A DNA stretch of 64,000 nucleotides, from NCBI GenBank assembly GCA_036874045.1, contig JAZBRI010000004.1, forward strand, positions 868,001 to 932,000, given 5' to 3'. Of this stretch, positions 1 to 64,000 are shown piece by piece. The stretch's first letter is position 1, and each line of letters starts with the position of its first letter. The notes beneath the pieces were generated by a model, which made no database searches, was not told where the DNA came from, and saw only the letters and a list, made by a program, of their open reading frames with translations. Source of the stretch: Cymodocea nodosa. Its lineage: Eukaryota; Streptophyta; Magnoliopsida; Alismatales; Cymodoceaceae. A program made the position numbers and the translations under genes.

Positions 1-497
1 ACCTTAACTCCATGAGGTCAATAATATAATATAAGGTCACTCCGTTGAGTTAACTGTAACTCAATGAAGTTAGTTCATGGAGTTAGCAATATTAATCGAA
101 GCTAGTCTGTTGAGTTAACTGTAACTCAACGAGGTTAGTTCGTGGATTAAGCTAAATAGTTATTCTTTTAGCCATGAACGAAACTCTGTGGGTTTAGCGG
201 TTACTGAAATTTAAAATTAGAAGTGGAACACATATCCATAAAAATAGGAACCACACACCACGTTACAAGACACATTCTTGCAACGAGATTCATTTGCTTT
301 ATGAACGTGCATTATAAATAAAGAATAACATGTTATTTACTGGTTACTAGCACTTTTGAAAGAAAAGGAAATTCGTTGGGGAACTGGAAGGAGAAGTAGC
401 TGATTCAACTTCATCCATCAACAACTATTTATTGAATACAAAGCTTCAAATTGGAATGTAATTAATCTTCTGTTATTTTACTTTATGTTAAGAGTTT
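1..497 (+). promoter_or_regulatory. Palindrome cluster and internal promoter in front of gag copy 1
   Basis: Bases 1-165 hold repeated inverted words of the type GTTGAGTTA followed after a few bases by TAACTCAAC, with variants. A TATA box, TATAAATA, lies at 313-320 in the context GTGCATTATAAATA, and the gag ATG follows at 498. The same order and spacing recur at 59285-59827 (+) and at 13457-14065 (-), including the blocks GTGGGTTTAGCG, CCATAAAAATAGGAACCA and CACGTTACAAGACA. Conservation in three decayed copies supports a promoter driving gag separately from the LTR; that role is inferred. Confidence 0.6.
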
Positions 498-1812
498 ATG
501 AGCACATGGATTCGTTCTCCTAACACTAAATGATTAGTAAGAACACCTACACATGATTATTCAACACAGAGACGTACTAAAATATTTTCTGAATTGGACT
601 TTAATGAAATCCTTAGGGGTGTAGCTATCCTTTCTTTAAAAGAGAATGAAGATATGGCTGCTCTAGTGGAAAAACCATTAGAGGAAATTCTGTATCCTGA
701 ATTAGTTGATGAACCTTCATGTATTTGATTGTTAAACTTTGAGGGAGATATGTTTGAACTGAAATCGAATTATATTAGTCAATTACCACATTTTCATGGA
801 TTAGAAAGAGAGGACGTCTATTATTTCCATAGAAAATTTAATGAAGTTTGTCAAATGATGAAAATGCCGAACATGAGTATAGATGCTATTAAACTTAGAT
901 ATATCCTTTTTGCTTTAAAAGACACAACTAAGAGTTGATTATATACTCTATCGCCTGATTCAATTTCTACATGGACTGAATTTTGCTCTATTTTTCTGGA
1001 AAAATATTATCCAACTCATCAAATGATTAAAAAGAAAAAGGAAATATTAATGTGTAGCCAAAAACATGGAGAATCATTCTGAAAATATTTTGAAAGATTC
1101 AAAAATTTACTAACTCAATGTCCACATCATGCAATGAGTAAAGCACAATTGATAGGTATAATTTATGAAGGTATAGATGTTTCAACGAAATCTTTATTAA
1201 AATCTACTTATTAGAATGGATTTTTAAAACTGTGCAAAAAGAACTACATAGTGGGAAAACTTGGCCGAAGCTATTACAGATAAAAGAATATTGCCAAGGG
1301 GAATGCATGAAATAGATTCAAGCACTATGCTTGAAGTTAAATTAACTGAATTGACAAAGAAAATAGAAGAGTTATTATTAAATCAAAAGCTAGCAGAAAA
1401 GAATGTAAATGTTAATGATTTAGATATTATTTATGCTAGAAACCAGAAAGATAGCTTTGGAAATTCTTATAACCCTAATTGGAGAAATCACCTGAATCTG
1501 TCTTGGAGAAACAACAATTTCCAGGGAGGAGAAAATATAAATGATAAAAATATAAGTTATGAAGCATTAATTGAACAAAGATCTAGAATACAAAAATTAG
1601 AAAAGATAATCCAACAATTAAACAATTGTCTAGATCTTATATTTGGAAATGCTGCCATTCAAAATCAAAATATGAATAGAAATATACCCCCTAGACAGAA
1701 GGAATTAATAGAAGTTAGACCTATGGGAGGATTGCCAATGCAAGTAGTACCTAACCCTATCAATAGAACTCTTAATGAAATTGATACCTCCTATGGGAGG
1801 GAAGCTGAATGA
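498..1812 (+). pseudogene. gag: Gag of an Athila-type gypsy element, copy 1 (broken)
   Basis: This encodes the retroviral-type Gag capsid protein that would build the virus-like particle in the cytoplasm. The start ATG at 498 is the one shared with the copy at 59828. Seen in order are IKLRYILFALKDT, then LYTLSPDSISTWTEF, then LEKYYPTH and HGESF, the usual plant retrotransposon gag core, then a coiled-coil-like stretch and the Athila-like motif NSYNPNWRNH. The protein ends in EIDTSYGREAE. No zinc knuckle is present where Athila Gag normally has one. The copy has in-frame stops (TGA near codon 12; TGG to TGA just after the KDTTKS motif) and lacks about 34 bp near 1235 compared with copy 4, which shifts the frame. 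The F-box gene that follows gag in other copies is missing; an inverted LTR begins about 25 bp after the stop codon. Confidence 0.8.
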
Positions 1813-1837
1813 AGTAGTATAATTAAAGTAATTATGT

Positions 1838-4800
1838 ATATTATCACACAAATTAGATATTAATTCTAATTTATATTTTAACTGCAAGTGCACAGTGTAT
1901 ATTATATTTGTGTTCAAGTACAGGTCGATCCCATAGAGAATTGAGTAAGAATTGTGTACTGTTTTGTTTTTTTTTTTATATTATACTTAATGTGTTTAGT
2001 AATCACTCCGTTGAGTTACAGTTAACATAACAGACTAATCTCGTGGACTTAAGTTAACTCCACGAGCCTATCTTTCTAGTTTAAAACTGTTATTTACAGA
2101 GGAATTCGGCCAACCATTGGGTGGTTCCACAGATTGTAAATAACATCAATTAAGCTCTTTAATGCTAGTTAATATTAGATTTATCATTAAGCAATACTAA
2201 CATTCAAATATTTCAAACAGTAACCATTAAAATCTTTAAGTATCTGGAACAAATCGATTTCAGTAAATTGTAATACTATTTTCTATTTTCTGAATCAAAC
2301 AAGCATAAAACATTCACAATACTGACAATGATAACTTTAATCACGATACAAAACAAACAATACAACACTTAAATACTAAATATAAACATAGATAAGTTGT
2401 TGTTTTTGGTATTTTTGTTTTGAGATCATGAAAATGGACGAAAGGTGAAATGTACAAATCTCTATCGATAGTAAATACTTCTATCACTACATTCTATGCG
2501 ATTACACTACTAAAAACTTAATCACTTACAATTCTGCCTCCTCTCCCTATAGAATCGTAAGTCCAGAATTGCAAGATGATCTCCTCTTCAGCATACTGGC
2601 ATCAATCCGAAACCAAGGCTAGAAGCTTTACGATCTCTTGACATATGAGTCGGTGCTTGGTGAAAATGGCTTCCCTTCCCGTGATGCAATTACTTCTCAT
2701 AATGGTTGTCAAGCATCGTGTTTGGCTCAGAATCGACCCGAAATCAGGAAAGTATCCTCACAGACCTCCAATGATTGGTGATTATGGTAATGTTGGTGAT
2801 GTTGGTGAATTGTTGGTGATGGTGTGGATGCTTCAGTGAACTTCCGATGCTGCCTGCAATTAGCGCGGTCCTCCACCTTTACACACACTGCCACACACCG
2901 CCAACCACACTTTCTTCATTTTTTCTCCTCTTCTTTTATATTTCTTCAGTAGTAACTACTTCTACTTTAGATGATCAGTTGGATTTCCTTCATTCAGATC
3001 AACGATGGTGATTTCTTCTCCCTTCCACGAGTGAATTCCTATGTGATACGTGCAATCGTGGTTTTCCTTCGAATGTCCTGTTTTTGTAACTGCTACAGTG
3101 GCATATTAGAAATTAAATGGTCTGTGGAGTTATAGATAACTCAACGGACTTACTTCATTGATTTAACTATAAAACACATGCAATAAAGAAATAAGCTGCT
3201 AACATAACGTGTTACCTTAGTGTGTGTAGGATCGTATGGCTACACAAGAGGGGGGTGAATTGTGTATCTTTAATATTTTCTGAAATATAATTGAAACTTT
3301 AAAACTCAAAAACAAGTCGAGACATTGTTTTCATAAAATCATTTTTATTCAAGGTTTCAATTACAATATACAATTTAATTCTCCTCAGAAATTGTAGATG
3401 CAATTATATTTCGATACCATGTATCATCTAAACAATTTCATAACTATAAATAGAGAAAACTAATTTGCGAAATTTAAAACTTTTCTCCCTATTTGAGATC
3501 TTTCTTCTTCTTCTTTTTCTTCTTCAGCAATTCTTTAGTGATGAATATCTTGTCTTTTCATGCTTCACCGAATTTGCTTTCTTTTGATACTTCAAATCTT
3601 CCATGACGAAAATCTTACCTTTTTATGCTTCACTGAACTTTCTTCCACTTGAGAGATTTTCCTTGAGAATGTGTTTTTGATCCCTGAAAAAGATTTTTAT
3701 TTTGGTGTGCAAGGATGGTTTGATCCTTGAAAAGATTTTTCTTTTTGTGTGCAAGGATAAATTGATCAACGAGAATTCTATGCCTTTTATACTATATCTT
3801 CATTTCATGCATATCCTTCACGTTTAACCACTACCAGTTTTCCACTTCTCCACGTCTTTTCTTTTTCCTTCATCGAAACACACACGTTCTAACCCATGTT
3901 TATATTTCAAATTTTCTTTAATCATCAGTCCTGGATCTCTGAAAAATTTCCTGCAAAATAAACTTTCTCGTCCAAAACTTTTTCATCAGTGCAATAAGAA
4001 GTCGTTACTTTAATGTTAACTAAATGAGTAACACAAGTATATAAATATAACTTAACATTTCTAACTTAACGAGTTCACCATGTGCTATTTCACGTGACAA
4101 GTACTGTAGCTAACTCAACGAACTAAGTCCGTAGTCTTATGCTATCTCAACGAACCATCTCCGTTGTGTTATGATAACTCAATGAACCATTTCCGTTGTG
4201 TTATGATAACTCAACAAACCAGTAATAAATAGATATTTTTATAATAAGAATTTTACCACGTGCAAAAATAACAACTTAAGTTTATAACACTAACCTAACG
4301 CGTTGTCTTAGTGTTCAATATAGCAACTCAACACGTTTAGTTATGTTAACTTAACGAGTTAAACATGTGCACCTCACGTGATACAATACAACATTCGTAA
4401 CTTATAATTTCACCACGTGTATAACACTAACTTAACGAGTTCATCTCTTCTTTTACTCACTAACTTAACGAGTTATCACGTGACTTATTTAACCTTTAAG
4501 CCTCTAACTTAACGAGTTCTCACGTGACCTCTATACAAACAAAACTCTAACTTAACGAGTTGTCTAAACGTGCACTGTTCATGATACAGAAGATATAACA
4601 TTAAAACATATCATGCTTTTCAATAAAAACACACGTTAACTTAACGTTTCGCTAAATGAGAAATTAATGCAACGAAACGACTAATTATTAACTTTAGATC
4701 CAATACAGACAAGTATTTATATCAGTAAGCTTTTTCTGTATTAATTGATGATTTTAATTTCTTTTCACAAGTAATAGTAATTGAGCAAATATGATTATTT

Positions 4801-5368
4801 TCATTCAGCACACATCATCAAAACAAAAATACTCAACAGTGTGTATTCATGTAACTCAATGTGTAAAGTTATGCTAACTTAACGAGTTAAACATGTGCAT
4901 CTCACGTGATATACTAAAGCATTTAAATTCAACACGTGCAAAATTCTAACTTAACAAGTTCAAATATTTCAGACACTTACGAACCTAACTATCCGATGCC
5001 TAGATGCATTTCAGATAGTTAACAGATAACTTACCGAAAATCCACTTAAGTCATGCATTATGGTTTCAACATGTGTACTTCAAGAAATAATAAAATATTC
5101 TTTAAAAAATAATTGTTTGGTACATTAAACATAACTCTCTGAAATAATAAAAAATTCAGATACTTAAGAATTTCACAGCCTGCAATTTGCCGATAGTTCA
5201 GAAATATACTAAATTAACATTAATTCCCTGAAATTATGTAGATTCTTTCATTAAAACATATAACAATGCAATTATAACATAATGACTTAATTCGCATATG
5301 ATAAGCTAAATATTATGCAATTAACCATCATTTAACTGTTAATATTATGCACTTTTTCATTCTAAACA
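1838..5368 (-). repeat. Gypsy LTR L1, minus orientation, split by a nested copia LTR
   Basis: The LTR begins on the minus strand at 5368 with TGTTTAGAATG (seen on the plus strand as CATTCTAAACA) and runs down to about 1838. Its last hundred bases or so, next to the primer site, are missing. It carries the family's conserved tag ACTGCAAGTGCACAGTG ... AGTACAGGTCGATCCC at 1880-1932. Without the insertion at 3225-4838 it is close in length to the 2.2-kb full LTRs at 43342 and 50055. The left border abuts the end of gag copy 1, a rearranged joint. Confidence 0.8.
3225..4838 (-). mobile_element. Copia-family solo LTR with 5-bp target duplication GTGTG
   Basis: The insert starts TGTAGGATCG and ends ATACTCAACA (TG...CA ends). 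It is flanked by GTGTG at 3220-3224 and again at 4839-4843. Removing it restores the gypsy LTR sequence seen intact around 51490 (ACCTTAGTG then TATTCAAGTAACTCAA). It belongs to the same family as the LTRs at 9146 and 22870. It lacks internal sequence, so it is a solo LTR left by LTR-LTR recombination. Inside it are many AACTCAACG words and CACGTG boxes. Confidence 0.88.
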
Positions 5369-6700
5369 CATCATTATTAGCTTTAGATTGAGATTTTCTA
5401 AAAGAATTTTCATTGAAGTTTACATGAAGGGTTTTTTCAATGGTTCTAGAAGTCTTATTATAAACTCTATAGGCTTTACTTTTAGTTGAGTAACCTACAA
5501 AAATTCCTTTATCCACTTTGGCTTGAAATTTATCTCTTTTATCCTTAGTGTTAAGGATAAAACACTTACAGCAAAATGGTTTCATATAGGAAATTTTTGG
5601 AACCCTATCAAACATAATTTCAAAAGGAGTTTTATTAACAAGAGGTCTTAAGTGACTTCTGTTAATAATATAACAAGCTGTATTCACTACTTCAACCTAA
5701 AGATTTTGAGGTAAATTATATTCATTTAACATAGTTCTAGCCATTTCCTAAAGTGATCGATTCTTTCTCTCAACAACACCATTTTGAGAAGGTGCTCTTG
5801 GAAAAGAATATTTATGATTAATGCCATAATCTTTATAGTAATTATGCATTTAATCATTTTCAAATTTAGTACCGTGATCACTCCTAAGTTTTTGAACAAA
5901 GACACTTTGTTCATTGAATAAGATTGCAATACATTTTAAACGTTTCAAAAACTTCTATCTTAGTTGTTCAAAAATATACCCAAGTGTATCTAGAGAAGTC
6001 ATCTACTAAAACAAATACATACCATTTAGCACGAAGACTCATGATTCTTGTTGGTCCAAATAAATCCATATGTATAAGTTCTAAGACTCTCTTGCTTGAT
6101 ATATCAATTTTGGATTTAAAAGAGTTTTTATGATGTTTGCCTAACTCACATGCATCGCATATGAAATCCTTTAAGTATTTAATCTTAGGTAAACCTCTCA
6201 CTAAATTTTTTCTAGACAATTTATGCAATAGTTTCATATTTATATGCCCGATCCTTCTATGCTAAAGATATGCATCACTAGTTTTAGCTAGCAAGCATGA
6301 ATTTAAATCAACTGCACCATAAGGTAGAGATAAAATACATATAGAACCTTTTCTTTTAGCAATAAACTTAAGTTCATCTGTAATTTTATCAATAATTTTG
6401 CATATATTATCTTTAAACTGTAGATAGTATCTATTATCAATTAGTTTTATAACACTCAGCAAATTAAATCCTAGGTTTTCTACATACAGTACATTCAAAA
6501 TAACACAAGTAGGAGTTATTTGAATATTGCCCATACCTATGATTTTATCCTTACTTTTGTTTCCAAATATTACACTTCCTTTCTTGGTATTTGTAAAATT
6601 TTTCATTAGGCTTTTTTGTCTAGTTATGTGACTTGATGCTCCACTATCTAAAATCCATTTTGATGTTGTTTCCTCTTACAAAACAAATTAAGAAGAATTG
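5369..6700 (-). pseudogene. Copia pol fragment: protease and integrase, truncated
   Basis: This is the minus-strand continuation of the gag at 8946. The aspartic protease site is visible as DSGASSHIT at about 6622-6648. After it come GNIQITP and the gag-pre-integrase region with an HH-CC zinc site: H-R-R-I-G-H near 6245 and CDACELGKHH near 6140. The integrase core follows, with HMDLFGPTRI and LVDDFSRYTWVYF at about 5968-6090, NGVVERKNR near 5755-5780, and the C-terminal part at 5328-5687 (NTACYIINR, FVGYSTKSKAYR). The sequence stops at 5369, where a gypsy LTR begins, so reverse transcriptase and RNase H are lost. The last 41 bases of the 5328-5687 reading frame lie inside that LTR. Several stops and one frameshift break the frame. 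The integrase joined cDNA to the genome; this copy is dead. Confidence 0.82.
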
Positions 6701-6930
6701 TTTCTTGGTACCCAATGTCTTTGAGGACCAAGTTCATTAAAAGCATATTTCTTCTTTTTATTTAAAAACAACTTAACATTATCATTTACATTCTTATTAG
6801 TTGTAATTACTATTGATTCATCATTAGCTTTATACTCACTTATAGAATTATTGCTCTTATAAACATTTTATTTATGTACAGATGTAGTATAACTAAGACC
6901 AAATTGATTTTTATCATATGTTAATTTATT

Positions 6931-8946
6931 TTAGTCATACTCATACATTTCAGCAAGTTCATACCAAGATTTTGTACTTGTATTTAAATTTTTAGTAGAT
7001 ACAAAATCTTTTTCTACAGATAAATTTTCAGATAAAGAACATACAGAACTAGTAATTGGTCTAATACTAGTGTTTTGAATTTCATGCTCAGATTTCTGAA
7101 TTTTCAATTTACTATGATTATCTGAAATTTTAGAAACATTAGTAACTGAATTTTCAAAATAAGAAATAAGATTTTCAGAAACATTGATAGTCATGTTAGA
7201 AGTACATTTAGATAAATCACATTGGTTTATATTATTATTGCATGATTCATCCCTTGAAGTACCTACTTCAACATATTTATTACCTTGTTTCAAGATAAAA
7301 GGAATTTTAGTCTTAGATTTACTTGAACTGCAACTAATAAATCTTTTGTTGGCTTAAGATTTAAGGTATTCCAGATAGTCATATCCTAAGCCAAATTTAT
7401 ATGACACCGCAAGGGTATTAGTTAGTTTGTCAGACTTAGTTTGACTTAAATTCCATTTCTCAATGGTGGAATTTAAATCTAGCTCTCTCATTTTTAATCT
7501 GCCAATCTCTAACTCAATATCACTTATATTGTTTCTCAATTTTTCATTTTCAGATTCTATCTTTAATTTTTCAACATTTATATTCTATATTTGTTCATGC
7601 AAGACACATTCATTAAATCTAAATTTATGCAAACCTCTAGCATGATTTTCATTATCACATTTAAACTTCTCTAAAGTAGTAGATAAGAAACAATTTTCTT
7701 CTTCTAAAATGGACAAAGAGTTTCTAATATTCTTATTTTCCAATTTACACACTTTAAGTTTTTGTAATAATGCATGATAAGTACATAATAATTCATCAAA
7801 GTTAAAATTTGAATGACTTTCAGGATTAGATATTACCTCAGATTCATCTGTTATGAAGCACACATGAGCAACATCTTCTAACTTTTGTTCTTCTTCTGAA
7901 TGTGAAGATTTTGATGATAATACCTTAGATTCAGACTCTTCTGACATGTCATCCCAAGTGACCTTAAAAGCCTTTTTCTTGTAAAACTTTTTCTTAGTTT
8001 TCTGAGCCATCTTCTTTTGATTTGTTCTACTTTGCTTTTCATTTTTCCTTATAGGACAATCTGGAGAAAGATGTCCAGGTTTCTTGTAGTTGTAATATAC
8101 ATACTTTCTAGATGAAGAATTCTTTTCATTCAATGACTTTGACATTGAGGGTTTATCATTTCTGTTCCTTTACTGTTTCCTAGCTTTCCATGCTTTTTTG
8201 AATTTTCTAGTTAGCAAAATCAAATCCTCGTCAGAATCAGTAGATATTTCAGAATCTGAATTAATTTTGAAGGCTATTTCTTTCTTCATTTTTAGTTTGT
8301 TGTGACTTAGTGAATCATTTAATTGAACTTCATAAGTAGTTAAATTTCCTATAAGTTCATTTATAGTATAAACATTTAAATCTCTTGATTCCTCAATTGA
8401 TGTTACTTTTTGAAACCATTTAGAACTTAGGGATCTGAAAATTTTTCTCACCAAATCTTTTTGTTCAAAATTCTTTCCTAAACATTTTAAAGAGTTTATT
8501 ATATCTAGGAATCTAGAAAACATCTCAAAAATACTTTCGTCTTCATGCATCTTAAAGAGTTCATACTTATGAATTAACACGTTAAGCTTAGTCTCTTTAA
8601 CTTGAGAAGTACCTTCATATGAAACTTCTAATGCATGCCACACCTCATAAGCAGATTTATATTCTGACACTTTACTGAACTGTTCATAACTCAATGCACA
8701 AAATAAGATATTTTAGCCCTTAACATTCAAAGTTTCATTTTCTTTTTTAGCAATTGTCCAAGTATTATAAAGAGTAGTTAACGAAGTATATGATTTAGAG
8801 ATTATGAACCACAACTTGTGATCTATACTTTGAAGAAAGACTATCTTCCTATATTTCCAATATTCAAAATATATTCTATCAAATAAAGGAGGACGGTTAA
8901 GATTTTGGCCTTCATACAAAGAAAAATTATCATTTCCAGTAACCAT
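6931..8946 (-). pseudogene. Copia gag (SIRE-like, long gag), broken
   Basis: The N-terminus (8946-8713) carries the copia gag opening GQNLNRPPLFDR, then YFEYWKYRKIVFLQS. The segment 8694-8170 has the UBN2-type capsid core (SYEGTSQVKETKLNVL, ESIFEMFSRFLDIINSL). At about 8070-8105 is a zinc-knuckle remnant in which the first two cysteines are tyrosines (YYNYKKPGH, then LSPDCP). A long acidic and coiled-coil-rich extension follows (8060-6931). Such an extended gag is typical of the SIRE/Maximus type of copia elements; the lineage call is from memory of that family. Stops and frame changes separate the segments. The ATG at 8946 lies about 185 bp from the primer site at 9132-9143, as expected for the first gene. 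Confidence 0.8.
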
Positions 8947-9131
8947 CTTATCTTAGATTTTTCAACCTATTTGATTTTAAATAGTTTAAAACTTTAAAAC
9001 AACTTGAGCCTAAAATCAAGAAAGTTAAACGTATGCTTAGATATTAATTTCTGTTTAAAAACAAGAAAGGTAGAATAAGCTCTAATATTAATTAAGTTGG
9101 TATAGATTTTATATCAAAGATTATTAACAAT

Positions 9132-9143
9132 GTTCTAATACCA
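9132..9143 (-). other. Primer binding site, initiator Met tRNA (copia)
   Basis: On the minus strand this reads TGGTATTAGAAC, close to the usual TGGTATCAGAGC complementary to initiator Met tRNA. It lies two bases after the LTR end at 9146, and this fixes the strand and the 5' end of the copia element. Confidence 0.8.
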
Positions 9144-9145
9144 CT

Positions 9146-10611
9146 TGTAGGATCGAATGGCTACACAAGAGAGGGGTGAATTGTGTTGTTCAACATTTTC
9201 GATTATAATTGAAACTTCAATAATAAAAACAAGTCGAGACAATGTTTTAATCAAATCATTTTATTCAAGGTTTCAATTATAATATACAATTCAATTCTCC
9301 TCTGAAATTGTAGATGCAATTATATAACTATATCATGTTTCATCTAATCAATTTCATAACTACAAACAAAGAAAACTAATTTGTGGAATTTAAAACATTT
9401 CTCCCTATTCGAGATTTTTCTTCTTCTTCTTCTTCTTTTATAATTCTTTAATGACAAATATCTGACTTTCTCTACTTCACCGAATTTGCTTTCTTCTAAT
9501 ACTTCAGATCTTTAGTGACATAAATCTGACTTCTTCTACTTCACTGAATTTTCTTCCATTTGAGAGCTTTTCCCCGAAGAGGTGTTTTTGATCTCTGAAA
9601 ATATATTTCTTTTCAGTAACTTACCAAAATGTTTTTGGTTATCAGATAGTTAGCTATAGTAACTCTCCGATTTTCTTCTTCTAAGCTTCCGACTACTTTC
9701 TTATTTCTGCACATGCATAATAGGATGACTTAAGTTTCGGATAGTTAAATTTGTTAGCTTCTGAAACTTCTTGTTTTTTGGATAGTTAGCTTTCTAACTC
9801 TTCAAAAAATTCTTTTAAGCTTTTGTTTGGAATTTTGCACATGGGTAATTGAATGACTTAAGTTTCGGATAGTTAGCTTTCCTAACTTTCTGAATTTCTT
9901 GAACTTCCAGATAGTTAACACCTTAACTCTTCGATCATTCAACCAGCTATCTTTCAAACTCTTTGAAGGCCTTGTATTTTCGAATAGTTATTCTTCTAAC
10001 TATCCGATGGTATTTTGCTGCTTTAAACTGACTCTTCGGATACTTAAGCCTGTAACTCACTAAATATTCATTTCTTTCGGATACTTAAGCCTAGTAACTA
10101 TCTGAAAATCTTGTTTTTCTCTTGTAGCAATTTCTGAACAATTTGTATCAACTTATCTACCTTCTAACATTTTGCTAAACTATTTTATCTATGAAATACA
10201 ATTTATTTCCTCACATTGATTTTTGCATTATCAAAATCTAGAGGTCTTTTTAGATAATACATTTAATCCCTATTTCTTAATTCATCTACTTCCTTCTAGA
10301 TTATCCGTACTTCCTTCTTTACTGCTTTTAACTCTTCTAAACGTGCACTGTTCATGATACAGAAGATATAACATTAAAACATATCATGCTTTTCAATAAA
10401 AACACACGTTAACTTAATGTTTCGCTAAATGAGAAATTAATGCAATGAAACGACTAATTATTAACTTTAGATCCAATACAGACAAGTATTTATATCAGTA
10501 AGCTTTTTCTGTATTAATTGATGATTTTAATTTCTTTTCACAAGTAATAGTAATTGAGCAAATATGATTATTTTCATTCAGCACACATCATCAAAACAAA
10601 AATACTCAACA
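9146..10611 (-). repeat. Copia 5' LTR (chimeric between two LTR types)
   Basis: It starts TGTAGGATCG and ends ATACTCAACA at 10611, followed by GTGTG. The part 9146-9640 matches 3225-3800. The middle, 9640-10250, is rich in GGATAGTTAGC-type words and matches the solo LTR at 31121. The end, 10334-10611, is nearly identical to 4562-4838. The LTR therefore looks like a recombinant of two subfamilies. A pyrimidine-rich CTTCTTCTT tract lies at 9419-9440. Confidence 0.7.
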
Positions 10612-10653
10612 GTGTGTATTCATGTAACTCAACGTGTAAAGTTATGCTAATTA
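10612..10653 (-). repeat. Short gypsy LTR flank identical to that at 4839
   Basis: GTGTG TATTCATGTAACTCAA and the following bases repeat 4839-4880 with very few changes, then break off into the GC-rich segment. The copia insertion junction is therefore present twice in the window. Confidence 0.7.
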
Positions 10654-10977
10654 ACGGGTGCAGGCGCGGGTAGAGACGTGGATGATCGTGTGGGCAAGAA
10701 CGCGGGTGAATGCGTGTGGACGCTGGCATAGGTGGAGATGCGGACGATCACGTAGGCAAGAATGCAGGCGAATGTGCGCGTTGGGCGAGGGCGTCGAGCG
10801 TCGGGCGCAGGCATCGGGCACGGGCGTTCGACGCGGGCGTTGGGTGTGGGCGTCGGGCGTTGGGCGTGGGCATCGGGCGTTTAGCGCGGGCGTCGGGCAC
10901 GGGCGACTACTCGTGCGTTGGCCAAGATCTTTCTTTTATTCTTTCAAGCCTAATCCACGGCCAACTCCTCAAGCTTC
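10654..10977. repeat. GC-rich short-repeat leader of a second copia element
   Basis: This segment stands out in an AT-rich window. It is built of imperfect repeats of GGGCGTCGGGCG, GGGCATCGGGCA and GGGCGTTGGGCG, mainly at 10780-10905, plus an earlier pair around GATGATCGTGTGGGCAAGAA and GACGATCACGTAGGCAAGAA. It lies directly downstream, on the minus strand, of a clear initiator-Met primer site, so it is best read as the leader of a different copia family. The overlapping long open frames here look like repeat artefacts. Confidence 0.6.
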
Positions 10978-10989
10978 GCTCTGATACCA
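10978..10989 (-). other. Primer binding site, initiator Met tRNA (second copia family)
   Basis: On the minus strand this reads TGGTATCAGAGC, a perfect copia primer site, two bases from the LTR end TGTTATGCG at 10992. Confidence 0.85.
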
Positions 10990-10991
10990 CT

Positions 10992-11295
10992 TGTTATGCG
11001 AAGAGAAATGCGGAAAGGGATAAGCTTGGACTCGTGGAGAAGAAAGAAGAAGACAAATGGGAAAAAGTGTGAAGCAAATGCAAAAACACCAAGGTTTAAC
11101 ATGGTTCCCCAATTGGGTACGTCCACGGATGGAGCTCAACTGTATGATTTTCTAGGTGATCACAAAGGGATACAAGATTCAACATCATCTCTAAGCACAC
11201 GTTGGGGGTCTATTTATAACATTTGTGTACCCCCAAGTGGCTAAAGACAAAACTACCCCTATGTGTAACAAAATAATTCAAGACACATAATAACA
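10992..11295 (-). repeat. Short LTR (about 304 bp) of a second copia family
   Basis: The ends are TGTTAT ... ATAACA. On the minus strand a TATA box, TATAAATA, lies at 11211-11218 just before a run of C. The LTR is adjacent to a perfect primer site. It is far less decayed than its surroundings. It interrupts gypsy LTR sequence on its right (11296 onward), and the left part of the element is truncated at 10653. Confidence 0.75.
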
Positions 11296-11639
11296 CAACA
11301 TTTAATTGGAAGTTACTAAGTAGGCTTGTGGAGTTAACTTAAATCCACAAGGATAGTTCATTGAGTTAATTGTAACTCTACGAACTAAGTCCGTTAAGTT
11401 AGCTATAAATCAATGGACTACTTAATTGAACACATATAAAACTCTAGTTATAAAAATCAAAATAGTACGTAATTCTAAATCAATCTCTATGGGATCGACC
11501 TGTACTTGTAGACAAATACAATAGACACTATGCACTTGCAGTTAAAATATAAATTAGACTTAACAGCTAATTTGTATGAAAAGTTGTTTGTTTACTTTTA
11601 AAAGAAATTATTAATATAAACAAAAAAACAAACCAAACA
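11296..11639 (+). repeat. 3' part of a gypsy LTR, plus orientation
   Basis: It carries the family tag in plus orientation, ATGGGATCGACCTGTACTTG ... CACTATGCACTTGCAG at 11489-11542, and ends AAACCAAACA at 11639. The next bases are AGTTTTC, the same spacer that separates LTR and primer site in other copies. The sequence then switches to an LTR in the opposite orientation. Confidence 0.75.
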
Positions 11640-11647
11640 AGTTTTCT

Positions 11648-13217
11648 CGAACAATAACCATTAATATTTTCTGGGTATTTTGTATGAATCATTTTCAGTA
11701 ATCAATAAAACTATTTTCTATCTTTTGAATCAACTAAACATAAAACATTCACAATACTTACAATAATAACATTAATCACGATACAAAACAAACACTACAA
11801 CATATAAATACTAACTACAAACACAGATAATTAGTTTTGTTTTTAGGATTTTTGTTTTGATTTGTTCCTAAAGATGAACGAAAGTGAAATGTAAAAATTC
11901 TCTATCGATAGTAAGAACTTCTATCACTATATGTAATGCGATTACACCACTAAAAACTTAATCAGTTATAGTTACGCCTCCTCTCCCTATAGAATCACAA
12001 ACCAAGACTTGTAAGTTGATCTCTTTTTCAATATATTGGCATCAACCCAAAACCAAGGCTAGAAGCTTTACGATCTCTTGAGATATGAGTCGGTGCTTGG
12101 TGAAAATAACTTCCCTTCCTACGATGCGATTACTCCTCATAGTGGTCGTTAGTCACCGTTGTTTGGCTCGAAATCGACCTGACATCTGGAAAGTATCTTC
12201 ACAGACTTCTGATGATTGGTGATTGTGGTGGTGTTGTGGAGCTTCAGAGAACTACCAACACTACCTGCAATTAGCGCGGCTCTCTACACTTTTTACCTCT
12301 TCTTCATTATTCTCCTCTTCTTTTTATATTTCTTTCAGTAGTAACTACTTCTGCCTAAATGATCAGTTGAATTTCCTTCATTCATATCAACGATGGTGAT
12401 TTCTTCTTCATTCCATGATTTAAATCTTGCATGATACGTGTAAATGTGGTTTTCCTTTGAATTTACTATTTCTACAACTGCTTTACATTAAACATTAGAA
12501 AATAGTTGGTCCGTAGAGTTAGTGTAACTCAACAGACTTACTTCGTTGACTTAACTATTAACTCAATGGACTTACCTCGTTGAGTAGAGCTTAACTCAAT
12601 AGACTTAATAATAATATTAAACATGTGCAATAAATAATTTAAAACAAGTTTCTAATGGTAAAAAGATTTTTCAGATACTTACGAACTGTAAGTATCCAAA
12701 ACTTATATGCATTTCAGATAGTTAGCATCTAACCTTTTGAAAGATAACTTAAGTCATGTTTCCAGGTGACGACATGTGTCTCACTAGTTTTTATGGTAGA
12801 AGGATATTTTGGATATTTGCAAATATAACTATCCGATGCTTAGACACATTCCAGATAGTTATCATCTAACCTTCTGAAAGACAACTTAAGTCATGTATTT
12901 AGGTAACAACACGTGTCCTTGAAACAATAATAAAATACTCTTTAAACATTCAAAACGAAACTGTTTGGTACATAAAATAAAACTTTTTGAAACAATAGAC
13001 ATTTTAGATACTTCAAGAATTAAAAAGCCTATAACTCACTAATAGTTCAAAAATATATTTAATTAACTCTAACTCCCTGAAATTATGCACATTCTTTAAT
13101 TAAGGCATATAATCCTGTCATTATAACATAATGGCTTAATTCTCATATGATAAGCTAAATATTATGCAATTAACCATTATTTAACCATTAATATTATGCA
13201 CTTTTTCATTCTAAACA
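11648..13217 (-). repeat. Gypsy LTR Lb, minus orientation, 3' LTR position of element A
   Basis: It begins on the minus strand at 13217 with TGTTTAGAATG and runs to about 11648, lacking the end with the GTCGATCCC tag. It contains the TATA-region sequence (minus strand TATAAAAAG near 12325) and TCGGATAG-type words at 12660-12870. It directly follows the truncated gag at 13218 and so takes the 3' LTR position of element A, although F-box, 3' UTR and polypurine tract have been deleted. Confidence 0.78.
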
Positions 13218-13456
13218 TTTGGCAATCAAATACATGAAGGTTCATTAACTAGTTCAGGATACAAAATTTCCCCTAATGATTTTTCTATTAGATCAACCAT
13301 ATCTTCGTTTTCTTTTAAAGAAAGGTTAGCTACACTCCTAAGGATTTCATTAAAGTCTATTTCAAAAAATATTTCAATATGCCTCTATGTTGAATAATCT
13401 TGTGTAGGTGTTCTTACTAATCGTTTAGTGCTAGGAGAATGAGTCTATGTACTCAT
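13218..13456 (-). pseudogene. gag: Gag N-terminus of element A, truncated by the LTR
   Basis: From the shared start (ATG at 13456) the reading runs through sequence matching gag copies 1 and 4 (LRSVANLSLKENED region, LVDEPSCI) and is cut after about 79 codons at the LTR start. It lies downstream of ORF3 and its own promoter region with no LTR or primer site between. That supports the order pol-ORF3-gag. Confidence 0.75.
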
Positions 13457-14065
13457 AAACTCTTAACATATAATAAATTGTAAAAAATTAATTACATACT
13501 AGTTTGAAGCTTTGCTCTAAATAATTAATTGTTGATGGATGAAGTTGAATCAACTACTTCTCCTTCCAATTCCCCTAACGAGTTCTCTTATCTATTCTCA
13601 ATTGCTGGTAACCAGTAAATAACATTCTGTTCTGTATTTATAATGCGCATCCATGATGTAGATGAATCTAGTTGTAAGAATGTGTCTTGTAACGTGCAGT
13701 ATGGTTCCTATTTTTATGGCTACGTGTTCCACTTCTCATTTTTAAATTTTAATAACCGCTAAACCCACAAAGTCTCATTCATGGAAAAAGAAAAAAATAA
13801 CCGTTCAGCTAACTCCACGGACTAACTTCGTTGAGTTACAGTTAACTCAACGGAGTTATCATAGTTACTATTTCTAACTTAATGAACTAACCTTGTTGAG
13901 TTACAGCTAACTCAACAGACTAGCTTTAAGCTTCTATTTGCTAACTCTACAAACTAACTTTGTTGAGTTACAGTTAACTGAATGAAGTGACCTTATATTC
14001 TATTACTAACTTTGTGGAGTTAAGGTTAACTCAACGAATAACTTCGTTGAGTTAACACTTAGCAA
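13457..14065 (-). promoter_or_regulatory. Palindrome cluster and internal promoter in front of gag (element A)
   Basis: On the minus strand a palindrome cluster at 13805-14065 (arms like CCGTTGAGTTA and TAACTCAACGA) is followed about 166 bp later by TATAAATA (13635-13642) and about 180 bp later by the gag ATG. Order, spacing and the block around the TATA box match 1-497 and 59285-59827. Confidence 0.6.
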
Positions 14066-14514
14066 ATTTTCCTAAGAAACTTACTTCTCATATTAATTTC
14101 TATGTTTCCTTTCTTGCATATTATAACCTTAAATATAGTTAAATACATAGAATTAATGTAGCATTCCAATTTAAATTCATTAAATCTGAACATTGTATGC
14201 ATTTTAACTTATAGATCTTTTCCTGTTCTACAGAAAATGGAATTTTTGCAATCTATAAACATATTAAGGTGTTTCATAAGTAATTGTGCCTTTAAGCACA
14301 TCTTTTATTCCATTTCTTTTAAAATAGTCTTGTAATGCTTCAAATCGATATACATTCAAAATTTATCTTTAATACAATTCTAAATTAAATCATTCATTCA
14401 CAAACATACGAATTCAAAAGCATATTGCTTTTCAAACATTCATATATATATATATCTAGTTTTCAATTACATACACTGTGATATATTTTTTTTATAAGTA
14501 GATGAATACCACGT
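14066..14514. other. Non-coding spacer downstream of ORF3 (element A)
   Basis: AT-rich sequence with a short TA run near 14442-14455. It resembles the spacer at 58842-59280 after the other ORF3 copy. No coding signal is seen. Confidence 0.5.
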
Positions 14515-16600
14515 TTAATCTCTGTTCATTAATTCATCTACTTTCTTTTGGAGCTTTTCTAGTTGTTACTCTAATTGATTTATACGATTCATAGCTCTTG
14601 TAAATTCTCTAGAAGTTCTTGCAATCTCAACAGCGGCAGTAGTAACATAATTTTTGTATTCTTTCACTGAAATTGCCCTAGATCTCATCCTTTTTGATGT
14701 CCATTTCGTGAAGTTAATGCCTTCCACCATAACACTGGTATCAAGTCCCCAAAAAATAGTTTCTTCTTTGTAGATGTGATCTTTGAAAGGATAACTTGGC
14801 ACTAGTTCACTTTAATCTTGTTTACAACTGCATACATGACCCATTTAGTAAATTGACTCAATTCTATATCATGGTCATGCCTCTAATAGACAGTTTTAAT
14901 TAAAATGTTTGCCACCATGTGTGCTTTCTCATTTAAGTACTTCATTCTACTAAGTATTGGTTAAACATGCTTTGATTTCTTATTCTGTCCATTCCACAAC
15001 AACTATGCTTTCTAGAATTTCTACTCCATTTTTCAATCCAAATAAATTATGAAGAAACTTAGGTGTTATTTGTATATTAACTTGCTCCACATTTGAAATT
15101 AATTTTCCTTCTACTTCCCTTAGATTGGCATAAAAATTGGGTACTAGGTTTTTATAAATTTTGTGCCCCTTAGTCTATGGAATAAATTCCAATAGGCTCT
15201 GGAATTCAAATAATTCTCAAATGCCCTCCATTCCAATCCAGTTTACTGGCCTACTATAAATAATTCTATACCTCTTTATTTATTGATATTTATCATATGC
15301 TTGCTAACTTCAAAAATGAACTACATTCAAAACTATTGTTTCAGTAGGGTTAGGAATCTGAATTTGTTGCTCTTTAGGGGTTTTTTCTTGAATTTCTTCT
15401 TCAAAATGCTGAACTTGATGTTGTGGTTGTTGAAAATACTTCAAAGATTCCTATGTTTCAGTTCTTAATTGTGGTGGAGAGTTTGTAGAACTTTCCACAC
15501 TCTTATCTTTTAAGCCCTTTATATACTACTAAAGAGTTTCACTCTCTTCAATGGAATCTATTGAATCATTTTCTTCCCTTTTTGTACTCTTTTTTTCAAC
15601 TTTTTCTCTTTCTTCTTCCTCCTTACAACCAATATGCATTGTTACTATTTTTTCTAAATCATATGTAGATTAGGATGGAGTTTCAGGCATAGTAGATTTT
15701 GCCCTAATTTCTATTTCAGTTTCTTCAGGCTGCAGCTCTTTTTCAACCTATTTTTCTTCTCCTCTTTTCTCTTGCTCCTCTTCTTCTTTAGAAGATTCAA
15801 GATCAATATAAATGGGCTCCTAAGGCCCTGCCTTAAACACTATAGGCTTCGATTTTATTTCTTCTTCCTTAGGCACAATTTCTTTTCCTTTTCTTCTTCT
15901 AATTAGTTGTGTCTGCTCCTCTTCCTCCTCCTTTGATATTAAATCAGCAAAACTAGGCTCTTTAGGCCCTTGAGCCATAGGTTCTAGCTCTTCTTCCTTG
16001 ATATTTACTAGACTTGAAGGTCCAGCCTTAGCTTCTCTTGTAACTGGTTCTCCAGCTGCTTCCGATGCTGTTCTAATTTGACTTTATACTAGGCTTTTAA
16101 CCTTTCTTCAGCTCGTCTCTTCTGCATGGCATCATACAAAATATGTGCCTTGGCTATAGCCATTTCCTTGTTATCTCCTTGTTTTATTGTTGCTTTGACC
16201 AAGTCATCAACTTCCCTATTGTCTTCTTCAATTCTTGGCCAAGCAAATCTAACTTGTGGCATTGGTCTAGTTTGTGGAACTGAAGGTCCTATTTGCTGCT
16301 CTTCTGATTCAGGTGCTTCTGTTTGTTCTTGCTGTTGTTGTTCCCCTTGTTGAATCGTCGCATGGGCAGCCATACTTCTTATGAACCATAACCTCGATTT
16401 CCTTCTGATAAGTTTTAGGGCAACCTCATTATTTGGTCGTAACCTTCTTTCTTTATTAGTGACAATTTTTGTTGCTACTCTGATTCTCGTTTCCACTATA
16501 GTAGGTATTTTGACATTTAAATCTACTAATCTTTTCATAAAATGGAAAATGTCAACTTCTACCTATTACAGCTCATTTTCCCAAGTTGTATTTTTTATTT
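14515..16600 (-). pseudogene. ORF3 of element A (acidic, possible plant transposon protein domain), broken
   Basis: It lies after pol and before gag. The N-terminal part (16538-16089) has a basic block, VDLNVKIPTIVETR then RRLRPNNEVALKLI and KSRLWFIRSMA. The middle is Glu/Gln-rich, with the basic cluster IRRRKGKEIV (a possible nuclear signal) and repeats of the type EPIxxDL followed by acidic runs. The C-terminus (14802-14566) has VMVEGINFTKWTSKRMRSRA. The copy at 56604 aligns along its whole length. I recognise a resemblance to the 'putative plant transposon protein' family found with Athila-like elements, but only weakly. No signal peptide or membrane segment is seen, so it is not an obvious envelope. 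Many stops and frame changes are present. The upstream end is joined to a deleted integrase at 16600. Confidence 0.6.
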
Positions 16601-16601
16601 T

Positions 16602-19600
16602 CTTCCCAATAGTAATATTTCACTATTGAAAGGAACAATTTTTTATCCTGTCTATTCCAATCCTTAGGTGTTAACCTTGTAACTAAATAATTAACTATGT
16701 CTACATACCAAGGTATTATTTTTATGGTCATTAATTATTCATTAGGAAAATGATCTTTAATCTTATTATTTAATTTTTCTATATGTAATATTGACAAATG
16801 ACCTGCTACTACATTTTCATATCCTTTTTTATCTTTAATTTCTAGATCAAATTCTTGTAACAATAATATCCATTGAATCAGTCTAGGTTTAGTTTCTTTC
16901 TTTGCTATTAAGTGTTTTAAATCTAAATGATCCATGTATACTATTACTTTAGCTCCTATTAGATATAATTTAAATTTTTCTAAAGCAAACACAACAACTA
17001 ATAATTCTTTTTCAGTAGTTTTATAATTAACTTGAGCATCATTTAAAGATTTACTTGCATAATAAATTACTCTAGGAGATTTTTCTATCTTCAGTCCCAA
17101 CACTGCTCCTATAGTAAAATCAGATGCGTCATACATTAACTCAAATAGATAGCTCCAATTAGGTGCTTGTATTATAGGAGTTGAAATTAAGCTAGTTTTA
17201 AGCTTGAAGAAGGCTTCCTTGCAATTCTTATCAAAGTTAAATGGAATATCTTTTAATAGATTAGTTACAGGTCCAACTATTTTGCTAAAGCCTTTAATAA
17301 ATTGCTTATAAAATCCTACATGTCCTAGAAATGATCTAATATCTTTTACTGATTTAGGTTCTAGTAGATTAGAAATTACTTCTATTTTAGCTTTGTCTAT
17401 CTCCAGCCCTTTCATTGAAACAATGTCCCAAAATGATTCCTTGTTTTACCATGAAATGATATTTTTCCCAATTTAGAACTTAATTCTTTTCCACACAACA
17501 TTTTAGTATTTGATCTAAATTGTTTAAACATACTTCATATAAAGTTCCATATATAGTAAAATCATCCATAAATATTTCTAAAAAGCTTTTTTCATTCCAA
17601 TGAATATGCCTTGCATAGACCTTTGAAAGGTGGCTGGTGCATTGCATAATCTGAATGACATCCTTTTAAAAGCATAAGTCCCATTAGAACAGGTGAAAGT
17701 TGTTTTCTCTTGATACTCTAATACTACTAAAACTTAGTTATATCTTGAATACTCGTCTAGGAAACAAAAATACTCTTACCTTGCTAATTTCTCTAGCATT
17801 TGATCTATAAAAGGTAAGGGAAAATGATCTTTCCTAGTTACAACATTTAGTTTTCTATAGTCTATACACACTCTCTAACCTGATTGAATTCTAGTAGGTA
17901 TCAAGTCTTGACTTTCATTCCTAATAATAGTTAATTCTAATTTCTTAGGAACTACATGGATTGGACTAACCCATGAACTATCAGAAATTAGATATATTAC
18001 GTCATTATCTAACCATTTCACTATTTCCTTCCTGACTACTTCTTTAAGGTTTGAATTTAATCACTTTTTAGGAATTTTAACTAGTTTAGTATTCTCCTCT
18101 AAATATATATGACAACGGCATAAAGTAGAACTTAACCATTTTATGTCAGTCATAGTCTAACCTATTGCTTCTTTATAAGTCTTTACTATATCTTTTAACT
18201 TAGATATTTGATCCTCTTTTAAATCTGATGCAATAATGATTGGACAAGTCTGTTCTTCTTCTAGAAATATATAGGTCAATTTAGGAGGTAAATGTTTTAA
18301 ATCTAGGTGTTAACCATCAGAAGCTAGAGCTCCTAATTTAACATTTTTGTCTTCAATATTAAACTCTTCTTGAACTCCTTCTACATCTATGTTTAAGTCT
18401 CCAACTATATTTTTACTTACTTCTAAATTTTTAGTATCTAATTGCCTATTTAATTCTTCTTGAATCACATCTTCTAGCATATCTCCTTCATCCTTTAAAA
18501 AATCTACAATATGTAAGGACATTTCTAACTCCTCATCCCCTTCTAGTTTGAAAATATTTAATTGAGTATCCTCATTATCATATGCCAATTTCATCATTCC
18601 ATTTCTATAGTTATAATAGTCTTTGACATTGCTAAAAATGGCCTTCCCAAAATTAAAGAGGTATTATGATTCTAATGCTTAATTTGTTGGGAATCCAAAA
18701 CAGCAATATCAACAGGATGGATGAAGTTCTTTACTTTAATTAGGACATCTTCTATTTTTCCTCTAGGGTATCTTATACTTCTATCTGCTAATTGAATGAC
18801 AGTCCTAATAGGGATTAAGCATTCTAATCCTAAGGATGCAAATATATCACTAGGCATAACATTTATACTTGCACCTTGGTCTATTAAGTTTCTTTCCAAA
18901 ATGGTATTTCCTATTATGCATGATATAATAGGGATTCCTAGATCAGATAACTTTTTAGGAATTTGTGGCAAAAATAGAGAACTACTTTGCTCAACTAAAA
19001 AGGCTTTTCTTAAAATTTTTCGCTCCCTTTTGTTAGTAGACCAATCCTTAAGAAATTTAGCACAAGGTGGTATTTTTTGCAATAAATCTAACAAAGGAAT
19101 GTTAACTTGTAATTTTTAAAAAATTTCTCTAATTTTTTCTTATTTTTCAGGAGATGTTTATTTTAATCTTTCAGTATAGGGTGCTAATGATTGTGATTTA
19201 CAAGATTCTTTTTCTTTCATTTCATTCTTTTGATCATTTTTAGTTTCATTTTCAGATTCAAATTTTTCTTCATTGATTTCTAAATTTTCAGACATTTTAT
19301 GTTCTTCTTCATTTTGAATTTTGTTTTTAGTTTTTTAGTTTCATTTTAAATTTTCAAACATTTCATTTCGTTGAATTCATATTTAGATTTCTAAAGTTTC
19401 ATTTCATGTTCTTCATTTTATTTTATTTTTGAATTTGTGGTGGTACATAAGTTTCAGATCTTAATGTTATACATACATCTTCTAGATTTTCATTACTTTC
19501 ATGATGTTCTTATATTACCATTTCATTTTTGTGATTTTGGTTTTTTATTGTGTTTGATTTTAAATTACATTTCTTAACTCCTATTTTAATAGTATTTTCT

Positions 19601-20157
19601 TTTATCTTTATGTTTTACAAATTATGCAGATCTTCAACATTGAAATTTCCATTTTTATTCTCATTTTACATAACTTGTAATTTCATTATAAATTCATCCA
19701 GTGCCTTTAGCTTTCTTTCCAAATCATATAATCTCATTGCATTCAATTTTTGATCTATTTTCATTATGGATTTCTTAGTTTTATAGATGATAACGATTTT
19801 AGGTTCTGAATAATTTTCCTTATAGTTTATTTGGTTGACTTCTTGTTGATAATACATGTATTGTTCTAGTTTGTCTAAGTTTTGTTCTAAACTACGCTCA
19901 AGTTTGTCATACCTATCCTAAACTTCCTCGTTTCTCGACATATTACTTGTTCTAAATTGACTATTAGTTGGGTAAACTATAGGATTCTTATACTCAATTT
20001 TATTATACTAGATATAATTCAATTGTTATTCATGTGATCTAACCATCTGCACTCATCTCAATTTCAAACAATCAGCAATGTCATGACCTTCTGGATTGTA
20101 AAATTCACATATACTAACTACAGGTTTCAACAATCTTTAAGCATAAGCATATGCCAT
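16602..20157 (-). pseudogene. pol: NC-PR-RT-RNase H polyprotein of gypsy element A; integrase deleted
   Basis: The frame opens at ATG 20157, about 80 bp after the primer site, and starts at once with a nucleocapsid zinc knuckle, CEFYNPEGHDIADC (CX2YX4HX4C; second Cys lost). A coiled coil follows (19857-19666, IDQKLNAMRLYDLERKLKAL), then protease at 18900 (LIDQGASINVMP). RT lies around 18000-17530 with F-M-D-D near 17555. RNase H lies at 17150-16800 ([13 protein letters not shown]). The sequence stops in the linker before the integrase zinc finger at 16602 and jumps to ORF3, so nearly the whole integrase is missing. Several stops and frameshifts are present. A full-length counterpart is pol B (38566-43209). 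Confidence 0.85.
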
Positions 20158-20234
20158 ATTCTTAATGATAAAAACATACAACACTCCCTCTATTATTAAA
20201 ACAAAATAGCACTACAATTGCTTAGCTTTTCTAG

Positions 20235-20252
20235 TCCCTAGCAATGGTGCTA
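20235..20252 (-). other. Primer binding site, tRNA-Asp type, element A
   Basis: The minus strand reads TAGCACCATTGCTAGGGA. It differs from the Athila-type site TGGCGCCGTTGCCGGGGA only by transitions. It lies 7 bases after the LTR end (20260). Confidence 0.72.
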
Positions 20253-20259
20253 GAAAACG

Positions 20260-22479
20260 TGTTTGGTTGAATTTTATTTTCTTTAATGTCTATATTAATA
20301 ATTTCTTTTAGAAGTAAACAAACAATTTTCACACAAATTAGTTATTAAGTCCAATTTGTATTTAACTACAAGTGCATAGTATCTATTTTATTTGTGTACA
20401 ATTACAACTCAATCGCATAGGGACTAAGTTAAAGATTTTTGTATTATTTTGATTTTTACAGTCATAGATTTGTGTGTTAAATTAAGCACTCCATTGATTT
20501 ACTACTAACTCAATAGACTTAGTTTATGGAGTTACAGTTAACTCAACAGACTATCGTTGTAGACTTAAGTTAACTTTATGAGCTTACCTAGTAATTTTCA
20601 ATTAAATGTTGCTATTTATAGAGGAATTCAACCATCCGTTAGGCGGTTCCACAAAATGTAAATAATATCAATTAAGCTTTTAATGTTAGTTTATACGATG
20701 TTTATCATTAATCAACACTAACATTCAGATATTTCAAATAATAATCATTAAGATTTTGGGTATTTTATATGAATCAATTTCAATAATCAATAAAACTATT
20801 TTTTATTTTCTAGATCAACTAAACATAAAACATTCACAATACTGACAATAATAACATTAATCACAATACAAAACAAACAATACAACACATAAATGCTAAC
20901 TAACTACAAACACAAACAATTAGTTTTGTTTTTGGGACTTTTGTTTTGATATGTTCCTAAAGATTAATAAAAGGTGAAATGTAAAAATTCTCTATCAACA
21001 ATAAGAACTTTTGTCACTATATGCGACGCGATTACACCATTGAAAACTTAATCACTTACAGTTATGCCTCTTCTCCTTATAGAATCGTGAGCCAAGACTT
21101 ATAAGTTCATCTCTTCTTTAGTATATTGGCATCAACCTAAAACCAAGGCTAGAAGCTTTATGATCTCTTAAGAGATGAGTCAGTGCTTGGTGAAAATAGC
21201 TTCCCTTCCTACAACACGATTACTTCTCACAATGGTTGTTAGTCACCGTGTTTGTCTTAGAATTGACCCAACATCTGGAAAGTATCATCGTAGAACTCTA
21301 ATAGTTGGTGATTGTGGTGGTGTTGTGGAGCTTTAGAGAAGTACCGACGCTATCTACAGTTAGTGCGGCTCTCGACACTTTCTACCTCTTCTTCGTTCTT
21401 CTCATCTTCTTTTTATATTTCTTTTAGTAGTAACTGCTTCTGCCTAAATGATCAGTTGGATTTCCTTCATTTATATCAACAATGGTGATTTCTTCTTCAT
21501 TCCGCGATTTAAATCCTGCGTGATACATGCAATCGTGGTTTTCCTTTGAATTTTCTATTTCTACAATTGCTTCACATTAAACATTAGAAAATAGCTAGTT
21601 CGTTGAATTAGTGTAACTCAATAGACTTACTCTGTTGACTTAACTATAACTCAACAGACTTCCCTCATTGAGTATAGTTTAACTTAATAGAGATATATAT
21701 ATAAATAATATTTGTGCCACGTGTCGTAAAGAAATAACTTATAATATTAAAACAACTGACCGATGGAAAAAGGGTATTTCAGATACTTTGAAAACATAAC
21801 TATCTGATGCTTGGATGCATTTCAAATAGTTACCATCTAACTTTCCAAAAAACAACTTAAGTCATGTATTAATGTCACGACATGTGTCCTATTAGAAACA
21901 AATATCACATGTAATCAAGAAATAACTTATAAGCTTATAACACTAACATAACATGTTACCTTAGTGTGTGATCAAATAACTCAACGCGTTTAGTTATGCT
22001 AACTTAACGAGTTAAACATGTGCAGTTCACGTGATATAATAAAATATTCAAAATCAATACGTGCATAATGCTAACTTAATGAGTTCAGATATACAACTTA
22101 AAGTTTTACTTGCTAACTCAACGAGTTCTCATGTGATCTTTTACATCTTTAAACCTGTAATTCAAGGAGTTGGCACATGATCTTTTTACAAAAAGAACAT
22201 TAACTCAATGAGTTGTTACCGTGCACTATATATGGTATAAATATGTGTAAATAAAACATATCATGCTTAATACTATAAAACTACATTTAAATTAGGTTTT
22301 CAATCTTCTAGAAATGATATTTAATTAATGTTAATTCCTTGAAATTATGCACATTCTATGATTAAGGCATATAATCGTGTAATTGTAACATAATAGCTTA
22401 ATTCTTATATGATAAGCTAAATATTATGTAATTAACCATTACTTAACCATTAATATTATCCACTTTTTCATTCTAAATA
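20260..22479 (-). repeat. Gypsy 5' LTR of element A
   Basis: It runs from the minus-strand start at 22479 (TATTTAGAATG, a decayed TGTTTAGAATG) to the end ...CCAAACA at 20260, about 2.2 kb. It carries the GCATAGTATC tag (20371-20387), the TATA region near 21410 (minus strand) and TCGGATAG-type words near 21800. At 22480 the sequence switches abruptly to an LTR in the opposite orientation. Confidence 0.8.
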
Positions 22480-22869
22480 TTAAGTCAACGAAGTAAGTCT
22501 ATTGAGTTACACTAACTCTATAGACTAGTTATTTTCTAATATTCAATTGTGAGTAGTTGCAGAAATAGGAAATTCGAAGGAAACCATGTTGCACGAATTA
22601 TGCCATGATCTAGATCATGGAATGAAGAAGTAATCACCATCGTCGATGTGAAGGAAGGAGATCCAACCAATCATTTAGGTAGAAGCAGTTATTACTGAAA
22701 GAAATATAAAAGGAAAAAAGAAAAGAAAGAAGAGGGTGTGGAGAACCACACTAACTACAACAGATGTCAGACATTCCTTGAAGCTCCACCACCACCACCA
22801 ATCACCAACCATTAGAGGTCAGTGATGATACTTTCTAGATGTCAGGTCGATTCTAAGTCAAACACGGTG
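22480..22869 (+). repeat. Gypsy LTR Ld, left part, plus orientation
   Basis: Sequence TCAACGAAGTAAGTCTATTG onward matches the middle of the plus LTRs at 37140 and 54440, including the TATA stretch AATATAAAAGG near 22705. It is interrupted at 22870 by a copia insertion and resumes at 27330 (ACTGACAACTATTGTGATGA). Its own start is missing. Confidence 0.72.
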
Positions 22870-24415
22870 TGTAGGATTGAATGGCTATACAAGAGGGGGG
22901 TGAATTGTGTTTTTCCTAATTTTCAATCATAATTGAAACTTCAAAATTAAAAACAAGTCGAGAAACTATTTTAATCAAATCATTTTATTCAAGGTTTCAA
23001 TTACAATATACAATTCAATTTTCCTCATAAATTGTAGATGTAATTATATAACGATTGCATGTTTCATTTAATCAATTTCATAATTACAAATAGAGAAAAC
23101 TAATTTGCGAAATTTAAAACATTTCTTCTTATTTGAGATTTTTCTTCTTCTTCTTCTTCTTCTTCTTCTTCTTTTGCAGTTCTTCAGTGACAAATATCTG
23201 ACTTTCTCTACTTCACCAAATTTACCTTCTTTTGATTTTTCAAATCTTCAATGACATATATCTAACTTTCTCTTCTTCACTGAATTTTCTTTTATCTAAG
23301 AGCTTCTCCCTAGAGAGATGTTTTGATCCCTGAAAATATATTTCGTTTAGTGTGTAGGGATGATTGATCAACGAGAATTCTATGTCTTTTATATCATATC
23401 TTTATTTCATGCATATCCTCTACGTTTAACCACAATTAGTTTTCCACTCTTCATGTCTTCTCTTTTTCCTTCATCGAAATACACACGTTCTGACCCATGT
23501 TTTCCTTTTCGAATTTTCTTTAATCATCAATCTTGGATCTTTGAAAAATTTCTACAAAATAAATTTTCTCATCCAAAAATTTTCGTTCAAGTGTAATAAC
23601 AAGTTGTTGTATTAATGTTAACTAAATGAGTAAAACAAGTAGATTTATAACTTAACGTATCTAACTTAATGAGTTCATCATGTGCCAAATCACATGACAA
23701 GTATTGTAGCTAACTCAACAAACTAAGTCTGTGGTGTTACACTAACTAAATGAACCAGCTTAACCTATCTTTTAGAAGGTTAAATGCTAACTCACTAAAA
23801 AGTTTTTAAGTATTGGATAGTTAAGTTTTCTAAGTATCTGAAATATCTTTTTACCATAAAGCTAGTGAGAGATATGTCGTGACTTGAAAATGTAACTTAA
23901 GTTATCTTTCAGAAGGTTAGATGCTAACTCACCAAAAATAGTTTGAGTTTTAGATAGTTACAGTTGTAAGTCTCTAAAAATCATGATAACTGATCGATCT
24001 AGTAATAAATACATGTTTTTACAATAAGGTATTTACCACGTGTAAGAATAATAACTTTAAGTTTATAACACTAACCTAACACATTGCTTTAGTGTTTAAT
24101 ATAACAACTCAACGCGTGCAATTATGTTAACTTAACAAGTTAAACATGTGCAACTCACATAATACAATATAACATTCATAAACTTTAATTTCATCACATG
24201 CAAAATACTAACTTAACGAGTTCTTCTCTTTATTTTAACCTTTTGCTCACTAACTTAACGAGTTCTCACATGACCTATTTTAACCTTTAAGCCTATAACA
24301 ACGAGTTCTCTCGTGACTTTTATACAAATAATGCACTAACTCAACGAGTTGTCTTAACGTGCATTGTACATGATATAGAAAATGTAACTTTAAAACATAT
24401 CATGCTTTACAATAG
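22870..24415 (-). repeat. Copia 3' LTR (nested in gypsy LTR Ld)
   Basis: It starts TGTAGGATTG and is the same family as 3225-4838. A TTC/CTT microsatellite lies at 23143-23175. The segment 24165-24415 is repeated at 26858-27105, the other LTR of the same element. Its border with internal sequence is at 24415/24416. Flanking pentamers CGGTG (22865-22869) and TAGTG (27330-27334) may be a decayed target duplication. Confidence 0.7.
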
Positions 24416-24942
24416 CTATAGTTTCAATTCTTCAAAAGCACTCTCAATAGCTATAGTTTTACGAAGACTTTCAACTTTTTCTTGGTCTACAACAATATTT
24501 GTCTGTTTTTCTTTTGAAAACAAAGGCGTTGGTATTGCAGATTTATGTTCTTCCTCAAATGATTGTAGTCATGTTCCATTTATAAATGTTTTAGGAATTC
24601 TATTTGAAGAACCTACTCCTTTTTCCAAGTATTGAGCATATTGTTCCAAAAATGCTATTTCAGCACATTTCATACGATACTCTCTATCAAATCAAATTTA
24701 CTTCTAATGCCCATGTATTGTATACTGTCAGCTGTATTTTTAAGTTCTAGCCAAACTTCATCAAGTATTTCTTCAGAAAAGAAATAGTCACTATATATTT
24801 GAGCTAACATTCTGTCAACTTGAAATATCTTCTTAAACCATGTACGTGGAACTTCATCTTCATCTATTTGTTTGCCTTTTGCATTTCCTCTGCCTCTTCC
24901 TTTTCCTTTGCCACGCCCTTTGTAGAACTTTGAATACATCAT
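24416..24942 (-). pseudogene. Unrecognised RG/GK-rich small protein gene inside the copia remnant
   Basis: The ATG is at 24942. The N-terminus is strikingly basic (KGRGKGKGRGRGNAKGKQ), followed by an acidic-hydrophobic helical part (RTWFKKIFQVDRMLAQIYSD, then EEILDEVWLELKNTADSI). One frameshift near 24690 links to YRMKCAEIAFLEQYAQYLE and then a segment with one stop, ending ESAFEELKL at 24416, exactly at the LTR border. The whole would be about 175 residues. A TATA-like TATTTAAA lies about 80 bp upstream (minus strand, 25022-25029), and a 12-bp-arm palindrome lies at 25134-25159. I do not recognise the family. It may be a captured host gene; no function is assigned. Confidence 0.5.
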
Positions 24943-25021
24943 CGCAGGTGGTTATAGGAACAAGCGGGAAAGATTTTCAGAAAGATATTACAAGATAACC
25001 TAAGTTCCCATGTAATAAATG

Positions 25022-25159
25022 TTTAAATAGGGTTTCTGTAGAATAACTTAACAAGTCTATTAATTGGGTTTGGGTTTTAAATGAATATTGAATAAAGTTT
25101 ATTCAATCAAGGTACCCGAAAATTTAAGCATATCTCGTTGAGTTACCTAACTTAACGAG
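25022..25159 (-). promoter_or_regulatory. Palindrome plus TATA-like box upstream of the RG-rich gene
   Basis: The palindrome at 25134-25159 has arms CTCGTTGAGTTA and TAACTTAACGAG (11 of 12 pairing). The TATA-like TATTTAAA is on the minus strand at 25022-25029. The arrangement resembles the cluster in front of gypsy gag, though with shorter spacing. Confidence 0.45.
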
Positions 25160-25459
25160 TAAAACGCTGTCTAAAGGCAGTTTTACACGTTTCCTTACAT
25201 AACATAACATCTAATTAGTATACTTTAACTAAAAGGCAAGTTTTGAATATTTTCAACTAAAAGCTTCTAAAAACAACATACAAGTTATAAGTAACTTATA
25301 TAAAACATTATCTTGAGAACATTGTAAACTATTCTAATATTCTTTCTATAAATCTAAAATAGTTTGTTTGTCTGTTAAATTGTTTCATCAAGATCTTAAG
25401 AGGACTAAACTCAGATTAACTAAGATTTATCTTCTGAATGATATTAATCTATTTTGGAC
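25160..25459. other. Non-coding spacer in the copia remnant
   Basis: AT-rich sequence between the RG-rich gene's upstream region and the 3' UTR module. No gene or repeat is recognised. Confidence 0.4.
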
Positions 25460-26530
25460 ATTGTAATTCCTCCCCCTACAAATATACTGCAAATATATTC
25501 AATAACATACAAAATATACTTGTATAAAATAGGTGTTAATTGTAACTATACTTTAAATTTTTCTTTCCAAAAAATTTCCATTATCCTGAATTCATCAAGA
25601 ATGATTTCCAAAATCAACTCCAACTATATATGAATCAAAACATAACTTTAAACTTAATATGATTAACACAAGGAGAATAAAGAAATGTATCTCAAATAAA
25701 CATTTTCAAAAGTACTAGTTTGGATTCAACAAATCAATAGTCATATTTGTAGAAACTATATTCGATTCAAAGATATCTATATATAATGAAACAACTTTTA
25801 TATTTTCAAAATAGTAAATATAGATAATTTTCTTTAAAAGTTAGTTTGAAAAGCTTGAATCATACAAAAGTTTTCTAATGTACCTGTGTAATGAGCTTTC
25901 AGTCAACAATCCCAAGTCTGATCAAGGCTTAGGTTGCCAGATTTAAAGAGTCATTTTTCAAGACAACAATCCTTACATACCTATCAGCTCAAGTATAAGA
26001 GGCTCATGATCAAATTGATCGATAAAATCTTGAAGATTTTCACTTTGTAAGCACTTTTTATTTTAGGCACAGTATATGTGTATTTCATTAATACAGATGC
26101 AATAAAGCACAAATCTCATACAATTTTTACTTCTATGATTTTACTAAAAATATGAATCAATTTCAATAAGCTCATACTTTTGATCAATAGCTTAATATAA
26201 TTTACATATAAATTATTCTACAAGTTTAATCAATCAACTCAAACTCATTCTTGATCATATGCACTTTCATTGATCTAAAGAAAACACTTAATCAAAATTT
26301 CAAGATTTTAGAGGAATTTAATGTTTTTCATTGACATTTCCACTTAAAATTTTAAAAACCATTAAACTTAGAAAAATAAGTAAAATCAATAAGATAATAC
26401 TATAATTTTATCATAAATACATAGTATCTTATGCAGTAGTTTAAATATTACTTAGATATTTATGATAAGTATATAATATCTATGAGATAAACAACATCAT
26501 CAACAATGTTTATCTTTTGTGGAGTTTACG
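25460..26530 (-). repeat. 3' UTR module of copia, homologous to the gypsy F-box 3' UTR
   Basis: Read on the minus strand, this follows the RNase H stop and aligns in the same direction with 35190-36210. Shared words include AAGTATGAGCTTATTG, GATAGGTATGTAAGGATTGT and GAAAGCTC, and homology ends at about TATATTTGCAGG/TATTTGTAGG. No open frame is conserved. Confidence 0.7.
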
Positions 26531-26857
26531 CATTTTACACATCACATAGCCTACAAATACCTAAATTTAATCTTATATTGCAGAATGTATTTTCATCTAG
26601 AGGTTTTGTAAATATATCAGCTAATTGATTTTTACTAGACACAAATCCTAATTTAATTTTACCTTTAATTAAGTTATCTCTTAGAAAATGATGTCTAACC
26701 TCTATATGCTTTGCTCTAGAATGTAATACAGGATTTTTGGAAAGATTTATTGCAGAACTACTGTCATAATAAATCTCAATTATATCATAAGATAATCTAA
26801 AATCTTCTAAAGTTTGTCTTATCCACATAGCAAGCATAGGCCAATAATATTCTACGA
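26531..26857 (-). pseudogene. Copia RNase H C-terminus
   Basis: The minus-strand frame shows the copia RNase H end: YDSSSAINLSKNP, HSRAKHIEVRHHFLRDN and LADIFTKPLDENTF, the standard motifs at the end of copia pol. Everything upstream of it is deleted; at 26857 it joins LTR sequence. RNase H removes RNA from the RNA-DNA hybrid in reverse transcription. It is followed by the UTR module at 25460-26530. Confidence 0.85.
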
Positions 26858-27329
26858 ATATAACATTCGTAAACTTTAATTTCACCATGTGCATAATACT
26901 AACTTAACGAGTTCTTCTCTTAGTTTTAACCTTTTGCTCACTAACTTAATGATTCTCACGTGACCTATTTTAACCTTTAAGCCTATAATTCAATGAGTTC
27001 TCATGTGACCTTTATACAAATAACACACTAACTCAATGAGTTATCTTAACGTGCATTATACATGATACAGAAAATGTAACTTTAAAATATATCATGCTTC
27101 ACAATAAAAACACACGTTAACTTAACGTTTAGTTAAATGAAAAGTTAGTATAACTTAATGACTAGTTATTTAACATAGCATAAGTTCAGATCCATTACAG
27201 ACAAATATTTATATCAGTAAACCTTTTTTGTATTAATTGATGTTCTTAATTTACTTTCACAAATAATAGTAATTGAGTAAATATGATTACATTCGTTTAG
27301 CACACATCATCAAAACAAAATACTCAACA
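26858..27329 (-). repeat. Copia 5' LTR fragment
   Basis: 26858-27105 repeats 24165-24415. The rest matches 4562-4838 and ends ATACTCAACA at 27329. This is the first part (U3 side) of the 5' LTR; the rest, the primer site, gag and most of pol are lost. Confidence 0.72.
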
Positions 27330-28297
27330 TAGTGACTGACAACTATTGTGATGAGTGATCGCGTTGCAGGAAGGAAAATCATTTTCACCAAGCACCGAAT
27401 CATCTCTTAGGAGATAGTTAAGCTTCTAGCCTTGGTTTCAGGTTAATGTCGCTATACTGAAGAGATCAACTTACAAAAGTCTTGGTTCATGATTCTGTAG
27501 GGAGAGGAGTGCATGATAGTAAGTGGTTAAGTTTTTAATGGTATAATCGTGTCGCATGTAGTGACAAGAGTTTTTACTATCAATAGAGAATTTTACCTTT
27601 CACCTTTCGTTCATCTTTAGGAACATATTACAACAAAAATAAAATAAAAACTCATTATCTATTTTTATATTTATCAAATATGTGTTGTATCATTTGTTTT
27701 GTATTGTCGGTATTGTTAGTATTGTTGAATGTTTTATGTTTATTTCATTTTAGAAAATAGAAAGTTGTATTACTGATTATTGAAACTAGTTCGTATTCAA
27801 TTCTTAAATCCTAATTTATATGTTTACTGTTTAAAATATTTGAATGTTAGTGTTGATTAATGATTAATATCATATAAACTAACATTAAAATCTTAGTTGA
27901 TGTTGTTTACATTTTATGGAACTGCTCAATGAATGGTTGTATTCCTTTATGGACAGTAGTATTAATTTGAAGTTACTAGTGAGGCTCGTTGAGTTAACTG
28001 AACTCTACAAGGATAGTTTGTTGAGATAATTATAACTCAATGAATTGAATTTGTTGAGTTAGCAGTAATTCAACAGAGTGAGTAATTCAAAATACATAAA
28101 CCTCTAACTGTAAAAATTTAAATAGTTTGAAATTTTTACTCATTCCCTATAGGATAGACCTATGCTTACACACTTATGCAATAGACACTATGTACTTGTA
28201 GTTAATTAAGAGTTGGATTTAATATCTTATTCATGAAAAATGTTTGTTTACTTATAAAAAAAAATACATTTTTAAGTAAATATCAACAAACCAAACA
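27330..28297 (+). repeat. Gypsy LTR Ld, right part, plus orientation
   Basis: It continues the LTR interrupted at 22870. It carries GGATAGACCTATGCTT and CACTATGTACTTGTAG (decayed family tag, 28150-28201), palindrome words at 27990-28080, and ends ACCAAACA at 28297. No primer site follows. Confidence 0.72.
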
Positions 28298-28595
28298 ATT
28301 CTCATTCATGATCGAATACACATTCAATGCACAATCTTCGATTTTTTATCTACAACTATGAAAACATAGGTTGATTGTCACTTTTCCCATAACTCTGAAA
28401 TTTTCATTAATTTTGAATCTTCACGTTCACTATGACTTTGACTTTGGTCAACTCCTACGATGTATCTTGCTAACTTGTTCATGTAATAATTTATATAATG
28501 AATTACTACAAAACTATATCTCAAAAAATTCGTTAAATAAATATAGAACAATAATTATCAAATCATAAAATAAAGTCCTATAAGAGTCTTTATAT
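28298..28595. other. Apparently unique AT-rich DNA
   Basis: No match to other parts of the window and no convincing reading frame. The short open frame at 28371-28568 has no recognisable motif. Confidence 0.4.
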
Positions 28596-29130
28596 TTATG
28601 CTCGTAGAGTTTATTCATAACAAACTTATTTCATTACGTTTGGACTTATACCAAATTAAACCATTAATGTCCATGTACATAAGAGTTAAACACAACAAAC
28701 TTACTTCGTTAAGTTTACATAAAGTCCATGTGCATATGTTTGAGTGTGAAAAAGTTAAATACAACGAACTTATTTCATTGAGTTTACATAAACACCACAA
28801 ACACACATATATGCATAAAAAAATAAACATAATAGACTAAATTTGTTGAGTTTACATAAACACCATGAGCACCTCTTAGAGTTTAAAATCTAACCATAAC
28901 AAATTAATTATGTTGAATTTATGTGAACACTATAGATTCTATTATAATAGTTATGTCTAAACACAATGAACTAATTTTGTTGAATTTACACAAACATTAT
29001 GAACTACCGTGAGGATGACATAAAGCTTGAACACAACGAACTAATTTTGTTACATTTAAGTAAATATCACAAACCTTCATTGAGTTTACCTAAACCTTAC
29101 AAACCTATTTTGTTGGGTTTGCACTTGTTC
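28596..29130. repeat. Degenerate tandem array with hairpin words
   Basis: About seven imperfect units, very roughly 60-90 bp each, contain AACGAACTTATTTCATTGAGTTTACATAA-like text. Each has a short inverted repeat, for example AAACTTA ... TTAAGTTT near 28693-28712, and then a CACCACAAAC-type stretch. The core AACGAA/GTTGAGTT resembles words of the gypsy palindromes, but the flanks differ. Confidence 0.5.
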
Positions 29131-29883
29131 ATATTTACATGTAGATTGATAAAGACAATTGTTTTAGCATTAGTTTCAAGTCATACCAAGATTATAATAA
29201 TACTTATCATCATCAAAACATAAGAGGTGTAACAAACATATATGTTTTGTGTTTAGAGTATGTAATGAATAATTGTTAATTTTCTATTACAACTTTTTTC
29301 TTCTCTCTTCTCTTGTTTTTTTTGATTGTCTTCTCCTATCTTAACATTTTGAGCTAAATCTTTAAGGATCTAACGTGGTATTAGAGTAGAATGGTTCTAA
29401 GAAAAGGTTTGCATGAGTTTAACTTAATTTGTTTCTCCATTAAAAGTAGGATGACTCTAGGAAAGAGTTTACATGCATTTAACTTAGTTTTGCCATTCTT
29501 TAGTTGAGCTTCATTATCATTCTTCTATTTTGTCTTCAATCTTTAATTGGATAAAGATTTTTGACTTGATTTGCATATAATAACAATGTTTTTACTCTTC
29601 TATTATAAAATAGCATGATATTTTTTCTTGATTTGATTTATTTGAGTTACACCCATTATGCTCATTTAACTTTGTCATACAAGGAGAAAAAAAAAATTTC
29701 TCATTTATTTCATCCTCACCTTTTGATCATATCTAACATGTATGCTAAGCATATTTCTTATTTTCTTGCTTCTTGTTTACATGTAACTTAGTTTTAACTT
29801 ATTGTTTTGCCTTGTTTCCCTTTTAGTTGGAGTTATTTTGCATTACCATTTATCTCCAACTCATTATTCCTTTATTTGAATCT
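29131..29883 (+). other. AT-rich region with a possible copia primer site
   Basis: TGGTATTAGAG at 29376-29386 resembles the initiator-Met primer site in plus orientation and is preceded by GGATCTAACG. If real, an old LTR ends near 29375, but its other border is not visible. The rest is T-rich with no recognisable gene. Confidence 0.3.
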
Positions 29884-30070
29884 ATGGATGTTGAAAACAT
29901 TGACTCTCTTATTGTCAATAAATAAGAAAATAATCCTTTTTATCTCACCTTTTTTGACCATCTTAAAATCACTCATGTTGCCAAGCTTCTAAAACCTCAA
30001 AGAGCCATTTAATGGCACTTAGTGTTAAAAAAAAGTTGGATTTCATTGATGATACCTTACAGATGCCTAA
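29884..30070 (+). pseudogene. Possible decayed copia gag N-terminus
   Basis: A frame reading NNPFYLTF-like text then HLKITHVAKLL, placed about 500 bp after the possible primer site, recalls the start of copia gag proteins. It is short and interrupted; the call is tentative. Confidence 0.25.
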
Positions 30071-30700
30071 CTTGATAAGAATCTCATTGAGTACTAGTAA
30101 TGGAAGAGGTGCCACAACATGGTCATGTCATAGTTATATAATTCTAGGTGTTGAGAGTGGTAGATGGTGGTGATTTATAGGAGTTGTTACTAGTGGAAAA
30201 CAATGAGGCTATAGAGCTAGGACTCTACTTGTCATGCAAGCTTTGTAGGAGAGTGGCAAGCATGCAAGGAAGGGCATGGTTCATACACAAGAGAGGGAAA
30301 ACGATTGATTGATGACAAATTTGTAAGGTCAAAGGTTGAAAAGGAAGCTTAACTAATCATCCAACTAAACAAATGACAGTTCACACATTCAACAAAGGAT
30401 TGCAATGGATAAGTGTATGTGTGCAAGGATGAATGAAGGTTCACTGGGAGACAACATGCGAGAAAATGACAAGGATGGTAGGCATTTGTAGGCAATGGAC
30501 TTGCTATTTGTTGTTATTTTTTCAGTTTGGATTTGTGTTGTTATATTGTTTTTAATTTAGACATATGCTTTAATATTATTTTTAATTTAAACATGTGTTG
30601 TTATTTTTTTAATATTTGATTATTTTATTGCCATCATATATTATTTGTTGAGTTGTTGAATTTTATATTTGTTGCATATTAGATTTCAATTCATTATTTC
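30071..30700. other. No recognisable feature
   Basis: Mixed sequence with a run of near-repeats of TTGTTATATTGTTTTTAATTTA at 30530-30630. No open frame of note. Confidence 0.35.
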
Positions 30701-30883
30701 GATAGATAATCATCATTCATATGAAGAATAATGAAGAAGGTGAGGGACAATACTTAGAAAAATGATAATAAAAATTATGTATGGTATTTATGTTAATTTC
30801 ACAAATGTATAGTTTAGTAGTATATTCTACCTTAAGTAACAAAACAAACATATAGTAGAAAAAGATAAGATTATATTAAGAGA

Positions 30884-31120
30884 TTGTTAGATCATTCCAT
30901 ACTTTATCAATCATATAGTTGTAAGAAAATATATCGCATAAGCCAATATATTTTCATAGAATTTTGTCATTTCCTTAGAAGAGAAAGAGTAGCACAAGAT
31001 AGTAAAAATATAAGTGTTAAAGAGAAATTAGTAATTTTTCTTATTATAGTTAACCAAAATCAACGATATGATGTTATAAGTGAATATTTTCATCAATCTA
31101 CATGGATAATTAGCACTTAC
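30884..31120 (+). pseudogene. PIF/Harbinger transposase N-terminal fragment, first part
   Basis: The frame shows FCHFLRRERVAQDSKNISV, then EKLVIFLIIVNQNQRYDVI and STWIISTY. This is the pattern of the conserved N-terminal region of plant Harbinger-type nucleases (L..D.R.VSVEEQLA.FL..VGHN.RNR.I...F..S..TISRYF). The frame is open over about 80 codons. A solo LTR splits it at 31121, and the reading picks up again at 32693 with FNGMMN. The catalytic DDE domain is not seen, so only a fragment remains. Confidence 0.65.
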
Positions 31121-32687
31121 TGTTAAAACCCTTGTGTTTTGATAATGCAAAAATATGAGTGAGGAAACCATTTGTATTTCACAGAACTATTGTAGATGGT
31201 AGATAAATAGATATAAGTAGTTCATAATTTGCTACTAGAGAAAAACAAGATCTTTGGATAGTTACAACACAGTTTAAAACATAAGTATTCGAAAGAAGAA
31301 GAAAATCAGAAGGTTACCAAGCTAACTATCCGAAAGTTAGCTTAAAGTTGTAGTGAAACATTTTCGAAAGGTTACATAGCTAATTATCTGAAAATAAGTG
31401 GACTTTCGGAAGGTTAACAAGCTAAGTATCCAAAAGGTAGTTTAAAGTAATAAGAATTCTTTCGGAGAATTAGAAGACTAACTATTTGAAATTGGAAGTC
31501 CTTTAGAAAGTTAGCAGGATAGCTGATTGAATGATCGGAAGGTTGAGAAGTTAATTATCTGGAAATATTTTGAAATCGGAAAGTTAGGAAGGCTAACTAT
31601 TTGAATAGTTAAGTTATTTAAAAACACGTGTATAAATTCAATCGAAAGCTTAAAGGGATTTTCAGAAAGTTAGGAAACTAACTATTCGAAAAATAGGAAG
31701 TTTCGAAATGTTACAGATTTAACTATTTAAAATTTAAGTCATCAATTATGCACATGTAGAAATAAGAAAATAGCAGTCGAAAGCTTAAAGGAAGAATCGA
31801 AAGATTACTATAGCTAACTATCTGAAAGTTAAAACATTTCAGTAAATTAACAGTATAAAAAATATTTCCGTAAGTTAACCGTATAACTATCTGAACTTAA
31901 AGACTCATGTTCTAAATTTAAAGTCACGCACAGAACTTAAAAATCATGTGAGAGGAATAACTCTTCAAGGATTTCTGAAGAATTACAGATCAAGCATTTG
32001 GATTTTTCAGAAGGTTACATTAGCTAACTATCTGAAAATCAAATAGAATCAAAGGGTTACCTTGAAGCATCTCTCTAAATGGTAACTTACTAATTTTGGG
32101 ACTGATAGTGTAGTAAGTACAAAAGGACAAATGTCGTTAGAAAAAATATAATCGTTATACACCTTGGTATAAGTATGATCAAAATAAAGAGAAAAAAAAA
32201 TGATTATCATATACTTTTGAGAGCTACACAAAACATTCCACGATACACATTTCAGAAAATACTAAAGAAGACGAAGAATAGCAAAAGCTCCCTGCACTCA
32301 CATTTGGAAAGAAAGCAAGATTGTTGGTTCATGAGTTTACACTTGAAAACTCACTATTTGTTAAGAGCTTAGACCTGAAAGCTCAAGAAAGATTGGTTGG
32401 TGAGTTTCTACCTGAAAGCTCAAGTGTTGGTTCTTGCTTCAACCTGAAAGCAAGTATTGTAAGTACTAAAATACTTAGTGAAGCCCAAGTGAATCTTGGG
32501 GGTGGACTAGCCAAGTTAGTAAACCACCTAAAAATTCCCGTATGTCCATTATTTATTATTGTTGTGCATGTTTATTTAATACCTATGCTTACTTACTAAT
32601 TAAATCAATTAGCTAAATTCTGAAAAGAATTAAAATTACACATAGATCATCATTCACCCCCCTCTAGTGAGCCATTCGATCCTAACA
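31121..32687 (+). mobile_element. Copia solo LTR with target duplication CTTAC
   Basis: It starts TGTTAAAACCC and ends GATCCTAACA. CTTAC precedes it (31116-31120) and follows it (32688-32692). The end CCATTCGATCCTAACA matches the complement of the copia LTR starts at 9146 and 22870. The interior (31250-32040) is packed with words such as TAACTATCCGAAA and GGAAGGTTA. The short frames in 32175-32599 look incidental. Confidence 0.9.
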
Positions 32688-32692
32688 CTTAC

Positions 32693-32861
32693 TTTAATGG
32701 GATGATGAATATTATGATTAGATTACATCTTGTACTTCTCACTAGGTCTTCATCAACAACATCAAGTAGAGTTCAAAATGATCTAAATGTCTTTTCATAC
32801 TTTTCAATATTATTTTTATTATATTTTGTTGAATCCTCCAATTCATTAATATTTTCATTAA
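32693..32861 (+). pseudogene. Harbinger fragment, second part, and adjoining DNA
   Basis: After the target duplication the frame continues TTTAATGGGATGATGAAT (FNGMMN), as expected for the segment after ISTY in Harbinger proteins. It loses similarity after roughly 20 codons. Confidence 0.45.
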
Positions 32862-32987
32862 GCATTCTGATTTCATTTTAAAATCATGAAACTGTTAAAC
32901 TCATGAAATTCAGAAAAAAAAAACATAAGATACTATATCTAGATTTGCATAAATAGTAAATTCTATAACATCTTATATAGCCTTCTA
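32862..32987 (-). repeat. Inverted copy of part of the F-box 3' UTR
   Basis: The reverse complement matches 35212-35340 (GAAGGCTATATAAGATG, ATTTGCATAAATAG complement, and so on). It makes a long inverted repeat enclosing the gag end and F-box gene. Confidence 0.8.
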
Positions 32988-33284
32988 AATAACAATTTCC
33001 AAGGAGAAGAAAATATAAATGAGAAGAACATAAGTTATGAAGCATTAATTGAACAAGGATCTAGAATAGAGAAATTAGAAAAGATAATCCAACAATTAAA
33101 CAATCGTCTAGATTTTGTATTTGAAAATGCTGCAATTCAAAATCAGAATAGAAATATACCACTTAGACAAAAGGAACCAATGGAAGTTAGACCTACTGGA
33201 GGATTGCCAATACAAGCAATACCTAACCTTATCAATAGATCTGTTAATGAAATTGATACCTCTTCTAGGAGGGTAGCTGAATGA
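32988..33284 (+). pseudogene. gag: Gag C-terminus, copy 2
   Basis: An uninterrupted frame of about 98 codons matches the Gag ends at 1812 and 61176: NISYEALIEQGSRIEKLEKI, IIQQLNNRLDF and EIDTSSRR, with stop TGA at 33282-33284. The leucine-rich part should form a coiled coil. Upstream Gag is missing. The F-box ATG lies 190 bp downstream. Confidence 0.8.
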
Positions 33285-33344
33285 AGTAGTATAACTGAAG
33301 CAACTATCTGTATGTATATTTGTTTTTATTTTTAGTTAATAGTA

Positions 33345-33473
33345 TCGTAGAGTTAATTTTTAACTCAACGAACTTAGTCTGTTGAGTTATGCCTTAACTC
33401 CACGAGGGTGTGTAGTAGTTATGTTAATTTTTGTCTCTACTAAATTTTTGTTTGTGTTATATAGAATCAACAA
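33345..33473 (+). promoter_or_regulatory. Palindrome pair and 3' splice site in front of the F-box gene, copy 2
   Basis: Palindromic words lie at 33353-33410 (AGAGTTA ... TAACTCAACG and CTGTTGAGTTA ... TAACTCCACG). A branch-point-like TACTAAAT (33438-33445) is followed by a U-rich stretch and AG at 33463-33464. The ATG is at 33474. The same elements occur at 61275-61409 in copy 4. Confidence 0.55.
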
Positions 33474-34610
33474 ATGGAATTGATGCAATTACCGTTGGAT
33501 GCACTAAGGGAAGTACTAAGTAACTTGTCAGCTAAAGATCTGTGCAGGCTGTGTTGTGTATCAAAGGAAATTAAAGACTGTATTGAAGAAAAATATTTTC
33601 AAGGACTACAAGCTGCAAAAATGACTAAGATTAGAGATGGATTCATATGGAGGTCATTTAATCATAGTTCAATTAACCATGAATATCTGGCTATGGAAGC
33701 AACTACTGGAATTCCACCCAATACATTAGAAGGAATAGATCATATTATGTAGATGGATGAAGGATTAATCATATACAGAACCAGACCAAGGTATGCAAGT
33801 CTATTACCTGATATTTTGATAAGAAATCCTATAACAAGAGAAGAATGGAATATAGGAAGACCTAATAGATATGAAGTACCAAATATAAATTGTGGGTCGG
33901 CTTTAATATTTTCTTATAAAAATTGTACCATTCCTGAAAAATTATATTATTGGAGACCTACAGTAAATTGGGATGAAGATTTATGCTTAAGTGTGTATAA
34001 TTTTCTAAATAGATCTTGGACTAAAAATACTATGATATATTTAAGACTGAAATCATTAATTAACAACATGCATATCATACTTGATGGATATGTATATCTA
34101 GTCACAGATATATCAATAGCATTTGGATCTGATTTATACATAGTGAGCATAGGTAGTTATGATGAATATATAGAAATCTTACCTATACCGAGAGAAATAG
34201 CTAAACCACCATCTGCAGAATTTGATAAAATTCAAATAGGAATGTGGTATAATGAATATGATGATCCTACTTTATGTCTGATAAGATGGTGGGATGAATT
34301 GATGAAATTTCAAATATGGATTATGAAAGACATAAATGAATGGAAGTGGGAAGAGGAATATATTGAAATAGATGTAGAAATAGAAACTGCTACATTACCT
34401 TGGAACCAAAAAGGATCCCTTTCTGCATTTCATTTCATTAATCGTAATACACTTGTATTTGGAATTTATAATATATTACAAGTTTACAAATTAATAAGGA
34501 ACAAGAACTGCATTAAAACAGAATTAATAGCAAGAAGAACTATGCCTAAAAAGTTTGCTTGGATTGACACATTTATTCCATTTGTTTCTACTTTTCAATC
34601 ATGTTCTTAA
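33474..34610 (+). pseudogene. F-box protein gene carried by the gypsy element, copy 2 (one in-frame stop)
   Basis: F-box proteins bind SKP1 and bring substrates to the SCF ubiquitin ligase. The N-terminus is a clear F-box: LPLDALREVLSNLSAKDLCR, then LCCVSKEIKDCI. Then come features of a plant F-box-associated domain: IRNPITREEWNIG at about residues 120-132, a predicted beta-rich body with Trp/Tyr-rich stretches, FHFINRNTLVFG near 320, and the end TFIPFVSTFQSC. The frame is 379 codons including the final stop and is open except for TAG at 33750-33752, which divides it into 92 and 285 codons; an ATG follows immediately. Copy 4 (61410) has 380 codons and different stops. It lies between gag and the 3' UTR of the element in both copies. 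Substrate unknown; capture from a host gene is inferred. Confidence 0.82.
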
Positions 34611-36349
34611 GTTGTGATTTTGTGTGTTTAATGTTGTGTGTATTTTGCATTTATTTTTATTTTTTATTTTTTAAAATATATTTTTTAGTTTTCATTTTTA
34701 TTTTATAAAAAAAAACAAAATATCAATCCAATTTGTTGGTATCTGTTCTGGGAAACCAATTGGCTTGCTTATGAGCCACCAAAGGCATAGGAGCTTGAGT
34801 TCCACACAAGACACTAAATTATCAATATCTATTAAATATTATTTTGTTATATATTTTGCGTTTATCTGTGAATGAAAAGTTTTTCAGAATCAAAAATTCG
34901 AATATATAGAAGGAGATACAAATGAAACAAGGTATGCAACTAATTACTCATCTTGAATTTAAATCAACAAACCTGTAGCCATGCCTGCTTCAATTACTGT
35001 ACTTATTATCAAATCTTTTACATTGAGGGCAATGCAAAATGTAGGTATGGGGGGAAGGTAATTAAAGTAACAGCCATGTAAGTTTGTTAATTAAAGAAAT
35101 TAAAATGGTACTGCAAAGTTTTGAGGAAATTGAAAATTTTTATGAACTTGTTGTAACTATCCAATAATTGAGACTGTAAAATTTTTATAAACTACTTGAA
35201 TGTTATATTTAGAAGGCTATATAAGATGCTATTGAATTTACTATTTATGCAAATCTAGATATAGTATCTTATGTTTTTTATGAATTTCATGAGTTTAAAA
35301 ATTTCACGATTTTAAAATGAAATCAGAATGCTTAATGAAAAATCAGTAAATTATCTGAAGTCCTGAAAGAGCTGAGATGTGAATTCTAGATTAAATGAAA
35401 CACATATGATTAAAGATACATTTAATTTGACTAATTGAACTTGTAGAATGATTTATGTATAGATCTTATTAAACTACAGAAAAAGTATGAGCTTATTGTT
35501 ATGGATTCATATTTTCAGTAAATGATAGAAGCAAGACTATATGAGATTGGTGTTTTACTACATCTGTATTAATGAAATACATACATATATAGTATGTGAT
35601 TAATGTTTTGTTTTGTGTTTGTAGTTTAATTGAAAAAAAAAAAGGAAAATTTTGAGAGTTTATTGACTTGTTTGATCACGAGCCTTTTGTACTTGAGTAG
35701 ATAGGTATGTAAGGATTGTTGACTTGAACAAGGACTCTTGAAATCTGGCAACCTAAGATCCTGATCAGATCTGGGATTGTTGATTGAAAGCTCGTTACAT
35801 GGGTACATTAGAAAGCTCTTGTATGATTCAAGCTTGTCAAATTAACTTTTAAAGTACAAAAAAAAAGAGAGAAAAAAAATATAATGATCTAAAAAGATAC
35901 AAGTGTTTTGTGAAATACAGATATCTTATAAATCGAGTATATTTTCTATTATCTAGAATTACTGAAATATGAATCTGGAATTGACTTTTGAAGTTGTTTA
36001 ATGGAGATACAATTCTTTATTCTACTTGTCTTAATCAGATTGAATTGGATTGTACTTTGATTCGTATGTTATTGAAACTTCTTCTAGAAATCTTATTGGA
36101 AAATTCAGGATGACAGATGATGAATAGAAGAACAAACGATAATATAATTAACACTTATGTGATGATGATATACTTTGTATGTAATTTGCATATATTCTAA
36201 GTATATTTGCAGGTTGATTACTAAAACATACAGAATATATTTTTATGCTAAATAGAAGAAAAACAAAGGGGAAGAATTAATTCTAGCACTTTTTGAAAGA
36301 CCAATTAATTAGATTTTAGTTTGCTAAGGGACTAGCAAAATTTAGGTAT
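34611..36349 (+). other. Long 3' UTR of the gypsy element, copy 2
   Basis: About 1.74 kb without a conserved frame separates the F-box stop from the polypurine tract. It includes an early T-rich stretch (34640-34700), then the module 35190-36210 that is also found at 25460-26530 (copia), 52683-53692 and, in part, 63230-64000. Confidence 0.7.
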
Positions 36350-36357
36350 GGGGGAAG
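36350..36357 (+). other. Polypurine tract
   Basis: GGGGGAAG lies immediately before the LTR start TGTTTAGAATG. The same tract precedes the LTR at 53693. It primes plus-strand synthesis in LTR retroelements. Confidence 0.75.
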
Positions 36358-38522
36358 TGTTTAGAATGAAAAAGTGCATATTATTAACGATTAAATGATG
36401 GTTAATTGCATAATATTTAGCTTAGCATATGAGAATTAAGCTATTATCTTATAATTGCACTGTTATATGCTTTAATTGAAGAATCTGCTTAATTTGGGGG
36501 AATTAATGTTAATTTAGTACATTTCTGAACTATCGGTAAGTTGCAGGCTGTGAAATTCTTAAGTATCCGAATTTTCTGATATTTCAGACAATTATGTTTA
36601 ACATACTGAACATATTCGGACAGTTATGTTTAACAGACCGAACATGTATCGGATAGTTATGTTTAAATTGCAAAACAATTATGTTTTGAGAGAATAGTTT
36701 ATTATTTCCTGAAGTACATGTGTCGAAACCATAATGCATGACTTAAGTGAACTTTCGATGAGTTATCTATAACCATCCAAAATTGCAACTAGGCATCGGA
36801 TAGATAGCCCTGTAACTCTTCGAAATCTCTTTTTATTTATAAAATTGTTGAGGACACGTGTCATGTTCTGGGAAAGTGACTTAAGTGGATTTTCGGTGAG
36901 TTATCTCTAACTATCCGAAATGCATCTGAGCATTAGATAGTTAGCTTCGTAACTCTCCAAAATGTTATTTTATGATTAAACTGCTATTGACACGTGTCGA
37001 GATCTGGTAGATTTACTTAAGTTATATATCGGTGAGTTATTTATAACTATCTTAAATGTATTTAAGCATCAGATAGTTAAGTTTATAAGTATCCGAAATG
37101 CACTTGAGCATCAGATAGTTAAATTTATGCACGTGTTTTATAGTTAAATCAACGAAGAAAGTCCGTTGAGTTATCTGTAACTCAACAGACTATATATTTT
37201 CTAATATGCCACTGTAGCGGTTGTAGGAACAGATAGTTGGAAGAGAAAAATCACGTTTGCATGTATCGCGTAGGGAAAGAAATCATCATCGTTGATACGA
37301 ATGAAGGAAATCCAACCTACCATTCAAGCAGAAACAGTTACTACTTAAGAAATATAAAAGAAAAGAAGAAAAAAAGAAGAAGGGTGTGATCGGTGGGTGG
37401 ACAGTGTGTGCAGAGGAGGATCAGCGTCGCAATTCTCTGAAGTTCCACACCAACCATCATCATCACCACTATAATCACCAACCATCGGAGGTCTATAAGG
37501 ATACTTGCTTGATGTCGAGTCAATTCCAAGCCTAACACAATGCCTGACAACCATTGTGAGGAGTGATCGCATCATAGTAAGGGAAGCCATTTTCACCAAG
37601 CGCCGACTCATATTTCAAGAGATCGTAAAGCTTTTAGCCTTGGCTTTGGGTTGATGCCTGTATGTTGAAGAGGAGATCATCTTACAATTTTGGACTCGCG
37701 ATTCTATAGGGAGAGGAGATAGAATTGTAAGTGGTGTAATCGCATTGCAAGTAGTGTCGAAAGTTTTACTATCAAGTGAGATTACTTTACATTTCACCTT
37801 TCGCCCATTTCCATGTTCATATTAAAACAAAAAGACCAAAACCAATTTATCTATGTTTGTATGTTGTATTTGAGTGTTGTATTGTTTGTGTTGTACCGTG
37901 ATTAATGTTATCTTTATCAGTGTTGTGATTGTTTTATGTTTATTTTAGTTTTAAAATTACTGAAATTAGTTCATTCAAAAGACTTAAAGATTTTAATGGT
38001 TACTGTTTGAATTATCTAAATGTTAGTTTTGCTTAATGATAAATCCAATGTTAACTAACATTAAAGAGCTTAATTGATGTTATTTACAATCTGTGGAATC
38101 GCCCAATGGTTGGCCGAATTCCTCTACAAATAGCAGTATTAAAAAGAAAAGACAGGCTCGTGAAGTTAACTTAAGTCCACGAGGTTAGTCTGTTGAGTTA
38201 GCCATAACTCAATGAACTTTGTCTGTTGAGTTAACTGTAATTCAACGGAGAGCTTATTGAATATATAAATTTGATTATTAACAAACGAATAGTTCTCAAG
38301 TTCTTCAGCAATTCCCTGTAGGATCGACTTGTACTTGCACATTGATGTAATAGATACTGTGCACTTGCAGTTAAAGTACAAATTGGAATCAATATCTAAA
38401 TTGAATTAAAGGTGGTTTGTTTACTTCTAAAAGAAAGAATAGGCATAAAGATAAATTAACTAAGTAAAAACAGAAGTAACAAATCCAAGTTTTTCTAGTG
38501 TAGTGTTGGGAAAACACAAATA
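36358..38522 (+). repeat. Gypsy LTR Le, plus orientation (3' LTR of the F-box unit)
   Basis: It starts TGTTTAGAATG and ends AACACAAATA, 2165 bp. Visible inside are TCGGATAG/CTATCCGA palindromes (36590-37090), two perfect ABRE-type G-boxes GACACGTGTC at 36853-36862 and 36989-36998, a palindrome at 37140-37192, a TATA box TATAAAAG at 37353-37360 about 160 bp further on, a second palindrome cluster at 38157-38250, and the tag GGATCGACTTGTACTTG at 38321. It is joined through an AT repeat to pol B in the opposite orientation. Confidence 0.88.
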
Positions 38523-38565
38523 ATATATATATATATATTTTTATAAACATAAAATTGATTTCTTA

Positions 38566-41500
38566 CTAAGTAAAGCTCGAGTAGTCCTCCACTCTAACTT
38601 CTTCTATAATTCCAAAGGAGCTTTTTTGTGTTTACAGAATAGGTTTCAGTCTTTGTCCATTTACTTTAAATATATTTTAATTTTTAGGATTTTCAATTTC
38701 AATAGCTCCATAAGGATAAATATTTCAAACTATATAAGGTCCTACCCATCTAGACTTTAATTTTCCTGGATGGTTATGGAGTCTAGCCATATAAAGATAT
38801 ACTTCTTGTCCTATTTCAAAGCTTTTTAGAATAATTTTTCTATCATGCCAAAATTTAATTTTTTCTTTTTCTCTTACAGTCTTCGAATAAGCTTCATTTC
38901 TAAATTCTTCTAATTTAATTAATTGCATTTTTATATTTTCAGCAACTTGATTTAAATTAGTGTTTAGAGTTTTTAATGCCCAATAAGCTTTATGTTCTAT
39001 TTCAGCAGTTAAATGACAACTTTTTCCATATATTAGCCTAAAAGGTGACATACCTAAGCTCGTTTTATAAGCAGTTCTATAAGCCCAAAGTGCATCTATC
39101 AATCTATTAGCCCAATCTATTCTAGTAGGATTTACTACTTTTTCTAAGATTAATTTAATTTGTTTGTTTGCACTTTCTAATTGTCCACTTGTTTGCGGAT
39201 GATATAATGTTGCAATTTTGTGGTTTATTCCATATTTCTTCATTAAGGCTTCAAAACTTCTATTACAGAAATGAGTTCCTCTATCATTGATAATAGTTTT
39301 AGGTATTCCAAATCTGGCAAATATATTTGTTCTTATAAATTGTATTACCACTTTGTTGTCATTAGTTTTTATAGGAATAGCTTCTATCTATTTAGATACA
39401 TAATCCACCCCCAACAATATGTAATTAAATTGATTAGACATAGGAAATGGACCCATAAAATCTATTCCCCACACATCAAAGATTTCAACCTCAACAATAG
39501 GATTAAGAGGCATCATATTCCTCTTTGATATTCTTCCTATTTGTTGACATCTTAAACAACTTAAGCAATATTTATGAGTATCTTTGAATAGTGTTGGCCA
39601 ATAAAACCCATATTGCAGAATTTTTGTAGCAGTTTTCACTGAACCAAAATGCCCTCCACAAGCTTGGTCATGATAGAAAGACAATATGCTCGGATATTCA
39701 ATTTTTGGAACACACCTCCTTAAAACCAGATCAGGACATTTCTTAAATAAGTAAGGGTTTTCCCAATAGTAATATTTTACTCTTGAGAAAAATAATTTCT
39801 TATCCTGTCTATTCCAATCCTTAGGTGTTAGACAAGTAACTAAATAATTAACTATGTCTGCATACCAAGGTATTGTGTTGATGGTCATTAATTGTTCATT
39901 AGGAAAATTATCCTTAATTTCAATATTTGATTTTTCTATTTGTAATCTTGATAAATGATCTACTACTACATTCTCACAACCTTTTTTATCTTTAATTTCT
40001 AGATCAAATTCTTGTAATAATAATATCCATCGGATCAATCTAGGTTTAGTTTCTTTTTTCTTTATTAGATGTTTTAGAGCTGAATGATCCGTTTATACTA
40101 TTACTTTAGCTCCAATTAGATATGATCTAAACTTTTCTAAAGCAAACACAACAGCTAATAATTCTTTTTCAGTAGTTGTGTAATTAACTTGGGCATCATT
40201 TAAGGTTTTGCTTGCATAATGAATCACTCTAGGAGATTTTTCTATCTTCTGTCCCAACACTACTTCTACAACAAAATTAGAAGCATCGCACATTAATTCA
40301 AATGGATAGTTCCAATCAGGTGCTTGAATTATAAGAGTTGAAATTAAGCTAGTCTTAAGTCTGAAAAATGCTTCCTTGCAATCTTTATCAAAGTTAAATG
40401 GAACATCTTTTAATAGATTAGTTAAAGGTCTAGCTATCTTGCTAAAGTCTTTAATAAATCTTCTATAAAAACCAGCATGTCCTAGAAATGATCTAATAGC
40501 TTTTACAGATTTAGGTTCTAGTAGATTAGAAATTACTTCTATTTTAGCTTTATTTACATCCAACCCTTTCTTAGAAACAACATGCCCTAAGACTATTCCT
40601 TGTTTAACCATGAAGTGACATTTTTCCCAATTTAAAACCAGATTTTTTTCCACATAGTGTTTTAATATTAAGTCTAAATTTTTTAAACAGACTTCATATG
40701 AGTTGCCATATACAGTAAAATCATCCACAAATATTTCTAAAAAATCTTCAGTCATTCCAGTAAATATGCCCTACATACACCTTTGAAAGGTAGTTGGCGC
40801 ATTGCATAATCCAAATGGCATTCTCTTAAAAGCATAAGTTCCATTAGGATAGGTGAAAGTTGTTTTCTCTTGATCCTCTAATGCTACTGAAATTTGATTA
40901 TACCCTGAATACCCGTCTAGGAAACAAAAATATTCTTGCCCTACTAATCTTTCCAGCATTTGATCTATAAAAAGTAAGGGAAAATGATCTTTCCTAGTCA
41001 TAGCATTCAACTTTCTATAGTCTATACATACTCTCCAGCTTGATTGAATTCTAGTAGGTATCAAGTCTTGACTTTCATTCCTAATAATTGTTAATCCTGA
41101 TTTCTTGGGAACTACATGGATTAGACTAACCCACGAGCTATCAGAAATCGGATAAATTATATCATTATCTAACCATTTAACTATTTCCTTCCTAACTACT
41201 TCTTTAAGGTTTGGATTTAATCTCCTCTCAGGAATTCTAACGGGTTTAGCATTCTCTTCTAAATATATGTGATGACAGCATAAAGTTGAACTTAACCCTT
41301 TTATATCAATCATAGTCCATCCTATTGCTTCTTTATAACTTTTTACTACATCTTTTAATTTAGCTATTTGATCCTCTTTTAAATCTAAAGCAATAATGAT
41401 TGGACAGGTTCGTTTATCTTCCAGAAATATATAGGTTAATTCAGGAGGTAAAGGTTTTAATTCTAAATGTTGCCCATCAGAAGCTAGAGCTCCTAATTGA

Positions 41501-43209
41501 ACATCATCATTTTTTAAATGAGTTTCTTCCAGATCTCCTTCTATATTTATGCTTTCACTTTCTTTTAAAATTTCAAAATTGATTTGCCTATTTAATTCTT
41601 CTTGAATCACATCATCTAACATATCTCCTTCATCCTCTAAAAAGTCTATGGTATGTAAGGACATTTCTAACTCCTCAAACCTTTCTGGTTTGAAAATATT
41701 TAATTGAGTATCCTCATTACCATATGCTAATTTCATTACTCCAGTCTTACAATTTATAACAGCCCTTGATGTTGCTAAAAATGGCTTTCCCAAAATTAAA
41801 GATGTATCACTATTTTTATGCTTAATTTGTTGGAAATCCAGAATTACAATATCAATAGGATATATAAAATTTTTAATTTTAATTAAGACATCCTCTATTT
41901 TTCCTCTAGGGCATCTTATACTTCTATCAGTTAATTGAATAACCATACTAGTAGGAGTTAAGCCTTCTAATTGTAAGGATGCAAATATATCACTTGGCAT
42001 AACATTTATACCTGCACCTAAGTCTATTAAGGTTCTTTCTAGAATGGTATTTCCTATGGTGCATGATATAATAGGGATTCCAAGATCAGATAATTTTTTA
42101 GAAATTTGTGGCAGAAATAGGGAACTACTTTGCTCAGCTAAAAAGACCTTTCTAAGAACTTTTCGCTCTCTTTTCTTAGTGCACCAATCCTTCAAAAATT
42201 TAGTACAAGGTGGCATTTTCTACAATAGATCTAACAAAGGAATGTTAACTTGTACTTTTTCAAAAATTCCTCTGATTTTTTCTTATTTTTCAGGTATTGT
42301 TTGTTGTAATCTTTCAGGATAGGGTGCTAAAGATTTTGATTTCAAAGATTCTTTTTCTTTCAGTTGATTTGTTTGATCATTTTTAGCTTCATTAGTATAT
42401 TCAGATTGTTCTTCAGTGATTTCTAGATTTTCAGCTATTACATTTTCATTATCATTTTGATTTTTACTCTTATCCACCTTCATATCATTTTCATTTTGAG
42501 TTCTTGGTGGTATATCAATTCCAGATCTTAATGTTACACATACATCTTCCAGATTTTCGTTACTCATGATGTTTTTGTATATCATTTTCGTGATTATGAT
42601 CTTCAATTGTTTTTAATTTTAAAGTGTATTCTTTAAATTCTCTTGCATTAGTATTTTCTGTTTGCTGTATATTTTGCAAATTATGCAAGTTTATAACATT
42701 ATAATTTTCATTGTCCTGTTGCATAACTTGTACTTTCATTATATATTCGTCTAATGCTTTTAATTTTCTTTCCAGATCATCTAATCTCATTACATTCAAT
42801 TTTTGATCAATTTTCATTATGGTTTTTTCAATTTCGTAAATTATATCCTTTTTAGGTTCTGAATATGCTTCCTTATAATTTAATTGGTTGACTTCTTATT
42901 GGTGACACATAAAGTATTCTAGTTTGTCCAGATTTTGCTCTATACTATGCTCTAGTCTGTCATACCTATCCCAAACTTCAGTGTCTCTCAACATATTACA
43001 CATTCTATACTGACCATCAGTTGGGTAAACTATAGGATTCTCATACTTGGCTCTATTATACTGAGGATAATTCATTTGTTGTTCATGGGATCTAACCATC
43101 TGTAAACGTCTCAGTTTCAAAAGTTAGAAATGTCGTGTCCTTCAGAATTGCAGAATTCACATATGCTAATTACAGGTTTCAGAGATCTTTGAGCATAAGC
43201 ATATGCCAT
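38566..43209 (-). pseudogene. pol: NC-PR-RT-RH-IN polyprotein of gypsy element B, nearly full length
   Basis: From ATG 43209 to the stop at 38566 is 4644 bp (1548 codons). Order on the minus strand: zinc-knuckle remnant CEFCNSEGHDISNF (last Cys lost) near 43150; coiled coil; CVTLRSGIDIPP; protease LIDLGAGINVMP at about 42024; RT with VCIDYRKLNAMTRKDHFPL and CFLDGYSGYNQI (about 41000-40860) and F-V-D-D at about 40728; RNase H FELMCDAS near 40310; integrase zinc site [11 protein letters not shown] ... CLRCQQIG; core [10 protein letters not shown] and NDRGTHF; and a C-terminal end with VGPYIV. These motifs and the tRNA-Asp primer site place it with Athila. One frame runs from 42606 to the end with about six stops, several explained by C-to-T change. 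The gag part has a frame change. No capsid region precedes it. Confidence 0.92.
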
Positions 43210-43282
43210 ATTCTCAATTCCAGAAGAAAACACAACTCTAGCTATTAAAACGAAACAGCTCTAACAGTTGCTTATATTAATT

Positions 43283-43318
43283 CAATTCTATTCAATTCAG
43301 TTCAATTCAATTCAATTC
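43283..43318. repeat. TTCAA pentanucleotide repeat beside the primer site
   Basis: Imperfect repeats of ATTCAATTC lie between the pol start and the primer site of element B. They are absent in elements A and C, so they are a local expansion. Confidence 0.7.
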
Positions 43319-43334
43319 CCCAGCAACGGCACCA
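43317..43334 (-). other. Primer binding site, tRNA-Asp type, element B
   Basis: The minus strand reads TGGTGCCGTTGCTGGGGA, two transitions away from the Athila-type site complementary to the 3' end of tRNA-Asp. It is separated from the LTR end at 43342 by AGTTTTA. Confidence 0.85.
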
Positions 43335-43341
43335 TAAAACT

Positions 43342-45541
43342 TGTTTGTGTTTTCCCAGCACTACACTAGAAAAACTTGGATTTGTTACTTCTGTTTTTAC
43401 TTAGTTAATTTATTTTATGCCTATTCTTTCTTTTAGAAGTAAATAAACAACTTTTAATATAATTTAGATATTAATTCCAATTTGTACTTTAACTGCAAGT
43501 GCATAGTGTCTATTGTATCAGTGTGCAAGTACAGGTCGATCTCACAAGGAATTGCTGAAGAACTTGAGAACTGTTCGTTTGTTAATAATCAAATTTATAT
43601 AATCAATAAACTCCCCGTTGAATTACAGTTAACTCAACGGACAAAGTTCGTTGAGTTATGGCTAACTCAACGGACTAACCTCTTGGACTTAAGTTAACTC
43701 CATGAGCCTGTCTTTTCTTTTTAATATTGCTATTTACAAAGGAATTCGGCCAACCATTAGGCAATTCCATAGATTGTAAATAACATCAATTAAGCTCTTT
43801 AATGTTAGTTAACATTGGATTTATCATTAAGTAATACTAACATTTAGATAATTCAAATAGTAACCATTAAAATCTTTAAGTCTTTTGAACGAACTAATTT
43901 CAGTAAATTGTAAAACTAAAACAACATAAAACAATCACAACATTGACAATGATAGCATTAATCACGATACAACACAAATAATACAACACTCAAATACAAC
44001 ATACAAATATAGATAAATTGTTTTTGGTATTTTTGTTTTAATATGAACATGGAAATGGGTGAAAGGTGAAATGTAAAGTAATCTCACTCGATAGTAAATA
44101 CTTCCGACACTACTTGCAATGCGATTACACCACTGAAAATTAAACCACTTACAATTCTATCTCCTCTCCCTATAGAATTGCGAGTCCAGAATTGCAAGAT
44201 GATCTCCTCTTCAGCATACAGGAATCAACCCGAAGCCAAGGCTAAAAGCTTTATGATCTCCTGAAATATGAGTCAGCGCTTGGTGAAAATGACTTCCCTT
44301 CCCGCGACGTGATCACTCCTCACAGTGGTTGTCAAGCACTGTGTTTGGCTCAAAATCGACCCAACATTAAGAAAGTATTCTCACAGACCTTCGATGGTTG
44401 GTGATTGTGGTGGTGGTAATGATAGTTGGTGTGGTACTTTGGAGAATTGCCGATACTGCCTGCAGAAAGCTCGGTGTTCCTCCTCTGTACACATTGGCCG
44501 TCCATCGATCACACCTTTTTCTTCTTTTTCTTCTTTTCTTTTATATTTCTTTAGTAGTAACTGCTTCTACTTAAATGGTCGGTCGGATTTCCTTCATTCG
44601 TATCAACGACGATGATTTCTTTCCCTACGCGATACGTGCAAACGTGGTTTTTCTCTTCCAACTATCTGTTCCTGCAACCGCTACAGTGGCATATTAGAAA
44701 ATATATAGTCTGTGGAGTTACAGATAACTCAACAGACTTTCTTCGTTGATTTAACTATAAAACACGTGCATAAATTTAACTATTCGATGCTCAGATGCAT
44801 TTCGGATACTTATAAACTTAACTATCCGATGCTCAGATGCATTTCGGATAGTTACAGATAACTCACCGATATATAACTTAAGTAAATCTACCAGATCTAG
44901 ACACGTGTCAGCAGCAGTTTAATCATAAAATAATATTTCGGAGAGTTATAGAGCTAATTATCCGATGTTGAGATGCATTTCGGATAGTTTAGAGATAACT
45001 CACCGAAAATCCACTTAAGCCACTTTCCCAGAACATGACACGTGTCCTCAGCTATTTTATAAATAAAAAGAGATTTCGAAAAGTTACACATATAATTTTC
45101 CGATGCCCAGCTTCAATTTCGGATAATTATAGATAACTCACCGAAAGTTCACTTAAGTCATGAATTATGGTTTCGACACATGTACTTCAGGAAATAATAA
45201 AATATTCTTTCAAAACATATTTGTTCGGCAATTTAAACATAACTATCCGACATGTTTGATCTGTTAAACATAACTGTCTGAAATATGTCCGGTATGTTAA
45301 ACATAACTGTCCGAAATATCAGAAAATTCAGATATTTAAGAATTTCACACCCTACAACTTACCGACAGTTCAAAAATGTACTAAATTAACATTAATTCCC
45401 TAAAATTAAGCAGATTCTTCAATTCAAGCATATAACAGTGCAATTATAACATAATGGCTTAATTCTCATATGATAAGCTAAATATTATGCAATGAACTAT
45501 CATTTAACCGTTAATAATATGCACTTTTACATTCTAAACAC
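43342..45541 (-). repeat. Gypsy LTR Lf, minus orientation, shared by units B and C
   Basis: A full LTR of 2200 bp: minus-strand start TGTTTAGAATG at 45541 and end CACAAACA at 43342. It has G-boxes GACACGTGTC at 44900-44909 and 45037-45046, palindromes AACTATCCGA ... TCGGATAGTT at 44820-44852, and palindrome clusters at 43612-43712 and 44706-44757. It is the 5' LTR of B and is directly joined to the truncated integrase of C at 45542. Confidence 0.9.
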
Positions 45542-48500
45542 TCATCTAGATCTTAATTTTCCTAGATGGTTATAAAGTCTAGTTATGTAAACATATATTT
45601 CTTGTCCTATTTCAAAAGTTTTTGGAATAATTTTCTTATCATGCCAAAACTTCATTTTCTCTTTTTCTTTTATAGTTTTCGAATAAGCTTCATTCCTAAA
45701 TTCTTTTAACTCAATTAATTACATTTTTCTATTTTTAGCAGCTTGATTGAAATTAGTGTTCAGAGTTTTTAATGCCTGATAAGCTTTATGTTTAATTTCA
45801 GCTGATAAATGATAACTTTTTCCATATACTATCTTAAAAGGTGATATACCTAAGCTTGTCTTATAAGCAATTCTATAGGCCCAAAATGCATCTATTAATT
45901 TATTAGTCCAATCTTTCCTAATAGGATTTACTACTTTCTCTAAGATTAACTTAATTTGTTTGTTTACACTTTCTACTTGTCTAGTTGTTTGCAGATGATA
46001 TGATATTGCTATTTTACGATTTACTCTACATTTCTTCATTAAGGCTTCAAAACTTCTATTATAGAAATGAGTTCTTCTGTCACTAATAATAGCTTTAGGT
46101 ATTCCAAATCTAGCAATTATATTAGTTCTTTTAAAATGTATTACTACTTTGTTGTCATTAGTTTTTTCAGGAATAGATTCTATCCATTTAGATTCATAAT
46201 CCACCCCCAATAATATATAATTAAATTGATTAGACATAGTAAATGGACTCATAAAATCTATTCCCCACACATCAAAGATTTCAACCTCAACAATAGGATT
46301 CAAAGGCATCATATTACTCTTTGATATCTTTCCTATTGGTTGACATCTTAAACAACTTAAGTAGTATTTATGAGCATCTTTGAATAGTGTTGGCCAATAG
46401 AATCCACATTACAAAATTTTGGCAGTAGTTTTCCCTGAACCAAAATGTCCTCCACATGCTTGGTCATGGTAGAAAGACAATATACTTTGATATTCAATTT
46501 CTAGAACACCTCCTTAAAACTAGATCAGGATATTTATTAAATAAGTATGGGCTTTCCCAATAGTAATATTTCACTCTTGAAAAGAACAATTTCTTATCCT
46601 GTCTATTCCAATATTTAGGTGTTAAACCTGTAACTAAGTAATTAATTATGTCTACATACCAAGGCATTGTGTTTATAGTCATTAATTGTTTATTAGGAAA
46701 ATTATCCTTAATTTTAATATTTGATTTTTCTATTTGTAATCTTGATAAATGGTCTGCTACTACATTCTCACATCCTTTTTTATCTTTAATTTCTAGATCA
46801 AAATCTTGTAGTAATAATATCCACTAGATCAATCTAGGTTTAGTCTCTTTCTTTGCTATTAGGTGTTTTAAACTTGAATGATCTGTGTGTACTATCACTT
46901 TAACTCTAATCAGATATGATCTAAACTTTTCTAAGGTAAACACAACAGCTAATAATTCTTTTTTAGTGGTTGTATAATTAACTTAAACATCATTTAAAGT
47001 TTTACTTGCATAATGAATCACTCTAGGAGATTTTTCTTTTTGTCCCAACACTGCTCCTAAAGCAAAATTAGATGCATCACACATTAATTCAAATGGATGG
47101 CTCTAATTAGGTGCTTGTATTATAGGAGTTGAAATTAAGCTAGTTTTAAGTTTGAAAAATGCTTCTTTGCAATTCTTATCAAAGTTAAATGGAACATCTT
47201 TTAATAGATTAGTTACATGTCTAGCTATTTTGCTAAAATCTCTAATAAATCTCTTATAAAATCCAACATGTCCTACAAATAATTTAATATCTTTTATTGA
47301 TTTTGGTTCTGATGGATTAGAAATTACTTCTATTTTAGCTTTATATACTTCCAACCCTTTCTTTGAAACATGTCTCAAGACTATTCCTTGATTAACCATG
47401 AAGTGACATTTTTCCCAATTTAGAACCAGATTCTTTTCTACACAACATTTTAATACATAGTCTAAATTGTTTAAACACACTTCATATGAAGTTCCATATA
47501 CTAAAAATCATCTATAAATATTTCTAAAAAATCTTCAATTATTCTAGTGAATATGCCTTGCATAAACCTTTCAAAGGTGGTTGGTGCATTGCATAATCTG
47601 AATAACATCCTCTTAAAAGTATAAGTTTCATTAGGACATGTGAAATTTGTTTTCTCTTAATCCTCTAATGCTACTGAAACTTGATTATATCTTGAATACC
47701 TGTCTAGGAAACAAAAATATTCTTGCCTTACTAATTTCTTTAGCATTTGATCTATAGAAGGTAAGAGAAAATGATCTTTCCTAGTCACAGTATTCAGTTT
47801 TCTATAGTCTATACACACTCTCCAACCTAATTGAATTCTAGTAGGTATTAAGTCCTAACTTTCATTCCTAATAACTGTTAATCCTGATTTCTTGGGAACT
47901 ACATGGATTGGACTAACCCATGAGCTATTAGAAATCGGATAAATTATGTTATTATCTAACCATTTCACTATTTCCTTTCTAACAACTTCTTTAAGGTTTG
48001 GATTTAATTTCCTCTTAGGAATTCTAACTGGTTTAGCATTCTCTTCTAAATATATATGGTGACAGCATAAAGTTTCACTTAACCCTTTTATATCAGCCAT
48101 AATCCATCCTATTGCTTTTTTATAAGTTTTCACTACATCTTTTAATTTAAATATTTGATCTTCTTTTAAATCTGATGCAATAATGATTGGACATGTTCAT
48201 TTTTCTTCTAAAAATATATAAGTTAATTCAGGAGATAATGGTTTTAAATCTAAATGTTGACCATTAGAAGCTAGAACTCCTAATTTAACATTTTCATCTT
48301 CGATATTAAACTCTTCTTGATCTTGTTTTACATCTATGCCTTCGCTTACTTCTAAAGTTTTAAAATCTAATTGCCTATTTAATTCTTATTGAATTACATC
48401 ATCTAGCATATCTCCTTCATCCTCTAGAAAGTCTATAATATGTAATGACATTTCTAACTCCTCTAACTTTTCTAGTTTGAAAATATTTAATTGAGTATCC

Positions 48501-49947
48501 TCATTACCATATGCTAATTTCATTACTTCAGTTTTACAATTTATAACAGCCCCTGATGTTGTTAAAAATGACCTTCCCAAAATTAAATATGTATCATGAT
48601 TCTGATGCTTAATTTGTTGGGAATCCAAAATCACAATATCAATAGATTATATGAAGTTCTTGATTTTAATTAGGACATCTTCTATTTTTCCTTTAGGATA
48701 TCTTATACTTCTATCTACTAATTGAATGATAGTCATAGTAGAGATTAAGCCTTCTAATATTAAGGATGCAAATATTTCACTAGGCATAACATTTATACCT
48801 ACACCTAGGTCTATTAAGGTTCTTTCCAAAATGGTATTTCCTATGATGCATGATATAATAGGGATTCCTGAATTAGATAACTTTTTAGGAATTTGTGGCA
48901 GAAATAGAGAACTACTTTGCTCGGCTAAAAAGACTTTCTAGCATTTTCTGCAATAAGTCTAACAAAGGAATGTTAACTTGTACTTTTTCAAAAATTTCTC
49001 TCATTTTTTCTTATTTTTCAGGAAATTTTTGTTGTAATCTTTTAGGATAGGGTGCTAATGATTGTGACTTACATGGTTCTTTTTCTTTCATTTCATTATT
49101 TTGATCATTTTTAGTCTCATTTTCAGATTTAGATTTTTTTTTCATTGATTTCTAAGTTTTCAGATATTACCTATTCATTGTCATTTCAAATTTTATTCTT
49201 ACTTAGCTCCATTTTGCTTTCTTTTTGAATTCTTAGTGGTATATCAATTCCAGATCTTAATGTTATACACACATATTCTAAATTTTCATTACTTTCATGA
49301 TGTTATTGTATTTCATTTTCTTGAATTTGATTTTCTATTGTTTTCAATTTTAAATTACATTCTTTAAATTCTATTTCATTGGTATTTTCTTTTGTATGTG
49401 GGTTTTGCAAATTATGTAGGTCTTCAACATTAAAGTTTTCATTTGTGTTTTCCTTTTGCATAACTTAAAATTTCATTATTAATTCATCTAGTGCTTTTAA
49501 CTTTCATTCCAGATCATCTAGTCTCATCGCATTCAATTTTTTATCAATTTTCATTATGATTTTTTTTGTTTCATAGATGATATTGATTTTAGGTTTTGAA
49601 TATTCTTCCCTATAATTTAATTAGTTGACTTCTTATTGTTGATATATGTATTGTTCCAATTTGTCCATATTTTGCTCTAAACTATACTCAAGTCTGTCAT
49701 ACCTATCCCAAACTTCATTGTCTCTCAACATATTACTTATTCTAAACGAACCATTAGTTGGGTAAACTATAGGATTCTCATACTCAGTTCTGTTATATTG
49801 AATATAATTCATTTGTTGTTCCTGTGATCTAACTATCTACAATCGTCTCAATTTCAAACAATCAACAATGTCATGACCTTCTAAATTATAAAATTCACAT
49901 ATGCTCACTACAAGTTTCAAGAATCTTTGAGCATAAGCATATGCCAT
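45542..49947 (-). pseudogene. pol: NC-PR-RT-RH-IN polyprotein of gypsy element C, truncated and frameshifted
   Basis: The same order as pol B, starting at ATG 49947. It has a zinc-knuckle remnant CEFYNLEGHDIVDC, protease LIDLGVGINVMP near 48820 (second active-site position changed to Val-Gly), RT VRIPKRKLNPNLKEVV at 48133-47855, a broken RT active site near 47510 (F-I-D-D then stop), RNase H to 47100, integrase WGIDFMSPF near 46265, and [13 protein letters not shown] near 45940. The integrase C-terminal end is cut by LTR Lf at 45541. More stops and shifts than in B indicate an older or faster-decayed copy. Confidence 0.88.
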
Positions 49948-50029
49948 ATTCTCAATTATATGATAAAAACACACAACACTCCCTCTGATATTAAAATAAA
50001 ACAACACTCACAGTTGCTTAGCTTCTCAA

Positions 50030-50047
50030 TCCTCAACAACGATGCTA
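50030..50047 (-). other. Primer binding site, tRNA-Asp type, element C (decayed)
   Basis: The minus strand reads TAGCATCGTTGTTGAGGA. All differences from the Athila-type site are transitions. It lies 7 bases from the LTR end. Confidence 0.68.
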
Positions 50048-50054
50048 GAAAATT

Positions 50055-52252
50055 TGTTTGGGCTGTTTATAGTTAAATTAGAAAGCCTATATTGTTTATT
50101 CAGATTTTGTCTATTGCATATATTAATAAATTCTTTTAAGGCAACAAACAACTTTTTACACAAATTAGATATTAAGCCCAATTTATATTTTTAACTGTAA
50201 GTGCACAGTGTATATTGTATTTATGTGTAGGTCGATCCCATAAAGATTGAGTAAGAATTGTGTACTATTTTAATTTTTATATTAGAGTTTATATGTGTTC
50301 AATTAAGCACTTCATTAAGTTATTGTTAACTCAACGGACTTAGTTTGTGGAGTTACAGCTAACTCAACGTACTAACCTCGTGGACTTAAGTTAACTCCAC
50401 GAGCTTACCTTTCTAGTTAAATGCTACTATTTATAGAGGAATTCGACCATCCATTGGGCGGTCCTATAGAATGTAAATAACATCAATTAAGCTTTTAATA
50501 TTAATTAATCTGAGATTTTTCATTAATCAATACTAACATTTAGATATTTTGAACATTAACCATTAAGATTTTTAGTATTCTTTACGAATCAATTTCAGTA
50601 ATCTATAAAATTGCTTTCTATTTTTTGAATCAACTAAACATAAAACATTCAAATACTGACAATGATAACATTAATCACGATACAAAACAAACAATACAAA
50701 ACATAAATACTAAATGTAAACATAGATAATTAGTTTTTTGGTATTTTTGTTTTGATATATTCTTGAAGATGAACAAAAGTTGCAATGTAAAAATCTCTAT
50801 CGATAGTAAGAACTTCTGTCACTACATGCAACACGATTACACCATTGAAAACTTAATCACTTACAATCTTGCCTCCTCTCCCTATAGAATCGCAAACTAA
50901 GACTTGTAAGTTGATCTCCTCTTTAGTATATTGGCATCAATCTGAAACCAAGACTAGAAGCTTTATGATCTCCTGAGATATGAGTCAGTGCTTGGTGAAA
51001 ATGGCTTCCCTTCCTATGACGTGATTACTCCTCATAATGGTTGTCAGTCACCGTGTTTGGCTCAGAATCAATTCGACATCCGGAAAGTATCCTCACAGAC
51101 CTTCGATGGTTGGGGATTTTGCTGGTATTGTGGAGCTTTAGGGAACTTCCGATGCTTATTGTAGTTAGCGCAATCCTCCACCTTCACACACACTTTACAC
51201 ACATTTCTCCTCTTGTTTTATATTTCTTTTATTAGTAACTACTTCTGCCTAAATGATCGGTTGGATTTCCTTCATTCATATCAACAATGATGATTTCTTC
51301 TTCATTCCACGAGTTAATTCCTACATGATACATGCAATCGCAGTTTTTCCTTCGAATTTCCTATTTCTGCAACTACTATAGTGGCATGTTAGAAAATAAC
51401 TAGTTTATAGAGTTAGTGTAACTCAATGGACTTACTTCGTTGACTTAACTATAAAACACGTGTAGTAAAGGAAACACAATTCATTACCTTAGTGTATATT
51501 CAAGTAACTCAATGTGTATAGTTATGTTAACTTAATAAGTTAAACATGTGCAGCTCACGTGACATAATAAAATATTTAAATTTACAATCTTCTAAGTCAC
51601 TGCTTTAGTCGAACACTTATCCTTTAAGTCCTATAAAAACTCGAACACTTATCTGTAACTCTTCGAGTTCTTGCACCTACAAAGTACGTGACTGAATAAG
51701 AAAACTTATGTGTTCATTAGTCAATTTATAAAACTCAAACAGTTATATATCCAAGCATAAAAACTCGAACAGTTATCTAACTTACCGAAATATAACTTAA
51801 GTTCAGTTTCTAGATCACGACATGTGTCCTTAGTAATTTATACGGTAAAAAGGATATTTCAGATACTTGCAAACCTAACTATTCGATGCTCAAACACATT
51901 TCAGATAGTTATCATCTAACTTACTGAAATTCTACTTAAGTCATGTATTGAGGTAACAACATGTGTTTTTCATGAAATAAAGTATTCTTTAAACGTTCAA
52001 AACATAACTATCTAGTACATGAAATGTGGCTTTCCGAAATAACAGACATTTCAGATACTTAAGAAGTAAAAAGCCTATAACTCACTAACAAATTTAAAAT
52101 ATACTTAATTCATTAAAATTATGCACATTCTTCAATTAAAGCATATAATTATGTAATTATAATATAATGGCTTAATTCTCATATGATAAGCTAAAATTAT
52201 GCAATTAGTCATTATTTAATCATTAATATTATGTACTTTTTCATTTTAAACA
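50055..52252 (-). repeat. Gypsy 5' LTR of element C
   Basis: 2198 bp, minus-strand start TGTTTAAAATG at 52252 and end CCCAAACA at 50055. It carries the tag ACTGTAAGTGCACAGTG at 50195 and a palindrome with arms CTCGTGGA/TCCACGAG at 50377-50403. Around 51600-51790 it has a stretch of ACTCGAACA/GTTATC words not seen in the other copies. Confidence 0.85.
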
Positions 52253-52682
52253 CTTCTCAATTGTGAACATCTATAATTAAAATTTTCAACGATACTATTT
52301 AAAAGTTGATTTCTAATTATACTTTGATAAATGATAATAAATACATCAAAAGGGAGAAATAAACTTTAGTCAATTTGAAAATCCTACATCTACTAGATAA
52401 AACTTATCTATACAACATTTTCAACAATTATTATTTAATAGAATTCAATATTAAATTATAAGTACATTCAAGCGTTTGAACATTTCCATCCTACAAGAAT
52501 ATAAGTGATTTTCATATTGAAGTTATAAGCTACTAAGACATTTTATATCAATTCCCCATTTCTATTTCTAAATCTAGTATTTTTTTTCTTTAGAAATTAT
52601 TACATTCACATGTGTATCATCAATAGTGGATGCAATTCTTAATAGAAAAGAATTAAATAATGACAATTTCATAACAAATAAT
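52253..52682. other. Apparently unique DNA between two gypsy units
   Basis: About 430 bp without a match elsewhere in the window, between LTR start 52252 and the 3' UTR module. No coding frame. It may be pre-insertion host DNA. Confidence 0.5.
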
Positions 52683-53692
52683 ATCTAAAGTGTTGAAAGA
52701 GCTGATATGTGAATTCAAGATTAAATGAAACATATATGATGAAAGATACATTTAATTTGACTGATTGAACTTGTAGAATGATTTATGTGTAGATCTTATT
52801 AAACTACAGAAAAAGTATGAGCTTATTGTTATGGATTCATATTTACAGTAAATGATAGAAGCAAGACTATATGAGATTGGTGTTTTACTGTATCTATATT
52901 AATGAAATACATATATATACAGTATGTGATTAATGTTTTGTTTTGTGTTTGTAGTTTGATTGAAAAAAAAAGGAGAAATTTTGAGAGTTTATTGACTTGT
53001 TTGATCACGAGACTTTTATACTTGAGCAGATAGGTATGTAAGGATTGTTGACTTGAAAAATGACTCTTGAAATCTGGTAACCTAAGATCCTGATCAGATC
53101 TGGGATTGTTGACTGAAAGCTCGTTACATGGGTACATTAGAAAGCTCTTGTATGATTCAAGCTTGTCAAATTAGTTTTTAAAGAAAAAAAAAAAAGAGGA
53201 AAAAAAAAAAAACATATACTATTCTAAAAAGATACAAGTGTTTTGTGAAATACAGATATCTTATGAATCGAGTATATTTTCTATTATCTAGAATTGCTGT
53301 AAAATGAATCTAGAATTGACTTTTGAAGTTGTTTAAGGGAGATACAATTCTTTATTCTACTTGTCTTAATCATATTGAATTGGATTGTACTTTGATTCGT
53401 ATGTTGTTGAAATTTCTTCTAGAAATCTTATTGGAAAATTTAGGATAGTAGATGATGAAAAGAAGAACAAACGATAATATAATTAACACCTATGTGATGA
53501 TGATATACTTTGTATGTAATTTGCATATATTTTAAGTATATTTGCAGGTTGATTACTGAAACATATAGAATATATTTTTATACTAAATAGAAGAAAAACA
53601 AAGGGGAAGAATTAATTTTAGCACTTTTTGAAAGACCAATTAATTAGATCTTAGTTTGCTAAGGGACTAGCAAAATTTAGGTATGGGGGAAG
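52683..53692 (+). other. Gypsy 3' UTR module and polypurine tract
   Basis: Very close to 35360-36357 over its length, ending in GGGGGAAG at 53685-53692 directly before the LTR. The upstream F-box and gag are missing. Confidence 0.8.
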
Positions 53693-55850
53693 TGTTTAGA
53701 ATGAAAAAGTGCATATTATTAACGGTTAAATGATGGTTAATTGTATAATATTTTGCTTATCATATGAGAATTAAGCTATTATCTTATAATTGCACTGTTA
53801 TATGCTTTAATTGAAGAATCTACTTAATTTGGGGGAATTAATGTTAATTTAGTATATTTCTGAACTATCGGTAAGTTGCAGGCTGTGAAATTCTTAAGTA
53901 TCCGAATTTTCTGATATTTCGAACAGTTATGTTTAACATACCAGACATATTTCGAATAGTTATGTTTAACAGACCGAACATGTTAGATAGTTATGTTTAA
54001 ATTGCCAAACAATTATGTTTTGAAAGAATATTTTATTATTTCCTAAATTACACGTGTCGAAATCATAATTCATGACTTAAGTGAACTTTCAATGAGTTAT
54101 CTATAACTATCTGAAATTGCAGTTGGGCATCGGACAGTTATATGTGTAACTTTCCGAAATCTCTTTTTATTTATAAAATAGCTGAGGACATGTGTCATGT
54201 TTTGGGAAAGTGACTTAAGTGGATTTTCGGTGAGTTATCTCTAAACTATCTGAAATGCATCTGAGCATCAAATAGTTAGCTCTATAACTCTTCGAAATGT
54301 TATTTTATGATTAAACTACTTTTGACATGTGTCGAGATCTGGTAGATTTACTTAAGTTATATATCGATGAGTTATCTGTAACTATCCAAAATGCATCTAA
54401 GCATCGGATAGTTAAATTTATGCACGTGTTTTATAGTTAAATCAATGAAGAAAGTCCGTTGAGTTATCTGTAACTCCACGGACTATATATTTTCTAATAT
54501 GCCACTATAGCGGTTGCAGGAATAGACAGTTGGAAGAGAAAAACCACGTTTGCACGTATCGCGTAGGGAAAGAAATCATCGTCGTTAATACGAATGAAGG
54601 AAATCCAACCGACCATTCAAGCAGAAGTAGTTACTACTGAAGAAATATAAAAGAAAAGAAGAAAAAGAAGAAAAGGGTGTGATCGATGAACGACCAGTGT
54701 GTACAGAGGAGGAGCACTGAGCTTTCTGCAAGCAGTATCGGTAATTCTCCAAAGTACCACACCAACTATCGTTACCACCACCACAATCACCAACCATCGG
54801 AAGTCTGTGAGAATACTTTCTTGATGTCGGGTTGATTCTGAGCCAAACACAGTGCCTGACAACCACTGTGAGGAGTGATCGCGTCGCGGGAAGGGAAGCC
54901 ATTTTCACCAAGCGCTGACTCATATTTTAGGAGATCGTAAAGCTTTTAGCTTTGGCTTCGGGTTGATGCCTGTAGGCTGAAGAGGAGATCATCTTGCAAT
55001 TCTGGACTCGCAATTCTATAGGGAGAGGAGATAGAATTGTAAGTGGTTTAATTTTCATTGGTGTAATCGTGTTGCAAGTAGTGTCGGAAGTATTTACTAT
55101 CGAGTGAGATTACTTTACATTTCACCTTTCGCCCATTTCCATGTTCATATTAAAACAAAAATACCAAAAACAATTTATCTATGTTTGTATGTTGTATTTG
55201 AGTGTTGTATTGTTTGTGTTGTATCGTGATTAATGTTATCTTTGTCAATGTTGTGATTGTTTTATGTTGTTTTAGTTTTACAGTTTACTAAAATTGGTTC
55301 GTTCAAAAGACTTAAAGATTTTAATGGTTACTGTTTGAATTATCTGAATGTTAGTATTGCTTAATGATAAATCCAATGTTAACTAACATTAAAGAGCTTA
55401 ATTGATGTTATTTACAATCTGTGGAATTGCCCAATGGTTAGCCGAATTCCTCTGTAAATAGTAGTATTAAAAAGAAAAGACAAGCTCGTGGAGTTAACTT
55501 AAGTCCACAAGGTTAGTCCGTTGAGTTAGCCATAAGTCAATGAACTTTGTCCATTGAGTTAACTGTAATTCAATGGAGAGCTTATTAAATATATAAATTT
55601 GATTATTAACAAACGAACAGTTCTCAAGTTCTTCAGCAATTCCCTATGGGATCGACCTATACTTGCACACTGATACAATAGACATTGTGCACTTGCACTT
55701 AAAGTACAAATTGGAATTAATATCTAAATTGTATTAAAGGTTGTTTGTTTACTTCTAAAAGAAAGAATAGGCATAAAGATAAATTAACTAAGTAAAAATA
55801 GAAGTAACAAATCCAAGTTTTTCTAGTGTAGTGTTGGGAAAACACAAACA
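53693..55850 (+). repeat. Gypsy LTR Lh, plus orientation
   Basis: 2158 bp from TGTTTAGAATG to AACACAAACA. TATA box TATAAAAG at 54646-54653. Palindrome 54453-54484 with arms GTCCGTTGAGTTA and TAACTCCACGGAC about 162 bp upstream of it. A second palindrome cluster at 55483-55575 and the tag ATGGGATCGACCTATACTTG at 55646. It is very similar to Le. No primer site follows; the next base starts a pol remnant. Confidence 0.88.
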
Positions 55851-56037
55851 ATGAGCAGGACCTTACATAGTTCGAAATATTTATTCTTATGGAGTTATAG
55901 AAATTGAAAATCCTAAAAATCAAAATATATTTAAAGTAAATGAACAAAGACTTAGACCTATTCTAAAATTTCCAAAAAGTTCCTTTGGAATTATAGAAGA
56001 ACTAAGAGTAGAGGAATACTCAAGTTTTATTAAGTAA
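55851..56037 (+). pseudogene. pol: Integrase C-terminal end (gypsy pol), fragment
   Basis: A frame corresponding to the last 60 or so codons of pol B (VRNIYPYGAIEIENP-like text; PKSSFGIIEELRVEEY), ending at TAA 56035-56037. It is joined directly to the LTR end, so primer site and almost all of pol were deleted. It shows that ORF3 follows pol on the same strand. Confidence 0.8.
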
Positions 56038-56603
56038 GAATCTGTGTTAAAATATATATAAAAAAATATAATATATATATATATATTATATAAAGTACAA
56101 GTGTTGATTTTATCGAAGCAGTATCTATTCAATCGGAGGAAAAAGAAAGAAATGTGTAATTTTGATTCGATCGAGGAAATGCAATGGCTTTATCGAAGTT
56201 AAGGAAAAAGTAAAATTAAGAGTAAGTCAAATCCAAGATTCTTCGATCTTGACAAAATTAAAAATTATTATTATAATTATTTTTATTAGTTATAACTTTA
56301 CAAGAAGTCTATGGAGTTAAGATTAACTCAATGAACTTACTCTGTTGAGTTAACTGTAACTCAATGGAGTACTTAAGGTAAGTCTATGAACTTAGTTCGT
56401 GGAGTTAACTGTAACTCTATGAAGTAGTACATGTTAGTAGTAATAGATTGCATGAGAAATGACCCAATTACTTGCCAAAAACATAGAATTTATTTAAACA
56501 AAAACTTAAGATTTGGGGGCATTATCCACAAAAATCATTTAGAACTTAGAATAGTAAAGATTAGAGTCATTCCATTCCGTTCAGTTACACAACGAAGACC
56601 GAA
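56038..56603 (+). promoter_or_regulatory. Spacer between pol and ORF3 with palindrome cluster
   Basis: An AT microsatellite lies at 56050-56095. Palindromic words lie at 56296-56425 (CTGTTGAGTTA ... TAACTCAATGG; TTCGTGGAGTTA ... TAACTCTATGAA). The ORF3 ATG is about 180 bp further on. No clear TATA box was found here. Confidence 0.45.
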
Positions 56604-58841
56604 ATGGAGCAAAACTTTTAGGATCAAATTGACACTATAGAATTCCTTAGATAATCAAAGGAATAATATTCAAGGTAGAAGATTAGAAACACCACTAAAG
56701 AGAAGCAACTAGAAAAGGTAGAGGATGACCTCTTCTTCTTTACAAAAGTTTTAGTAGATTTGAATGTCAGAATACCTGCATTAATGGAAACAAGAACACA
56801 AGTGGCAATTGAAACTACCGTAAATAGAGAAAGAAAAATCAGGCCAAACAATGAAGTTACTCTAGAACTCATAAGGCATAAATCTAGACTGTGGTTTATA
56901 AGGGAGATAGTTGCATATGCAAGAATGCAACGCAAAGAGCAACAAAGAAGGGAACAATATGAAATATTGGAAGAACAAGAGTAGCAGTTAGAACCTTCAC
57001 ATCAACAACAATTAAGAGAGCAAGCTAAAGTGTCTATAGTAGTAAAGCAATAGCTAGGACCTTCATACCAACCACAACAAGAAGAAAAAGTTGTAATGGT
57101 AGGTCTAAAATCTAAGGAGGAGGAAAAAGAATTAGAAGAGTTAATTAAGTTTTGTAAAGACCAAGGTGCTGATGAAGCCTTGGCAAGAGTTAAAGCACTA
57201 GTTCTATTTGATGGAATCCAAAGGAGAAGGATTGAAGGAGTACAAGCAAAAATTAAAGTTAGATTACAACAACATCAAGAAGCAGCTACAACTCCAGTTA
57301 CAAGAGAAGAAGCTGAGGTTGGTCCTTCGAGACCAGTAAATATACAAGTAGTAAAATAGGAAGAGTTAGTATATATGGCTTGAGTGCCTAAAGAGCCCAT
57401 TTTTATTGACTTAGTGTTAGAAGAAGAAGAAGAAGAAGAAGAAGATAAAGCACAATTATTTAGAAGAAGAAAAGGAAAAGAAATAGTGTCTAAGGCTCAA
57501 GAGGAAGAAATGAAATCTGAGCTTATAATATTTATAGTAGGGCATAAAGAGCCCATTTTTGTAGATTTATTATCTGAAGAAGAAGAAGAGTAGGAGCAAA
57601 GAGGAGAAGAAAAATGAGTTGATGAAGAGCTGTAACCTGAAAGAACTGAAGTAAGGGTAGAATATGCTATGCCCGAGACTCCATCCCAATCTACCATAGA
57701 ATCAAAAAGAATAGTAACAATGCAGATTGGTAGTGAGGAGGAAGAAGAAAGAAAAGAAGCTGAGCAAGAAGCTGAATAGAAAAAAAAGAATTCGACAAAT
57801 TCCTCTAAAGAGAATGAAACTCTTCGGCAATAGTAGAGAAATTACAAGATAAAATGGAAAGTTCTATAGGCTCTCCACCACATTTCAGAATTGAAAGGCA
57901 AGAATCTTCAGAATATTTTCAACAACACCAACAACAAACTCAGCAAATTGAAGAAGAAATTCAAGAACAAACCCCTCTAGAGCAACAAATCCAAATTCCT
58001 AACTCAATAGAGGCAACTATTCTAAATGAAATTCATTTCTGGAGTTAGGAAGCTTATGATAAATATCAAGAAATAAAGGGGTACAATATAATTTATAGTA
58101 GATTGGATTAGAATAGATGATGTTAAAGAATTATTTGAATTCTAGGGCCTATTGTAATTTATTCCAAAAGCAAAAGGGCATGCAGTTTATGAAAATTTAT
58201 TGTCTAGTTTTTATGCAAACCTAAAGGAGGAAGAAGAAAAATTAATTTCTAACATGGAGGAAGTTAATATTCAGATAATACTTGAGCTTCTCTACTACAT
58301 TTTTAGATTGAAAAATAAAAGAATTGAAATTCTTGAAAATACAACTGCAACTAAATGGACAAAACAAGAAATCAAGTAATGTTTGGTCATCGACCCTAGT
58401 GTGCCACTACTAAACAGATTGAAGTATTTAAATGAGAAGGTACATATGGTGGAAAATATTTTAATTAAAACTGTCTATTAGAGGCATGACCATGACATTG
58501 AATTGAGTCAATTTGTTAAATGGGTCACGTATGTAGTTGTAAATAAAATTCAAGTTAACTAGTGTTAAGTTTTCTTATCAAAGATAAAGTCTGCAAAGAA
58601 GAAACTATTCTTTGGAGACTTGATATCAGAATTAATGGTGGAAGGAATAGATTTCACAAAATGGACATCTAAAAAGATGAGATCAAGAACCATTTCAATG
58701 AAAGAACACAGAAATTATCCTGTTGTTGCTAAGATGACTATAGCTTCAAAAGAATTTACAGGAGCTATAAAATGAATTAATCAACTAGAACAACTAGAAA
58801 AGCTTTAGAAGGAAGTAGATGAACTAAGGAAGAATGATTAA
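56604..58841 (+). pseudogene. ORF3 of the gypsy element (acidic, possible plant transposon protein domain), broken
   Basis: About 745 codons from ATG 56604 to TAA 58839. N-terminal helical part (KEKQLEKVEDDLFFFTK), then VDLNVRIPALMETR and IRPNNEVTLELIRHKSRLWF. The middle is Glu/Gln-rich: the motif KEPIFIDL/KEPIFVDL followed by acidic runs occurs twice (57388-57440 and 57547-57592), around the basic cluster RRRKGKEIV. The C-terminal third has LLSSFYANLKEEEEKLISNM, a Leu-rich region around PSVPLLNRLKYL, and GIDFTKWTSKKMRS. The FYANL and following pattern resembles the 'putative plant transposon protein' domain; this is a recollection of the family. No membrane segment. Many stops (several TGG to TAG/TGA). 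Nuclear action is an inference from the basic cluster. Confidence 0.62.
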
Positions 58842-59284
58842 ATGTATTATTCATCTACTTGTATTGAAAATATCTAATTGCATGTATTGTAAACGATATA
58901 TATTTATTAATGGTTGAACATTAATATGTTTTCTAGATTTGTGTGATTGTGAATGAATGATTTAATTGAGAACTGTATTGAAGATGAATATTATATATCT
59001 ATTTGTTTAAATTTTTGCAGGATTGTTTTAAAAGTTTTACAATTATATGAATGATGTGGATACATGCACGATGAATTAATAATATATATTTGCATATTGA
59101 AAAGTAAAATGTAATTTCTGCATAACAGGAAATGAATTGTAAGTTAAATATGCATATAATGTTTAAATTTAAATGAGTTTAAACTGGAACACTACATTAA
59201 GGAAATGTATTTAACTTTATTTAAGTTGATAAAATGTAGGAAAGAAAATATAGAAGTTAAGATGAGGAGTAAGTTTTTAGGAAA
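58842..59284. other. AT-rich spacer downstream of ORF3
   Basis: No gene. Similar in content to 14066-14514 in element A. Confidence 0.45.
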
Positions 59285-59827
59285 ATTTGCTAAGTGTTAA
59301 CTCAACAAAGTTAGTTCATAGAGTTAACTTTAACTCCATGAAGTCAATAATAAAATATAAGGTCACTTCGTTGAGTTATAAATAACTCAACGAAGTAAGT
59401 TCGTGGAGTTGGCAAACAGTAACTAAGGTAGGTCTGTTGAGTTATCTGTAACTCAACGAAGTTAATCCATGGAGTTAGCTTAACAGTTATTCTTTTCTCC
59501 ACAAATGAGACTTTGTGGGTTTAGCGATTACTGAAATTTAAAAAAATTATAAGTGGAATACATATCCATAAAAATAGGAACCATATCACACGTTACAAGA
59601 CATGTTCTTGCAATCAGATTCATTTGCCATATGTACATGCATTATAAATATAGAACTGAATGTTATTTACTGGTTACCAACAATTAAGAAGAGGAAAGAA
59701 AATTCATTGAAGAATTGGAAGGAGAAGCAACTTATTCAACTTCATCTGTCAATAACTATTTATTAAGAATAAAGCTTTAGACTAGTATGTAATTAATCTT
59801 CTGCATTCTACTTTATGCTAAGAGTTT
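59285..59827 (+). promoter_or_regulatory. Palindrome cluster and internal promoter in front of gag, copy 4
   Basis: The palindrome cluster spans 59296-59490, for example CTTCGTTGAGTTA ... TAACTCAACGAAG at 59367-59397. TATAAATA follows at 59643-59650, about 153 bp after the last palindrome. The gag ATG is at 59828. Blocks around the TATA box are shared with copies 1 and A. Confidence 0.62.
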
Positions 59828-61176
59828 ATGAGCACATGGACTCGTTCTCCTAATACTAAACGATTAGTAAGAACACCTACATAGGATTATTCAACACAGA
59901 AGCATACTGAAATATTTTCTGGATTAGACTTTAACAAAATCCTTAGGGGTGTAGCTAACCTTTCTTTAAAGGAGAATGAAGATATAGCTACTCTAGTAGA
60001 AAAACCATTAGGGGAAATTCTATATCCTGAATTAGTTGATGAACCTTCATGTATTCAATTGCCAAACTTTGAGGGAGATAGGTTTGAATTGAAATCTAAT
60101 TATATTAGTCAATTGCCACACTTTCATGGATTAGAAAGAGAATATGCCTATTATTTCCTTAGAGAATTTAATGAAGTTTGTCAAATGATGAAAATGTTGA
60201 ACATAAGTATTGATGCTATTAAACTTAGATATATTCCTTTTGCTTTAAAGACACAGCTAAGAGATAGTTATATACTCTATCGCTTGATTTAATTTCTACA
60301 TGGACTGAATTTTGCTTTGTTTTTCTAGAAAAATATTATCCAACACATCAAAAAATTAAAAAGAAAAAGGAAATATTAATGTGTAGCCAAAAATAGGGAG
60401 AATCATTCTGGAAATATTTTGAACGATTTAAAGATTTACTAACTCAATGTACACATCATGCAATGAGTAAAGCATAATTAATAGGTATAATTTATAAAGG
60501 CATAGATGTTTCAACTAAATCTTTATTAGAATCTACTTGTCAGAATAAATTTTTAAAACTGTGTAGTGAATAAGCATGGACATACTTAGAAAACTTTGCA
60601 AAAAGAACTACTTAATGAGAAAATTCGATTGAAGCTATTACAGATAAAAGAATATTGCTAAGGAAAATGCATGAAATAGATTCAAGCACTATGCTTGAAG
60701 TTAAATTAACTGAGTTAAGAAAGAAAATAGAGGAGTTATCATTAAATCAAAAATTAGTAGAAAAGAATGCAAATATTAATGACTTAGATATTATTTATGC
60801 TAGAAACCAGAAAGATAACTTTGGAAATTCTTATAACCCTAATTGAAGAAATCACCCAAATATATCTTGGAGAAATAATAATTTCTAAGGAGGAGAAAAT
60901 ATAAATGACAAAAATATAAGTTATGAAGCATTAATTGAACAAGGATTTAGAATAGAGAAATTAGAAAAGATAATTCAATAATTAAACAATCGTCTAGATC
61001 ATGTATTTGGAAATGTTGTCATTCAAAATCAAAATATGAATAGAAATATACCCCTTAGATAGAAGGAATCAATAAAAGTTAGACCTACTAGAGGACTGCC
61101 AATGCAAGCAATGTTTAATCCTATCAATAGAACTATTAATGAAATTGATACCTCCTATGGGAGGGAAGTTGAATGA
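59828..61176 (+). pseudogene. gag: Gag of the gypsy element, copy 4 (broken)
   Basis: The fullest Gag copy. Start ATGAGCACATGG; the core IKLRYIPFALK and the region STWTEFC then FLEKYYPTHQK; HGESF-equivalent, ERFKDLLTQC and HHAMSKA; then LTELRKKIEELSLNQKLVEK; NSYNPN at 60824-60841; coiled coil IEKLEKI; end TSYGREVE at 61176. The capsid core has the layout of Athila-type Gag, but the zinc knuckle that should precede the YNPNW motif is absent; a zinc knuckle instead begins the pol frame of A, B and C. A lost A near 60249 shifts the frame, and several stops are present. It is preceded by ORF3 and its own promoter, not by an LTR or primer site. Confidence 0.85.
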
Positions 61177-61409
61177 GGTAGCACAATTATTAGCAACTAT
61201 GTATAATATAGCAAATATATGGTAAGTAGAAAAAAAAAAGAAAAAAAAGAATGAAAATTTAATTATAGTTAGTAGTACAGTAGAGTTATTATTTAACTCA
61301 ACAAACTTAGTCCGTTGAGTTATGACCTAACTCCATGGAAGGATATGTAAGTAGCTATGGTAATTTTATCTCTACTAAATTTTGTTTATGTTATACAGAA
61401 TCACAACAA
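61177..61409 (+). promoter_or_regulatory. Palindrome pair and 3' splice site in front of the F-box gene, copy 4
   Basis: Palindromic words at 61273-61338 (AGAGTTA ... TTAACTCAACAAA; GTCCGTTGAGTTA ... TAACTCCATGG). GTAAGT at 61347-61352 resembles a donor. TACTAAAT at 61373-61380, a U-rich run and CAG at 61396-61398 make a good branch point and acceptor. The ATG is at 61410. The local donor-acceptor distance, 52 bp, is short for a plant intron, so a more distant donor is more likely. Confidence 0.5.
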
Positions 61410-62549
61410 ATGGAATCGATGAAATTACCGCTAGATGCACTGAGAGAAGTATTGAGTAATTTATCAGCTAAAGATTTGTGCAAATTGTGTTATGTGTCAA
61501 GAGAAATTAAAGAATGTGTTAGAGAAAAATATTTTCATGGACTACAAGCTGCAAAGATGATTAATATTAGAGATGAATTTTTATGAAAGTCATTTAATTG
61601 TAGTTCAATCAGCTATAAATATCTAAATATGGAAGAAACTACTGAAATTCCACCCAATACATTAGAAGGAATAGATCATATTATGGGGATAGATGAATGA
61701 TTGATTATTTACAGAACCAAACCAAGGTATGTTATTCTATTACCTGATATTTTCATTAGAAATCCTATTTCTAAAGAAGAATGGAATATAGGAAGGCCTA
61801 ATAGATTTGAAATATCAACTGAAAATTGTGGGTTAGCTTTAAAATTTTCTGATAAAAATTCGATCATTCCTGAAAAATTGTATTACTAGAGACCAATAGG
61901 AAATTGGAATGAGGATCTATGTTTAAGTGTATATAATTTTCTAAATAAATCTTGGAATGAAAATATTGTGATATATCTAAGAGAGAAAGCATTAGTTAAT
62001 AATATACATATCATACTTGATGGATATATATATCTAGTCACGGATATATCAGTTGCATTTAGATCTAATTTATACATAGTAAGCATAGATAGTTATGATA
62101 ATGACTTTATAAAAGTATTGTCTATACCTAATGATATAGCTAAACCACCATCTACAGAACATGATAAAATTCAATTAAGAGTGTGGTATAATGAATATGA
62201 TGATCCTACACTGTATTTAGTAAGATGGTAGGATGAATTGATGAAATTTCAATTATGGATTATGAAAGATCTAAATGAATGAAAGTAGGAAGAGGAATAT
62301 ATTGAAATATATGTAGAAATAGAAACAACTACATTATATTGGAACAGAAAAGGATCACTTTTTGCATTTCAATTCATTAATGGTAATACACTTGTATTTA
62401 GTATTGATAACATACTATAAGTTTACAAGTTAACAAGGAAAGCAAACTGCATTAAAATAGAATTAATAGCAAGAAGAATTATGCCTAAAGGTTTTGCTTA
62501 GACTAACACGTTTATTCCATTTGTTATTACTTTTCAGTCATGTTCGTAA
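61410..62549 (+). pseudogene. F-box protein gene carried by the gypsy element, copy 4 (several stops, no frameshift)
   Basis: The same protein as at 33474: F-box LPLDALREVLSNLSAKDLCK then LCYVSREIKECV, associated-domain motif IRNPISKEEWNIG, and the same end CS before TAA at 62547. From ATG to stop is exactly 380 codons in one frame, with no frameshift. In-frame stops include 61584 (TGA), 61698 (TGA), 61887 (TAG), 62229 (TAG), others near 62279-62288 and 62416, and one at the Trp near 62500. At most of these sites copy 2 has Trp or Gln, so each is explained by one G-to-A or C-to-T change. Gag lies 233 bp upstream and the element 3' UTR downstream, as in copy 2. The upstream ATG at 61335 in the same frame would add 25 residues not seen in copy 2. 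Confidence 0.82.
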
Positions 62550-64000
62550 AATGTGATTTTATAATTTTAATGTTGTGTGTATTTTACATTTATTTTTTTT
62601 TTAAAAACTTTTAGTTTTTGTTTTATTTATCTTACAAGAAAGAAAAGGAAAAACAAAATATCAATCTAGTTTGTTGGTATCTATTCTGAGAAACTAACTA
62701 GCTTGCTTGTGAGCCACTAAAGACATAGGAGCTTGGGTTCTACACAAGACACTGATTTAGCAATTTATGTTTTGTTGTTAGTTGTTATTTTATTATATAG
62801 TTTGCTTTTATTTGTGAATGAAAAGTTTTTCAAAATCAAAAGTTGGAAAATATTGAAGGAGATACAAAAAAATAAGGTATGTAATTGATTACTTATCCTG
62901 AATTTACATTCAAACACAGTTCGTGGAATTATTCATTAACTTAACAAACTTAATTCGTTAATTCATTGAGTTAGGTGCTAAGTCAACAAAACAATATTCA
63001 TGCTTGCTAACATTTACTATATTTACTGTAAAATCTTTTACATTGAGGACAATGCAAAATGTTGGTATGAGGGAGAGGTAATTAGATTAAAATCTATGTA
63101 ATCTTGTTAATTAGAGGAATTGGGATTGTGTTGTAAATTTTTGTGGAGATTGAAAATTTTTTATGAATTTTGCTGTAACTTATCTGAAATCTTCTAATAG
63201 CTGAAATTGTTAACATTTTTGAGAATTGTAACTGTTTGAATGTTATATTTAAAATCTTATATAAGATGCTATGAAATTTTAATATTAATACAAATCTAGA
63301 TATGGTATCTTATGTTCTTATTGAATTTTATGAGTTTAACAGTTTCATGATTTTAAGAAATCCGAATGCTTAACTAAAACTCAAGAAATGATCTGAAATC
63401 TTGATAGAGTTGAAATGTTGATTTTTGGATTAAATGAGATATATATGATCAAGGATATATTTAATTTAATTGATTAAACTTGTAGAATGATTTACATGTA
63501 AATCTTATTAAACTACAAGAAAAGTATGAGCTTATTGATATGGATTCATGTTTTCAGTAAATTATAGAAGCAAGATTATATGAAATTTGTGTTTTATTGC
63601 ATCTGTATTAATGAAATACATATATATACTATGTAGAAAAGAAAAAAAGAGGTAAAAAAGAGAAAAACTTTGAGAATTTATTGATTTGTTTGATCACGAA
63701 CCTTTTCTTCTTAAGTAGATAGGTATGTAAAGATTGTTGACCTAAAAAATGACTCTTTAAATCTGACAACCTAAGATTCTAATCAGATCTAGGATTGTTG
63801 ACTGAAAGCTAGATGCATGGGTACACTAGAAAGCTCTTGTATGATTCAAACTTTTCAAATTAACTTTTAAAGTAAAAATATATATATACTGTTTTGAAAA
63901 GATGAAAGTGTTTTGTAAAGATACAAATATCTTTTTAATCGAGTATATTCTCTGTTATCTATGATTACTAAAGTATGAATCTAAAATTAAACTTTTGAAG
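62550..64000 (+). other. 3' UTR of the gypsy element, copy 4, running off the window
   Basis: It aligns with 34611-35990 (GTATCTATTCTGAGAAACTAAC, ACACAAGACACTGA, TTTTACATTGAGGACAATGC). It holds one extra AACTCAAC-type palindrome region at 62920-62990. The polypurine tract and LTR expected next lie beyond the window. Confidence 0.7.

Follow-up and report, generated by a model that had tools for sequence, protein, structure and literature searches.

The window analysed here is a stretch of 64,000 nt from Cymodocea nodosa (assembly GCA_036874045.1, contig JAZBRI010000004.1, positions 868,001-932,000, forward strand), which is heavily nested and contains an inversion. We found that position 55851, where the stretch described in the first-pass annotation begins, is not an element start: element B has inserted within element C, and the right-hand border of this insertion lies here. 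The LTRs of element B are 91.6% identical (5' LTR 43342..45540 (-), in which TATATAAAT adjoins the hairpins at 43614-43706; 3' LTR 53693..55850 (+), preceded by a polypurine tract at 53682..53692 (+)). They are flanked by the target duplication ATGAG, whose right copy lies at 55851..55855 (+). Element B has a primer-binding site (43317..43334 (-), TGGTGCCGTTGCTGGGGA) and a pol that opens with the zinc knuckle, extends to the end of integrase and includes no capsid (38725..43209 (-); PF00078 6.1e-15, PF17921 2.5e-13, PF00665 1.5e-8).

The left half of element C occupies 45541-52252 (-), and the two halves are now oppositely oriented. It comprises the 5' LTR (50057..52252 (-), exact at its start, approximate at its end, with AGAAG in front), the start of pol with a decayed zinc knuckle (49937..49952 (-), MAYAYAQR...) and pol from PR to integrase (45541..48940 (-)), into which element B has inserted at 45541-45545 (ATGAG duplication). 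Having broken off at 45541 (-), this pol picks up again at 55851 (+), where the integrase end (55855..56034 (+)) is followed by ORF3 (56679..58775 (+), broken, end approximate), gag (59828..61225 (+), capsid to coiled coil, broken, ATG at 59828, end approximate) and a gene for a predicted F-box protein (61410..62549 (+), broken, end as in the initial annotation). As the first-pass annotation had stated, a pattern search of 55851-62549 revealed no LTR start or primer site between the integrase end and the F-box gene. The 3' non-coding region W, which lies 5' of the polypurine tract, follows at 62979..64000 (+) and continues beyond the window; the 3' LTR of element C, sought for C's own target duplication, was not found within 5 kb past the window end. 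The window also holds element A (13218..20157 (-), with pol, ORF3 and a gag truncated by an LTR at 13217), gag copy 1 (534..1812 (+)), a second F-box copy in two open pieces (33465..34607 (+)) and, behind a polypurine tract, the 3' LTR of one more copy (36358..38522 (+)). The window copies of the coding frames are broken.

Elsewhere in the genome, too, gag lies downstream of pol inside one LTR-bounded element, as had been proposed from the window. A complete element at C13:10058111-10074622 is inserted inside a copia frame, with AGAGT on both sides and LTRs that are 93.15% identical. It runs from LTR and primer site through zinc knuckle/PR-RT-RH-IN, ORF3, gag and F-box to the polypurine tract and the second LTR. 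The family has the two LTRs, primer site, polypurine tract and 5-bp target duplication (AGAGT; ATGAG) of an LTR retrotransposon. It is abundant: 150 gag matches of 81-100% identity were scored out of 4993 first-look candidates, not all of which are confirmed copies.

Without an intervening LTR, gag was found 3' of pol at six of ten loci chosen by gag alone and at both of two chosen by spacing. Overall, gag follows IN at 8/12 loci, rather than standing in the GAG-PROT-RT-RH-INT order that is standard for the plant Ty3/gypsy elements surveyed in the available text of PMC6317226. Of the other four loci, two (pairs 3 and 4) show no pol 5' of gag, and in two (pairs 7 and 8) a 3' LTR has inserted ahead of gag; the LTRs of the latter two pass directly into the spacer that precedes gag in another copy. 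Reading pair 7 as LTR, primer site and gag was rejected, since the primer-like motif sits within a longer LTR. Likewise, a gag at -4057 from pol on C11 could be read as normal order, and this was rejected because an entire LTR and a primer site stand between the two. The spacings recur: a same-strand gag match was found 7.74-7.95 kb downstream for 4 of 89 pol matches (expected about 0.01 per 300-bp bin), and gag and F-box are spaced by +1122 to +1133 bp in eight of the twelve pairs within 20 kb (expected 0.003 per 100-bp bin). For pol to F-box, no pair was found at the expected 9 kb.

The pol of elements A, B and C starts after the primer site with a zinc knuckle (ATG at 20157, 43209 and 49947), in line with the first-pass annotation. 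The primer site of B is clean, and those of A and C are decayed. All three knuckles have decayed; of the 12 starts found, 5 have an intact one. From the end of the 5' LTR match to the first matched pol block there are 425-492 bp in 9/9 loci showing both, which leaves no space for a capsid. In the mapped loci, the zinc knuckle has no capsid ahead of it. Intact relatives with gag upstream of the knuckle and gag-F-box units present as separate insertions were both sought, and neither was seen in these loci. A 967-aa pol frame (L017) carries RVT_1, RNaseH, H2C2 and rve in this sequence, placing RT-RH before integrase as in Ty3/gypsy elements.

On the protein level, a Retrotrans_gag domain was detected in a 454-aa gag frame (L026, E 2.3e-21) and in L014 (E 1.8e-17). 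Gag copy 1 has two PF03732 matches (939-1079, E 1.6e-5; 1083-1211, E 4.2e-5), and the match to this domain in the gag of element C falls below the cut-off (60268-60393, E 5.5e-4). That the capsid protein lacks a zinc knuckle, as noted earlier, holds for the sole gag frame checked (L026), in which CCHC is absent. The C-terminal part of gag has no relatives among 91 candidates. The F-box domain PF00646 was found at 61326-61583 (E 1.1e-9) and in the second window copy (E 3.6e-11). The tail of this protein has no relatives among 244 candidates and its single-sequence model is uninformative (pLDDT 36); a PDB search with the F-box piece returned no match. ORF3 copies elsewhere show a weak likeness to PF20167: four of five frames match it, with best values of 1.7e-6 and 6.2e-6, and none passes the curated cut-off. 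PF03078, the Athila-type extra ORF, was not matched by the ORF3 frames.

The position of gag after pol, together with the F-box gene, suggests that gag has its own promoter. The split layout requires separate Gag expression, as the first-pass annotation had noted. A TATA box (in element C TTATAAATATAG, 59642..59653 (+)) lies about 180 bp 5' of the gag ATG in 16/16 gag copies examined, with the next best separate site reaching 5/16; the sixteen copies are related to one another, so their agreement is not counted as sixteen independent events. Elsewhere, the best common TATA is present in 8/18 copies before F-box and in 5/12 before ORF3, and the TATA of the LTR promoter in 22/26. Hairpins stand upstream of the pre-gag TATA box (three at 59315..59460 (+)), as they do at the LTR promoter. 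Further hairpins mark the integrase/ORF3 junction (three, 56308..56423 (+)) and the gag/F-box junction (two, 61277..61339 (+)), while only 83 of 349 hairpin sites are at gene junctions. Such short hairpin stretches are all in 55851-62549 that resembles a part of the LTR. Comparing the LTR promoter side with the pre-gag leader revealed no likeness beyond the hairpins (median score 19 versus 19 for shuffles), and there was no support for a leftover primer site or LTR fragment 5' of gag, as expected from a dimer origin.

Given the same layout, Gag might instead come from a spliced, LTR-initiated RNA, as in the case of retroviral env, with the TATA box being incidental. Splicing could also supply ORF3 and the F-box protein, and the T-rich stretch before F-box is acceptor-like, ending in AG in 13/18 rows and in AA in five (in element C the candidate acceptor ...TTATACAG at 61397..61398 (+), 5' of the F-box ATG at 61410). 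However, the signal common to the pre-gag region is the TATA box with its upstream hairpins, and no common splice donor was noticed when the profile around the start of pol was inspected by eye. A donor-like GTAWGT is found 5' of gag in 14/16 copies. We regard this spliced origin of Gag as unlikely, at about one chance in four.

Are the downstream genes functional? The own-frame dN/dS is 0.27-0.40 for gag, F-box, PR-RT and IN, compared to 0.55-0.77 in LTR and W, a non-coding baseline that is itself below 1. The contrast is small for gagC (0.40 versus 0.47 and 0.55) and PR-RT (0.34 versus 0.43), reverse frames are sometimes low as well (gagN 0.41, ORF3-gag stretch 0.47), and ZKup, the block preceding the protease, is not below non-coding sequence (0.60). 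That the downstream gag is a passenger, with particles built from the Gag of another, ordinary-order element, is improbable: a diverged family (L027) does have a gag for which the roughly 5 kb downstream contain no match to pol, but the values for gag and F-box and the gag ATG retained in 15/16 rows speak against it. Least of all do we believe in a gene order created by nesting, chimerism, tandem elements or misassembly, which the nested and inverted window and the LTRs near a gag in pairs 7, 8 and C11 might suggest, since it is already contradicted by the C13 element and rejected by the target-duplicated elements and recurrent spacings, the LTRs of pairs 7 and 8 continuing into the spacer of another copy and the C11 gag being parted from pol.

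We favour, with a probability of roughly 0.6, a high-copy Athila-like Ty3/gypsy family that makes pol from LTR RNA, Gag from an internal TATA promoter and the F-box protein perhaps by splicing. This explanation builds on the observed order, LTR boundaries, target duplication, frames of lowered dN/dS and common pre-gag TATA box. For the transcripts, their translation, splicing and the role of the F-box protein, we infer the following. The LTR promoter would give a full-length RNA, translated into a pol polyprotein that begins with a nucleocapsid-like knuckle, so that RNA binding would travel with the enzymes. Gag, a capsid without zinc knuckle, would be translated from a second RNA starting at the internal TATA box. 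This promoter may also yield the F-box protein, perhaps through splicing from the donor 5' of the gag ATG to the acceptor 5' of the F-box ATG. As a guess, the F-box protein might direct a host SCF ligase at a silencing or restriction factor. Foamy viruses, too, make Pol and Gag from separate RNAs and use an internal promoter, a likeness that for the C. nodosa family is itself putative. In foamy viruses, however, gag comes first, Pol is made via a spliced RNA and the internal promoter drives accessory genes, whereas here gag follows pol.

The family is probably Athila-like, judging from pol similarity, the weak PF20167 likeness of ORF3 and motifs typical of Athila. Among protein-database sequences, the best matches to its PR-RT mostly reach about 50% identity, and the named ones are from plants. 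With Athila, Calypso and Diaspora it shares the PR-RT-RH-IN order, a capsid with a Retrotrans_gag domain and a primer site that we take to be of their type; ORF3 may correspond to their extra ORF after pol. It differs from them in having gag after pol and ORF3, in carrying the knuckle at the pol N-terminus, apart from the capsid, and in the added F-box gene and pre-gag TATA box. In Diaspora, gag comes after the LTR (873 bp), and its relatives have an env-like gene after pol (available text of PMC1142308). Ogre and Bianca also spread their domains over two ORFs with a gap (mean 274 bp and 172 bp, respectively), but their first ORF carries GAG or GAG-PROT (PMC6317226, available part). By gene type alone, the F-box gene can be likened to polerovirus P0, an F-box silencing suppressor likewise encoded by a parasitic genome (PMC8614689, available part). 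The accessible portions of the open-access papers searched held no description of this layout or of a gag-plus-F-box element.

The first-pass annotation had suggested that the layout is ancestral and working. Our results support a working layout but not an ancestral one; a derived order is likelier, since the relatives in the available texts have GAG first (PMC1142308, PMC6317226). The 2019 survey cannot decide between the two because, according to its available part, elements with an unexpected domain order were removed in every case as likely wrong predictions (PMC6317226); standard annotation would discard gag-after-pol elements in the same way.

We give slightly less than even odds to a further reading, in which a successful lineage has separated Gag from Pol for good. 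It would be a multi-cistron retroelement with the knuckle fused to the enzymes and expressed first, the capsid made from an internal promoter that also serves an F-box protein acting in counter-defence, and hairpin modules marking the gene junctions. Both Gag excess and Gag-Pol co-assembly depend on Gag preceding Pol, which is why this order counts as a rule among LTR retroelements. An abundant family that breaks the rule means that the order is not required, and through it the problem of the Gag:Pol ratio becomes testable in a new way.

Self-comparison revealed one LTR retrotransposon family, here called Athila on the grounds of similarity rather than of a tree, in nested copies A, B and C across the window, G000:C4:868001-932000 in the surveyed genome of 374.6 Mb and 28 contigs. 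In the window, its LTRs start with TGTTTA(A/G)AATG and end with CACAAACA, in one copy with CACAAATA. The primer site TGGTGCCGTTGCTGGGGA directly follows the 5' LTR of B and is decayed in A and C, while the polypurine tract TATGGGGGAAG lies ahead of two 3' LTR copies. The 5' LTR (45540-43342, minus strand) and 3' LTR (53693-55850, plus strand) of B share 91.6% identity, and ATGAG is found to the left of the former and to the right of the latter. Moreover, the pol frame of C resumes from one side of B to the other. Since B was inserted into the integrase end of C, position 55851, where the stretch described in the first-pass annotation begins, is an insertion edge within C and not the start of an element. 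The halves of C now have opposite orientation and an inversion therefore followed the insertion of B. Segment 38523-52682, between two direct copies of the LTR and its preceding 3' non-coding region (W), is inverted relative to both halves of C, and its left boundary coincides exactly with the end of an LTR.

It had been proposed that pol and gag belong to a single element, and we found such an element, bounded by LTRs and a target duplication, at C13:10058111-10074622. This 16.5 kb copy lies inside a copia reading frame, contains all parts in the order LTR, primer site, zinc knuckle/PR-RT-RH-IN, ORF3, gag, F-box, polypurine tract, LTR, with gag thus downstream of pol, and has AGAGT on both sides. 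Its LTRs are 93.15% identical (70 mismatches in approximately 1797 aligned bases). Assuming 1.3e-8 substitutions per site per year, the insertion would be about 1.5 million years old, and that of B about 2.6 million.

From 150 listed gag matches (of 4993 candidates), ranks 2-11 were taken as ten pairs with about 10 kb on each side. C11 and C13 were added since a pol and a gag match were near one another there; L025-L027 (6 kb each), which begin just 0.5-1 kb ahead of gag, were left out of the count. In six of the ten pairs (1, 2, 5, 6, 9 and 10), and likewise in C11 and C13, gag stands in line behind pol/integrase and the extra frame ORF3 with no intervening LTR; in pairs 2 and 9 it is the second gag of the stretch, other than the query-matched one. 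Pair 3 has no pol upstream of gag and pair 4 has an ORF3 frame and no pol. In pairs 7 and 8, W is followed by a 3' LTR whose end is separated from gag by about 0.8 and 0.25 kb, respectively, and falls within a pre-gag spacer that belongs to another copy. All nine loci that show both the LTR end and the first matched pol block (pairs 1, 3, 5, 6, 7, 9, 10, C11 and C13) have them 425-492 bp apart, and the zinc-knuckle frame starts inside this gap; this part is missing from an additional copy in pair 9. Tandem gag(-F-box)-LTR-pol arrangements, as if adjacent elements share or abut a single LTR, were seen in L005/L006 (pair 3) and at L029 547-4949. A second primer-site-like motif occurs inside the 3' end of a subfamily LTR (L011 1164-1266, L013 9120-9200).

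Spacing was evaluated with 89 pol matches (of 8730 candidates) and 300 gag matches from two sets sharing two gags. Fifteen pol-gag pairs lay within 25 kb. Spacings of the eight same-strand pairs were 7739, 7796, 7916, 7953, 5470, 15059, -4057 and -13537 bp, and those of the seven opposite-strand pairs were scattered. Gag and F-box were 1122-1133 bp apart on the same strand in 8 of 12 pairs within 20 kb. None of three pol-F-box pairs showed the expected 9 kb, which we attribute to small samples.

Regarding gene content, window pol pieces matched RVT_1 (6.1e-15), H2C2 (2.5e-13) and rve (1.5e-8), and a 967-aa frame of L017 carries RT, RNaseH and integrase domains. PF03732 was detected in pieces of the window gag copies and in a 454-aa gag frame of L026 (E 2.3e-21), whereas the 135-aa piece at 59885-60289 alone had no match in Pfam. 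The L026 frame, the one examined for this, lacks a CCHC motif. PF20167 matched four of five ORF3 frames below the curated cut-off (best 1.7e-6 and 6.2e-6) and none of the window ORF3 pieces. The F-box (PF00646) was found in the window at 3.6e-11 and 1.1e-9. Pol begins with MAYAYAQR...CEFC..EGHDISDC; among 12 such starts in the window and L001-L032, CCHC is complete in five and incomplete in seven, including those of A, B and C. Gag and F-box are fused in a 677-aa open frame at L025 731-2761, with parts of both lost at the join, and the gag at L027 276-1430 belongs to a diverged family and is followed by about 5 kb in which pol has no match.

A 2019 survey gives the order GAG-PROT-RT-RH-INT for 8453 elements classed as Ty3/gypsy, although GAG could not be identified reliably in 159 of them; elements of unexpected order were discarded in every case (PMC6317226). 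An env-like ORF after pol is described for Athila relatives (PMC1142308). Judging by titles and abstract openings, we found no published account of a gag-after-pol layout or a gag-plus-F-box element.

Hairpins of one family, with a 12-bp stem, occur at 86 sites in the window vs 1-5 in five mononucleotide shuffles (e.g. 43614-43706, 56308-56423, 59315-59460, 61277-61339 and 62920-62990). In C they lie beside the promoter of the LTR and at the junctions where integrase meets ORF3, ORF3 meets gag, gag meets F-box and F-box meets W. They often have a 33-34 bp period, and some adjoin the LTR TATA box. The first three of these junctions account for 83 of the 349 sites in the window and L001-L028; another 18 lie between other coding blocks, and the remaining 248 in places such as LTR interiors and other repeats. 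For 299 distinct arm pairs, paired arm changes numbered 200, whereas 500 shuffles gave 105 on average and 133 at most. Therefore, the dyad symmetry is kept; the hairpins may act either as RNA or as sites in the DNA.

A TATA box lies about 185 bp ahead of the gag ATG in the window. Across 16 copies with 800 bp upstream, this site reads TATAAATA in 13 and TATATATA in three, and any separate site in this stretch is common to at most five. The best common TATA was present in 8 of 18 copies before F-box and 5 of 12 before ORF3; the LTR's own occurs in 22 of 26. A donor-like GTAWGT precedes gag in 14 of 16 copies, and in 13 of 18 F-box is preceded by a T-rich tract with AG at its end. With these signals, the F-box RNA could be spliced out of the gag transcript, from the GTAWGT donor to the AG acceptor.

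Pairwise dN/dS was computed by reading frame. The values were 0.27 for gagN (0.51 and 0.72 in the other forward frames, 0.41-0.77 in reverse), 0.40 for gagC (0.47, 0.55), 0.34 for F-box (0.56, 0.65), 0.34 for PR-RT (0.43, 0.72), 0.34 for integrase (0.62, 0.58) and 0.31 for the ORF3-gag stretch (0.68, 0.72; reverse 0.47-0.90). LTR plus W gave 0.55-0.77 across all six frames. A protein-guided count yielded 0.60 for the block before protease and 0.19-0.43 for the first matched pol block and the pol, gag, ORF3 and F-box blocks. Stops are present in many copies. Because dN/dS is lowered in their own frames and blocks, with a weak contrast for gagC and PR-RT, gag, ORF3 and F-box are taken to have evolved as proteins, like pol.
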